A DNA stretch of 64,000 nt from Polytrichum commune (Eukaryota > Streptophyta > Polytrichopsida > Polytrichales > Polytrichaceae). The stretch lies in the NCBI GenBank assembly GCA_950295325.1, contig OX485809.1, positions 34,470,001-34,534,000 of the forward strand, read 5' to 3'. The notes beneath the pieces are model-generated. The model did not search any database. It had not been told where the DNA came from and saw only the letters and a program-made list of their open reading frames with translations. Shown here one piece after another: positions 1-64,000 of this stretch (the first letter of the stretch is position 1; the number at the start of each line of letters is the position of its first letter). A program made the position numbers and the translations under genes.

Positions 1-334
1 AAATGACATGCCTGCCAACATGGCAACATGTTGTGTTAGAAGAGTTTTTCAAAGGTCGATTATCTTAGGCAACCTCAAACTTTGGATAAGAAACTTGGCC
101 TCCCAAGAATTCCAACTTGAGGCATTTTTCAATTGTTTCATTGTCTTGTCCATCATACCAACCGTTGCCGCAAACAACCTAGTCTTGTCATCTTTCCTCT
201 AGACCTTAGGGGCCCCCTTTGTGCATCTATCTTTGGTTTGAAAGTATTAATAGCCTTTTTGAATGTACATACTAGAAAAAATAACACCTCTTCCTTACAT
301 ATATACTATGTACACTAATGCCTCAAATAATACC

Positions 335-720
335 CCCTTGGAACAATAAACCCTACAAGAATTAGATGTACACAATACAATGGAGGATGTTGAAACATAA
401 TACTATGTTGGTGATTGTATTCTAGTGTGGTCACAAAGGAAGGCCTTCTAAAACATTTGAGATTGTGGCCTTTTTATTAAAAAGAATAATTTGGTCACAT
501 GCTCTTGGTAGGTTCTTAGGGGGACAACTAATATGTTTTGTGGTATACATATGCATTAAGTGAGTTTTTCTTTTTTTGGGGGGAGGGGGGGGGGTATAAA
601 GTGCATTATCTTGTTTGACTACACCCAATTGTTATACACAACACCACTTTTTGTCAATTTAGCACTATGTAGTTTTTGCATAAATACCTTTTGTTGTTAT
701 GAACCATGTGTGTTTGCATC
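335..720. repeat. Dispersed repeat, copy 1 (inverted relative to about 13,955-14,335)
   Basis: This stretch matches the reverse complement of about 13,955-14,335 over most of its length. Shared landmarks are the segment around 483-520 (GGTCACATGCTCTTGGTAGG and what follows) and the segment around 625-645 (ACCCAATTGTTAT). A run of about ten G at 585-594 sits where the other copy has only a short C run, so the homopolymer grew after the copies separated. No coding capacity is recognised. The class of element is unknown. Confidence 0.6.
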
Positions 721-845
721 AACAACCCAACATAAATTACACAAAGTACATACACTACAAGTCTACAATCTAGTAGTTAAGGCTCCTGTGAACGTTTTGG
801 CTCACAAAGTAAACATATGGGAGGGATATTGCTCTACCTAATTAT

Positions 846-1689
846 AAATGAATCAATAGGATGCTATGATTTTATTTTTTGAAGAGGTCAATGTATTCTT
901 TGGACACCACAAATTAAATAATTGAAGTGTCTAGAAGGGAATTTTTAGAAGCATTGAAGCTTATAATATATGCAAGGGGAAGTTATTGGTTGCTATAATT
1001 TGTTGTTGTCTACAAATAAAATTTGTTGTTGTTGGCTATTGAAATTTTTAAAGTAGAGGTAGTTGTACAAATCACAATCCTAAAGTTTTCTAAAAAATTG
1101 ACAATATTTGTGCTTACCTCATGACTTGAATGAATATTTTTTTGTAAATTTGAATTCCCTAGCTTCCATGATGCATGTTGCATGGTCAAATTCTCATGAG
1201 CTACATTACATGAATGAAAAAAATCTATAAATTTTTTTTCAAGTTTGAAAGTGAAAGTAAATTGGGGATGAGGTATTTAATTTGTAAGCAAACCTTGGGA
1301 TGAGATATTTAATCTAGAAGATGTACTTTTTCAACTCCAAAATCTTAGAAGATTCCAAATGCACATGGTCCAAAGCATAGGAACAAATGGAAGCATGACA
1401 CTTACAACGTATGCCATGCTGGGAAGAAATACTAATGGGTTATATTACAACCACACGTGTATAATGTATTCATGTATATGTATGCAAGGTTGACTACATA
1501 ATGGCTATTGTAATTTTGGATTTTCAAAGTGGTTGGGATTTTGGCACTTCTATTATAGGAAATGGGGTGGTCATCTGGGGTGGTCATCTGCTCTTTGTAA
1601 GTGCATCACAAACTAAATTCTTCAATGTTGACTTTTTCTTTATTAATTGTGAATATATATCATGATTTGGTAAACCTTATACTTGTGTG
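846..1689. other. No feature recognised
   Basis: AT-rich sequence without a coherent reading frame, inverted repeat or tandem structure that I could support. Confidence 0.5.
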
Positions 1690-2716
1690 TTTTTCACGTA
1701 ATATGACAACAGGAAAACATGCGGAAATGCCAACATGCAACCTTGCAAAGATAGTTACAACAAATGGCTCCAACGATTTGGCAACAACATGACTTGCTTA
1801 TACAAAGCCACGGTAGACAACATGATTTGTGCCTTCATGCATATTGCAAATTAGAGGGCATGGTTGAATGGGTGGTCTAATGGTAAAGGTCCAGATTTTG
1901 CATTTGTGAAACTCAAAGGGGTTGCCGATTGTAAAGATCCAAAGATGTTTGTTGATGCCATGAGGTCTTATCTAGGGGCATAGGGCGTTAATGCCAGGTA
2001 TTGTACACAAGAGGGGTTGAACATGTTTGGGTCCACCAAATGAAAACTCAACCTACCTTTGGGTGGTGATTGCGATTTTCATCAACCCGACAAAGTAAAC
2101 TATTCCATCCTTGCCTTAACACCCGGGCAACTCATCAACGCGTAGAGGTGTCATTGAGTTTTGCAGAGCATGTTGTGGCTCATACTACATCTGTGTTAGA
2201 GACTAGTTATATTGCTTTCAAGTGGCACATTGCTCAATTGCCACTCAAATTAGTCCAACGATGTTCGGTAATGTAAGCCATTACATGGACTTTATGCAAT
2301 ACCAAAGTTGGGACCATCAAACATGATACACATACAAAGGGCTTAAGAAAGAATTTTGTTCCACCAACAATTTGGAGTATGAATTATGGATTTTCCTGAA
2401 TGACATCAAGCGTTGTGTGAGTGGTGGCAAGAAATATGTGTCGGATTGGCGTATTGTGTTGAGCACTTGGCTAGTGAAGATAGGAAACGATCTATCGAGG
2501 AAGGAGGTGTTGGTGCTTGAGGACACCGGATTTCAACAACCTCAAATGGAGGCACTATCCCCTCGTCACATGCTTTCAACAATCGTGATTCATCCCATCC
2601 CTCGTTCACATTCCCGTGCGCCTCCAAACCCTAATGTACATCCAACATGTGTCATCTCATGCTTTGGAATAGAAAGGGAAATGAGTGTGCTACAAGCATC
2701 TTTAGTATGTGTTTAG
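1690..2716 (+). pseudogene. Decayed coding region of unknown family
   Basis: One plus-strand frame reads coherently from about 1,700 to 2,150 apart from a few stops. It has protein-like composition, for example WLNGWSNGKGPDFAFVKLKG near 1,870-1,925 and MFVDAMRSYLGA just after. Further plus-strand frames continue downstream, including an open stretch at 2,372-2,716 with KRCVSGGKKYVSDWRIVLST. Several stops and frame changes mean no intact product can be made. I do not recognise the family. A transposon-encoded protein is likely given the neighbours, but that is inference. It lies just upstream of a 323-bp direct repeat. Confidence 0.4.
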
Positions 2717-2760
2717 GATTTTGTGCAAGGTGGATTACGAGAGTGACAAGTTCATTCACG

Positions 2761-3083
2761 CACCTACATATACCTATAATGAAGGCATGTAACTATTTGA
2801 ACTTGCAGGTGTTGTAAAGTGTGAGTAGAGTTGCAAGTGTTGTGTTGAGCCGCAAGTGTACAAATGTGAGCAAATGACATTATTGGCTTGCATTGTCATA
2901 ATAAATTTCAAGAATGGACTAAAAACATTCTAAATGATCATGATAATAGGTCCCCTTCATTCTTGATTCATTCAAAATATTTTCAAATCATAATGAGAAT
3001 ATGCATTTAATATAGTGTCAGATGTAGATCATGAACCCTAAACCTGCACAAATTTACTAAATTTGGATTCATTGCTCATATGT
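2761..3083 (+). repeat. Direct repeat, copy A
   Basis: About 323 bp that recur, diverged, at 5,399-5,723 in the same orientation. Both copies begin with CCTACATATA and end near CTCATATGTT. A part of the middle occurs a third time at about 4,933-5,012. The pair brackets the pseudogene at 3,209-4,675. The repeats could be terminal repeats of a transposon or a segmental duplication; no LTR-type TG/CA ends were seen. Confidence 0.6.
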
Positions 3084-3095
3084 TGTCGGAGGAGT

Positions 3096-3142
3096 GCTAT
3101 CTTGTGAGCGGTGAGCGATGAGCGGTAATTTGTGAGCGGTGA
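3096..3142. repeat. GAGCGG-rich cluster, left arm
   Basis: GCTATCTTGTGAGCGGTGAG and further copies of the TGAGCGG/TGAGCGA motif. The same arrangement appears inverted at 5,725-5,789 (ending TCATAAGATAGC), so the two clusters form imperfect inverted repeats about 2.6 kb apart. Confidence 0.5.
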
Positions 3143-3208
3143 AGAAAACAAAATATTTAGTAATGGGACCCCTAGTATCCTATAACCATGGCCTAAAGAA
3201 ACAATTTT

Positions 3209-4675
3209 TTAGGGTTCAATAATAAGAAGATTGGGGAGGACAAACAATATGAATGCTAGATTACAAGTAGTGAGCAATGAAAAATACCAATATGTACATG
3301 ACTCGGGGTTGCTAGTATGTGAGCATGCGGGTGAACTGTTCCACCTCTCAAGCCACTTAATCTTCATAGATGTATCCATTGCCGAAGTTGCTAACATCCA
3401 AAGTTTTTCTTGAGTCATCTTAGGATTCTCATCGTGAGTTTCATAATGAGACTTCACATGGTCTAAGATCATAGGAGAATGTCTAGGATCTGTAATGAGA
3501 AGTTGTTTCTTTAGGTCTACATGGGAAGTCAATCTCATCCTCTCCACAGCTTTGGAAACAAATTCATCCACTGCACTTGAAGTATAATGTGTAGAATTAA
3601 GGTATTTCTCATAAAATTTCCTTTGAGCAGTACCAGCAATATCTCCCAACTCTTGCTACACCAAGGGAAAAACATAAAAGAATATGATAAATCACACATA
3701 ATAAAAATAAGATGTAATAAAACATATAATTATAGAATTCAAAATTCAAAAATATATATATATACAAAAATAACGTAAAAATTTAATACTTTAGAAAAAT
3801 AACCTAGTATAGAAATCCATTAAAAGCCTCAACAGTAAAAGAAAACCAAGTCCTATATTTGGATTTTTGTTTGGCATCAGCAGTAGTAAGATATTCTTTG
3901 GAGATAATTTTTAAAAAATATGAAAGTGGTTGTCCAACAATGCTTCGAATGCGGAAAAACTTATGAACAAGATTCGTACAAACATGGGATTTTTGGTTCC
4001 TCATGACAAAATAAAACAACCAATGATAAGCCAAGGAAAAGATATATACAATAAAAAAAAAAAACTTAAAACAAAACCAAATGAACCGAACAAATAAAAA
4101 GAGAATAATGAAGGAATTACCACTTCATGTAATGCTGCCAACATGGTTGCAACATCTCCCTTGACGTCCAAAATAATACTTTCAACAGCATAATGTCAAA
4201 CATCATTATGTGTATAATCTCGATTAATAATGGACAACTACGCTTGCAAACGGTGGTTTCCATCCCACACCATGAATATTTTGCCAGAGAAAACTTTGAG
4301 GTCCTCATAAGTTTGCAATATTTTTTCAAAGGCATCATTTGTCCGTACCCAATTTTCACTTCATGATTCAATGATACTATCGGTAACATCTATTGTTTTC
4401 CCCTCATTATTTTCCAAGGCCACATAAAAAACCCCATTGCCCTCCATATAGCCCCAAATAACAAAATGTGCAGCCAGGTTCATAACGTTATTTTAAAAAA
4501 AAAACCTAACAACAGGCAATGTAACCATTCGACATAGTGGAATGTTGAATTTTGATTTTGCCCTTGGTTGATACCTCAACCGTTCAAAACGGGAAGATAT
4601 GTTGACATTTTCTTTCATAAAAAATGCATGCAATTGCAATTCCAATTGGTCTTCAAAAAGAGGTACAACTTCCAT
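3209..4675 (-). pseudogene. Multi-exon pseudogene with a DGNHR motif (ParB-like?)
   Basis: Read on the minus strand, coding blocks follow in order. Block 1 is 4,675-4,493 and starts MEVVPLFEDQ. Block 2 is about 4,462-4,123 and contains WGYMEGNGVFYVALENNEG, then FMVWDGNHRLQA, then a stretch ending MLAALHEV. Block 3 is about 4,000-3,804 and includes EYLTTADAKQKSKYRTWFSF. Block 4 is about 3,655-3,209 and includes ELGDIAGTAQRKFYEKYLNS. Plausible splice sites are AAGTG|GTAATT after block 2 and TGTAG|CAAGAG before block 4. Block 2 has at least three in-frame stops, one of them right after DGNHRLQA, so the gene is broken. DGNHR resembles the signature of ParB/sulfiredoxin-like folds, which is an inference from the motif alone. 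Flanking direct and inverted repeats suggest it belongs to a mobile element. Function unknown. Confidence 0.5.
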
Positions 4676-5041
4676 ATCTAAAGCACAAAAATATCATCCA
4701 TATGAAAGATAAAAATAAATTTTAAAAAATATATACATATGAAAGAAATCACATATGCAAACTAAAATAATATACAAAAACATTTATGAAAGTCAGAGTA
4801 TACATAAGGGAACACCACATATGCAAAAAAAATTGAAATTTCAATAAGGGTGGCCGTTTAAACGGCCACCCTTGTTGGAGAACAAAACATTAAGGAAATG
4901 AATGTATATATGAAGAAAAAAACACATATGGCATAAATAAATGGCATGTTTTGGTTTGGATTATTATAATAAAAATTAGCTATGGACTAAAAGTATTTCA
5001 AATGATTCAATAACTTCAATTCTATTTAGACTACGACCCAA

Positions 5042-5391
5042 CCGTGAGCGGTTTGATTGATTCACACGGATAAATAATAACAAGTTTCTAAAAATAAAAA
5101 ATAATCGAGAAGATTCTACGCACATCCGCGTAGTAACTTCTTCTTGGTATCCGCCTATAGATTATTCCTACTTTATTCTTAATTTGGGATAGCACCAATC
5201 AATGTAACCAACCGGATTTGAACCCGGGTTGATCCAGACCTAATACCAATCTCTTACACAATTCGCATCTACAGGCGGATGTTTCAAAACCTAGTAGCTA
5301 CCTACATATTGATTATTTCTAATATCTAATTTCCTTGTTTTTGTAGATTGTGGGCCTTAACTCAGCCCGTGAGCGGTTTGAGTGGTTCACA
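5042..5391 (-). mobile_element. Old SINE-like insertion with 25-bp target duplication
   Basis: A 300-bp segment (5,067-5,366) is flanked by 25-bp direct repeats at 5,042-5,066 and 5,367-5,391 that differ at two positions and begin CCGTGAGCGGTTTGA. On the minus strand the segment contains a tRNA-like promoter: a good B box (GGGTTCAAATCC, about 5,214-5,225) and a weaker A-box region about 5,250-5,275. Long target duplications and a tRNA-like head fit a tRNA-derived SINE. The A box is degenerate and the tail is only AT-rich, so this is a likely but old copy. A mirror pair ATCCGCCTATAG / CTACAGGCGGAT lies inside. Confidence 0.5.
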
Positions 5392-5398
5392 ATTATGA

Positions 5399-5723
5399 CA
5401 CCTACATATACGTATAATGAGGTTATGCATCTACTTGAACTTGTTGGTGTTATAGAATGTGAGTAGTTGTGCAAGTGTTGGTGGTAACTACATGTATAAG
5501 GATGTCAATAAATGACATGTATTGGTTTGGATTATTATAATAAAAATCAGCAATGGATTGAAAGTGTTTAAAATGATCCATGGCAATAGGGCCCTTTCAC
5601 GTGTGCTTCATTTAAAATACTGGCAATTTACAATTGAAAATATGCAATTAATTTGTCAAAATTATGGTTATGTACCCTAAACCCATGTGTCTTTACTAAA
5701 TTTGGAGTCATTACTCATATGTT
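5399..5723 (+). repeat. Direct repeat, copy B
   Basis: Diverged second copy of 2,761-3,083, same orientation. It is immediately followed by the inverted GAGCGG cluster, as copy A is followed by the forward cluster. Confidence 0.6.
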
Positions 5724-5724
5724 A

Positions 5725-5840
5725 CTGCTCATTGCTCATGTGTTACTGCTCACCGCTCACCGCTCACTGCTCATCGCTCATAAGATAGCTTCCCTCTATG
5801 TTGTCGTTCAATATTCATTGCTCATGAGATAGCTTCCCTC
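5725..5840. repeat. GAGCGG-rich cluster, right arm (GCTCACCGCTCA type)
   Basis: ACTGCTCATTGCTCATG is followed by GCTCACCGCTCACCGCTCAC and ends at TCATAAGATAGCTTCCCTC; a second GAGATAGCTTCCCTC occurs at 5,826-5,839. Reverse-complemented, it mirrors the cluster at 3,096-3,142. A weaker relative is seen near 18,395-18,445. Confidence 0.5.
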
Positions 5841-8800
5841 AAGTGTGATGCAAACATTACAAAAGCACATGCACAAAGGTGAAGTGAAACTAATTTTGAA
5901 TATATTTTCACACCAAAAAATTATTACAATTACTCAATGTAAGCTTTTATGTATACACAACCCGTACATATGTGTTCTATTGTACTTTCATCACACCTTT
6001 AGTTTTTATTTAAGAAATACTTTGCAAGAGGTGACCTTTATTTTATGACCAATCTACTTTTTGCAAACACCCCCCACTTCCACCATAATTATGTTGGGTA
6101 CCTTTCTAGATATTAATGAAGGGAAACCTAGGCCAATCACAAGATTTTATGAGATGAATGAAGATGTACATCCATTATGAAGCCTAGTCAACTTTAAACA
6201 TGTTGACATTGTTTCTTTGCTATGTAGAGGGAGTTTTAAGCCCTCCTAAGTGGCAAGGCTTTGTATTTTATTTCATTGGAAGTTATATATCGTTACCACT
6301 ATTTGTTCATAGTGATGAAAAGTGATGTACTTCTCAAATTCACATCATAAATAATAAAATAGTGGCTCTAATTTCTATGCAAACATTGGAAATCTTTTTG
6401 ACTTCAACTCAATTCACGATAAGCATAAAGATCGTCTTCGTGAAAAAGCAAGCATGAATTATAAACTTTTTGGCCACATTCTACTGCCATGAGGGGCTTT
6501 AGGACCACATGACACAAACTAGAAAACCAACAAAAGAATAACATACGAGGAGCCACAGGAGTAGCCACAGGAGTAGCGAGCCGTCCACCCACTCGAGCTG
6601 ATTATTGGACATGATTGACCAACTCATAGACAAAGCATGAATTATGAATGATATTGCACCCCCGTGACAGAAAAATGTACCAAAATGTGATAGCATGTGT
6701 GCTCCTAGATGAGTATTGACAGAGTGGCATGACTTTGATGAAATGAAGAGATGGAAGTGGAACCCCTCTTGGAAAGATCTTGTTGAGTGCATTTATACAA
6801 AAGTTGTACGAGCATGACCGAGTACTTTGAGGCAGCCACCTTGGATAGGTTACCAAAAGCATAAAGTCATGTTGCCTACAACAATTTTTACCCATAATGT
6901 GAAGACAAAGAAGGTGAAAATAGTACTTTATGCCCAATGCCAACTACCTCGTTGTGTAGAGTTCAAAGATGTCATGGATGCTATAATAAATGTCAGAAGA
7001 TTCTCTTGTGGGTGACATGTATATAAACATTAGCTCTACCAGCAAGTCGTCGGTCAACCTTGCTTTCATTTTCTTTTAAGTAACAAATTGATTGTTTTCC
7101 CGTTGATCATTACATTGGAGCAAGTGATAAATGAATGTCTATGATTACATTTGGACTGCATCGATGAATATTAATATAGGCAAACCTAAGTAGGCAACCG
7201 AGTCCACCTTCCAACCATCATCTATAAGATAAGTTTTAGTTGGCTCTTCGTGCATACTAAATTATAACAATGTCTAACCATATATGGTTGGTTGTACACC
7301 CTAAACTCCGTAATATCAACCCCCATAATGTAACATACTCTCCAATATCCTGAAACTCTAGGGAACGGATGTTCATAGTTCAAATCTCACTCCTTATTGT
7401 CAAAATTCTCTTTCTTATATCATGAAAATTGTCATTAATGCAAACCGTCAAAGAAGTCAACCCACACCCTTGCATTGCGCCATGTGTCAACATGTGGAGT
7501 GTCACCTTCTTATTCTTAATTTTCATATTCTTCTTCTTATGCCACTTATTGAATGTTGGCACATGCGTTTGCCACATCGTCCGGGAAGGCCAAGTGGAGT
7601 GGAGCACACTAGCGCAGGTCATAGGAGAACGAATTCAAATTATCCTCACATCTCCTTTGTGTTATTCCATAATGTCACATGCTACGTTGATTCTATAGTA
7701 TCACGCATCCATGTTAACACTACAAAACTCCATAATACCACATGCACTTATATTATATTCGGTTGCCACAAATGTGGTACTACAGAGTTTAGAGTGTATT
7801 TGGAAAACTTTCCATGGAATTATATGCACTTAAGCTACATTGATATGTGCAATTAGGGTGTGCCACACTAATATATCACTTTTCAACACTATTTCGATTA
7901 TTTATTTCCATAGTAACAAGATATTATATTCTTATTCTTATTTTGGGTGTTATACAAATGAGTAAACAAAGTTGTGACCTTTTGTGATTTGGTTTGGACC
8001 CAAGGTGATTTGCACGGGTTAAAAAGCAAGCCAATTGTACATATTAGGGTCACTACAAGCTTCCAACAATGACTTGTCCACTTACCCTCCTCTTGGTTAG
8101 TCATTCAAGCAACCTCATTTTTTTTGACCTAGCCGAACATGAATTTGACACTTGGTACAAAACAACAACCATGTGAAAGTCATCATGATATCTACCACGA
8201 TGGGAAATCCAAGACGTCCAAAAACCACCAAAATCAACATTTGATGCTCTCAAGCATGCCTTTCTTGCTAGAAAGTGGAACTTTTTCCACTTCGCATGGA
8301 AGAATTAGATAAATTTTTGCCTCTAGGATTTTCTCAACTTTGATCATGAGCTGTACTTGAACCAACCTTTGGCACAACCCCAACGCATATTAATCGTTGT
8401 TTACTACACCTCACATCATAAAATTGCCATTCAAATTGACCGTTGGTCAACAATCCTAGTTTTTAGGGATAAAAGACTATGCCATTGAAATGATACATAG
8501 CTAGTGTTGGGTGTCCCATTACAACTTCATTAGATGTAGGTTTTCTTCCTTGTATCAAGTGGGTTGAAGTATTCCTTCCAATTGGAACATTGAGTTGACA
8601 ATAGTCCCCATCTTACTGAGGCATGTGCAGTCCATTATTCTATGAGTTTAGCCTTTTTGTCACCATCTTGATGTACTTCTAGTATCAAAAACCTTTTGGC
8701 TTCTTGGACTTTAAAGTCAATTCCATCTCATTTGATGGAAAGGGGCTCTAGGATGATATCTAGAGAAATGACTTGCTTGCACCTACACTCATTATTCCAT

Positions 8801-8879
8801 TTAGTTAGGAGGGTGTGAGCCCAAAATATTGCGCCACATGTCTTCTTAACCTTTAAAAAATATTAAAAACTCAGTTTTT
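5841..8879. other. No gene recognised
   Basis: Short open frames occur on both strands (for example 7,422-7,856 plus) but none has recognisable motifs or support from splice sites. A small tandem duplication (GGAGCCACAGGAGTAGCCACAGGAGTAGC) lies near 6,548-6,577. Confidence 0.5.
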
Positions 8880-10240
8880 GTGTTGTGTGAAGTGGGTAGA
8901 GAATACACGAGTTAGATTTAGTTGAGGTTAGAGTGTTGTGGGCCGAAGAGACTCACTCATGTTAAGAGTGAGATGTGGGCTTACTAAGTGGGAAGTTAAA
9001 ATGATGGAATTAGTTGATTAAGATTAAGTCTTGGGGGGGAAGGGAAGTGTTTGGTTTTACTTTAATTGTTTGTTTTAGGTAAGTGTGGAGTTGGCTTAAG
9101 GAAAGGGCTCTGTTGCTGAAGGGGGGGGGGGGTTGCTCCTCCTCGGGGGGATGAGGACCGGATTTTCCGAGACGCTCCAGGGGCCTGTAATGCTGCGGGG
9201 TTTGGAGGTTCACTCTCTCTGTTTTTCGGTGGAAATGCGAGGAGGACTGCGGCAGGGCGAGGGAGACCCTGCCCACGGGGATTGAAGGCTGGGCTGGTAG
9301 GATTCGGGTAACCAGGGTGAGGGGTCCGGGCTCACCATCGCCCAAGGATCAGCATTGCTCTGGGGAAGTAGATCTTACTGGTAACTGCAAGAGAAGCGGC
9401 AAGCAGAGAGGGGGGATTCGGCGGCCACCTCCGACCGCATTGACATGATCCCATACATAATGCGGTTGGATTGAACATCAAAACCAATAGCGAATGGGTG
9501 GATGCGGAGTCAGAGCAGCCCATAGCAGGACAGGTTCGGGTATCAGACGAACTCGAGGGATGAAATTCCTCGTACATTGGTGAATGCTATTTTGTTCTTG
9601 AGGACTCTCTGAGGTGGACACATAGGAATCATCACAGGCTGCGGGGGAATTGTGAGGCGGCCACGGTATTCAGTTTGGGATGTAACTGTTACAAAGTGAA
9701 GTCACTCAGATGGGAGGCGGAGGCAGGACTTACACTCCAGGGAATAGGGACTGAGAAGGGGGAGGCCTCTGAGCCTTGGCTGGCGGAAGCTAGGATACAA
9801 CCAGTTGGCGAGAACAAGGAGGGAGACTAGCAAGAGGCTGTTGGAGCAGCAGAAGGGGGGGGGTCAGCCAGCAACCGATGTGCGACCTTAGGAACTGGTC
9901 CTTATTAACAAGGGGTTAAGGGAATCTAACTAATGCTGGTTGGGTAAAATGGCCCTGAAACCGCAAGGTATTTAAGTAACCATCGGTATTGGTGACGGAT
10001 TAGGTTGATGACATAGAAATTAGCATAGTTAGGGGATTAGTTAAAGCGTGAGTTAGGTTAGCTAGGAATCACTGTTGTGAGGGGTGCTCAGGGGAAGGGA
10101 GTGTTCCTCAACACTTGTGACCCCGCATTGGAATAAAATGAGGTGTGCAATAACTATTTGGTGTGACATTGAGGCGTAAATGTGAGTATTGAGGTGGGAT
10201 TGAGAAATCACATGTGGGCCCTGGACTCTCACCTGGATTA
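8880..10240. other. GC-rich island of unknown origin
   Basis: Base composition changes sharply to G-rich on the plus strand, with a run of about thirteen G near 9,120-9,132 and another near 9,856-9,863. Minus-strand frames of 111 and 81 codons (9,345-9,010 and 9,577-9,332) are open but show no recognised domain, and high GC alone makes chance open frames more likely. AATAAA occurs near 10,132. The segment could be a foreign LTR or other inserted element; I could not fix TG/CA ends or a target duplication. Confidence 0.35.
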
Positions 10241-11163
10241 CGATGCAAAAGGGGTGGGAGTTAAGGCCTCACAGAGGGGTTAACAGTGCGTCTGAAAAAT
10301 TAGTGAAGGTGATATTAAATTTCTTACGCTATGAAATTAGTGCCATCACAAGATCTAGGAAACATTGTTCATCTTGGTGCTATCCACTGAAAATACTCTT
10401 TGCAACAACACTATTCACTAAAAGTATGGGCATTATTCATTGACAAACACGTGTTTGCATATGATTTTATTATCACTTCAACCCTTGCTGATTTTGAAAC
10501 ATGAAAAAAAAATGCTTGTTTTGGGAATTAGTACCACACACACTAATTAGGATAATCAATATAATATAAATTGTCAGGTGAAATTTAGTTATACTACAGT
10601 TCCTAGGCAACTTAGACAACCGTACGGCAATTAAATATTGGACATGTGACCTTTTCTTAGTAAGCATATTTCTCTAAGTATCGATAAACTAATATGCTCC
10701 TAAATGAATTGCCACTTCTGGAACCAAATAGTATTTTGTTGAAGTCAACCACATAAAAAGAATGTACCTGTACTTACAATATTGGACTTCCATTTACATA
10801 ATCCCAAAAACATACAGCTAAGGAGAATTCTATAGACGTGTCACATCATTGAAAAAATGATACAATTTAGTTTCACAAAACCTAAGGACTCATGTGCATT
10901 AAAGCTATTCTCAAAAGGACATGACAAACCATTCCATGTGTGGAAGTGGAACTTTTTTTGGTATGATAGCCGGAAAACTATGTAGATGCAACAAATATTT
11001 TGGATATCGGCATGTAAAGTCCACCAATCTCGAGAAGTTCCAAGCTCAATTACTATGTTCCAAGACAAAACCATCATTACTCAAAATTAAAGTATGGTGA
11101 GGCCAAGATTAGGAGCGAAAATCCTCTTTGAAAATCTATATATCAACAAGTTCTAACACATTA
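10241..11163. other. No feature recognised
   Basis: AT-rich sequence with only short unsupported frames on both strands. Confidence 0.5.
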
Positions 11164-11577
11164 GAGTTATGTGTTAAGTCCCTCAAAGAGAAACAAAATC
11201 ATGGGTTTTACCCTACTTTGAGAAAAATTGCTATTAAGAGCTTGTCAACTCGTGGTGTATTGGAGCCTATTTTCAAAGTTGGGTGAAACTGTTGGGACCT
11301 CTTCTGTCCTCTAGAAGAGTGAGAGAATTTGGAGATTTGAAATAGGTTATGCGCATGGGTCCCCCTATCTTAAATCTCGAATCAGCTCATGCAAAGCTAG
11401 CTTGGCCCACCCAACCCAGTAATGCAAGCTTGAAAGCCATTTATTTAATAGCCCAATACCGCTTTTGTGTGTAACAATTTAAGCATTAAGAAAACACAGG
11501 TAATTGTGTGTTAAACTCATAACTCAAAGTTTGGGACTAAACCCATGGTTTCATCTACTTTGCTTTACATATTCAAT
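11164..11577. mobile_element. TA-flanked MITE, copy 1 (diverged)
   Basis: Begins TA|GAGTTATG and continues AAGTCCCTCAAAGAGAAAC. It ends near TTTACATATTCAATA. The interior is clearly alike to 40,996-41,416, sharing GTTGGGTGAAA, GCTAGCTTGGCCCAC and GGGACTAAACCCATGGTTTC. The right end is more decayed than in the other copies. No coding sequence. Confidence 0.6.
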
Positions 11578-12432
11578 AGAGGCAAAGTAAACAAGAATAA
11601 AACCACGATGTTTCATCGTCTATCTACCCTTCCGAACTCACAATGATGTTTGTTAAAACTCACGATTGAGCACAAGTTCCTATCCAATATCTGCAACCTC
11701 TTTCTTAGCTTGGCATACTACTCATTGCCTCATTGCTCTTTTTTGGTTTTATATTGTCGTGGGGCTCGCCGAACTAATGGAACAAGGCCCTATATACCTA
11801 ATAGCCTATCGAAGCTTGTCCTAGGTCGATAGGGTCTCTCAACCTCCAATAATGTAACTTGTTGCTTGACTGATTTCAAGAATGTCACACCTTAGATAGT
11901 TAGAACTAGTAACCCCTATTTTAAATGTTTTGAGTCATGACTTGCTTTATAAATGGCGTGGGTGAAATCCCTAACTCTAAGGGATAGGTATCCTCTTCAA
12001 GGTATACTTTCAACTCCTCCAAGTTCTACATTATTTCCCCAATTTATAGAACTTTGTTTCTAGGATGTTTTCCAATACATACACATCCAAGCTAGTCCCT
12101 TGAATTTTCCCGATGTTTGATGCTATTACAAGTATGTATCTCTCAATTATCTCCAACTGCGATGTGAAGGTTAAGTGACCCCTCACATCCCCTACCACAC
12201 TTGCATGGTCTAGGTCCTGAATCTTCTTATCTTCAGCTTATTTGGCCAAAGATTTCTCTTACATTATAATTGCAAGTTTCCCTTACATTATAATCACATT
12301 ATAATTTCCCAAGTTATTGTTTATAATCGCAAGTTTGTACGATTTTTTTTGGAATCTAATTTCATTCAATCATCATGGATTCCAATAGTGTTGCAAAATC
12401 TTAGACTTGACTTTGAGTGCCATGTGATGATT
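11578..12432. other. No feature recognised
   Basis: Unique-looking sequence without coherent frames. A short local duplication (CTTACATTATAATYRC) occurs around 12,258-12,303. Confidence 0.5.
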
Positions 12433-12564
12433 GGTTTGGCCTACTTGAGGTGATTCGCAAAGGCTATCAAGGTAGGCCAAGGCCAACACTAGAGGTGATT
12501 CACAAGGTTTGGCCTACTTGACGGCCTTTGTGAATCACCTCTTGTGTTGGCCTTGGCCTACCTT
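12433..12564. repeat. Foldback hairpin, 37-bp arms
   Basis: The left arm 12,469-12,505 (starting AAGGTAGGCCAAGGCC) and right arm 12,528-12,564 (ending GGCCTTGGCCTACCTT) are reverse complements with one mismatch, around a 22-nt loop. The sequence just before (12,433-12,466) and the loop share GGTTTGGCCTACTTGA, so the structure seems to have grown by local inverted duplication. It could be a foldback MITE or a small-RNA hairpin. Confidence 0.75.
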
Positions 12565-13559
12565 GTTCGGCAGTCACCTTTGAAAGTTGCTTATAACTCC
12601 ATATGATGGTTGTCGCTCGTGCCAATTAGACCTTCCACGTAATTCTTCAAGTATGCATAGTCAATGAATCCTATGACATTTGACATTCCCTCGGATTATG
12701 CCGTCCGGTAAGCAACTTACCTTAGCCCCTTAGTTGAATTTTATGAAAGTGCTTACAATTTTCTTTAAGTCTAAACTTGTATTTTCTTAATTAATTTGCT
12801 CCACCATAGCTTGGGTTGATTTCCTTATAAATCATTAACTCAAACACCCTTGAAGTATTAGAACACATGCTCCTCTTATGATCTAGAAATAAGCCTTAAT
12901 ATATTATTATAGCCTAAATATTAGTAAATAGAACTCAAAAATAGCTACAATTATCTACATTGACTGAAAGTTCATAATATTTATATATCATCAATGTACT
13001 AGCAATACACCCTAATTAAAAATTATTGACTAATATTGTTCAACAATAATTGCTACAGACTATGGCCCTAGCATTTATCTGTACCTGGGTTATAGTCACT
13101 CTCTTTTCTTCCTAAGTTCTTCTTTTGATTTTGATTCACGCCGTTATTATCTCTCTTTCTCTCTTACGGGCCAATCACTCTTAGGTTTTCACTCACCATG
13201 GCTATGGCCAAGACATTTCCTTCCACATCCTTCTTCCTCTCAATCATCATGGCGTGGGGTTTTCCGACTATGGCTCACCCTGTTTCTTTCACAATACAAA
13301 TTATATTCTCTCTCTCCACTATGGTCTATCTCAATCCTCAAGCACGAATACTTTGATTCGTCCAACATATCCTCTCACCTCCAATTCACTCCGCTCAACA
13401 AATCCTCACATTTGGTTCACTCACATTGTGTTTTCTCCACTCTCTGGACTGTAACACATTCCTAAAATGCACTTGCTCGACCACAGATGTCACACACAGA
13501 CTATTGCCACACTTGTATCCATCACACAATCACCTTTACTTAATCAATTATGACTTAGT
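12565..13559. other. No gene recognised; C/T-rich from about 13,060
   Basis: The first half is AT-rich and featureless. From about 13,060 the plus strand is rich in C and T, with frames containing many Leu and Ser codons that probably reflect composition. The decayed receptor-like segment that follows may extend into this part. Confidence 0.4.
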
Positions 13560-13780
13560 TTGCTTGCCTTCATCCCCCTATCACATGCGGTGATGCTACA
13601 ATTCTGATTCTATTCTAAAAAACTAATGTATTTGACTCTAACTATATTGCCTATATCTTGACTCTCTGCGGCTATGGCCTTAGTGGATTTAACGAGAAGT
13701 ACCATCTCTCTGACAATAACCCTCTTATCATGCTCGGATGTTCCGGTGGTTATAACTCCTGCAACTACTTTCCTTAGGCT
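13560..13780 (+). pseudogene. Relic of a wall-associated-kinase-type ectodomain (GUB_WAK-like)
   Basis: One plus-strand frame reads ITCGDATILILF, a stop, and then CGYGLSGFNEKYHLSDNNPL followed by IMLGC. This follows the order of the plant galacturonan-binding domain of wall-associated kinases: an N-terminal CGN-x-T/S-I motif, then CGYPGF-x-L, then NPL-x-I. A stop lies within the segment and no kinase domain follows, so only a fragment remains. The assignment rests on motif order and could be chance resemblance. Confidence 0.3.
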
Positions 13781-13954
13781 ATAGCCTTCCTAAATCATCC
13801 TAACTAGCTTTCATCTATCATTTTGGTTACTTTATCGTAAATAAAATAAAATAAAATAACCTTCTTACTACCATGCTATGGCCAAAAATTTGTATTACAA
13901 CATATGTTCCGGAACAACAAAAGTTTGAAGTCAAAAATTAAAATTTGCAACAAC

Positions 13955-14335
13955 TACAATGTGCTAAAACATTTACATCTCCTACAATGTCTTAATAACG
14001 ATGGGATCAAAGAAATTGACAATTAAAATGTTGTTATGCATAACAATTGGGTGCAATCAAATCAAGATCTTGCACTTCATATACCCCCAAATAAACACCC
14101 TCTTAATGCATTTGTAGACCACAACACATGTTAGTTGTCCTCCTAAGAACCTACCAAGAGCATGTGACCGATACATTGTTTATAATAGAAAGGCCACAAT
14201 CTCAACCCTTTTAAGAGATTGTGGGTACCTTCCTTTTGGCCCATACTAGAATACAACCACCAACATAGAGTGACATGGTATTCTGTGTCAACATTTTTTA
14301 TTGTATTGTGTACATCTAATTCTTGCAAGGTTTTT
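13955..14335. repeat. Dispersed repeat, copy 2
   Basis: Reverse-complement partner of 335-720. It contains CTAAGAACCTACCAAGAGCA near 14,141-14,160 and CATAACAATTGGGTGCAATC near 14,038-14,057. Confidence 0.6.
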
Positions 14336-14708
14336 GTGTTGAGACAACAACCACAAATACATTTGTTGTTGGGTGATCTTGATCATAGGGAGTTGTCCAA
14401 TCATAGTTGGGTGGCAACATCTTCAAATTGTGTATCACAACAATCTATACTATATAATATTTTCTATCGCATCCATGGCATGAAATTGTGTTTTTATTCT
14501 TCGAATGTTGGCTATGGTCACATCTTTTAAATACTCGAACTTCATACAAGAGGGGCCATTAAGAATCATGATATGAGTGATTCATCATTCCAATACCTAT
14601 TGGAAGGAAATGACTGAACCCCTAAACATACCAAGGTTGATATCCAAAATTCATGCACAAACATAGTTTTGTTCTCTACTTGATACCTAAGTTTCCAACG
14701 AGACGTTG

Positions 14709-14732
14709 TCCCCCCCCCCCCCCCCCCCCCCC
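14709..14732. repeat. Poly-C tract
   Basis: A run of about 23 C. Similar C or G runs occur near 585, 9,120, 17,872, 18,198, 22,580-22,608 and 24,447. Confidence 0.9.
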
Positions 14733-14754
14733 TTCCCCAAAAAAGTCAATCCTC

Positions 14755-16140
14755 TCATGCAAACTAAAAAAATCAACATTTTGAGCACCCAAAAGTTGGT
14801 TTTCAATCTCAAAGTAATTCCTAAATACTTTGAAAATGGCTTTACAACTTTCCAAAATGTAGGAATGGATTTGAATGAAACAAAATGAAAATAAATTGTG
14901 GTTAAAAATTCTTCTCTTATCTTTACAAATTGCCTTCGTATCACTTCCCAAGGCTTTACAAACGATTTTGCAAATCCTCAAAAAATTGAAACTAGTCACC
15001 TCGGTATTGAGATGGCTCATATCAACATTTGGGTACTCCTAAGTTTCTCACATATTTTGCTTTATTTATCTAAATGTTTTTACAAATGGCCCTCACAACA
15101 TTGCATGTCGCTTCTAAAGTGATTTTGAAAACTCTTCCAAAATTTGAAATTAATCACCTTGGTGCGGAGATGACTAATATCAACATTTGGGTGCCTTCAA
15201 GTTTCTCCCACAATTTTCTTCATTTTTCTCAAACTGTTTGAAATGGTGCTCATACCGTTCACTGGGCTCTGAAAATGATTTTAGAAAATCTTCAAAAATT
15301 TGAAATCAGGCACCTTGGTGCCAAGGTGACTAATATCAACATTTGGGTACCTTCAAATTCTCTCATTTACAAATGGCCCTCGCAACGCTTCCTCATGCTT
15401 TGAAATGATTTTGGAAAATCTCCAAGATTTTGAATCTAGTCATGATGGTGCCAAGGTGTCTAGCATCGGTATTCGGGTACCTTCAAGTTCCTCTCACAAT
15501 TTTCTTTATTTTCCTCAAATGGTTTAAAAATGGCCCTTCGCAATGTTTTCATGGGCTTTGAAAAAATCTTGGAAAAACATTGGTGCTCATAAGTTTCTCT
15601 CACAATTCCGTTTGTTTTTCTCAAATTGTTTAAAAATGACCTTTGCATCAATGTCCAAGGCTTTCAAAGTGATTTTTTAAACTCTCCAAAAATTTGAAAT
15701 TAATTATCTCGGTCATGAGATGACTAATATCAACCTTTCGGTATCCTTTAGTTCCTCTCACGATTTCCTTTATTTTTCTAAAAAAAATTAGAAATGGTTC
15801 TCGCAACGGTTACCAAGGCTTTCATAGAGATTTTAAAAATTCTCGGAAAATTTGAAATTATTCATTTTGGCTACAAATGGCCTTGGGATCAATTCCCAAG
15901 GCATGTGAAGAGACTTTGACAAATCCCAAAGAAATTGGAATGAGGCGACTAATATCAACATTTTGGTAACTTTGAAGTTGGCACAAATATTCATTTATTT
16001 CTCTCAAATGCGCATCGTTCTCAAGGCTTTCAAAGAGATCTTGAAAAATTTCCAAAAAATTGAAATTTTTGTGCTCGGTGACAAATATACAAATATCAAC
16101 ATTTAAGTAACCTTGAAGATAGCTCAATTTTTTTTACTCT
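14755..16140. repeat. Array of diverged ~150-bp tandem repeats
   Basis: The phrase CTAATATCAACATTTGGGTA, or close variants, recurs at about 14,772, 15,026, 15,176, 15,331, 15,458, 15,727, 15,948 and 16,091. Most gaps are 130-155 bp and some are near double. Between these marks the same order repeats: TTTCTCACAATTTTCTTTAT, TCAAATGGTTT, TGGCCCTCGCAACG, a GATTTT-GAAAA-TCT stretch, then AAATTTGAAATTA. Units are well diverged from one another, which indicates an old satellite-like array. Short open frames on both strands inside it reflect the repeat and are not genes. Confidence 0.75.
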
Positions 16141-16179
16141 TTATTTTTCTCAAATGGTTTGTAAATGATGTTGTCAAAA

Positions 16180-17171
16180 CTTTAGTACGGACTTCTATGG
16201 AAGGAGATGCTCTATACTGAGTATATAGCCAAAGGTAGAATTAGGTTGTTTTTGAGGAGGCAACCCTAACTATTGGCAATGGAGAAGATTTATGAAGGAT
16301 ATATGTAAGAGCGGTGCTTGTAACTCTTAGGATGACATAATTTTTTCAAAAAGTATTATTAAAATAAGAATAATAAATAAATTAGCTCTTAGGATGACCG
16401 CATAAGAAGTGGTGGTTAGGATAGTGCATTGAGGGTTTCTTAGGCCACAAATCCTAGTACTTATTTAGAAATTGCAAAAGTGGGTGAGGAATACAAGGGA
16501 GTGGTGAGTTTTTGCAGTGTGTGACCTCGCTGATGTATGTAATAGTGTTGGTTCTTGAAATATTAGTATTCGTGTTTGAAGGGATTCCTAACTTGTTTGT
16601 AGTTGTGGTAAGGCTTGTCAAAGCAATTAGTTCCAAGAAGTCTTGAAGATACGAGACTTATGTTTGCCTCACATTCATTTTCTCTAATAATAAGAAAGTA
16701 TCTAGCACATTAGCGTTAGAGTTCAGAGGACTAAGTTGATCAACCCTTAATATCACTAACACTAGGGACTTACTCTCTATAGTATAATACTATAATATTG
16801 GTCATATATAGACTAAGTTAGAAAGCTAGAAGTAATTATGGTAGATCAATCACAAGTTGGAGGGTTATAACGTTGCCGGTACACGAGGGAGTAAATGATA
16901 AGATATATCATATAACTAGCACAAAGATGTGGTTGTAAGTAGGTCAAATTATAAGGTCATACATCTATGAGTTTTGACCACTATCAAGGGGTGGGCAATA
17001 TCAATGCAACCTTTAAGAATAATATCATTGGTAACATGGTAGGAATAAGGTCTAGGTAATACAATAATGTAGAGTAGAAGAAGTACTTAACATGGGTAGT
17101 AGAGGGAATTCCAATAGAGCTACCGACCTTTTTCAATCACACTACTGCACAAACATAAATTATGAAAGTGA
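16180..17171. other. No feature recognised
   Basis: AT-rich sequence with no supported frame, repeat or inverted structure. Confidence 0.5.
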
Positions 17172-17603
17172 ATGTGTCATGACGAGGCGGACATGAAAAA
17201 AAAACCAAAGTCTTTGCAATTCTTAATAGAGGCATTGACTAAATCGGGATCGCTTATTGATGCTTATACATCTAGAGTACGCAAGTTCGCCATTTGTTCC
17301 ATGTTTGTTCGATATTGGAGTCATTCAAACATGAATGTTGACCATTTGGGGTTTTTAAAAAAAAATGAAAACTATAATGTCCCCGGCCCACTTGCATCAT
17401 TATCCCCATTACATGTGAATGTGGTCACAAAGGTTGTGGATCCAACTTCAACATCATCATATTATAGTAGGTCATCGGGTTATGATCATCACACCGCGCC
17501 ATTCTTAGATGTCAAGTTGAAGGAGTGTATCGAACATCTTAGTGATAAAGAGGAATACGAGGGAATGGAAGACGACAGGGGTAGTTGCATGGTTCTACAT
17601 TGA
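17172..17603 (+). CDS. Unrecognised open frame, 143 codons
   Basis: An uninterrupted frame from ATG to TGA with protein-like composition. It has a basic start (KKKPKSLQFLIEALTKSG), a middle with Ser/Tyr-rich residues, and an acidic end (ECIEHLSDKEEYEGMEDDRG). The acidic C-terminus recalls the tails of plant transposon proteins, but no catalytic motif is visible. No promoter or splice partner was identified. It could be a single exon left from a degraded element or a chance frame; unlike most frames here it is longer than 140 codons and not low-complexity. Confidence 0.3.
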   Translation: MCHDEADMKKKPKSLQFLIEALTKSGSLIDAYTSRVRKFAICSMFVRYWSHSNMNVDHLGFLKKNENYNVPGPLASLSPLHVNVVTKVVDPTSTSSYYSRSSGYDHHTAPFLDVKLKECIEHLSDKEEYEGMEDDRGSCMVLH

Positions 17604-19279
17604 TTACATTGAATGTGCTCATTACTTTGTGGGCGTTGATATGGACAAGTAATTTCCTATTGTATTTCCATCTATGTCCAAAAACTTTAGTTTCCAAATT
17701 GTCCACAATGCCTTCATCAATCCATTTCTTAAAACTACATGAATTATAGAAGTATAGTCTAGAGTATGCTCGATACTAGGAATGTGGATACATTTTTTCC
17801 TTCTAGAAATTGAATAGTAAATCTAACGACAATGTTATAAAATTATCTCCAAATTCTCAAGCCAACCCTCGGGGGGGGGGGGGGGTAGTCATTGGTTGGA
17901 GTAGCAATATACGTGCGAACAAATGATAGGGTATTTTAAAAACATGAGTGCTAAAAATTATAAATGGACTTAAGAGTAATATAGGGTATCAAAAATGGCA
18001 TTGGACATCTTTAAAGTACTATAGGGTATGGAATAATAGGTAATTTGGAATTATAAGTAATGCAAGCCATTTTTCTATTAACCCAAAGTAGAAATTTACA
18101 TAATGATAGCGTGTGAAAAAAAGAAGAGAATTGAAAGTAATACCCCCCTATAAAATAGTGGTTGTTCGCACCTATATCCTTAACTTTTTAACACACTGCC
18201 CCCCCCCCCCCCCGAGAGCCAAGCTTACGGTTGTTGATTTTAGGAGTAAAGTAAGGCGTTCATTAGGTTGATTGCATTTTGTGTGAACTTTCCACTCATA
18301 CTATTGGAAACAAGGATGTTACTATCTATGTCAAAACACCACAGTTATAGAATACTAGTGGGTGTATCTCCAAATATTCTACCAACGTCACTACTCACAT
18401 GTTATCACTAATTGCTCACCACTCGTATGTTAGCACTCCCTAGCATCCGCCACATTTGTTGAAACTAACTTTGTGCACCTTGGGTGCCAATCTAATGTCG
18501 ATGCAACCACAAGTGCCACTCTAAATCTAAATGTTAGAGAGCTAGGACATACATGTACGAGTAATCATGGCAAATGAAATATATCAAGGCCCTCAATGTG
18601 GCCTTCTTATGTAGTGTTTAACATCTAGGTATTTTAATATTTTCAGAAGGTTTTATGCATATAATGATATATATATATATATATATATAATGGATTTAAA
18701 GTGCTAATATTTCCAAATCTAGCTTTGTTGAAATGTTCTTCCTAAGTAGATACCCCTTGGTATCAAAATTCATCTATTAGTTGGATTTCCATCTAAGACT
18801 CACCCATCCACAACTTCATCTTGTCACATGTCCCTACAACCACTTAATAAATTATTATTGGTAAAAATTGAGCACCTGAGTAAGATGTTAATGCATTGTG
18901 TAACTCAGGATAGTAACACACACTAATTGGAAAAAATCAGCCTACACTAAATAGTCTTACTAATGCGGGTGAAAAAATAACATGGAAATAATCAATGTGG
19001 GCCACTCTAAATTTCTAGTCGGGGCAGAGAATGTGTGGCTCCGAGGCCTAGGGTCTTTTCCTCAACTTTCTTTCACACTTCCAACCAACACCTTACCTAA
19101 AATAAAATAATCATCTTGCATCAAAATTGACTTAAATTGAGAACTCCACTTAGATTAATTCTATAAAAAAACAATAATCAACATGACTCACTGACTTCAA
19201 ACCACAAATTTGGTGTAGATGTAAACTCAACATTACCCACATTAATCCTCATTTACGAAAATTTTGTGGCACTGCAAAA
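17604..19279. other. No gene; homopolymers and (AT)n
   Basis: Contains a poly-G run near 17,872-17,885, a poly-C run near 18,198-18,213, an (AT)n microsatellite at about 18,667-18,690, and a short stretch at 18,395-18,445 related to the GCTCAC clusters at 5.7 kb. Otherwise featureless. Confidence 0.5.
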
Positions 19280-19282
19280 TTA

Positions 19283-19784
19283 GGGGCGGTTTACACTATG
19301 GACCAAGAGCCATGACCATGAAATTGTAAAATATGTGATTGGAGAGTAAAGTGCTCTTGGTCCCATTTGGCTTTACACTACCTTGAAAAAAGGAGAATGA
19401 CCACTAACTTTGAGGTCCCCAAAAACTACTAAAATCTGCCATTTGGATAATGTGCCATGGTCCAACGGGTTTTCCGTTGAGGCGAGGCAAAATGCTCGAC
19501 TCAATGGAAATCAAGGTAGCCGTAAGGTTGAAAATCAGCCATTGGCCGAATTTTCTTTTATTCCTGAATTTTTTTGACGTTACTGTAGATCGTTGGGATA
19601 GAAATTTAAAAAACCAGCCCAAAGTTGTCCCGGTCCAAATCCACTTTACACTACAAGAGTGACCAAGCCACTCAAAAATCCATTTTTTATTTTTCATGGT
19701 CACAGCTCTTGGCCAAGAGCTGTGACCATGAAAATGATTTAATTTTCTTGGTCATGGCTCTTGGTCCATAGTGTAAACCGCCCC
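19283..19784. mobile_element. Tourist-like (PIF/Harbinger) MITE, 502 bp
   Basis: Ends are inverted repeats: GGGGCGGTTTACACTATGG at the left and CCATAGTGTAAACCGCCCC at the right, extending inward through GACCAAGAGCCATGACCA. The flanks are TTA (19,280-19,282) and TTA (19,785-19,787), the 3-bp target duplication of PIF/Harbinger elements. No transposase is encoded, so it is non-autonomous. A second copy of the family is at 47,142-47,655 in opposite internal orientation. Confidence 0.85.
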
Positions 19785-19787
19785 TTA

Positions 19788-20729
19788 GTGTGGTCCACAC
19801 CTAGAGGACCATTTAGTGTACAGATCAGTGGTTGGTAAGTCTTTGAAGGAAGTGTAAATCATAGAGGTATTCTCAAGTACAAGTTGAGCATCATTATGTC
19901 CAATAATGACACTTGAAAGTCCACATATATAGAGAGTTGTTACACATAGTACAATTTCACATCTCAATCACCTATTGCTGTGAACTATAAAAGGAGAGTG
20001 TTGAATTGATTGCTTTGAAAATGTTGTCCTTTGCAACCTTGCGCCATTGGTATCTTTTGGAAATCAAAATTTATTTTTAATACCAAGTTTGAATTCTATG
20101 GGTTTTGTGTTGTCCTCGTAAGTTGACCATCCATACACCGTGAAATTATGTCCTAGGGCCTAAAAATATTCGCACACAAAACATCCTGCATGCAATAGTA
20201 GGATTCCTAGAGAAAAGAAGTATCTCAATTACTACTTGGTCTACGAGAATCAAATATATATAGGTAGTCTTGAGGGCTCCAAGCGGTAGAGCATTGTCTT
20301 AGTTGTGCCACAAAATAAAAATTTCAAGTATTACCAATATATGAGTATGGACTATACATATTACCATGCATCAGTGACAAAGCACTGCAAAGTTGTCGTT
20401 GTGATAGACTTGCAAAATTTTCAATGTTGCGCAAAATGTTGTAAAGGATGGATGACAATTGAATGAGACTCATATATTTGTATAGTGAAGAGTGTCTTGA
20501 GGATTATCAAACAATGTAGACTTTGATGCACAATGAAATGTCACATTCTTGTGGCTAGAAATGTAATGTATTTATGGTCCTCACATAATAAATTATAATT
20601 TCTCAAATTCACAAATCTCAATGTATATGTTGAGAAACCTCATATTACTCTAAAATTCAAATACTATAGATGGGCCAAATGCCATAGGTGGATTAATGCA
20701 ACATACTTAGGAAATGGAGAATCATGAGT
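19788..20729. other. No gene; weak tRNA-like segment at 20,276-20,330
   Basis: The segment GGGCTCCAAGCGGTAGAGCA followed about 40 nt later by TTTCAAGTATTACC resembles tRNA A and B boxes and may be a SINE relic, but the B box is poor and no target duplication was seen. The rest shows nothing. Confidence 0.3.
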
Positions 20730-20732
20730 TTA

Positions 20733-21284
20733 GGGCCACTCTACACCATTGCTAAGGGCCATAACCATGATATTGTTAGAACCTTTGAAAACTATTCATA
20801 GGTTGCACTGTGGGGGATCCAAGTTAAATTTTGTGTGATCATGGGACTTCAAGTGTAATGCAAAGACACATGCAACTGGGTTCTCAACCGGATGCTAAGC
20901 TTTTATATAACCATCACATTAATGTGGATCCTTCCACACAATAAGCTATAATGAAAGTAATTGATGTGAGGTTGGAAAGTGTTAGGATCTCTTGGATTTA
21001 TGTTACACCCACCCATTCGAACTTCCTTGGTCCATTAGGCCCTCGAGCTCCAATGTAAAGTGAAGTGGGACGGTCACGGTGCTTTCCACACTACAGGGAT
21101 TGAGTCATTGTTGTTGGTTATTTGTCACTACAAGATAATGTCAGTTTCCAAATCTTAGACACTAATAGATTTGGAGGCCTAGAATTTCCTTGTAATGGCA
21201 ACGACCCATGATCATCATAGTGCTACCAATAAGTTATTTTAGACTTTGATGCTCACGGCCCACCAAACTCTAGTGTAAAGTGCC
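20733..21284. mobile_element. Degenerate Tourist-like MITE
   Basis: The left end TTA|GGGCCACTCTACACCATT is followed by AAGGGCCATAACCATGA, closely like the ends at 43,047 and 19,283. The right end is eroded (CTAGTGTAAAGTGCC). Interior patches such as GGTCACGG near 21,070 recall the other members. Coordinates of the right end are approximate. Confidence 0.5.
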
Positions 21285-23052
21285 ATAAGCTCTAAGGTGA
21301 AGTACAACACTTTTGCCAAAAAGTTGATAAAAGGTTATCTCATTGATGAATATGCGAGGTGTTGTTATCATACCCAAGTATAGCAATATGTACATGTTTC
21401 GACATTTATTTGTCAACCTCAATTCCGAAAGAATCAAAAAGTCATATGAATCAGTGAAGGTTCTAACATTTATGATGAGTAGCCTCACTCCATTACACTC
21501 ACCAAGTTGTGTGTTGTTCTTGTTGCATGCGCAACAAGCATATGGCTCTAGCTTACTGGGCATCCAAGAATTGCTACACATATTTGACAATGACCCACAA
21601 ATTATATTAATCCAAGAAACCAAGCTCCACCAAAACAAATCCACAACATACATAGATTGGAAATTTCAAAATCATACAAAACAAATCCAATAGCACCACA
21701 CCATACCAACACAACAAATGTACCGCACACATCATGGCTAAAGGTAGTGTACTAGAAACGATGCACAAAATCCATCTACGCTAGTGAGAACGTCACAACA
21801 ATTCCAACCTCCGCCACAATTTCACCTTACCTCCAAGCCATCAAAATCACCAATAAGCCATCATACTCATCTTACACCTATACATGTCCACCCACCAAAA
21901 GGAGTTACATCTCTTAAAAGGTATCCAAGATCAAATTCAAACACTAACACACCATCACCCATGCCACCAAATCATCTTAGCCGGTGACTTCAACAAAGAT
22001 ATACTCCTCAAAGGACAAACAACTAATGGCATAACATCCAAAACAAACCAATATTACTCCATATAGACCCAATTAAAGTAGAACATAGGACTCCATCATG
22101 TAGATAACCAAAAAAACATCTCATGCCAAGGGGGCCACAACTACCCCTCAACAAGCCTTATCAACTACTTCTAAACCAACCTCTCCAACCACACCACCCT
22201 CACATGCTACACATTCATCAACTACAACCAAAACTCTGATCACTACACAGTCTACCTCCAACTAACGCCCAATAGCATCATCACCAAATGGAAACAACAA
22301 CCAACGGACATTTGCCACATCGCATATCCCATCCCCCCAAAAGACTTGCAAAAACTCCAATCGATGTTCCTTGAAGACAAAAGAGTTATCCATTAACTCA
22401 ACCGGAGTTTTAGTAGGGAGTTGGTTGTTTCGCATGCATAACTTTCCATGTTCGGTAAGTTTTGGGTGCATGCTTGGAGTCAATGTGGAGGTTTGAACGA
22501 AGGACATTCCATATTGGTTCATTGGGTACCAAACTCATTTTGGCATGCTAGCCCTACAATCAATAAAGAGTACCAACATAACCCCCCCCCCTTCCCCCCC
22601 CCCCCCCCATGACCCCACAAACCACACCACATGGATAAGATAACTAGCTAAAATTGATAAAATTGTCATAATTTAAAAACCATAAATTCACATCCAAACA
22701 AAATGCACTCAACTACGAAGCAATCATAACCAAATATCAAACCTTACTAGACAAAAAAACATAAAATTATCCACAAAAGAATATTCCACAACACCCAATA
22801 ATCCCCTTAACTCCCTCCAAGACCCCTCTAGAAACATGCTAACAACCCCTACAACCATAGTGAATGAGATACATTGCTCCCAATGATCGTCATTTCAAAG
22901 ACAAGCACCCATGTGCGAGGACACAGTAGATCAACTTGAAACATCCATGTGTGCGGTATGAAAACACCCATTGCACACCCCCAACAACATCATCCAAGAA
23001 AAGAAGGATTTAGACCCCAACACAATATCACAAGACATATATAGATGATTAT

Positions 23053-23361
23053 ATGGCCTCAAAGATGTACGACTCACAACACAAAGATATATACCTAACC
23101 TACCAAAACTTGCAAAATGCCTTCAGATCCATCGACAATGACTGGCTATTAGCCCTTATGGAAGACCTAGGCTTCCTGAATGACGCAATAGAACTAAAAG
23201 GGAACATTTACACAAACTCCACCACCTCTTTCTTTGGAATCCACTTTGGCACAACACCCCCGATACAAGTAAGTAGAGGAACCATCCAAGGACATACCCT
23301 CAACCCCTACATATTCAACATATTCCTAGCACTGCTCTTGAGATGGTTAAAAAAAAAATGA
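23053..23361 (+). pseudogene. LINE reverse transcriptase fragment (copy A)
   Basis: A 102-codon open frame equivalent to the central RT region of copy B. Shared stretches are NAFRSIDNDWLLALMEDLGF against NAFGSIDYARLLTLMEDLRY, and ELKGNIYTNSTTSFFGIHFG against ELIGNIYTNSTTSFYGNHFG. In the equivalent of motif A the first catalytic aspartate, present as YIDFRNAF in copy B, is changed here (TYQNLQNAF), and the downstream YADD box is degraded to CGDD after a frame break near 23,361. The enzyme cannot be active. Confidence 0.75.
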
Positions 23362-25210
23362 CCTAGGATACAAGTTTAACAAATCCTCCGCCACATGGAC
23401 CATCACCGCATGTGGTGATGACCTCGCAATAATCACAAACATAATGCAACATGGTCAACCCCAAATACACACACTCCAATAATTTCGCCGAATTGACACA
23501 CATGGACCTCAACCTCTCGAAATGTGCCATCGCTAAATGCCCAACAAACCCAATCTCAAACCAAACACGATTAAAGCATACATACAATCACAAAACATCA
23601 CCTCCATATCCAAAACTTTTGTACCTTCTCCCAAAATGACTCATACACATACCCATGTATCTACCTTGTACCATTACTTAAATGGAAACTACAAAATTAA
23701 AATAATAAAAATAATAAAAATAATAATCCCAACCAACAATGCCAAACAACAAAGTAAACTCCTATCTTCCTTACCAACTAGCCTCAAACAAAGGATCGAA
23801 ATTTTAATTACAACAATCAAACCTGGCATAGCATATGCTTACTATGTTGTCCACTTTTCCAAACCATATATTACAAAATAGGATTTAAATATTTAGTAAA
23901 CTAACCAAGTAAATATGCAACATACCCAAAAGTACAGCAAACATTGGCATCAATACAACCTCTCTCCTCCAAGACTATGTAAATTGCATAGGCCAACAAT
24001 TGATATGGGCACTCAACAACCTAGGCCAACTAGGCATCATGTACGAAGGACTTACCAATAACATATTAGCCAAATACAGAGGATCCCTCCACCTCCCCAA
24101 ACTCAAACACCAAGCCTATACTAGATTGCCCATGGCCAGAACATTATTCCTACTAGAAAAATAATATGAAATACACACTACTATTGTTGATTGCTCATTC
24201 CCCATCAGAGACACCCCTCTTGAACACGAGTGGCAAACTAACCCAATATACACCAACCTCTCATTAGAAATAAAGGCTATATCTAACAACATCTCAACAA
24301 ACTCTATATGTATGGCATCACAACATTACCGCAAATTTAAAACCAAGAAACCCTAACCATCTCTACCATTGAAGAATTCCACACCAAATACAAATACTCA
24401 CCTAAAAGCATAAAAAAAACACTCCGATAAGCACACAAGTTATTCCCCCCCCCCCAACCCCAATCCACAATCCCCACGACCAATATTACCAAACAACACA
24501 AACTCCTCCAATATACCATCATGTTCCATACTTGGTACAAAAATACACTTCATAATAAACACCGAAATCATCACCAAGTAAGACCAATGGGGAGCACAAG
24601 TAGTCAATCGTCATTACCTAAGTAAATGGAAAATTACACAAGGCATCATACAATAGTGGTGCAAAGAAGTAGAACTCTTCGATCCATATGATATCCTCCT
24701 CGGACACAATCTACTCGTCCTCACAATAGTACATGTCCACCCACGCCCAAACAAACCTTCACAAATACACAAACCGCTTAAACCACACCCAACCCCAAGA
24801 TCGATATACATATGCCCACCCCTACAAATGACCAACCTCACACTATCCACCCAAAATGCAACCCGGATAAGGACATCCACCCAACTAAATGCATCATACA
24901 AATACAAGGCCTAGAATCCTACATTTACAACCAAAAGGGGAAGTACATGGCCACTGTCGCCGCCTACAAAATACCTTGGCTATGGAACAAATTCTCCCAC
25001 CACAAACTCGAGCACCTAACAAACTTCCTCCAACCCCCACCCAGAAGGTTTGCCACCTAAACACTTTGGCTTATACAACCATACTACCCAATAAAAAAAC
25101 CAAAAAGCATCCAACCCATGAATCAACACTGCACCCTAAACCCACAAATCACAAAACTACTTATATACTCATTCACAATTACACACTCCTACTACTCATC
25201 CCCCCTCACA

Positions 25211-26660
25211 GGCCGGGGATTCATGGCACTCAAGTAAAGTCATCCGGTAACAAAAATCGGATGAGTCCATCAAGAAGCCCGGATGGAGCTTACTTTAGTG
25301 AAACGCCTCCGAGTTGGCATGTAAGACCTATTTTCTCTCTCATAGCTATTGTGAACTACTAGCTATTTTGTAAAAATCAATTAGTTGGCAAGGGGCAATG
25401 ATATGGCCTTGGATGCTCTAAGCTTATTTTCTAACCTCCCATGAGTTGTTTCCAAGGCCATGATGTGGCTTTGAATTCCACATGGCTATTTTGATAAATA
25501 TCGCAAGATATCAACGTATGCAACATATAATTATGACATGTTGTCATAGATATTTCTTTTTGGTTCAAAAATTATTTATTTTGCACAGATGTGATTGCTC
25601 AAACATTTTTAATATTTCAAAATAATATATATCACCTTATGGTAAATCAGTGAACTCGAAAAAATCAAATCAATAATAATAATATTATTATTATTATTAT
25701 ATAATGACATTTTTAAAGATAATTAATATACACCATGTGATTTCAAAGATAATACAATATGTGACAAAGATAAAATTTCACAATAATTCAGATAGGCTAT
25801 AGTCAAAAACTTATGATTTTCGGAGTATACCCCATCCATAACATTGTCCCACAAGCCTAATTCCAAATAAAATACCATTTATTTATACCTTATATTATAT
25901 TACTTAAATATTTAAATATGTTTTATATCCTAGCTTAATTGTTTTATTTTGGTCTTCTTATGAACACTTGCACTAATCTATCATTAGAATGACAAAGATA
26001 ATTTTAAATGGTAAGTCACAAAATTTTAACTTCAATGCTAATGAGGATTTTGTAATGTTTTTGACCTCCAAGTTAATTACATGTTTCATTGATGGTTTCA
26101 CTTCCGGAATGAAATCCCAATCAATTGCTTATTAACTAATTGGAAGTGCACATATATATTGGATTTTAGACCTTGAAGGTGAAGTGCACTCAATATGGGA
26201 TTTATAGTCAAGCGGCATTCAAGAATGCAAGGGCAATGTTTTTTTCAAAGTTGGGCAAGGCAGAGAACAATTTTTGGTCGGGTTTAGAAAATTTCTCCAA
26301 AGGATTGCCCCAACCCGGATTTGATACCTCCGAAAGTTCGTGAGGGGATATTTAACGTTTGCCCATGTTAATTTCTTAAAAATAATCATATTAGTAGTGA
26401 TAGGTTGGCAACACATGATGCAACCACTTGCTTCTATATGAGGCATTATTTATTTATTTGATGTCTACACCCCTTTGTATTGTTGCCTTAAGTATTAGAT
26501 TAGACTACTTTTTTTATAACTACTAAAACTTGGTATTTTTGAAACCCTTGAGAGCCAATGAGCCGACAACGTATGGAAGTGTCTAAAGTGGTTCATCTCG
26601 TTTGCAAAGATGAATGAACTCTCACTAATGAGAATACATGAGTGTCATGAATCCCCGGCC
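25211..26660. mobile_element. Non-autonomous Mutator-like element, 1,450 bp, inserted in LINE copy A
   Basis: Terminal inverted repeats start GGCCGGGGATTCATG and read ...CATGAATCCCCGGCC at the right; about 21 bp match with one difference. The same 9-bp sequence CCCCTCACA lies directly outside both ends (25,202-25,210 and 26,661-26,669). Nine-bp duplications are the hallmark of Mutator-like elements. LINE sequence flanks both sides, so this insertion is younger than the LINE copy. The interior is AT-rich, includes (AAT)n(ATT)n near 25,668-25,699 and encodes nothing recognisable. Confidence 0.85.
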
Positions 26661-26840
26661 CCCCTCACATGTCCTATACAAGTCACACACTACAACTCAC
26701 CCCACAATAGGAATATCCTCTTCGGCTTTATGGGACACACCACGTCCTCCAAGTGAATCGGAGTAGGCTTAGCATACCCCACCAAACATACCCTGGAAGC
26801 TATCCATTGGGCTAATGGCTGCTCAAGAAGACACCCATCC

Positions 26841-26864
26841 ATAAATAAATAAATAAATAAATAA
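26841..26864 (+). repeat. (ATAA)n tail of LINE copy A
   Basis: Six tandem ATAA units after the last LINE-like sequence, consistent with a target-primed reverse transcription tail. Confidence 0.7.
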
Positions 26865-26960
26865 GAGTAATGTCCGGGTTTATCTTACCCCAACGTGAAT
26901 GGGGGCCCGTTCCTCTCTATTGTGATCATGTTTGACCAAGTGTCACTATGAGGGTACTTC

Positions 26961-27251
26961 GGATTTGCCTAAATACCCCCGACGAGCGTGGCTCGGAGGC
27001 TAGGTTCGGGAGGGGGTGGCAAGGTTGGCATAAAACATGCCCCCTATTTTTTTAATTGGGTGGGGCCTTATTTGATCTCATAAGGGGCTCCCTAGGGTAA
27101 TTTGGGGCCGCATGACCCAAATTTAGCCAAAAAAAACCCAAAAAAAGTCACCAAGTGGCTAAAACGGGGAGGGCCAGAAAAATAAACCCCACCGAACCTG
27201 GCCTCCGAACCTGACACCTGCAACGCTCGTCGGGGGTATTTAGGGAGCCCC
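26961..27251. mobile_element. Mutator-type MITE, 291 bp
   Basis: Flanked by the 9-bp direct repeat GGGTACTTC at 26,952-26,960 and 27,252-27,260. Inverted ends share CCTAAATACCCCCGACGAGC, seen at 26,968-26,987 and in reverse at about 27,225-27,244, with GGTTCGG copies further inside. A purine-rich, A-run-containing interior encodes nothing. Confidence 0.85.
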
Positions 27252-27315
27252 GGGTACTTCCTCCCTCTCGAGAGGTGGGCTCCTTAAGTTTACTCAATGG
27301 TTCAGTTCCTACCCT

Positions 27316-27520
27316 CTAGGTGGGATCAATGGGGGGTTGTCTGTTGTCTAGTTTTCTTTTGTTTAATATCAAGTATGTGAGGTATTTAATGGCAGTTTGG
27401 TGTAATTGTTTCATTAGTGTTTTGATTTCTCTCTTATGTATTTTTAGTTTTTCTAGTTCTTTAATTGGTTGTTCATGAATAGCCCCTCGAACTCCGGCTG
27501 TGATAGTGATGAGAGGGTTG
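27316..27520 (-). pseudogene. LINE ORF C-terminal segment (copy B)
   Basis: One minus-strand frame stays open over about 65 codons to a stop at 27,318-27,316, with a Lys-rich helix-like stretch (KELEKLKIHKREIKTLMKQ). It follows the Cys/His region of the same element and marks the end of the LINE reading frame. Confidence 0.55.
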
Positions 27521-28279
27521 ACTTGCCACCCAGCCGCTCTGACTGTTTGGATGAGTGGGTTGTATTACTCGGTCTTTTCCTTGTGCACGGTATTTGGGAA
27601 TTTGTCGTGACAATATGTGAATTCAATGAATTGTTTGACGTTTGGTGAAGTTGGCGTTAAAGGAGGTGGGCTTTCAGAGGGGGCACCTAGTACGCATGGT
27701 TTGTCTAGCCTAACCCTGGCTAGACATGTGCATGGTGATGTATGGCATGAACATTGGAGTAGCCATGTTGGGAATGTGTTGTCTTGTGGTCTAAGGTTTT
27801 GGTGACCTACATTTATGAGGGTATAATATATTTTATGTTTGCTTGATTGTAATGTATGTACGATTTGATGTAATGCCTTATTGTGTCGTGCTATACGCAG
27901 TTCCCTTAAGTGTTGATTTTAACATGTAGGGAGTAGGTGTGGCCATGTGTCTAAGGCATTATTAGGGCATAATGTACATTTTGGATTTGGGTATATATTG
28001 GGCCAAAATATATGTTTGCGGTGGTTACCCATGTATTGGGCGTATCGGAATTTTAGGGTTTGTGTAATTTGGGCGTCTATTATCCCATGGTTTTTCCAAA
28101 ATTGGTTGGAGAGTTTGAGGTTGTTGGATGTCCATTTATCTATGTATGTGAATTTGGATCGGGCCCACTTTAATTATTGGTTTTTGTGTTCTTTGTTAAT
28201 GTATGTTTGAAGGTTCCGTATGGCACCCGTGTGTGTACCTGTTGGGACCCGTTAAACCAATATGGCGTAGTATGGGTTG

Positions 28280-28730
28280 TATGTATCCTAGGGGTGTTAG
28301 TGGGTTTGTCTAAGAGGGGTCCATTATTTGCTAGTTGGTCCGCAATTTCATTGCCTATTATTCTTGTGTGTGCCCTGACTTTTTGAATTGTAGTTTTGAG
28401 TGTGAACCATATTATGTGGTTGACTATAGAGGAGATGAGCAGTTTATCCGGGTGGTTATGTTGGGATGATGGATGTCGTATATGGTTATGTATTAAATAT
28501 ATGCTATTAAGGTTGTCTATAAAGATGTGTGTATCTTGTGTGTATTGTTGTATTTCTTGAACTGCTACGAGGAGGGCATTTAGTTCATCTCTGAGGATAT
28601 TTTATAGGCTTGGGAGTCTTTGTGCGATTTGGAGGTTGTTGGCGGGGCAATATACACCTTAACCAACTTTGTTTTCGACGCCATTCTCGTTTGGGGGGGT
28701 AAATGATCTGTCAGTGTATATGCATTGTTG
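28280..28730 (-). pseudogene. LINE RNase H domain (copy B)
   Basis: The minus strand carries IYTDRSFTPPNENG (the TDGS-type first aspartate motif, with Gly changed to Arg) at about 28,710. Further on come FIDNLNSIYLI near 28,510 and VRAHTRIIGNEIADQLANNG near 28,360-28,310, the H-x-x-x-x-GNE-x-AD-x-LA motif of RNase H. A frame break between the first and second parts shows decay. RNase H in a LINE removes RNA from the RNA/DNA hybrid during copying. Confidence 0.75.
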
Positions 28731-30953
28731 GGGTTTGAATTTAAAGGGGTGGGTGTGGTATAGTTCTATTGGTAGTTGTTGTGTTGAGTGGGTGTTAACC
28801 TGGTGGTCATATATTGGGGCTTTATGCCATGCGTGGGAGAGTTTCATTTTTTTCTTAGGAGGGGTATTTTGTTGTGGGTGTATTTTGGCTTGGGTGTTAT
28901 AAACGCAAGTATATTGGTTGTGAGTGTGTTGGGTATTCTTGATTTGCCTAGGGAAGGGTTTTGGTTGTGTATGTTGATTATGGTGGTGTATTGGATTTCT
29001 AGTTGGTGTAGATATTTTGGCCATTCCGTTGTAGGGTTGTATTGTATGGTGTTGGGCGGTATGGTTGCTATTATGTGTAGATATGCATGCGTCATTGGGA
29101 GGGGGTTTTCTTTATGATTGATTATGATGATGGTTGTGGTATTGCGGTCTTCTTGGTCGGCCATGCAGGCCTAGTGGATGGATGTCATGGTCATTTTTAG
29201 GTCTGGGAGGTGGGCAAGTCTGTTACCTTTCCATTTTGATGAGTGTGCGAGTCCCGTCGAGCCAAATAATATGTCTCAGTTGTGTGGGGAGTGGTATTGG
29301 ATAAGTGTTATTGGGCATGTGAAGGGTGAGGAGTAGTACGAGTGTGTAATATTATATGTTTCTATTAGGGCTTGAAGGGTGGAGGGTTTGATGGTTATTT
29401 TTTGGATTGTGTTTTTTGGGTCTTCTTTTTGGTAGGATTGTAATATGTCTTTGGGTTAGCCATAGTATTTCAGTGGCAAAGTCTTATGGTGGGGGTTAGA
29501 AAGTGGGTCATAGGGTGCATTTGGTTTTGGTTATATCTTTCCCATAACCATTGTACTCTTGTCAGTGGCATGGTTAGGATGAATGCTCCCGTTTGGTCAT
29601 ATATGTTGGATTCCGTTCCATGTATTTGTATAGTGGGTTTGTTAGTGATGATATCTTTGTCTAGGTTACATTCCTTAGTGTTTAATGTGAGGTTTATGGC
29701 TATGATGGGTGGGCGAATGAATCTTCGGTCTTGGGATTGCGAGAAGTTTATGCATGGGTTGTATGTGGCTAGAGTGTTGGTTTTGAGTTGGCTTTGTAGG
29801 AATTCGTGAAGTATGAATATATTGTGGTCTAGGGTAATATTGTCATGATGAAGGAGTATTGATGCTTCCACCCATTTTGTCGTGTTAATTGGGTGGTTAT
29901 TTCATTGACATAGGAAGTGTTATTTTATGGCTTTGGCTCCCCATTTGTCTTTACGAGTTGTCGTTTTGGCACTTGTTATGGCTTGGATTGGTCTTCCATA
30001 TATGGGGTCCATTTGATTGTTGGTGTTTGTGGGTGGGGTGCATGTTGGTTCTTGTTGTGAAGAGTTGTGAATTGTGGGTGGTTTACATGGGAATAGCAGT
30101 TGGGCTTGTGCTAAGGCTTCTATGATGAGTTTTGGGGTAGTTTTCAAGTTTTGTTTAAATTCTTTAAAGGATAGTATTTGGAGGGTGTCAAGGTTTTGGA
30201 TTTGATGAAGAGTGGTGATGTTGTACGTGTGTAGTTTGCTGAGATATTTTTTTGAGATTTTATTCTGCTATGGGGAGAAGTGGGCATATTCCGCGGTACG
30301 TGTCCATGCAAGTTCTATTGCTGATTGTTTTATGGGAAAATGCTTTATAGTAGTGTGTACATGGACTTCGTATTCCCTTTCAAGTAGGTATAATGTGCGT
30401 GATGTAGGTGGTCTTCCACATGCTTGATATTTTAGGCGGGGGAGGTGGTAGGACCCTCCATATTTTGTTGTAATATATTTGGTTATTCTCCATGTAGGTA
30501 GATTTGGCCTAGTTGGCCTTGGTCGTTGAGGGCGATTAGTAATTATTTACCAATACAGTTGATGTATTCAAGGAGGAGGGAGGTGGGTGAATATGTTCAA
30601 TGTGCTTTGGAGTAGGTTGCATATTTCTTTGGTTAGCTTACTGAGGATTTTGTCGAGCTTTTTGATGTTTGGTTTGGAGAATGTGGCTACATAGTAGGTG
30701 TAGGTTACTCCCGGTTTTATTACTGTGTTGAGGATGTGTATTTTTTGCGTAATTGTGGTTGGGGATGTCATTAATAGTTTGCTTTGTTTTTTGGCTTTTT
30801 CAAGGGTATTGTTTCTTTGGATGTTCCATTTTAGGGAGGGGACTAGATGAATGCCAAGGTATGTTTATGGTTCGTTGTGTGTGAGGATAGGGAAGGGTTG
30901 GTTTTTGAAGTGGATATGTTGTGCTTGTATGTATGCTTTGAAGAGGGTGGGCT

Positions 30954-31766
30954 TTAATTTTGATTTGTTTGGACATCTTGGATTGCGCACTTAGAGAGGT
31001 TGAGGTCTAGGTGTGCCCATTTTGAGAATTTTTGGAGTTTGTGAATTTGTGGCTGGATGTGTGCTACGTTATCTGTGAGGATGGCAAGGTCGTCGGCATA
31101 CGCAATAGTATTACATGTGGTTGTTGATGTCTTGAGGTGATATCCTATGTTGTCTTTTTCTAGCCACTTGAGGAGTGGATCTAAGAAAATGATAAAAAGG
31201 TAGGGGCTTATGATGTCGCCTTGGATGATGTTTTTATCGATCTGGATGGGTGGGGTTGTTCCAAAGTGGTTACCATAGAAGGAGGTGGTTGAATTTGTAT
31301 ATATGTTTCCTATTAGTTCGACGGCGTCTCGGGGATATCTTAAGTCCTCCATTAGTGTGAGGAGTCTTGCATAGTCTATGGATCCAAAGGCGTTTCTAAA
31401 GTCTATGTAGGTAATGTAGATGTCATTGTTAGTTAAGCGAACATCTTCTAATGTTGCTATTATCATTTGGATTTGTCGGGTTGTGTTTCTTTGTGGTCTG
31501 AAACCCTCTTGGCTAAAGTGTATTATTTTGTGTTTTTCGCCGTAACTTGTGAGGAGCACAGTGAGTGTGCTGGTGTAAAGTTTATAAATGGTGTTGGCCA
31601 GAGCGATCGGTCTATAATTGGTGAGTAATAGTGGGTCATCTTTTTTGTGGAGGAGTATGGTTTTTATGTGTTTCCAATAATGGGGTATGTTTTTTTGGTG
31701 ATAGCATTGCCGAAAGAAGAGAAGAGATATCATGGAAGGTTGGATGGAGAGCTTTAAGGATCTCAT
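30954..31766 (-). pseudogene. LINE reverse transcriptase domain (copy B)
   Basis: A 270-codon open frame with the RT motifs in order: NYRPIALANTIYKLYTSTLT (RT2), FSQEGFRPQRNTTRQI (RT2a), YIDFRNAFGSID (motif A with catalytic Asp), IIQGDIISPYLFIIF (motif B, QGD), and IAYADDLAILTDN (motif C, YADD). All three catalytic aspartates are present. The N-terminal part continues in an overlapping frame at about 31,890-31,640 (KTPCSDNIPNEILKALH), so there is one frameshift just before RT2. The stop after NLSKCAIQDVQTNQN is premature relative to the full LINE protein. Confidence 0.9.
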
Positions 31767-31954
31767 TTGGGATGTTGTCAGAGCATGGGGTTTTTCCCTT
31801 GGCTAGTTTTTTAAGGCAGTTGTCAAACACTTCTCGAGAGAGGTTTTCTGATATTTTGGAGTTGTGGGGGGCTATTTTCTTGACAATGAATCCATCCTGA
31901 TCATGCCATGGGTATTTTTGGATTGCACATTGGCATGTTGTGGGATGATCTGTG

Positions 31955-33240
31955 GGGTCATCAAAACCAAACAATAAGCATACTAAAAATAAACCACAAA
32001 GATTGGAGACCACAACAACTCCCACACAACCAACACATTGACACCCACACAATCTTGACCATCCCACCACATACCATATGCTACCCCCCAATACTAGAAT
32101 GGCAAAAATACTACCAATGCATAGAACCATTATTTACATCCATTATGTGCATACACAATCAATGTAGCCCCCCATGAAACATACAAATTGCACAAGAACT
32201 ACAATGCTCATGCAAAGAACCCACAAATATCCATGTAGACACCTACCAAATTAAACCTATCCCCACGAAACATAACATCAAATTCCGGGAAAAAAAAAGG
32301 AGAACCACCCCCAAAAAAGTAGACCCCCCCTTTGAACCCACCTCCACATTACCCCTACCAAATAATATGACATCCACCCCCTAGATTGAATTCACAACAA
32401 TGCATGTACACAAAATGGCTCCTTCATTCCACCTACCAAAAACTCCAAAGGACACATAGAAGGCAACATGACAAAAGCATGAGTATACAACCCCAACAAT
32501 AACACCCAAATATCCGAAAAGGATACTTGGACACAAAGACATCCTCCTTGCGGAGGTCAATGCAATATTAATCACCATCAAAACCATACACACCACTTGA
32601 GTAGACATGCATATTTACATACAACCTCAATAGCATATTCCTAATACACACCCATCCTCACAACACAACCTACCATACAAACTTACTCATAGTGACGATA
32701 ATACACCAAATATACGGGACCCCACATAGAATCTCCATACATAAAGTCCGAGCCCACACCAACACCACCGGAAACGAATTAACGGATGCACTAGCAAACA
32801 CCAATGCTCACAAAGACAAACCTACCACCACACCACGTATTCACATTGCCCGCACTAAGGCCCTACTAGCTGGCCAGTTGCCCAAACGCCACACAAGATG
32901 GAGATATTCGCAACCTCCACACATGCATCAACAAAGACCATTGAAATAGAGAAATCCACGACACTGAAGCAAATTCCCATACATTGACACGTGGTTATCA
33001 AATGACCAAATTACCCACAAACTATCCAACTACTTATGGAATGCCACTAGTATATCTGACACCCAAATCACACAAACTTTGAAATTCCAATAAGCACAAA
33101 ACATGGGCAACCACATGAAACACATCTTTTGGCCCACCACCCACCCCAATCCCCGCACACTATGTCCCATCAACACCAGAGACACATGGTCACACCTCCT
33201 ATCCATATGCGAGAACCAACACATAAAGGGCAAAGATCAA
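31955..33240 (+). mobile_element. LINE copy C (plus), 3' part only
   Basis: Homologous to the 3' half of copy B but on the opposite strand. ILTIPPHTICYPPILEWQKY (about 32,050-32,110) matches IATIPPNTIQYNPTTEWPKY of copy B. RNase H motif VRAHTNTTGNELTDALANTN is at about 32,745-32,805. CPINTRDTWSHLLSIC is near 33,165-33,210. It lacks endonuclease and RT, as expected for 5' truncation, and contains several stops. It meets copy B head to head near 31,950. Confidence 0.75.
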
Positions 33241-33323
33241 CCCATTTTTGATAACTAAGAAATGACAATTAGTGCCCTTTTCAAGGAACCAAATCCATGC
33301 CTTTTTAACTTACTTTTTCCATC

Positions 33324-33655
33324 ATGCCAAATGTGATGGCAACATGTGTGATTCTTCATGACTTTCTCCATCACATTAGAAAATGATAGCTACATGTGTG
33401 GAACTTCACGACTTTAGGGACTCAATGTATTAAGATTGGGGAGGGTGTCAGAAATGGGTATGTCTACTCTACATTATGACATTCAGAGTAGTACATTGGA
33501 ATATTTTAGATGATAGTCTTGCATTTTTGTATGCCTGGGAAAGATTTTTTTTGAGCGTACTAATGGCAAATGTCATGTGTTCACATTTTAGCATGCAAGA
33601 GGAAGATATTCTTGAGCATACTAATGACAACCGTCATTTGTGTACATTTTAGCCA
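33324..33655. repeat. Two short tandem duplications
   Basis: An approximately 48-bp unit (TCCATCATG...CATGACTTT) is repeated at 33,329-33,425. A unit of about 60-75 bp (GAGCGTACTAATGGCAAATG...TTCACATTTTAGC) is repeated at about 33,553-33,655. Both pairs are diverged. Confidence 0.55.
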
Positions 33656-36600
33656 ACATGTAGATCATCATGTAACATAGGCATGCACCTTATTACATTA
33701 TTGAACATACTCATGCCAAGATATTACTAAGCGCACTTGAACGCCAAGTGTCTTGAGGTGACAGTTGAAGCACTAAGGCCTTAGAGCATCACTTTAAGAC
33801 AATTTAGCTATTTTTGTCATGCTAGATAGCTTGGAAAATGTTCAAAACAACTCCATAGATTAGCAAATCAATACATAGTCTACATATTAAAATGTCAAAA
33901 ATTAAAAAATTCACATGCAACCTACAAAAATTCGCAAAGTCATATTAAACAAAGAGCCTTTTACTCTTCACTAAGGGGGTCTATTGATGTTGGATTGCTA
34001 AGTGAGAATCACCACAAAATCAACCTTATTGCGGGTGAGGATCTTCTATAAAATGAAAGTGTTGTCCCCCTTTTGGAAATCGCTTCTTACACCACCTTGT
34101 TGAGCAAATAGATCCATGATAAACCATTGTGATTGGCCAAAGTTGGTGCTCTTGCATCCTTCTTACACCGCAACCATGAATGGCTGGAGTGGTATTATTT
34201 TGTACTTAATGTTGCATATGGTTAATCAATTTTAATGGTGACTTACATGATGGCCCCGTTGCACTTGCTTGTTGATGGCTTAAGGATTTGAAATAGGTGT
34301 CACCAAAAGGAAGGTGACGCTTTTAGACCTCAATACCTCATGATGAAGTTGTTGATCCTAGCATACGCCTCAAAATAGTGTATGTAACACTATTATGCAT
34401 GTCACACTAAATACCATTAAAGGTGTAGTGACAACAATATGTAATCATTATATTGATAAATTTCTCTTTCTCTTATTGGGAGTGAAAATCAATGGAAATT
34501 TGATCCATATCATGTCCTACTCAATCCAATATCGAAAGTGAATGATTTTATCCGTAGGAATATCCTCTATTTAAAAAAAAAATCCTCTTCTTTATCTTGT
34601 TTTTTCGTTGGTTGGTTAGATTTGGGCAAGTTCTCAATTCACAATATCCATATATCCACAATACCTGACATGATGACCAAGTGGACTAGATCTCACGCCA
34701 ACAAGTAAGTGAAGTCATAGCCATCAAAACTATCCTTCCACGGGTCCACCACACAAATTGAAGAGACAACTATGTGTCACTTCACTTAACTTATGTAACT
34801 TGCATAGTGACTTGGAGTGGCAATGACTCGTCTTTCCAAATTGTATAGTGGAACTCACAATAATATTTGAACATTATAGAATTGAGTCACCTTGATTGGC
34901 TCACTTGTTGACTTACAATTTGTGTGCCTAGTGGCTTTGTAAGATAATATATCATAATTGACCCAATCTTTTGCAACAAGTAACAGAGGGAGGGAAATTA
35001 TGAGCTTATTTGGAAAATGCTATTTGACATGTGTCACTTAGACTCCATTTAAAATTTCAGAACTTGAAATCGGAAATTGTTCCAATTTTTTCGTTAAGCA
35101 TGTGTCACATCAACCGTTTTGGTGCCAAAAATGATGTATTTTGGCACGTCTTAAATGACATTATGTCAAATGGACCATTTCAAGAAGACCCCATTTTTTG
35201 GATAGTGTAGCTAAAGCAATGCGGATGCAAAAGGGGAAAAATATGGAAGTTGAAGCACATTAAAAAAGTCCTTATGACCCCACATGTACTAGTAGGCAAG
35301 CATGGACTACTATGTCTCACATGTTTATAGGCCACCAATCAGTCACAAAAGTGTCTTGTTTGACTAAGTGCACGAGATTGCATCCATTCATTGAGAAACT
35401 TCGACATTTCTTTCACACGTGATTAAAATGGTGTTCAAACACAAACACAAATAGACTTATTATCACTTCACTCCTTGCATGCAAAACACATGATGTTTTG
35501 TAATCGTATCAATCATGTGACTTTGTTGGCCAGCACATGGTAACCAAGAGTATTTGCCTTTTAGAAAAGTGTACTGACAACAAGAGAACATGGGTCTAAA
35601 GTTCAGATGATAAAGTCCAAATTTCACATTCTACCCAAAATTTGAAGCGGAAGAATGTAAATATATACTACCTTGGACCCATGTTATCCTAGTCCATTGC
35701 AACTGTGCATCTAAATCAGTATCCCATAGGAACCCAATCTCATACACCCATGCAACCATATACATGTGTCCATTTGCCTTCCATGTTCATGCTTGCCCAT
35801 GTTCAAAAGCCCTCATGAGCCCCCACCATGTCCCCTTAGAGTGCCTTGAGTAAAGAATGAATATTTTCAATTAAATCGAATTACCCTACTTTATCCTACT
35901 ATCCATGCCATGTCTGCACCTTAGCTTCATGCCTGCCACCTTTTCCCCCACCATACTCACCTTTCACCTTTTTCCTCTTTCTTACATCACATGTTTGTTT
36001 TGAGAGGGAATCTTTGTCATTTCACCCTTTCTCTTGAAAACTTTTTTGTTAGTTAGGCAAGAATGGTGAGGAAAGGTGGGGCTACAACCTCACCACCACC
36101 ATCATTATCGCGTCTTCCATTGTATATAGATTGAGTAATTGGAGAATTAGGTGCATGCCACACGACTGGCAACGGCAAGGCATATGCAGCTAGGATTGGC
36201 CGAATCGGAGCCCTCATCACCACACAAGAGGAAGTTGTTGGGGCGGCAAAACGACGTGGCAAGGAATCTTGCTGGTCAAAACTACCAGGCGATGTGGCAT
36301 GGAAGCCTGTGAAATACGGGCGAAGGGCGTCCCGGGCCCACTAGGTCCAGCTCCACCATCCCTCTTAGTATAGTTGTTTTGTGGAGGCATTTGCCACCTC
36401 AAGGTACTAGATAATGTATTTATAGTATTTGGTCACCATGGGGGTTGGGTAGGGGGGGGAGTAAGAACATCCCCACCATACACAGCAAGTGTTAGATCAA
36501 CTCTATGTTGGGTATCTAAGTACACGTACCACTAAAAAGCGAGACACACCACTGGTCACCCCATCATAAATGTGTACCATTGCAAGTACAATGGGAGAGA

Positions 36601-37130
36601 ACTCCGCTTATATGGCCCATATGAATGGCCTATATAATGTGCCTCCTTTGGCCCTCATAGGAACTCATTTAATTTTAGATACAATCATCCTATGCTAGAA
36701 ATTAGGTGGTTGCATATCATTAGTTAAGCTCTTGTTATGACATGGGCATGCCCAACTATTGGTGGACTTGACACGTGATGAGCGGGCCCACCCAAGTTGA
36801 CAGCCTCCCAAACACATATACACTCTAAACTTTGTGTTATCACACCTGTGGCAACCAAAGTGCATGTGATATTATAGAGTTCTATATTATTAACATGAAT
36901 GCAAGATATTATCACACAAAGATATACACTATGTAATGTGACATTATGAAATCACACAATGTGCAACATTGTAATGTTGAAATTTATGATTTCAGAAGTG
37001 GGACATAGATAATCTCCCAAAGTTGCACATATATAATCTCCCAAAGTGCATTCCTTCGTGAAATTTATGTGGAGTGTTTAATCTCATAGTCAGAACACAA
37101 ATTTGCTTCTTTGCGTTGGAGTTCTCAAAA
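33656..37130. other. No gene recognised
   Basis: Mostly AT-rich unique-looking sequence. A GC-richer patch at 36,050-36,430 has open minus-strand frames of about 60-70 codons without motifs. Confidence 0.45.
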
Positions 37131-37139
37131 GTTCTCGCA

Positions 37140-37900
37140 GTTTTGTGCTCCAGAGTTACCTTGGCTAGCTATGGCGATCATGACTAGAGCACTAATGCAC
37201 ACTAGAATTGAAATCAATCAGATTTGCGCAATGCGGTGACACTCAGGCGCACATTTGCGATAAAGCACTCAAATCTGTGTGTTTGTCGTACTAAATGTAG
37301 GTTCTTAATCTTAATCCCGGATCCGATGTGTGTCAGAGGAGCAAGAACCAGAAGCCGGTGACAACCAGTTGGCGTTGGCATCATCACGATGACACTCGCA
37401 TGTGGATCGTCACTAAGTATATATGCGTGCAGCCTTCGTCAAAGGAGACATACGCACCGCCTCTTTGTCATCATCCAGATCATGTGAGAATATTGTCTCC
37501 GGAGAGTGAGACTTGGAGCTGCTTCTTCTTCTTCCTCCTCCTCCTCCCGCAGCAGCAGCACTCCTCCTGGTCAGCTGCGAGTCCAAGCCCAAGCTTCCGA
37601 GGTAGCAGTAAGCAATAGAGATCTAACCAAGTCGACCCAATTTCACGCAGAAACTCCCAGTCGTGAACTACTCACGCAACGAATGGAGTTCACCGGAAGA
37701 AGCGATCCTGGGCACAGTAGAATGAGCCTCATTCGGCCAGCTGCACATCGCCGAGAAGAAAGTTGTGAAAAAGGCAATGTTGTTCCATGTTGAGCTCATC
37801 GCCAATGCAGCAAAAGAGCTTAAACTACCTCGCCGAGGTTCTATACAAGGAGGGTGTGAAGATTCGATGACCAAGTGTAGCCAACGCCGATAACTTCTCC
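37140..37900 (+). other. GC-rich patch with coding-like relic
   Basis: A plus-strand frame at about 37,742-37,850 reads LHIAEKKVVKKAMLFHVELI and continues ANAAKELKLPRRGSI, with a stop shortly before it. Upstream, 37,506-37,793 is open in another frame, beginning with a Ser/Arg-rich low-complexity stretch from (TCC/TCT)n. The composition differs from the surrounding AT-rich DNA. I do not recognise the protein; it may be a decayed host exon. Confidence 0.3.
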
Positions 37901-38090
37901 AAGAGAACTCAAAGCAGGTCCAACGAAAGCCCAGCCCCATAAACCCTAAACCTTCACAATGGAAAATGGATTTGATGGTGGTTAGGGAATGAAAATACAT
38001 ATATAACACCCACAACTCCAACATGAATCCTAAACAACCATTATTGAAAGAGTATGTGTGTATAGAATCATAGAATATTATATGTGGACA

Positions 38091-38484
38091 TGCCCTTCAC
38101 GTAGATAGATAGAAACTCCAACCCTTTTCAAGCAAGGGGTTGGCGTGAATAAAGTGTCCGTTCGTAATGCCAATGACCCGATGCCCACTGGACAAGGGGA
38201 CATTGGTACAAATACTACTCTCCCCTTTTGAGGATGGACACTATAGTGACACACTATACAAGTTCCTAGCTAGCCACTAGTGCCTTGAAGATACCGGACA
38301 TGGTATCCCCCCGAAGGGCTTTGAGGTACCCATACAACAAGGTCCAAGGACCCCCCGCCATAGTTGGGTGGACTAAGGTGGTGAGCACCACACCAGCATG
38401 GGGAATAGAACCCACAACCTCCTCATTGGGGGCCATGAGCCCTAACCACCAAGCCAAGGCCCGTGGTGCCTTGCCCTTCACGTA
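38091..38484 (-). mobile_element. tRNA-derived SINE, about 368 bp, with 13-bp target duplication
   Basis: The element lies at 38,104-38,471 between two copies of TGCCCTTCACGTA (38,091-38,103 and 38,472-38,484). On the minus strand the head has a clear pol III A box (TTGGCTTGGTGGTTAGGGC, about 38,460-38,442) and a B box (GTGGGTTCTATTCCCC, about 38,415-38,400) at tRNA-like spacing. The tail is TATCTATC. No coding sequence; such elements use a LINE's machinery to move. Confidence 0.85.
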
Positions 38485-38489
38485 CACAT

Positions 38490-40993
38490 GAACCCGTGCG
38501 AGAAGAACCCTAAACTAAATGGCTTTGGAGTCGGTAACGTATGTGTGAGTTTGTGGTCTTTGTGGCTCGGTCTTCATTGTGTATCGTACGAAGGGCCACA
38601 TGATTGAGTGGCATGTGAGTAGTTAAGGATATAATAACATTCATTGAAAGAACATGTGTCCAAAAGAGATTGGAGTAAGGGGTATTATATGACCATATGG
38701 TGAGGTGTTAACAACATTGATAAGGGGGGGGAACCCATATGAGATCCAGATAAATAGAGAGATGGTTAAGATTTTCCGAATTATCTCATATGTGTGCTTG
38801 AAAAATATTTGAATATTGCACTCCTACCCTATAAACCATTGGATAAGAAAACAATGTTCTTACCAGGAATGCCGCATTCATCAATTTCAAGTAAGCATCA
38901 AACACATAATTCATTTCCAGACTTGGCATTAACTACCTTGATCCGGGTCAAGAAGTCCATACTTGGCATTAACCTACCTTGACTGGGTCCAAGCTCAATA
39001 CCACAAGGTCCATGCAGCCAATGTGTCAGTGTTGGTGGGCTATAGGTTAACATATTGGCTTCACCTCATCAACCGGGGTCACCGAAGAGGGTATCAACAA
39101 TGTTATACTCAATGGCGGGGAGTTTATAAGTGGGATAATCTATATAGTTTCATTTTTTGGTCTTTGTATCCCACATGCCATTCCCATGATCCCCGTGATC
39201 TCATAAGATGTTGGTTGCAAGTCTCCATGTTGACTTAGGAGGAAGAGACCCAAGGTCGGGGACCCATCTTATTTCCACCCTGACTAGACAATTAGAGTGG
39301 CCCACATTATTATCTCTAAAATAGTTGTTCATCCACATTTATAAGCCTATATATTGTGGTGTAGGTTTCAGTCTCCACTGAGCGAATTTATTTTTACACA
39401 TTATGGCCCACCCAATGACTATGGAGTATTGCCGAATCAAACTCGTCATCTTTACCAATAAAGGTTTGCAAAGTCAAATGGGGCTCTTGAATAGGTATTT
39501 TTTTATTTTACACCCACACAAGTGTATTTTAGGTCAAATTTGCCAAGCATGACCCTAAGTGAAATGTAGAGGGCTCTCTATTTCATCTTTAAATGTATTG
39601 GAATGTACTTTCCATGTGGAATACAAGTGTGTCTTAGCGAACGTAAGCATAACGTGTGACAAAATTCGAGGGCAATTATTTGGTGTTAGAAGAGAGAGCC
39701 CGCTACCAAATCTAGGAAACATAACTACCGATTGCATTTTCCCATGTTGGTGTAATACATATAACTTAAATGAAAATCTCAAAGAGGTAATGCACAAAGA
39801 GCCTTCTAGACACTAGGATGCAACCTAGTATTGACAAACACTATAAATATTGCCATCATTAACCTAATTAAACATGTCCAAATTATAGCTATGTATATAT
39901 TAGTTCTTAAAAGGTGCATCAAAAACCCTAAACTCTCAACCCTAAACCTTAACACAAACAATTGACATCAAAGTGCAAGAATCCGCAATGACTATAACAC
40001 TGCAACTTCAAGCAATGTAAGGTTAAATTTGATGGGATGAAGTAAACTACACTCCCGCTTCTCTTTCTTTTTCTCTTTCCCTTTTCCCCCTTTCCCACCT
40101 TCAAGTCAAAGTCCTAGGATTTTTATTTATTTTTTATTTTTGGCATAATTAGTTGAGATCCTAGTAATTTCAAGTACAACTTGTTACATGTTGACATGTT
40201 TCATTATTTCTTTATTAAAATGAGGTATATCCACTAGTTTCATCTAAAACTAGTTTCATGCTATATGTTTTTATTATTGATGTATTTTTTAACACCAAAG
40301 AAAGTTGGTAATATTCTATAATGTCCAAAGAACCAACTTCACATTTGTTGCTAAAGTATGAAACACACAACAAATACAAATAGCATTGCACAATATTAAA
40401 TATTTAGTGTCGGCTCTCCCCCTTCATTCGCTTGAGCATGAACTTGAAAGTCCAAAGTTGGGCAAAAATGTACTTTAGCGTACAACTATGACACCTAGAG
40501 TATGAGTCATAATTGAAGTTTTACGGTGGCCAATCAGTCGGCCTCTAGCTGTCCCATATTTTCCATTTCCTGCATGTACTCAAACCTTTCGGTTGTTGAC
40601 TTTTAGGCTAACTTACTTACACTTCAATGGAAGGGGAGCCAAAGGAGCTTTCTACAAGTATATTCATTGAGTGTTTGTTCTCTCAAGTGACCTTGACTAC
40701 GACCAAGGTGTCATATCCAAAGGCTTTCTCACTCATTGAAGATCAATTCAATGCAAGTCGTAATTCCAACATGCAAATAGGGGTATGTTTGCAGGGTCGA
40801 CATTGTCCTAAGGTAACCTAATATTTTCAATTCATCCAAAATCCATACCGGTGGAGTACTTCGGCACTAAACTCAACTCTAGAGCATTCATTTTGCAATT
40901 CGGTGCATCTACTGGTGGCAATGCTCTCAACGTGTGTGGGCCTTACGTGGTCACTCCTCTTCTTAAGTAGATGCCTAAATTTGAGTGGTATGC
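38490..40993. other. No gene recognised
   Basis: A short duplication (ACTTGGCATTAAC...TACCTTGA) occurs at 38,922-38,988. Small frames on both strands have no motifs. Confidence 0.45.
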
Positions 40994-40995
40994 TA

Positions 40996-41416
40996 GAGTT
41001 ATCTGTAAAGTCCCTCAAAGAGAACCGAAACTGTGGGTTTGATCCTCCTTTGAGAAAACGTTCTATTGAGAGCTTGTTAGTCCGTCGTACACTAGAGCCC
41101 ATTTTGAAAGTTGGGTGAAATTTTTGGGACCTCCTCTGCCTTTGAGACTTTGAGAGAATTTTAGGATTTGAAACATAAAACAGTGTACGCGCATGGGACA
41201 TGCCATTCTAAACCTTGAATTGGTTATGCAAGGCTAGCTTGGCCCACTAGTCTTAGTAGGACAACCTAGAGAGTTAGCTTTCGATAGTCCAACGCCACTC
41301 TTTGTGTATGGAAATTTAAGTGTTAAGTAAACTTGGGTAACTTTGTGTTAATTCTCATAAACTTAAGGTTTGGGACTAAACCCATGGTTTCATCTCCTTT
41401 ACTTTACACATGACTC
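40996..41416. mobile_element. TA-flanked MITE, copy 2, 421 bp
   Basis: Starts TA|GAGTTATCTGTAAAG and ends CTTTACACATGACTC|TA, which are imperfect inverted repeats flanked by TA. The interior matches 11,164-11,577, and its start matches 43,672. The TA duplication suggests mobilisation by a Tc1/mariner-type enzyme. Confidence 0.7.
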
Positions 41417-41418
41417 TA

Positions 41419-42591
41419 TTGGAAGGCCACAAGTGCACACCGCAATGATAAGTATTACAAATGGAACCGAAGTTTGAACTATGTGTTCACAATAGTAAAG
41501 GTTTGATAGTGGACATCATTGAGAGGACCTGTATGGTCTCATTGGTTGAAGAGCAAAGTTTGGGACAAAAGGAGTTTACATTAAAACTTGGTCCAAGAAT
41601 TTAGAAATGAAGTGTTGTTAATGTGGCATCACTTTCCCACCAACTAACACTAGTCCACACCGAAGAAAATACTCCTTGTTTGAGGAACCAATCTCTAATC
41701 TTAGATTGTTGGATTGTAAGGCCCATTAACCTCTAGAAACTTTACAAATGAAATCTCCCATAATTACCATGGAAAGTTCGTTTTGGGCATGCACCCCATA
41801 CCTTGAATGCATTTTGATACACGACTTATGGACATGGACCAATTTAATTGGTCTATGACATAGTCTATGTTCAGGGAACATATCATGTTGATTGGGGCCA
41901 CGCATGAAGACATGTCATCCCATCCAATGTGGATGGTTGAGTCCTTAGCCAAATTCCAATTGCCTATCCAAATTATTGTAGGTCATAAAATATGTCATTG
42001 ACTCCCTTCTAATGTAGTTGAAAATGGGTCAAACCACGTGTTGGAATTCCAATAGGGAGATGTTTGCTTTCTTATGTGAAAATGTTGTGCAACGTTATAC
42101 AAAGTTTTTCTACCAACTCAATCATCTTGTTGATATGCATCGTTATCCATCATCCTAAGGGAAATTCTTTTTGGACTCCACCCTAACAAATGTTTTTAGT
42201 CACATGGAAAACATTGGCATCACGGATTCCTTGCAAAAAACACATGTCGTGGATAAAACATATCAAGATTTGTGCACATGTGTATTTGACAAATATGGAA
42301 GATACACATGTAGGTTGTTCGGCACCATAGGAGCGCGAGTCATGGGCCCTACCAACAATCAAGGGTCATAATTATGAGCACGTGAGATGTGTAACCGTCC
42401 TACTTTACTAAACAAGGAGACCTCTTTATTCTATTAGTATTTCTTTGGGTCTCACCAACTTTGTGCCACGATCCATGTACTTTAAATTTGTTTTTGTTTT
42501 TGCGACGCGTGGATCTGTCACGGAACACTGAAAACCCTAAGTCAGTGAAGTAATATGTCACTTGTCAGGCCCTTATTGTGTTCAAATAACG
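41419..42591. other. No feature recognised
   Basis: No coherent frame longer than about 65 codons and no repeat structure seen. Confidence 0.5.
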
Positions 42592-42593
42592 TA

Positions 42594-43003
42594 CTCCCTC
42601 CGTTTCAAAATAAAAGTTATGTTTGGACATAAACTGCGTTACGAAATAAAAGTTACATTTGGTGAAATTTCTCTCAAACTTCATCAAACAAACTGGAATG
42701 TTGCCATAAACAATGTAAATGTTGTTGCTGGTGTGCTACCAATTCAAATAACAGTTTACACATGTTTAATAATTGACATTTGGACTCGACAGTGTCGATG
42801 CACATCAACGTGGTTTTATGTGTGAGATCAATCGGTGTCAATTGTCAATGGCAATGAACGGGTGTTACTATGGGCACCCCTAGCTCGCCGAAAAGAGCTT
42901 AGTGAGGGCTATGCAACGCATGCAATTTCGTGCTAAAAATGCGAAAATTGACTTAAGCCCACGGATTTTCTAAAATGTAACTTTTATTCTAAAACAGAGG
43001 GAG
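42594..43003. mobile_element. Stowaway-type MITE, 410 bp
   Basis: The left end CTCCCTCCGTTTCAAAATAA and the right end (reverse complement) CTCCCTCTGTTTTAGAATAA continue into AAAGTTA, giving about 26 bp of inverted repeat, flanked by TA on both sides (42,592-42,593 and 43,004-43,005). This is the classical plant Stowaway terminus, moved by mariner-like transposases. No coding sequence. Confidence 0.92.
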
Positions 43004-43046
43004 TAGTTGTTATTTGACATAAAGGTAAACGAGTTTTAAGTTGTTA

Positions 43047-43548
43047 GGGCCACTTCACACAGGAGCCAAGAACCTGTGACCATGAAACTGTGGGACCCAA
43101 AAGAAAGTGTCCAAAGGCCGTCCCAAGACACCTCCAAAACCATGTAGTGTGGTCACGGACCCTCAAGTGTAGTGTTGAGTCATATGTGACGGGGCCTTGA
43201 ACCAAATGCTATTTCAATGCATGTTTATTCATGCGGGTCCTCATATATGATAAAATAAAATAAACCAATGGTTGTGAGCATTTTGAATGCCATGGTCTCC
43301 TGGTTTTGTGTTAGGCCTACCTTTGAGAGGTGGTTGTTGAAAACAATCCAAGTGACCACGAGACATGATCCATTTAATGCCATGTAGGAATCCATGTGGA
43401 CTTGTACATCCATCTTGCATTCACATACTCCGTTGGTCCCTCAAGCGTAGTGTGAACCGAACTTGGACCGGCTCCGCCTTTTCCACCAATGAGAATGCTT
43501 GAAGTTTGTACTGGTCACGGGCTCTCACTCTCGTGTGTGAAGTGGCCT
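43047..43548. mobile_element. Tourist-like MITE, 502 bp
   Basis: The left end TTA|GGGCCACTTCACAC and right end GTGTGAAGTGGCCT|TTA are inverted repeats with a TTA duplication (43,044-43,046 and 43,549-43,551). Inside the left end AGCCAAGAACCTGTGACCATG parallels the 19,283 family. Non-coding. Confidence 0.8.
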
Positions 43549-43671
43549 TTAGCTTTTGTTATTTGTCATGATTCTCAACTTGGATTCAAAGTAAGGTCTT
43601 TTATTGGACCCACGAATGTGATACAAATTTAGCAAGAAGCTAAGGAGCTTTTTGATTTGTTCTATCGATTA

Positions 43672-44154
43672 GAGTTATCCGTAAAGTGAGCTGAAGAGAG
43701 GGTTTTGGGCTTGGATTTGAGAAAATTGTGTGACAGGCCCTAAAAGTGGAGCAGGTGTCTGTAGATATAAAAAAACACAGGCACAAATCTTTTGAGGGAC
43801 CGGAAATGGTGAAAAAAAAAATTTGCTCCTGTGTTGCGAGCGCGCCCCGGGAATTTAGCGTCGCTTTGTCAGAGGGTGCTAATTCTGTCGCCCTGTTTCG
43901 CTAATTCTGTTAGGGGTGCAAACAAGACTAAGTAAGTAGTGAAGCACGCCCAAAATCAGCAAGCACGCATGACGGCCTCAACCACGAATAGGCGGATTCT
44001 CTCATCCAAAAATAAGCAGACCAGCTCTGACCCTAAACCCTGGCCTTGTGTATTATGCCCCGGAATTCAAGAGCCTTACTTTGCGTTTCCATGGGTTTGT
44101 GTGAATAGTGCACTCAAAATCTGTCAAAACACCAGCTCACTTTACGGATAACTC
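43672..44154. mobile_element. TA-flanked MITE, copy 3, 483 bp
   Basis: Perfect 22-bp ends: GAGTTATCCGTAAAGTGAGC at the left and GCTCACTTTACGGATAACTC at the right, with TA immediately outside each (43,670-43,671 and 44,155-44,156). Its perfect ends make it the youngest of the three copies. The interior differs from copies 1 and 2 and has a GC-rich patch near 43,838-43,870. Confidence 0.85.
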
Positions 44155-44303
44155 TATTGTTGATATGATTTCTCAAAGTCAAGTGGGCCAAAACCATAAA
44201 ACGGCCAAGTAGGGGCTTCAATTATTGTTGACTATTGGATCTAGAATAAATAACAAATTTGAGCACCCAATCCAATCTATTACAAATACACGTTTCTATA
44301 ACT

Positions 44304-44404
44304 TAGATCACATCTGCCCCAGGCTGGGCCTTGCCTCCTTCACTCCCCATGCAATGAAGGAGGCGTGCCAAGGGTAGGGCCCAACCCTGGGCAGATGTGA
44401 TCTA
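44304..44404. repeat. 101-nt imperfect hairpin
   Basis: The left arm TAGATCACATCTGCCCCAGG (44,304-44,323) pairs with the right arm CCCTGGGCAGATGTGATCTA (44,385-44,404). Inner pairs GGGCC/GGCCC and GCCTCCTTCA/TGAAGGAGGC extend the stem to near the loop around 44,345. The length and bulges resemble a plant small-RNA precursor or a very short MITE. Confidence 0.7.
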
Positions 44405-45474
44405 GCCCGAGGCCCATTTTAGGTGTTCACATATATATTCACTATGTGATCCATTTTAGGGTTCATATCTTCTATGACCTTGACAAATTTGCCAACAACT
44501 TGGATGGTGTTACACCAACTTTAGATAATGCTGAATGGAAACCATATGGGACCACCCAATTAACCCCCACCACTAATACAATTTCCAATTTAACCACGGC
44601 CTCTGAATATCGTGCTTGGAGCCGTATGCCTACTCTTAGACTCTATTACTTGTTAGACTCTATTACTTGTTTGTGTTGCAGCAAATGATTTATTACATGG
44701 CATTGTCCATGATCGGGATGAAGTTCTTTCTATTTCTATATATATATTTGTAATATGGCAACTATATATGTATTGCCAGAGTGTTCATGTACCCAGGTTT
44801 CAACCATGTTGGACTTGAATTTCGATCATGTCGGAACCACTTGTGCCATGACACATGTCATGGGTTCGAGTGCTAAAGTGAGGAGAAATGACCGGTTAAA
44901 TTGAGCGGTTATGCCAAACTGTAGACATTAGTAAAATGTTGAAGCCAACTTTTGGCTTAAAAATTCATAGTAATTTCAATGCAAGGAATAAAATAACCAT
45001 AAAATTGCAACCCTCCTCGTTTCTATCTTCCTACACGGGAAAAGGACATGTATTGGCACATAATCTCTTAAGTGATCAGCTATGCACTCTTCTACTCTAG
45101 TAGGATTGTGTTTTTTCTTTTCTTTTTTTCTTTTTTTTCCCATTCAATAGCCCCATTGAGCCAAACATGAGCCACCATGGCCATTTCCACGAGGCACAAA
45201 GGTGGTGGGCACCACACTAGCACAAAACACGCTTGTTTCCACACAAAAAGAGAAAAAGGTTCATTTGACACGTGTTTAAATCTTGGTACATGGCTCTTAA
45301 GGTGGACCAAAGAGTGTTGTTTAGGCCGTGTGCTAAGGGTCATGCACCTTTTGACACAAACCCAAAAAAAAATTAAGCACTAACAAATTCTTTATCATGA
45401 TAAGATGATTTTTGGGTTCATGGAGTAGTTTTTATTAGTATTTTATAAATTTATAAATTGAATAATCGTATGTG
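44405..45474. other. No gene recognised
   Basis: Contains a lone B-box-like GGGTTCGAG at 44,869-44,877 without a convincing A box, and T-rich low complexity at 45,110-45,140. Confidence 0.45.
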
Positions 45475-45640
45475 TCCCATAAAAAGCCTGCCAAGCACGT
45501 GCCTGAGGTGCATAGCCACCCACAAAGTTAAGCCAAGGGTGGTGGCCAAGGGACTCAAACTTTGGACCTCATAGGCCCCAATATGATATTTTGCCCACAA
45601 CTCATTGCAATACACATGTGCAAGAGAGGGCTTTTAAGCA
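45475..45640 (-). mobile_element. Possible tRNA-derived SINE head
   Basis: On the minus strand TTGCAATGAGTTGTGGGC (A-box-like, about 45,607-45,590) is followed by GTTTGAGTCCC (B-box-like, about 45,562-45,552) and then GGCCACCACCCTTGGC. Spacing suits a pol III promoter. No target duplication was found, so the call is tentative. Confidence 0.45.
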
Positions 45641-47140
45641 CTCTATATGTGAAAGCCACTTTTGCCTTGTACTGAAAGAACCCACCAAGTAAAGTACATC
45701 TCACCCATCCAACATAAAAATTTGTCTCATGTAGATTTTTGGCGGATCCATCTCAAATGACTTGGACTAGACTAAATTGGGGTCTTGAAACCTAAATCTA
45801 AAAAATAAAACCATTTTTTCTTTTATTTTTGTGCTTCTATGTTGGATGAATGAAAGACGCACTTGTATGCGGTAACTCCCTCTCTCACATTAGTAATTAC
45901 TTAGGAAGGTGACTGACATCTATCTATATATCTATATATTCTAAAAATAAACAAATATAGAACACTTCTTCATGGACATTCAATAATAAACATTTGTAAA
46001 CTTGAATAAGTAGCCAGAAATATGACAATTTGGAGGAGAGGAAATAAATCATTATAAGAAGATCTCTAAGATAAACAAAGCCAAAACATAAATTTTATAT
46101 AATGTACATACAATAATATACATGGGATCTAGATATAATGAGTAACCTTGAATGGAATCTATAGCTAATAAGTAGCCAAAATTTTCAAAACCTTCATAGA
46201 GCACATGGGCAACAAAATAGCAAGATGGCACCATGGCCCACAAAAATATGATTATAATCTATAAGATTTATAGCACAAACTTAATGATGGTCCAAATGAC
46301 AAAATGGCTCCAATGGTGGTCCAAATGACAATTTGGCTCCAATATGTTGAAGGTGGAGGATTAGATTGCGCGTAGTCATAGAAACGTAATACTAGAAGGA
46401 ATAAGGTTGTAATAAGCCTACAAGGTTGGTCCGTATTGGGAGACGAGTTATCATGTATTGTTTGTAAGAACCAAGTTGAAAATGAGTAATAAAGGGCAAG
46501 GCAAAGGGTGGAGGAGACCAACTCACTCCAAGCATTGTTTATATGCCTTTATGTATGTAGTATTGCTTGTGCAATCTTAGCTCTAGTCCTATTGAGTTCC
46601 AATACAATGATGGTCCAAAAGAGCATGAATTTCAACACAAAGAAATATGTGTCGAAGACAAGTGCTCAAAAGAGCCATGTGTATGTACTAGTGACATGAA
46701 TCATTTAACACTCGCATGAGTGAATGGGGTCAAGTACTATAGACCATTGGCAGATGAGCCACCTAACATGTTTAAATTTGATTTGAGTTTTGTTCTTGGG
46801 CAACTTGTCAAATCCAACATTGTGGCTAACTTAAGTAGATTGTATGCAAACTTGTTGAAGCATGATTTTTTAATAAAAATAACTATAGTTAATTTTACTG
46901 CTAAAATGTTCAAAATTTCATGACCAAAGGAATTACATATGACTTCCCATATTTCAAGGGACCTTTAATAATTTTGAAGTACATACTAGTAGGAGTGTAG
47001 CATGCTAGGCTAGTAGGAGTGGTAGCCAATAGGATTTGAGCCCGACAACATCATGAATCCCAAAGCATGTCCGTAGCCATCACCTCCACTCACATCACAT
47101 GTGCATGTAACTAGAAGGCAACAAAGTTATTGAGGTATTG
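45641..47140. other. No gene recognised
   Basis: AT-rich; a local duplication of TGGTCCAAATGACAAWWTGGCTCCAA occurs at 46,287-46,343. Confidence 0.45.
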
Positions 47141-47141
47141 T

Positions 47142-47655
47142 GGGGCGGTTTACACTATGGACCATGAAGTCATCCCATGTAAGAGGCCTATTTTGCGTGG
47201 GACGACTTCATGGGAGGACTTCCATGGTCCGAGTTACTAAAATATTAGTTTTCATGGTTCATGGGCCCTTCACTAGGTGTAAACCGAATGTGGACCAAGA
47301 GGAATGACCACACACCAAAAAGTGAAGGTGCTGATTTTTTTAATACATGCCCAAAAAAATCGGGAAATTTTTTTTTTTTTTTTTTTTTTTGGCCAATGGC
47401 TGATTTTCAGCCTTACGGCTCCCTTGATTTCCGTTGAGTCGAGCATTTTGCCTCGCCTCAACGGAAAACCCGTTGGACCATGGCACATTATCCAAATGGC
47501 AGATTTTAGTAGTTTTTGGGGACCTCAAAGTTAGTGGTCATTCTCCTTTTTTCAAGGTAGTGTAAAGCCAAATGGGACCAAGAGCACTTTACTCTCCAAT
47601 CATAGATTTTAGAATTTCATGGTCATGGCTCTTGGTCCATAGTGTAAACCGCCCC
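47142..47655. mobile_element. Tourist-like MITE, second copy of the 19,283 family
   Basis: The left end GGGGCGGTTTACACTATGG and right end CCATAGTGTAAACCGCCCC match the ends of 19,283-19,784. The right half (47,393-47,655) matches that element inverted, while the left half is different sequence, so internal rearrangement or recombination has occurred. A T run of about 25 lies at 47,368-47,392. Flanking bases TGT/TAT are not an exact duplication. Confidence 0.75.
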
Positions 47656-48230
47656 TATGCATAGTTACTACATGTAGTCATTGCACATAGTTATTGCATG
47701 CAATTGCTACACATAGTCATTGCACATACTTATTATACATGTTTATGGGTAGTTAATACATGTATAGAGTGGATAGTAAAAGACCCATTTCTCAAAACAA
47801 CTTTGCAAATTTGTGTAGGTTGTGTATGAACTTTTTATTTATTGAAAACACAATGGTAAAATCCTTATAGGTTTTTGGATCTGTGGAGTCCTTTTGAAAT
47901 GTTTAAAATGATTTAACTTGCCTAAAAGGACCATGTATTAGAACAACTTTGGGCACGTATGTAGGTTGCATATGTAGACTCTATATAGTTGTTCGTATCT
48001 ATGGATTTTATTATGATTTTTTCCAAGTTATTTAACCTGCCCAAAATATGCCTATCTTTAAAAAAAATTGGATTTTCTTCAGGTTGCATATGAATTTATT
48101 ATTTGTTGGATTTTTCTCTTAGTAGAATATGTGCATGCTTTCATATCTATGGAATTGTTTTGGAAAATTTTGAAGCAATTTAACCATCTTGATAGTCTAT
48201 CGTGGGCTCTTAATATTCATTACTATCTTA
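47656..48230. repeat. Short tandem repeats followed by three ~150-bp diverged units
   Basis: At 47,657-47,740 variants of CACATAGTCATTGCACATA repeat. From about 47,810 to 48,190 three diverged units each contain AGGTTG-x-x-TATG, then TATCTATGGA-type and TTTAACCTGCC-type phrases. Confidence 0.5.
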
Positions 48231-48239
48231 GGCTCTACA

Positions 48240-51154
48240 AATTGCAAAGGTTGTAGGGCCAAATGATGAGGCTTACAAAGTGACCATATCCTTCATAGTG
48301 ACCACATGTTCAAAATCACACAAATTTGTCAACAAGACTATGGCCATGTTTCATATCACTAGGGGGCAAAAGTAACCATCCAAATGGTCCTTTGTAGGAC
48401 ACAAAATTGTATTGGATCAAAGACAAGTGTGCTCTAGACAAGTGTAAAGGTCTTGGGATATAGCATTTTGTTCAAATGGCCACTATGCCATGTATCGTCA
48501 CTCCATCACATTCTGCATTTTTGGAGTTGCGCCCGTAGGTGACACTCTCTTGCTCCAAAATGTTCTTTCACATACCACTTTGTTGTGGTCCTTGACCCGA
48601 ATTGCAATGAGGAATGAATGAATTATGATGCCAAAAAAATGTTTGATTGTCTTGCAAGGTGAAGTTGAGTTCACAATGTGCCATAATAAACATTGTGAAG
48701 TTGTTGGGTCATGGGACAATGTTGGGATTTGGTGTAAGCCATTTTTTTGGCCATAGCATGGCCGAAGTGGGCAATTCTCAAATTCTAGTAATTAGAATTT
48801 CATTCATGATTGGATCAGAAGGCTATTGCCGTAGTAAGTTGGTTATTGCATGTAACCACCTTCTCCTTCCTCTTAACTCAATAAGGAGAAGGTTGGCCAA
48901 GGAAGAAGGAGGCTTATTTGCATATGCAGAAATTTGGCATAGTTTCGTTATAGAAGCAATAGGCTTTAATATCACTGAAACTCTAAGAGAGACTTTGTAT
49001 GCCTAGATGTTAGGCTAGTCCCAAGTTAGATGCTCGAGGACATAAGAAGTCGGTAAGGAGGAAGACGGACGAGTGGAAGGTTGTAAGGACTAAGTTAATG
49101 GAGATATCACATTAATGGAATTATGAGAGTGGGCAAATGTAGTTAGTTCTTGCTTTCACTTAAATAACCAAAACCCAGGGTACAAACTCTCAAGGAAGAC
49201 TTAACTGGTGTCTATTACAGGCATTCGTCACTTCATAGTTCATTAATTAGACCAAAGGGTTGCTATCTTCACTCTACAACATGATTGGTATGTCTTTTAC
49301 TCTCCTTTCCTCTCTTGGTTTCCCTCTCAATCTTTCTCAGTCAGTAGGGTATGTGTGTTTGTCACAATAGTAACCATCTCGCCATGAGATTTCGTATAAC
49401 AATAGTCAAGAGAGAACAATAGTCTTTGAGTAACACAATTGTCTTTCGGTAATCATTGGCCAATGCATCTTCGATTCAAAACAACTCCTTAATTACTTGG
49501 TCAACGTTAATTCCAATACAAAACAAATTTTTATTCATTAATTCCATATTTAATCATTACTCACAACTTATGCAATTAACCATTATCAATCAAACTATAA
49601 TCTTGGTCGCCCTGCACAAACTGCAACAACAACATCCAGGGTAACACACAAGCTAATAGTTGATTGGGTTAATTCACATTTCATACTCAAAGATCTTATC
49701 TCTCGACTACTTAACAATCAAAACTTAATAAAGATCCAATTAACTTATGCCTAGGTCCTCTTGATAATCCAAAGTTAATTATATCTTACATTCCTTTAAT
49801 CTCTCTCACATCCTTCGATTTCTTCCCTAATCAATTGATCAGAAGTGATTTCTCATCACTTCAATTGTTTGAGAATCTCTCCTTAAACTCATTTTTCAAA
49901 TGATAATTCTATCAACCTAAATCCCAGGTTTAACTATGATCTCTCTTCGGCTACACTATCATCACATCACTCCTCTCTGTCTTGCTTCAGGTTAACAATA
50001 ATCAATTTTCCTTATGGGTTGGCCTCTGGCCTTACCCTTCCTCTCAGTACCTATCTTTAGGTCTCAACTATAGCCAATAGTTACACTCTCGGCCCGACAC
50101 TTGGCCTTCTGCCTCACTCTTTCATAACTCTCCAGACGATAGTCTATCTTAGCCTTCTTTATCACTCAAGGAATGCACCTCTCAAGTGTATCATATCATA
50201 GTTGCACTATTCTCTCTTTCTTCAACAAACACAGTATCAGATTGTATTGGCGAAGTGGACTCCATTCCTCTGTTCACCACACTCGCTCTCTTCCTCTCTC
50301 TGATGATAGTTCATTCAGACAACGACCCACACACTCTTCTTACTCACAATCACAGATGGCTCAACCATATTCCATAATTTGCACTTAAGTAGTAGTGACG
50401 CCATATTTGCCTCGACTGCCAATAGTTTTTTCTCTTGGTTTCTACATTAACTTCTTCACTCCTCTCATATTGCTCAATCCTTACTCATCTTTTCTTATTG
50501 ACTCCTATCTCCTATCCATATTATCTACCCCTCTCTGAGGTAATTCGACCTTCCCTCTGGCTCGCTTCACTTTCAGCATTTCTCAACAACTCACTCTCAT
50601 CACTCTGATTCACTCGAATTCTTCTACGATTACAACCTTTATCAATTTCAATTACAATCAGCATACAATTGTGTTTCACAATATCTTTACCAATTCCGGC
50701 TCACACTCTGTTCTCCTCAATTTTACTCAAATTCTCATTCCTCTCACTTAGCCTTCATCATACAATTTCACTTATGGACTCTCAATCGACTGCGGCTTTT
50801 ACATCGGTCAACCAATTCAAAATGCACATTCACAAGGAGATTATTTTATTTTCATATATTATCAACGTAGTAAATTCATGGAAAAAACCTCTAATAAAAG
50901 CATCAGCATGTGGGACTTTGGAACTGCTATGTGAAATTTAAATCAATTCTCTATATAACAAGGTAAACAACACATTTTTACTATTTATTCATAAACATTT
51001 TATATTTTATATTACATATTAAACCCTTTCCTTAATTATACTAATAAAAAATCATGAAAATCACTATTATGAAGAATGTTATCAAAAGGTGATTTCCACA
51101 AGGTAGATTTCGAGGCAGTTGGTGCCTCAGCCTTTTGGAGTGATAGTAAGGTGT
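48240..51154. other. No gene recognised; C/T-rich from about 49,200 to 50,770
   Basis: A 119-codon frame at 48,647-49,006 (+) has no motif. The C/T-rich part resembles 13,060-13,900 in composition. Near 50,775-50,800 one frame reads SIDCGFYIG, which recalls malectin-like receptor ectodomains, but nothing around it supports that. The left end of the large transposon beginning at 51 kb should lie here but no CACTA terminus was identified. Confidence 0.4.
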
Positions 51155-51394
51155 TTACTTATGTGTCACTGGTTCTGGCTCTTGCACAACTAGATGACTA
51201 TCTCTCATCGGTGTTGTTTGCACCATTGGAGACTCTGGCTCCTCGATCACTGGAGTTGTGGTATCTTCAACAGGTACAGGACCAGTCCTCCTGGAAGCAA
51301 CGTCACTCAAACCTGCTGCCCTTTCTTCAACCAACTTTTGAAGCCGAACAAACACTTCATTCATTCTGTTGGCGCCGCCAAGATGGACTGACAT
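51155..51394 (-). CDS. Possible alternative C-terminus of the transposase
   Basis: Overlapping the last codons of exon 3 but one frame off, an open stretch of 79 codons reads MSVHLGGANRMNEVFVRLQK and then an acidic Pro/Thr-rich tail to a stop at 51,155. Its composition is protein-like, so either a 1-nt frameshift near 51,390 shortened the ancestral protein (which now ends SILAAPTE) or a small unseen splice joins the two frames. CAG|TCC at about 51,388 could serve as an acceptor. Confidence 0.4.
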   Translation of the reverse strand: MSVHLGGANRMNEVFVRLQKLVEERAAGLSDVASRRTGPVPVEDTTTPVIEEPESPMVQTTPMRDSHLVVQEPEPVTHK

Positions 51395-54300
51395 TGGGTA
51401 AGCAATCGGCTCCTTGGTCGGCTATCCTTCAATTCATATGCAATGCTCATCGATTTTTCATATGCAATTCTTCTTGATAGTCCAGGCTCCACTAACATAA
51501 AGTTATGAAGTATTGAGCTTACAGGCCGTATACATGTAAAATCAAATGGACACCAACGATTGTTGTAGACAACATTCATGCCAGTGACCTCATCTACTAA
51601 GTCCACATATATCTCCTTAGACCCTTCATAGGATATGTCTTGAAGATGAGTATAGTAATCTGCACTGAAGTAGATAGAGATCTCACCCATAAAATCATGG
51701 CTAAAGAATCCACGGATCTTTGCTTTGAAAGGAGTATCATCCACGCCACTATCTGGTTTCACAACAACATGACTTGATGCTTTGTACAAGACCCCCTCCA
51801 ACATGACGTTGTTTACTTTGTTGATAAAAGGGACCCATCCTTCTTCCTTGTGAAAGCGTCGAGCCAAGTATTCCACAATCTCAAGTGATTGTGCCAACGT
51901 TGGAGCATGTTTCCGTCCAATTAAAATGCCTTTGATTGCTATCATCGATGCACATGGACTACCACTTGCAAGTTTCAAAGTCTGTGTAATATCTTTTGCT
52001 TTCTCAATGGAACTAGTATAGATTCCACATCTGGTGTGCCACAGAGGACACTGATGGAACCCTTCATGATTGTCTTGGTCCACCCCTTCAGGATACATTA
52101 AATACCCATTAACCTTTTTAAGGGCTCTTTGGCATACATGAAGAGAATCTCGTTCTTCACTTATTTGATGCACCACACCTGTGAAAAGCTTGCGTGAGTA
52201 ATACTGGATGAAGCTTGTTTCCATCAATTTGTTGTTTGTAGTGATCTTTCCAAACCGAGCCACTTCTCGCTCAAAGACGAAACACCAATATATCTCACTT
52301 GGGCCAAATCTTCGAACATCATCTAACAAGTGGGTTGCTCCAGCAGCATGCTCTAGAGGAGCTCCATTGCATCCATCGAGGTCTTCTGTACATACTCGCC
52401 ATGCTTGAAGAAGCAATTGAACAGCCTCCAAGTTCACAATACTCCAACCACTAGTCCTCGTTTGGTTGAAGAAATAATGTGCCAAATCGACAAGCAAGGC
52501 CCCTACAAACCATCTTTTTTCATAGATACGCCCATACAATACATGGAGAATATGAGGTAGCACCCACTGTAGAAATTTCTGATTTTCTTCGGCCATATAA
52601 ACAGAATGTCTTCCAATTGGATCATCGGGCCACCGTCCCTGCTTCAATTTGTATGGATGGCTTTTGTTGACTTGCGCACAAACCTTTCGGACTTCATCCA
52701 ACAACAAATCATCTTGGAGAGAAGCCACTTCGTTAAATAACTTGGCTGTATAATGCTTGAATAAATTGAGGCCGGCTATGTGCATTAAATCAAACACCAA
52801 GTCATTTGAAAGGTCAAAGTCGTACAAGTGAAATAATTTCCATAGAATTGATTCACCAAAGATGCCAGTTTCACGAGATATTTTCTCCTTAGCAACGGTT
52901 GTGTCCGCTCGCTTCCATTCGCGAACACTCTCAAACAACTTATCTGATGTGCGTCTTGGTGGGGGTTCATGAACCTGCACCAACAATCATATTTGTTAAA
53001 CTAAAAGAATGAAAAAGACACATAATACGGTTAGAGAGGAAGTTATGAATGAGGAAGTTCAAAACACAATACTTGAGAGGATTTTATGAATGCACCTGGA
53101 TAAGATTGTGATCATAGTATTGTCCTTGCACAGTAAGTGAAGTATGCATTACACATCTGCGGCATCCAGATTTTCCAGACGACTTGAGTTGACCAATTCG
53201 ACATTGGGTTGGGTGGTCCCCTATGACTAGCATAAGAATTACCCGTATGGTTGTAGGACCATCTTGCATTATAGGTAGATGTTCACCTATGTATTGATTA
53301 GGAACTTGAAAATCAACCTGGAAACCCTCCACAAATAAGTGCTCCAAGTCTTCTATTAAAGGGAGCAAGAATGCACACTTGGCATCATTCATTCTTGCAT
53401 GAATAGCATCACTATGAGAATGTAGTGGAATGAATAGGATAGGTAGGTTTTGTAATGGGCCTCCTTTCTTTGCATTCAACACATTGGCTGAAACAGACCA
53501 ACAACTTCTAGAACCATGTTTTGATGTAAAAAAACCATCCCAGTGGATTCCCAATGCAACATTACGAGGATCACCTGCACATATATATCGACATATACAC
53601 AATCAATATATCAAATAATCAACTATTTACAATTTGTAAATCAATTAAAGAAAATGAAGTTTCATTTAGAAAAGAAACAAATATTCAAAGGATTTTAGGT
53701 AATGATATGCATCAAAATCAAATTACCTTTGCACTTGATCCTTGGTGCTGTAATGTACTCTCGACATTGCCTGCAACGGAAATAGTACATCTGGATTGTT
53801 TCATCCCAAATCTTCTCATCACATACCCTTGGGAAAGATTTATGGGCCATCTTACAACTTGGACAAATGACATGCAGTTCCCACATAGAAGTAGGGTCCC
53901 AAAAAGCTTGATAAATCCGCACCTTTTCACCATCCCAAAAATCCTTGATTTCATTGGGAGATTGCAAGACATCTTTGTTCATCCACCTCGACTTCTTATT
54001 CCACATTGTCAAGAAATCTATACAATGTGTGGAAGAACGCATCAAAAGGGCAAGTTGTTCCCCAATCGGTAAGTAGTCAAAGGATATCATGTTTTTTCGC
54101 ATGGTATTGCAATCTGTGCAAATCTCAGCATGCCTCGGACAATCTTTTTTATTCAGTGGCAGATCACATTGACAACGTACTATTTGACTAGTGGTATAAA
54201 TGTCCTCTTTGCTTGGAGGATAGACATTTGGCTCATGACCGAATTCCTCCGTGCCAACACACATCTTCCATCTATTAGGCTTTATCATACCCAATGCTGA

Positions 54301-54864
54301 ATAGGTTTTCACCAATTTCACCCAAGATGTAGGTGCTCGAACCCCTTCAAGGTGTCCATCCCAATTTTCAGTCAACTGCGAAAGGAGCCTCCCAAGGGTT
54401 TGCTTTTCTACTGGCATTTCGCTATCATTGAATCCTCCAAAAAGTTCACTTAGCATATATCCTTGCAATTCCAAAGACACCTCATGGTTGTCCCACATTT
54501 TTTGGATGTCAATGAGCTTTACTAGTAGGGCAGATTCCAATGTGTGTCTTCGAGCATCGTAATCAGCTTCGATTGCAACGTTTAGCTCTGAAAGCTGTAA
54601 ATTTTCATTCTGTGTCTCTTGTTGTGAAGGACAATTACTACTAGAGCTACCAATATCACATACCTGATCTACTGGACCTTGCTCTCCAATGCAAGTGTTT
54701 ACACCACCACCAATATTGAAGGTTGTTGTTTGAAGGATTGCATCTCTTATGGCATGATAATTTGCAGAAGTGTGAGAAAGAAATCTTCCACCACCTTCTA
54801 ATAATCTGCAAGTGGTACACATGCACCAAACTCTCCTATCTCGTCGGTTGGCTTGACGTTCCAT
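51361..54864 (-). CDS. CACTA/EnSpm (tnp2-type) transposase, three exons, apparently intact
   Basis: Exons are 54,864-53,727, 53,574-53,096 and 52,974-51,361. Borders are AAAG|GTAATT, TGCAG|GTGATC, CCAG|GTGCAT and TGCAG|GTTCAT, and the phases keep one frame open for about 1,076 codons. The start at MERQANRRD is chosen because it directly precedes a zinc-finger-like head (CMCTTC, then H); the next upstream codons contain stops. Exon 1 then has more Cys pairs (CPSCKMAHKSFPRVC, CRQC). Exon 2 opens with GDPRNVALGIHWDGFF, the GL-x-x-DGF site of tnp2 enzymes (first Asp). It continues with PLIEDLEHLFVEG, LVIGDHPTQC (second Asp) and GCRRCVMH. Exon 3 holds a DUF4218-like part (GPSEIYWCFVFEREVARFG, probable Glu) and a C-terminal part. 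The product should bind the element's ends and move it. Possible autonomy is inference. Confidence 0.85.
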
Positions 54865-54886
54865 TTGAATAATATTACCGTAGAAC

Positions 54887-55543
54887 CTGTACAATAATTG
54901 AAGCGATCATCAATGACCATTTTAATCGCAGGAGCTTCCTGAAAGAGAAGAACCCAACACAAACAATATTTAGCAAAGACACATGAAGCATTTAATAAAC
55001 ATTTAGCTCTATAAAGACAGGATATAGAAGTCCATGGAAACTATTGACCCTTGTTACAAGAAATAAACATCACAGTAAAATTTTGAGATTAAGAAGCTTG
55101 GATCTCTAAGCATGCAGAGATTTAATTTCAAAATCACAGAAAAAAAAAAGCTTGCGTAACTACAGAGAAACCTCTTGCCTTCTGAGAGGGAGGACATAAA
55201 CATTGATTAAAACAAAAATAATTCCATCTTTTTAGGTATGAATGGCAGCCCTAAACCCACTGAAAATATACTTGAGACTCATGGGAGTATAGTATGCAAC
55301 AGTCTCATCAAACTGACCTTAGTGCCAAATGGTCCGCGAGGAGGATCCAGATCAAAACGCTTCTTACCCTGCAAAACCATGAAGAGTATTTAAAGATACG
55401 CCAGAGAAATACTGAACATCCATCAAGGAGGATGGGCACAGATCAGGTGCAATCGCTATAAAATTTTACAAACCGTACCTGGCGCTGATATTCTAACTCT
55501 TCCCGTTCAGCTCCAGTTGCAATGCCAAATTCATCCAATTGAC
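54887..55543 (-). pseudogene. COX5b-like: COX5b-like exons (probably captured fragment)
   Basis: Three minus-strand exons have canonical borders and compatible phases: 55,543-55,479 (QLDEFGIATGAEREELEYQR), 55,368-55,318 (GKKRFDLDPPRGPFGTK) and 54,938-54,887 (EAPAIKMVIDDRFNYC). In plant cytochrome c oxidase subunit 5b the same order occurs: an IATG-x-EREELEAEL region, then GPFGTKEAP, then a DKR-x-x-GC segment. The first Cys of the zinc site is kept (FNYC) but the surrounding residues have drifted. The exons for the WFWLEKG and CPVC zinc-binding part are missing, and no mitochondrial presequence exon could be recognised upstream. The third exon ends 23 bp before the transposase ATG, on the same strand but in a different frame. 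This is probably a host-gene fragment captured by the transposon; a disrupted resident gene is the alternative. Confidence 0.7.
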
Positions 55544-56788
55544 CTGAAAACGAGAGTCCACCAATAACCAATCAGTTTTCTTGGTTCAAATTTGTAAACG
55601 ATTTCTCCTAAAAAGAACACCCTCTGTTGTTCGGATATGCCAAAAACTATGAGGAGTCTCGGCAACAAGGATTGTCGATGAGAACTACAACTGAATTTCC
55701 ACCTGGTTTTTCTAGCCGGTGCAAAAGTCTAAGTATAGAATCTGGACTTAAGAGTAATTAACTAGGGTCCGTAACATTCATTGCTAGATCAACATGTGGT
55801 TCAAAACCCTAATTCTCAGTAATATCCGTAAGAACCGTCCAATAACCTAGCAAGATGGATCTGGTAGTCCAAGATGTACAGGGTAACAAAATCATCTCCA
55901 CAGTTTTTTCCAAGAATACAAATACAGGCCTCCGAGATTTGACCCTTTTGTGCGACCTAAATTCTCACATTTTTAATTTAACACTGAAGTCTGAGGACTC
56001 TGAACAAAAAATCTTGCCCTCGTGAATACGAAGAATTTAGTAATTGCATACACATTGTGCTTCTGACCATTAGGTTCAAATTCATGAACAGAAAGGCTCC
56101 AGGTAATTAAGAGAAAATCGCATTCCAAAGCTTCGATGAGAAATCCACAGGTAATTATAGCAAAAGAGAAACCACTGGTTGCTATGGGGACATGGAAAGC
56201 GACATTGGCAACTCTCCACGCAGATCAATTGTTCAACAAAGCAAGAACTCACTCATTTCCCTCTCCATTTCCCCAAACGTGACCATTACTCAGGAGCCCC
56301 ACAATGGAAATGTAAGCCACATCCACCAGTGTACCTACAAATCTGCTAGGGTTCCTTCCTTCATGCAGATTCTCTCAACGCCAACCGCACGAATCACATC
56401 TCCGTGCACGCAAGAGGAATTGAAGCACAATAAAAATCAATCTACTAACGAGCCCTGCAGCGCCAATGCCCTTGGAGTGATGTCTGGTAGGGTTTCCTCA
56501 CACATGCACATTCTCTCTATGCCCGATTCTCCAACAACATCGCCATGCACGCGCGATGGATTTACATCCAGCACATCACGCTGCGCTGCCCCTTCCCTGC
56601 TTGCTGCTCCTGCTTCCGACACCGCCATGGCCATCACCATAGCCGAAAGGAACGGAAAAAGGGAAAAAAAACGAAAGGGAACGAAAGGGAACACAAGGTT
56701 CTTAATGCGAATCAGCGACAACCGTCGGATACAATGATCGGGTGGCGCGAGGATTTCCACGTGTTAGATGCGCGGGAATAGGGGAATT
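55544..56788. other. Upstream region of the minus-strand gene; no certain exon
   Basis: On the minus strand 56,760-56,437 is open and GC-richer, starting after CCCTTTTTCCG-type sequence with ATG codons at about 56,642 (MVMAMAVSEAGAASREGAAQ), and could hold the first exon and promoter of the COX5b/transposase unit. A GATG|TAAATC border is a weak donor. On the plus strand 56,192-56,737 is also open. I cannot decide which, if either, is real. Confidence 0.35.
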
Positions 56789-57295
56789 TCTCATCGACAG
56801 TGCACCATGTCACGATGAATCAAGCTCTAGGTACGCCTTCTTCGTGTTCTTTTACTTCATGTATGTTAATTCATTTTTTTTAGGAATTGGAGGATTCATG
56901 CTGGGACAACAAGAAGACAATTCAGTCTTTGTTAATTGGCATTTGGCAGGTCTGGCGCTCTTCTTTGTCCAACTGGTCGCTCCTTGAGGTTCTGGTGCGT
57001 AGTAGCAGAGGTAGATTATGTGCAGTTATCATTGACTTGAAACCATAGTCCTCAATTCGAGGAATTCCCGAGCGAGGTTGGACGCACGCATACTTTTATG
57101 TAGAATGTTGCATTGTCTTGGCGCTTCTCATCGGCAGTGCACAGTTCTTGCGCTGAATCAAAGTTTTAGGTACGCCTTCTTCGTGTTCTTGCAGTTCGTG
57201 CACATCTAGCGCTCTTCTTTGTCCAGATGGTCGCTCCTTGAGGTTCTGATGGTGATTAGTGGAGTCATTTTAAGCACAGTTATTAATGGACTTGA
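56789..57295 (+). repeat. Imperfect direct duplication in the central (promoter-like) region
   Basis: Unit 1 (56,789-57,040) and unit 2 (57,125-57,295) share CTCATCGRCAGTGCAC, GGTACGCCTTCTTCGTGTTC and GGTCGCTCCTTGAGGTTCTG in the same order. Unit 1 carries an extra segment of about 90 bp containing TTTTTTTTAGGAATTGG. The duplication lies between the divergent genes. Confidence 0.65.
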
Positions 57296-57556
57296 GCCTG
57301 CACAATCTTGGAAGCTAGATTTATCACTTCTTGAATTATTGATGCGTTTGCAATTGACATCGAGGAGATATCTCCGATGAGAACCTGGAGAAAATTAATG
57401 TTGCTATGTACTTGTCCTCTTTTCAATCACCTTCAGAGCCAAGCCTTTGGTGACCAATGGTGATCACAGGCTGATTGACTGAAGTAAATGAAGAACATTT
57501 TGTAAATGAAGCCTGATTTTTGATATTGAGAAGGTGCAGCCTGCAGGTTTGTTGCT

Positions 57557-57694
57557 GTGGTTTTTTCTGTGGAGTTTTTTGCTTCTTATTCTCGTGCATC
57601 CAACAGGTGCTTATTGGTTGTTTGCACGACTGATTCAAGAGTGAAGCTATATCGCGCACCATTTTGTGACTACACACCTGAATGGGTGGAGGTT
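57557..57694 (+). pseudogene. TFIIIC90-like WD40 exon (probably captured fragment)
   Basis: The plus-strand frame reads CLLVVCTTDSRVKLYRAPFC followed by DYTPEWVE and a GTTTGT donor at 57,695. Plant WD40 proteins related to the TFIIIC 90-kDa subunit carry a CLLAVCT-x-x-x-x-VKLYR-x-PF-C-x-F-x-x-EW-x-EV stretch, which this matches closely. An acceptor CCAACAG|G at 57,607 fits. No other exon of that gene is recognisable nearby, so this is an isolated fragment. It may have been captured together with the COX5b-like exons on the other side. Confidence 0.5.
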
Positions 57695-58025
57695 TGTTTT
57701 CCACTTCTTGATGCTTGTGTACTGTCATGGTGCAACTTAGGGTTCAAGCTCACAAGTTTTGTTTCATATGAATCATTCTTAATTCTTGCAAATTGCTTGA
57801 AGTGTCAATGTTAAGGTGTCTAAAGTAGAGAAGTTTGTACTTAAGAGTTATTGATTCTTGATTTGTATTCTTGAATGGTGCTACAGTGCCATGCAAGTGA
57901 GAATAAAATTCTATTCACCTACTCATCTTTGTAGTGAAGAGTGATCAGTAATTGAAATTGCTCATAGTAATAGTGAACAGTTCAACATAATCCTAATTGA
58001 TCATTTTCCAAATTGATTTTTGAGC

Positions 58026-60245
58026 ATGATGATAGGCATCATAGTGGTTTGGGATGGAGATCACAATGTGATCTCCAAATTCAGACCTCCTAAAATAACA
58101 TCTGAGGTGATTGGAGCTCTAGCCAGAGAAGGAAAACTTCTTGACAATGATGAGATTCAACTGGTGGGACAAGATTCCTTGGAGGCAGGTGATTATACTT
58201 TCATATCACACAGTGCAAGTCCTATTGCAACTCTTGGTGCACACCAATCAGGCACATGTCTAGAACATGTGTCAACAGTTATTGCTACACCTCTGGTAGC
58301 TCATGACGCCACATCCCCGAAACAAGATGGAGAAGAAGAATGTGAAGAAGAGTCTATGGCGGTGTCAGAGTATGAACGGGTACGAAATAAGAAAGTGGCA
58401 TTCAATCAAAAACGTTTCTTAGAGTTATTCCCGGAGAAGTAAGTTTTTTCTTACTAATTTTTATTTAATTGAGATTATAAAATGTTCTTGAATGTACGTA
58501 AATTAGAATATGAACGGTTCATATGGTCAATCAATGACCATATAACCATAATGTTGTGCAATGGTCATATACTTTCAATGGTGCTTCAAGCTCTAATGAT
58601 TGCTGTGTTTTACATAATCAATAATTATACAGAATAACATATTGGTTGTAATATCAAATTTTAATGTGCCAAAATTATGCCGTTCAATGGTCATTGATTA
58701 CTATTGTTCAATGTCAATTGCACAGAGAAATCAAGCCCAAGCAGGGAAAAGAACATGCAAATCAAAAGAAGCAAATGAAAGAATCTCCAAAGATGGTAAT
58801 TGGGAAGTCATCAAAGGTGAAGGACTTACGAATGAAACCAATTCCAGGGTATGACCAAATCTTTAAACCTCCATCAAGAATTGATAGAGATCCTTCAAAA
58901 AAATACGGCAAATAAGCTTTGAGAGTGGATTTCAATTCTCAGTATCACACATTCATGTCAAACAAGAGGCTTCTAAAGGATTGGCTCCAAGAGGCAGGTT
59001 TCTATGCTTCAGCTCCCAATCTAAAATCTGACATGGAGGCAAAAATGGCTTTGAAGAAGCTTATTTCACTCAAGCATTCAAACCTTGCAGCACTCAATTT
59101 TGATAGCATTACTATGAGGTGGCAAGAGAAAGACATTTATGCAACTGCAAAATCAATGCTACAATATTCCAGAAAGGCAGATGGTCGGAATCATGTGGAA
59201 GTGGGTGGCGAAGAGTCTAATAGTGAAGATTCTCATGTTGAAAGCCATTCAGTTGGCCTGGATACTCGTGCGGCTTTGAGGTATGTTTTGTTAATACCAT
59301 TTCTTATCTAGTTGTAGTGTTTATGACTTTTTATTCTTTATAAATTCAAAATCTAATGAAATGCACATGTACTTGGTGGTGTTTTCTAGATATCAAATTT
59401 CACCTGTCTTATATAGCTCAACATCCACTCAACAAGCTCCCGGGTCTGCTCAAAACCAAAGTGTAAGTTTTTAAATACTAAGCTTTAAATTGTCTTTGAG
59501 TAGCTTTTAAATATTTACCTTACTCTTTTGTTCTTTTGAAAATTGACTCATTTGCATGTGTATGGCAGGGAAATCCAATTATCCAGTCAAGAACATTGAA
59601 CATGTCTAGTTTGGGGCTTCCCCCCAAAACTCCAAAGCCTTCCCGAGCATCATTTGTGCTTCTAAATAGGAACATTGACCACTGCAAGCCTTTGGAGGCA
59701 AGTAACTATGACACAACTAATGATAAGGTAAGGATCATGAATTCAATACAATTCAATAGATATCACGTTTTTGAATTAGTTTTGATGTTTTGTTTATTTA
59801 TTTAATTTGACAATAGTATGTGCAATCCTTTAGAATATCCTATTGTGTTGGTAAATTTGTCAATGTCATTTATTACTTCACTTACTAAAACAATTCTCTA
59901 ATTATACAAATGATGGATGATGGTGAGCTAGCGGTTGGTGGAGTGCCAATTGGAGCAATTTCCACAAGGAAGAGGAAAGCTAATACTCTCTCAAAAGCAA
60001 ATGGCAGCTCTCAAAAGACAAGTAGTGATGAGTCAATAATAAACTCTGTGGCCGATGCGGAAAGAGTTGTTTTGAAAGAATTTGGATTGATTGATGTGGA
60101 TATGATGTATTCAAAACTGAAGGCTTACATGAGAGAGCAAAATATGCTTGACACGAAAAAACCTTTCAAAAATAGCTTGAAGCTACGTGAGGAAGAAACA
60201 GTGATGAAAGTAGCACAGTACATACTAGAAAAGTGGGACAACTAG
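58026..60245 (+). pseudogene. Five-exon gene of unknown function, one in-frame stop
   Basis: Exons 58,026-58,438, 58,726-59,280, 59,390-59,462, 59,569-59,727 and about 59,928-60,245 join in phase (GAGAA|GTAAGT, CACAG|AGAAAT, TGAG|GTATGT, TTCTAG|ATATC, AAAGT|GTAAGT, GGCAG|GGAAAT, ATAAG|GTAAGG) to about 510 codons. The last acceptor is less certain. A single TAA at 58,913-58,915 breaks exon 2 between KKYGK and ALRVDF. The first 65 residues (KFRPPKITSEVIGALAREGK, then DNDEIQLVGQDSLEAGDYTF) look like a small beta-grasp, ubiquitin-like head; the rest is basic and hydrophilic, ending KLREEETVMKVAQYILEKWD. No known family is recognised. Divergent position next to the transposase suggests the element's second protein (analogous to TNPA in En/Spm), which is inference. 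Confidence 0.6.
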
Positions 60246-60350
60246 TATTCTACGTTTGTGAAGTTAGAACATTTGTCCATAACACAATACATACTAGAAA
60301 AGTGGGACAACTAGTATTCTACGTACGTGAAGTTAGAACATTTGTCCATT
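60214..60350 (+). repeat. Tandem duplication, 69-bp period
   Basis: The last codons of the gene and its stop (ACATACTAGAAAAGTGGGAC, then AACTAGTATTCTACG and GAAGTTAGAACATTTGTCC) are repeated once with a 69-bp shift. The second copy lies in the 3' untranslated part. Confidence 0.85.
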
Positions 60351-60351
60351 C

Positions 60352-60534
60352 ATACATTTGTTAGTTAGGACATTTGGGATTTACAACATTTGTAAATCAC
60401 CACATCTGTTAGTTAGGAAATTTGTGATTTACAACATTGGCATATCATCACATTTTTTCAAATACTACATTTGTCATTTGCTACATTTTCCATTTCCTAT
60501 CATTCACTAGTTTCATCATGTGGAGATGGTAGTG
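60352..60534. repeat. Subterminal short repeats and possible CACTA-type right end
   Basis: GTTAGTTAGGACATTTGGGA (60,359-60,378) and GTTAGTTAGGAAATTTGTGA (60,409-60,428), each followed by TTTACAACATT and then ATCACCACAT / ATCATCACAT, form tandem 50-bp units, followed by ACATTTGTCATTTGCTACAT-type motifs. Dense short repeats inside the ends are typical of CACTA elements. TAGTG at 60,530-60,534 could be the last five bases of the element, but no matching CACTA end was found on the left side. Confidence 0.4.
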
Positions 60535-63500
60535 TGTTCTCTAGATGGTGTCATTTGCTATTTCAGCATTAAATTGATAGTAAAAGGGTTAGTAATTTGT
60601 TTCGTTTTACTAGGTAGGAAACACAATAATCTCCTTGTGATTGCTCATACAATCAGAAAATAGTTACAATGAATCTCAGTTCTTCCATTAGTTCTCATTC
60701 ACGACTAACAATATTCTTCCACAACAAAGTAATCTGCAATCACTGCAGTAGCTACTGAAAAAGGAAAATAGTTCAATAGTTATCCTCGCCCGATCTCGGT
60801 GCTAAGGGAGACAAGCCTATTGTTTAACTATGCGCTCAACAAAATCAGAGAATGCCTGCCTATCTCACCCGCGCCAACCCTCTTAACTTGGCGGGGAGGG
60901 GAGGAAGACGATAGTTACAGTAACCGCCTAACTAGGCCCTTCTATGGCCGTGACTATAGTGGTAACTTCCTAGCCTATGGTTTAACTATATTCATCCTCT
61001 AGGATGACTTCATCCAAAGTTCCAACTATAAGCCTATAGTTTTACGAAGTGACCAAAAATTTGGCTCACACCAATGATGACATTGCATACTAGTAAAGGA
61101 ACAAAATAACTAAGACTATGAGAGTCATGGTCCTACTTGAACATGTGTCCTTGGTGATACTCCGAGAAGGCAAAATGCGAGAGAGATTGTTAGAGGCAAG
61201 AGTGCTAAATAAATAAATAAATAGATAAAAAAGCATGTGAGTGCAAGTGAAGATTAATAGGTGAAAGGCAATAGTTTTTGAGTTGTGGAAAAGAAAATCA
61301 ATCATCTAAAGCCAAAGAATCAAAAGATTTCAAGAGGAGTCTTGATCGTACGAAGGTTGAGGAATCGCTAGACTGGTCAAGAAGGGGACTTTCCCATGTG
61401 AAGAGAGAAAGCACATAGCCTAGTGGAAGAGGAAGGTTGTGAGGGCCTGAGATGGGCATAGTTGTTAACAAGAGGAATTTAATAGGCCATAGCCAAGACT
61501 TAGGTTGAGAGGCATCTCAAAGAATGAGAGACATTACCATGGGCTAAACACTCTTAACACATTATAGCCAACTAAGTCTATTGCGCCTTGTCACAACATG
61601 CGATGAATATGCATGTAGTTGTAATGAGGCACAAGGATAGTTTGGGCAAGCTACTTGCTGCTAAGAATGCTACCTTGAGAGAGGAAAAACTTTACCTCAC
61701 TGAACTAAGCTTGTGACCAATGGAGATTATTCGACTAACATAAATTAGGCTAAACCATATGAAAAATGTCATATCCTATCTTGTGGTTCCACGATTGACA
61801 TAGAGGATGGAATTAAAATGACAGGTGTCCACACACATAGGATAGAACCACAAATGACTTAGAAAGCACCAACGGACCATAAGCGTGTTAATTAGACTTT
61901 ATTAAGAGTGAATGAAGGAACAAAAAACACGAGACATGCAATAGTGTGAGATGATTAGCAAATCCAATTTGTGCTCGTAGCCACTTTTCTCATGGTTTGA
62001 GGAGCTTGTATAAATACTCTATTCACTATCAAAATGAAGATTCTCTAAGTTAAAACAAAGATCATTAACATTGTCAAAATATTATTACTTTTCTTAGAGA
62101 ATCTTCCAACTCGTGTAAGGTCTCCTAAGATAACTACACATGGGTGCAATCATGGTAAAGTGGACCAAAAATAACTCCATAAGTATACTAAAACCATAAT
62201 TTTTTTGTCAAAGGCCTAAAAATAGTAGCAAGGCGTTTTCATGATGGCCTTTGTTGTTGTGTTGAATAGTCAAATGAAGAAAATCGAGTTGAGATCTTCA
62301 ATACTAATCATCAAAAGTGATGCTCAAAAGCAAATGGTTGACTCTCGTTTTGGACGTAGATTTCATGACCTTAACTATTTTGAAATTGGAATTTTCTTTC
62401 ATATTCCTTGAATTCATTATCTACTTGAGGGCATCATCAGAAAAATGTGTGGACAATCATCAATTTAATGTAAGTTTATCATACTTTAAACAAATTTCAG
62501 ACAATCATTTGTTCAATATCACATACTTGCACACCAGTTGTATCGTCTTCTAAAATATGTGGACTTTTCTTGGAATTTTTTTGCTAGTATAATTTGCTTG
62601 GCTTCGTAGATTAATATGCTTTCAAAATGTTTAAGATTTTTTTCTTTACAAAATTCAAAGTTAGGGTATAGTCTTGAATCACTTTCACTCAACACTAGGC
62701 ATGGATCAGGAGTTGTCACTTTACTGTGTTTGCACCCACCTATTAAAGAATTTCTTAGTAATAGACCCCTTCACCTATTTCGATCACATACGGGCATATA
62801 TTTGTGCCACCCAATTTCAACATGCACTGCGTTTTGCATGAGATAATTTTTGCTTCATGATCAACCTTTTATGAGGTTCTCTAACATGTCGTGATTGTGA
62901 GAACGTGGGACCATAAGTTAATGCATACATATATTATTCATATATATTTGTCTATGCACCCACACCTCGAAGAATATGTCAATGAGTGTGAAATGATTAG
63001 CGAATCCAAATTATGCATGTAGCCAATTTTCTCATAATTTTTTAGTCCATACTAATATCTTATCCCCTACCAAAGGTAATATTGATTTTTATTTATTTAA
63101 TGATTGTTTACGTCTTTCCATACATGTTGATTGTTGACTCTATATTGAATAACAAATATTCAACATGTACCTTATAATGCCTTATTAACAGAAGTCTTCA
63201 TTCTACTATAGAATATGAAAAATCCATGGTCATTTGTTGGAGCCTCCACTCAATTATCTATGTGACGAACCATATGTGGACATAAGTCATACTATGCCTC
63301 TACTCGATTCTTATTATGTATATCATTTTTTAGGTACAACTTAACACAATTTTTGGTCCATTTTATACTCAATTTTAAGAGCACACAATAGGTCACAAAC
63401 TAAAATAGGTGCACAAACCTTGATTATATATTATTTTGAATATAAAATTTGAACACATTGTTCAACTTACACTTTTGGAACACATGTTTTTTTGGTGTAG

Positions 63501-63849
63501 CTTAGTAGGGCCAAACCCAACCACATGTCATTTAAATATTAGTGTTCATTGAAAACAAATAATCACACTAAGCCCACTTACCTTATATATTTATGAAATT
63601 TCTTTCCAACATGTGACATTGTATCGGCCATTTTAGCTGCAAATTCATCATAGCCGTGCTCTATTGTATACTTTTATTAGTTATAATGGAGTTCCCAACA
63701 TACTTCTTTCTTGACATTTACTTCATTATGATTTTTTCAGAAGGAAAATTGTTATTAATATTGCGAGCGTAGCTAAGGTACACCCTGTAAAGTAACTACA
63801 AATATTGATGAATGATTGAATATTCTAACCACATGTGCCAGTGTGTAAG
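60535..63849. other. No gene recognised
   Basis: A GC-richer patch at 60,785-60,985 has no clear identity. A 60-70-bp segment (GATTAGCAAATCCAATTTGT...CACTTTTCTCAT) near 61,954-62,000 recurs at 62,995-63,040 in the same orientation. Other frames are short and unsupported. Confidence 0.45.
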
Positions 63850-64000
63850 CAGAGGATGATAGGAGCTAGACAACTCCTAGTTGAAGATGGATGGATTGGA
63901 GTTAGACAAGTCCAGATTGACAACATGTGCACTGGGGTTAGACAACTCCACATATAGTGCATTGGAATTACACCATTCCATATTGAGAACATGTGCACAT
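63850..64000 (+). repeat. Tandem repeat of ~35-40-bp units running off the window
   Basis: Variants of GGAGTTAGACAACTCC followed by an ATTGA-x-AACATGTGCA-type phrase recur at about 63,860, 63,897, 63,934 and 63,964. Each unit contains a short GGAG...CTCC dyad. The array continues beyond the sequence given. Confidence 0.6.

Follow-up and report, generated by a model that had tools for sequence, protein, structure and literature searches.

The window analysed here, a 64,000-nucleotide stretch of the Polytrichum commune genome, contains a transposable element of 9,809 bp that spans positions 50831–60639 and is bounded by perfect 15-bp terminal inverted repeats (TIRs; CACAAGGAGATTATT) and a 3-bp target site duplication (TSD), ATT. 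The element is composed of two divergent genes, a transposase gene on the minus strand and a second gene on the plus strand, separated by a centre that consists largely of host DNA. An earlier note on this DNA had described a single two-gene CACTA-like element of about 9 kb with host DNA captured between divergent genes; this outline is borne out by ends that give 9.8 kb, but the coordinates assigned to it then, 51361–60534, stopped short of the true ends on both sides. The ends and the two genes are as follows.

50828–50830, left TSD, ATT
50831–50845, plus strand, left TIR
51361–52974, minus strand, transposase exon 3, stop codon at 51361–51363
53096–53574, minus strand, transposase exon 2, containing the tnp2 (PF02992) match
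53727–54864, minus strand, transposase exon 1, start codon at 54864
58026–58438, plus strand, second gene, exon 1
58726–59280, plus strand, second gene, exon 2, with an in-frame TAA at 58913–58915
59390–59462, plus strand, second gene, exon 3 (modelled by eye)
59569–59727, plus strand, second gene, exon 4 (modelled by eye)
59889–60245, plus strand, second gene, terminal exon (frame open, acceptor provisional)
60333–60504, plus strand, right subterminal repeats, 16-bp period, core ACATTTG
60625–60639, minus strand, right TIR
60640–60642, right TSD, ATT

Ends and genes of the element

When two flanking stretches were searched for inverted repeats of at least 11 bp with matching 3-bp flanks, the TIR pair described above was the only one identified. 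The same search in 300 Markov shuffles returned 36 such pairs in total, none of which reached 15 bp and none of which started with CAC. The TIRs of the CACTA superfamily read CACTA.../...TAGTG, whereas those of this element read CACAA.../...TTGTG; because the TIRs start with CACAA here and with CACAG in a related family, and not with CACTA, we classified the element as CACTA-like. Other features agree with the superfamily, including a 3-bp TSD (ATT here and AAC at the related element L012) and subterminal repeats, which in the focal element occur at the right end only and, by eye, are also present near the right end of L012. The earlier note had placed these repeats at 60.35–60.53 kb, in agreement with the array that we found.

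The three exons of the transposase gene are spliced to a protein of 1,076 aa without an internal stop, and its start codon is backed by the N-terminus of a relative. Similarity to tnp2 was detected both with exon 2 (E 1.4e-06, 28.1 bits) and with the spliced protein (E 5.5e-05, 22.9 bits), both scores lying below the Pfam cut-off of 28.6. The open three-exon tnp2-type transposase reported previously on this strand is retained. When the open frames were first scanned one by one against Pfam, the transposase exon alone could be named; the other weak matches of open frames (E 0.04–0.14) were attributed to chance.

Conservation of the second gene extends to the related family (E 1e-35): across 110 aa, its exon 2 shares 49% identity with the counterpart in L012. 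A profile scan of this gene gave no Pfam match. About five exons diverge on the plus strand as had been proposed, but the frame is not intact, being interrupted by the TAA in exon 2. Full autonomy would call for both genes to be intact; with a stop in its second gene, the focal copy probably falls short of it.

Host DNA between the two genes

The two start codons lie 3.16 kb apart, and approximately 85% of this interval matches host DNA from four loci. The captured segments are listed below with their donors.

54924–56580, minus strand, COX5b segment containing exons 2 and 3, the introns and ~15 bp of exon 4, 88% to C3:336069–337670
56578–56600, minus strand, second COX5b piece, from just upstream of the donor start codon, 23/23 bases
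56599–56787, minus strand, 86% to C5:49709831–49710012, from a trehalose-phosphate synthase locus, ~1.2 kb 5' of its GT20 domain
56788–57200, plus strand, 92% to C1:23536638–23537051, with an ALE2-type receptor-kinase domain 4.2–4.6 kb downstream
57200–57503, plus strand, second piece of the ALE2-type donor, 93% to C1:23537632–23537935
57594–57694, plus strand, exon-sized segment, 79% to C1:37096432 and 78% to C1:50808505

The stretches of the centre without a host match are 54865–54923 (59 bp), 57504–57593 and 57695–58025. Two captured host genes had originally been proposed; mapping of the centre to the genome raises this to at least four donor loci. A Pfam domain lies near two of the four, the trehalose-phosphate synthase and ALE2-type loci, the latter link being loose, as these pieces lie 3.3–4.6 kb upstream of the receptor-kinase domain. 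For comparison, 61000–63900 was searched as a control; the 40 of 4,034 candidates that were scored comprised a single high-copy repeat plus three minor pieces, a sample in which single-copy matches may escape.

The COX5b donor was named by a PDB match to plant COX5b (E 8e-31), and no Pfam family was found in the donor locus. An intact COX5b locus at this place in a sister genome without the transposase had been put forward as grounds for rejecting the element; the complete COX5b gene sits elsewhere, on C3, and the element stands. Of the three phased COX5b-like exons previously read immediately upstream of the transposase, the COX5b origin holds, but only exons 2 and 3 are complete; exon 4 is represented by about its first 15 bases, the coding part of exon 1 and exon 5 are absent, and 274 bp of the donor are skipped between the two COX5b pieces. 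Splice sites are retained in the captured piece. Only two of 137 exon sites have changed, as compared with 135 of 1,454 in the rest of the piece (Poisson P ~0.011 for two or fewer exon changes, conditional on the proportion of changes attributed to the element), a conservation that could reflect an unsampled, constrained donor copy. The COX5b exons do not share the reading frame set by the transposase start codon (54864), so they would serve at most as an untranslated leader.

The segment at 57594–57694 is the exon that had been described as TFIIIC90-like. It does match a duplicated host locus, but the TFIIIC90 label is unconfirmed: no Pfam family was detected at that locus (plus frames, ~13 kb) and a PDB search with the exon returned weak matches only (best E 0.086). 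Capture in a single piece of a host pair in which COX5b lies head to head with TFIIIC90 was ruled out because the donors are on different contigs.

Copy number and a related family

No second copy of the focal element was found in a genome search, and the motif of its TIRs did not lead to relatives at the 19 sites inspected. Allowing up to one mismatch, this motif gave 65 forward and 62 reverse matches (15 and 16 for a reversed-motif control). We examined 18 among 100 listed matches, together with a third exact site in L014. Fifteen of the 18 represent one conserved stretch that by eye is part of a reverse-transcriptase coding sequence, two represent another repeat and one is a singleton; the exact site in L014 has only 15–16 bp in common with the element ends. 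None of the 19 inspected sites is a related end.

A related family of at least five copies was identified in the same genome, with a transposase ~45% identical to the focal one. One of its elements, L012, measures 9,910 bp and has the TIRs CACAGGGAAGG/CACAAGGGAGG and the TSD AAC, and the family ends read CACAG.../...CTTGTG. The note had reasoned that other copies of the element, or transposase copies lacking both the captures and the plus-strand gene, would bear on its proposal; the nearest relatives keep the plus-strand gene and lack these captures but carry different ones, a pattern that leaves the element unchallenged. The genome has 37 stretches that match tnp2, in places several at one locus. 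Centres were searched at three transposase loci (the focal one, L013 and L039), and at L039 only repeats were found among the 40 of 4,785 candidates scored, a list filled by a high-copy repeat.

The centre of the related family occupies the same place between the genes and is a different mosaic, derived from seven other loci. Six of the seven donors, all but L045, were scanned against Pfam: two were named, RIC1 and TPR, and L043, L046, L047 and L048 gave no family (for L046, on the plus strand over 3,500 of 3,801 bases). The RIC1 piece is gene-internal sequence rather than promoter. This mosaic is nearly whole in two of the four other copies and partial in the other two; because all four carry it whole or in part, it was captured before the family spread. 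Since the mosaic of the related family derives from different loci, mosaic centres, judged by their donors, arose at least twice. In both families, the mosaic is confined between the two genes, and the gene layout and the right-end repeats are kept.

Origin and use of the captured DNA

The reading that we consider likely is a low-copy CACTA-like (EnSpm/CMC-type) cut-and-paste transposon whose four-locus host mosaic was produced by repair copying and whose transcription probably proceeds from captured DNA. By analogy with CACTA families, the transposase is expected to cleave at the CACA.. ends, with a duplication of 3 bp as the result, and the second protein would bind the right-end subterminal repeats in the manner of TnpA. 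The junctions suggest template-switching repair of the excision gap, in which synthesis would leave the element template, copy other loci, skip within them and return. Because nine of the 17 junctions have 2–214 unmatched bases between pieces, this model rests on the other eight. Capture via spliced RNA was ruled out, as eight donor skips (33–791 bp) have no GT...AG borders at the mapped breakpoints and the COX5b introns are retained. Because the mosaic accounts for so much of the DNA between the start codons, both genes are probably transcribed from start sites in or beside it, with COX5b exons 2 and 3 as a putative optional, spliced leader of the transposase RNA. Use of the captured DNA as promoter or leader is plausible; the donor orientations (− − + +) fit divergent use, with five of 16 patterns being equally orderly by chance.

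The captured DNA may instead be passive filler in an ordinary gene-capturing CACTA relative with short native promoters by each start codon (54865–54923 and 57695–58025), a reading to which we give somewhat less than an even chance. CACTA elements usually capture arbitrary fragments (PMC1947982, PMC8978399), and the gene-interior origin of the RIC1 piece and the frame of the COX5b exons agree with this. However, the unmatched DNA before the transposase start codon amounts to 59 bp only, three of the four focal donors contributed 5' or upstream sequence, and the COX5b exons have changed less than the rest of their piece. It seems unlikely that repair, or the fusion of adjacent insertions, first built the mosaic in a Pack-TYPE (non-autonomous) relative and that recombination later joined it to the transposase and second gene: multi-gene mosaics are usually carried by Pack-TYPE elements (PMC8903248, PMC1947982), but both families have theirs only between the two genes with layout and right-end repeats kept, and a non-autonomous copy with the focal ends was not found among the inspected sites. 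That these parts do not form one element, and instead reflect a transposase insertion next to the remnant of a COX5b locus or an error of assembly, is highly improbable: beyond the single-copy state nothing was found in its favour, common TIRs with matching 3-bp flanks enclose all parts, the truncated COX5b piece joins directly to sequence from other contigs, and a relative has the same layout.

A bolder extension of the repair-copying reading, which we regard as doubtful, is that a two-gene CACTA-like lineage repeatedly swaps its own bidirectional promoter for fresh host 5' regions. The transposase would then borrow host promoters and spliced leaders that change with each capture, possibly escaping silencing, and the two families would represent two independent rounds. 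Gene fragments acquired by capture tend to be treated as cargo of transposase-less transposons. In the focal element, whose transposase frame is open, they account for most of the region between the genes, the presumed control region, and the centre of the separate related family is laid out alike but draws on other donors. Were transposase expression driven by such host-derived 5' regions, the transposon could renew its promoter through capture.

The element shares with maize En/Spm and soybean Tgmt* (CACTA, EnSpm/CMC) a tnp2-type transposase, a putative second function, a 3-bp TSD and asymmetric subterminal repeats (PMC4158355, PMC2613891). It differs from them in TIRs that start with CACAA, in a second gene that lies on the opposite strand to the transposase and is broken by a stop, and in the host mosaic between the genes. 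Pack-TYPE and Pack-CACTA elements likewise capture gene fragments between TIRs at the DNA level but are non-autonomous by definition, without a transposase match, whereas the focal element combines fragments of four donor loci with its open 1,076-aa transposase (PMC8903248, PMC13317346). Soybean Tgm-Express1, a CACTA element, has taken up parts of five host genes that are unrelated to each other, introns included, and some of these parts are spliced as exons of chimeric transcripts; it sits in a host gene, and its reported transcripts come from the host promoter (PMC1947982), whereas the focal mosaic is flanked by an open transposase. Capture by CACTA elements, including upstream of the transposase, is already published (PMC8978399); among the open-licence literature matches listed, there was no report of it in bryophytes. 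The Chenopodium CACTA-like elements of that study likewise bear a transposase with host fragments upstream of it, and its authors noted that some element regions seem prone to capture (PMC8978399). The Chenopodium examples considered here comprise one or two fragments (e.g., 80 bp of AP2), whereas the focal element carries a multi-locus mosaic that fills the space between divergent genes (PMC8978399).

The focal element and its two genes

We delimited the focal CACTA-like element by a perfect 15-bp inverted repeat, CACAAGGAGATTATT, with ATT flanking each side. Within 48.0–51.3 and 60.25–63.9 kb, no other inverted-repeat pair of 11 bp or longer had identical 3-bp flanks, and 300 Markov-shuffled versions yielded 36 such pairs in total, none of at least 15 bp and none beginning CAC. 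The exact terminal motif occurs at three genomic sites, two of which are the element ends. The earlier note had placed one element at 51361–60534; the single element was borne out, but its borders were not.

Main features of the element
50831–60639: whole element, 9,809 bp, ending in the inverted repeat and 3-bp flanks
54864–53727, 53574–53096, 52974–51361, minus strand: transposase exons, 1,076 aa
From 58026, plus strand: second gene, about five exons, borders placed by eye

The window (C7:34470001–34534000) lies in an assembly with 406 of 408 Mb in seven contigs of 42 to 78 Mb. The proposed search for other copies, run over 407.8 Mb with queries from the transposase (1,540 bp), around the left end (921 bp) and the right part (3,151 bp), identified no second copy of the element; assembly gaps might hide one.

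The claimed open three-exon tnp2-type transposase was upheld, as the spliced gene has no internal stop and Transposase_21/tnp2 was the only Pfam family matching at E ≤0.01. Both the spliced product (E 5.5e-05, 22.9 bits) and exon 2 alone (E 1.4e-06, 28.1 bits) scored under the curated cut-off of 28.6. An N-terminal comparison with a related transposase backs the start codon. Exon 2 of the second gene shares 49% identity over 110 aa (E 1e-35) with the second gene of L012, a related element. The count of about five exons agrees with the earlier proposal, but the reading frame is broken by an in-frame TAA in exon 2 (58913–58915), where L012 is open. Subterminal repeats had likewise been proposed; the right end carries 16-bp repeats with the core ACATTTG, whereas the left end has none, since six of the element's seven ACATTTG sites lie at 60269–60473 and one inside the transposase gene. 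A 69-bp tandem duplication (94%) at 60211–60348 takes in the 3' end of the second gene's coding sequence and continues past its stop.

Outside the element, a repeat of ~600 bp (62141–62738), probably a non-autonomous TIR element, is delimited by 22-bp inverted repeats and has at least 39 further copies at 82–87% among 40 candidates scored. At 21300–33000, inspection by eye showed several decayed LINE-like open frames for reverse transcriptase and RNase H, lying on both strands. Elsewhere in the genome, fourteen equal-score light-harvesting protein matches within ~95 kb (C5:1751760–1846160) form a tandem gene array. For a light-harvesting protein, the top PDB entries matched over a single domain are 8htu and 7xqp, both from the moss Physcomitrium, and a fused LHCI chain (9vfj) outscores them by way of two stretches; the host is likely a moss.

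Captured host loci in the centre

The centre was mapped by searching 54880–57800 against the genome and realigning the fetched loci. The start codons of the two genes are separated by 3,161 bp, and by the mapped coordinates 2,681 bp of this interval (85%) match other loci.

Captured pieces and their donors
54924–56580: C3:336069–337670, 88% identity
56578–56600: same C3 donor, 274 bp further on, 23/23 bases
56599–56787: C5:49709831–49710012, 86%
56788–57200: C1:23.537 Mb, first piece, 92%
57200–57503: C1:23.537 Mb, second piece, 93%
57594–57694: matches C1:37096432 (79%) and C1:50808505 (78%)

The C3 donor is a COX5b gene, whose hand-joined exons match plant COX5b 7jro (E 8e-31). Three phased COX5b exons had been described upstream of the transposase; exons 2 and 3 are retained with their splice sites and introns, but the copy lacks the exon-1 coding part, ends ~15 bases into exon 4 and is out of frame with the transposase. 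The C5 segment comes from ~1.2 kb upstream of where a trehalose-phosphate synthase gene encodes its glycosyltransferase-20 domain, and its sense points toward the transposase. The C1:23.537-Mb pieces are only loosely linked to an ALE2-type receptor-kinase gene (plus strand), because they lie 3.3–4.6 kb upstream of its N-terminal domain. This donor locus (L004, C1:23535138–23538551) contains several diverged repeats, spaced ~340 bp apart and 75–92% identical to the captured piece, and the captured segments show the same repetition.

The exon at 57594–57694 reads CLLVVCTTDSRVKLYRAPFCDYTPEWVEV in the element and CLLAVCTTDARVKLYREPFCDYMPEWVEV in both host copies, from which it differs by 17 and 18 nucleotides (9 and 10 silent codon changes; 4 replacements). 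The two host loci share 87–90% identity over ~1.8 kb and are 1 base apart within the exon; given these counts, the exon would be either an older capture or derived from another donor. Its claimed host origin is supported by these matches, but the name TFIIIC90, which we take to fit, gained no support from family and structure-database comparisons. Capture of host DNA thus stands, though not from two genes: the donors are C3, C5, C1:23.537 Mb and the duplicated C1 locus.

A second mosaic in a related family

Focal transposase exon 1 has 37 matching stretches genome-wide, itself included, the next best five at 46% identity. Three of these five (L011, L012 and L013), read at length with the right end reached in L012, are copies of one family, 98–99% identical to each other in aligned parts. 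Aligned with the focal transposase at 1,031 positions, theirs is 44.5% identical, an approximate value from joined frames, and L011 and L012 also have a homologous second gene, running opposite to it. L012 spans 9,910 bp and ends in CACAGGGAAGG and CACAAGGGAGG, with AAC on each side and repeats adjoining the right end. A ~800-bp insertion in it (L012:1108–1915) recurs in its entirety at 16 other sites with 98–100% identity, and is a recently amplified repeat.

Between the transposase and second gene of L013, positions 5796–7900 are a mosaic of seven other loci, with 1,680 of 2,105 bp matched from mapped coordinates. None of the seven also donates to the focal element.

Donors of the L013 mosaic
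L042: 88 and 86% matches, located upstream of a TPR gene; part also a multi-copy repeat
L043: 92%
L044: in the RIC1 gene, two matches, 94 and 97%
L045: 98%, with two further matching sites; by eye, perhaps a transposon in its own right
L046: three pieces, 87–96%
L047: matched at two sites, 92 and 90%
L048: two pieces, 85 and 89%, plus an overlapping match

Four other copies carry this mosaic, nearly whole on C7 and C1 and its first part only on C6 and C3 (L012), and the captures are therefore older than the family's spread.

Probable origin and possible use of the captured DNA

Pooling both elements, 7 of 11 donors gave two or three pieces, which are colinear and in a single orientation for each donor, with eight skips of 33–791 bp. 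Neighbouring pieces meet at 17 junctions: 8 are flush or share 1–4 bp, and the other 9 have 2–214 unmatched bases in between. This is the pattern expected of template-switching gap repair, which would have built the mosaic by switching and slipping between templates. Alternatively, the skips may be internal deletions after capture; they are not introns, as the mapped breakpoints lack GT...AG borders. Merging of adjacent insertions, the Pack-CACTA route in the available part of a review (PMC13317346), fits less well, since it alone would enclose one contiguous stretch. Overall, we consider it likely that this is a CACTA-like transposon whose centre was assembled from at least four host loci by gap repair and is maybe used in transcription; we go no further because only 8 junctions are tight.

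The COX5b segment differs from its donor at 2 of 137 exon sites versus 135 of 1,454 other sites, with exon borders hand-set and reaching roughly 12 bases too far into the introns. When two C4 paralogues served as outgroups, 54 non-coding changes could be assigned, 35 of them to the element branch, and 9 further were left unassigned. Both exon changes also fell on that branch, where ~8.2 were expected (P(≤2) ~0.011). The low exon change hints at constraint within the element; descent from a donor copy that had remained functional and has since been lost would look no different. Donor orientations along the centre (- - + +) fit divergent use, but of 16 patterns 5 would by chance be equally orderly.

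In the portions of published descriptions compared (PMC8978399, PMC1947982, PMC8903248), we found neither several host loci nearly filling the space between two divergent genes nor recurrence of such filling, from other donors, in a second family; nor, among the matches listed from open-licence literature, a moss host for such capture. As excerpted, the fragments in soybean Tgm-Express1 derive from five genes (PMC1947982), and Pack-TYPE elements are non-autonomous by definition (PMC8903248). The focal element, with its own transposase and upstream host fragments, resembles the CACTA elements of Chenopodium, in which the consulted part of the description places host fragments upstream of a transposase that is present (PMC8978399).
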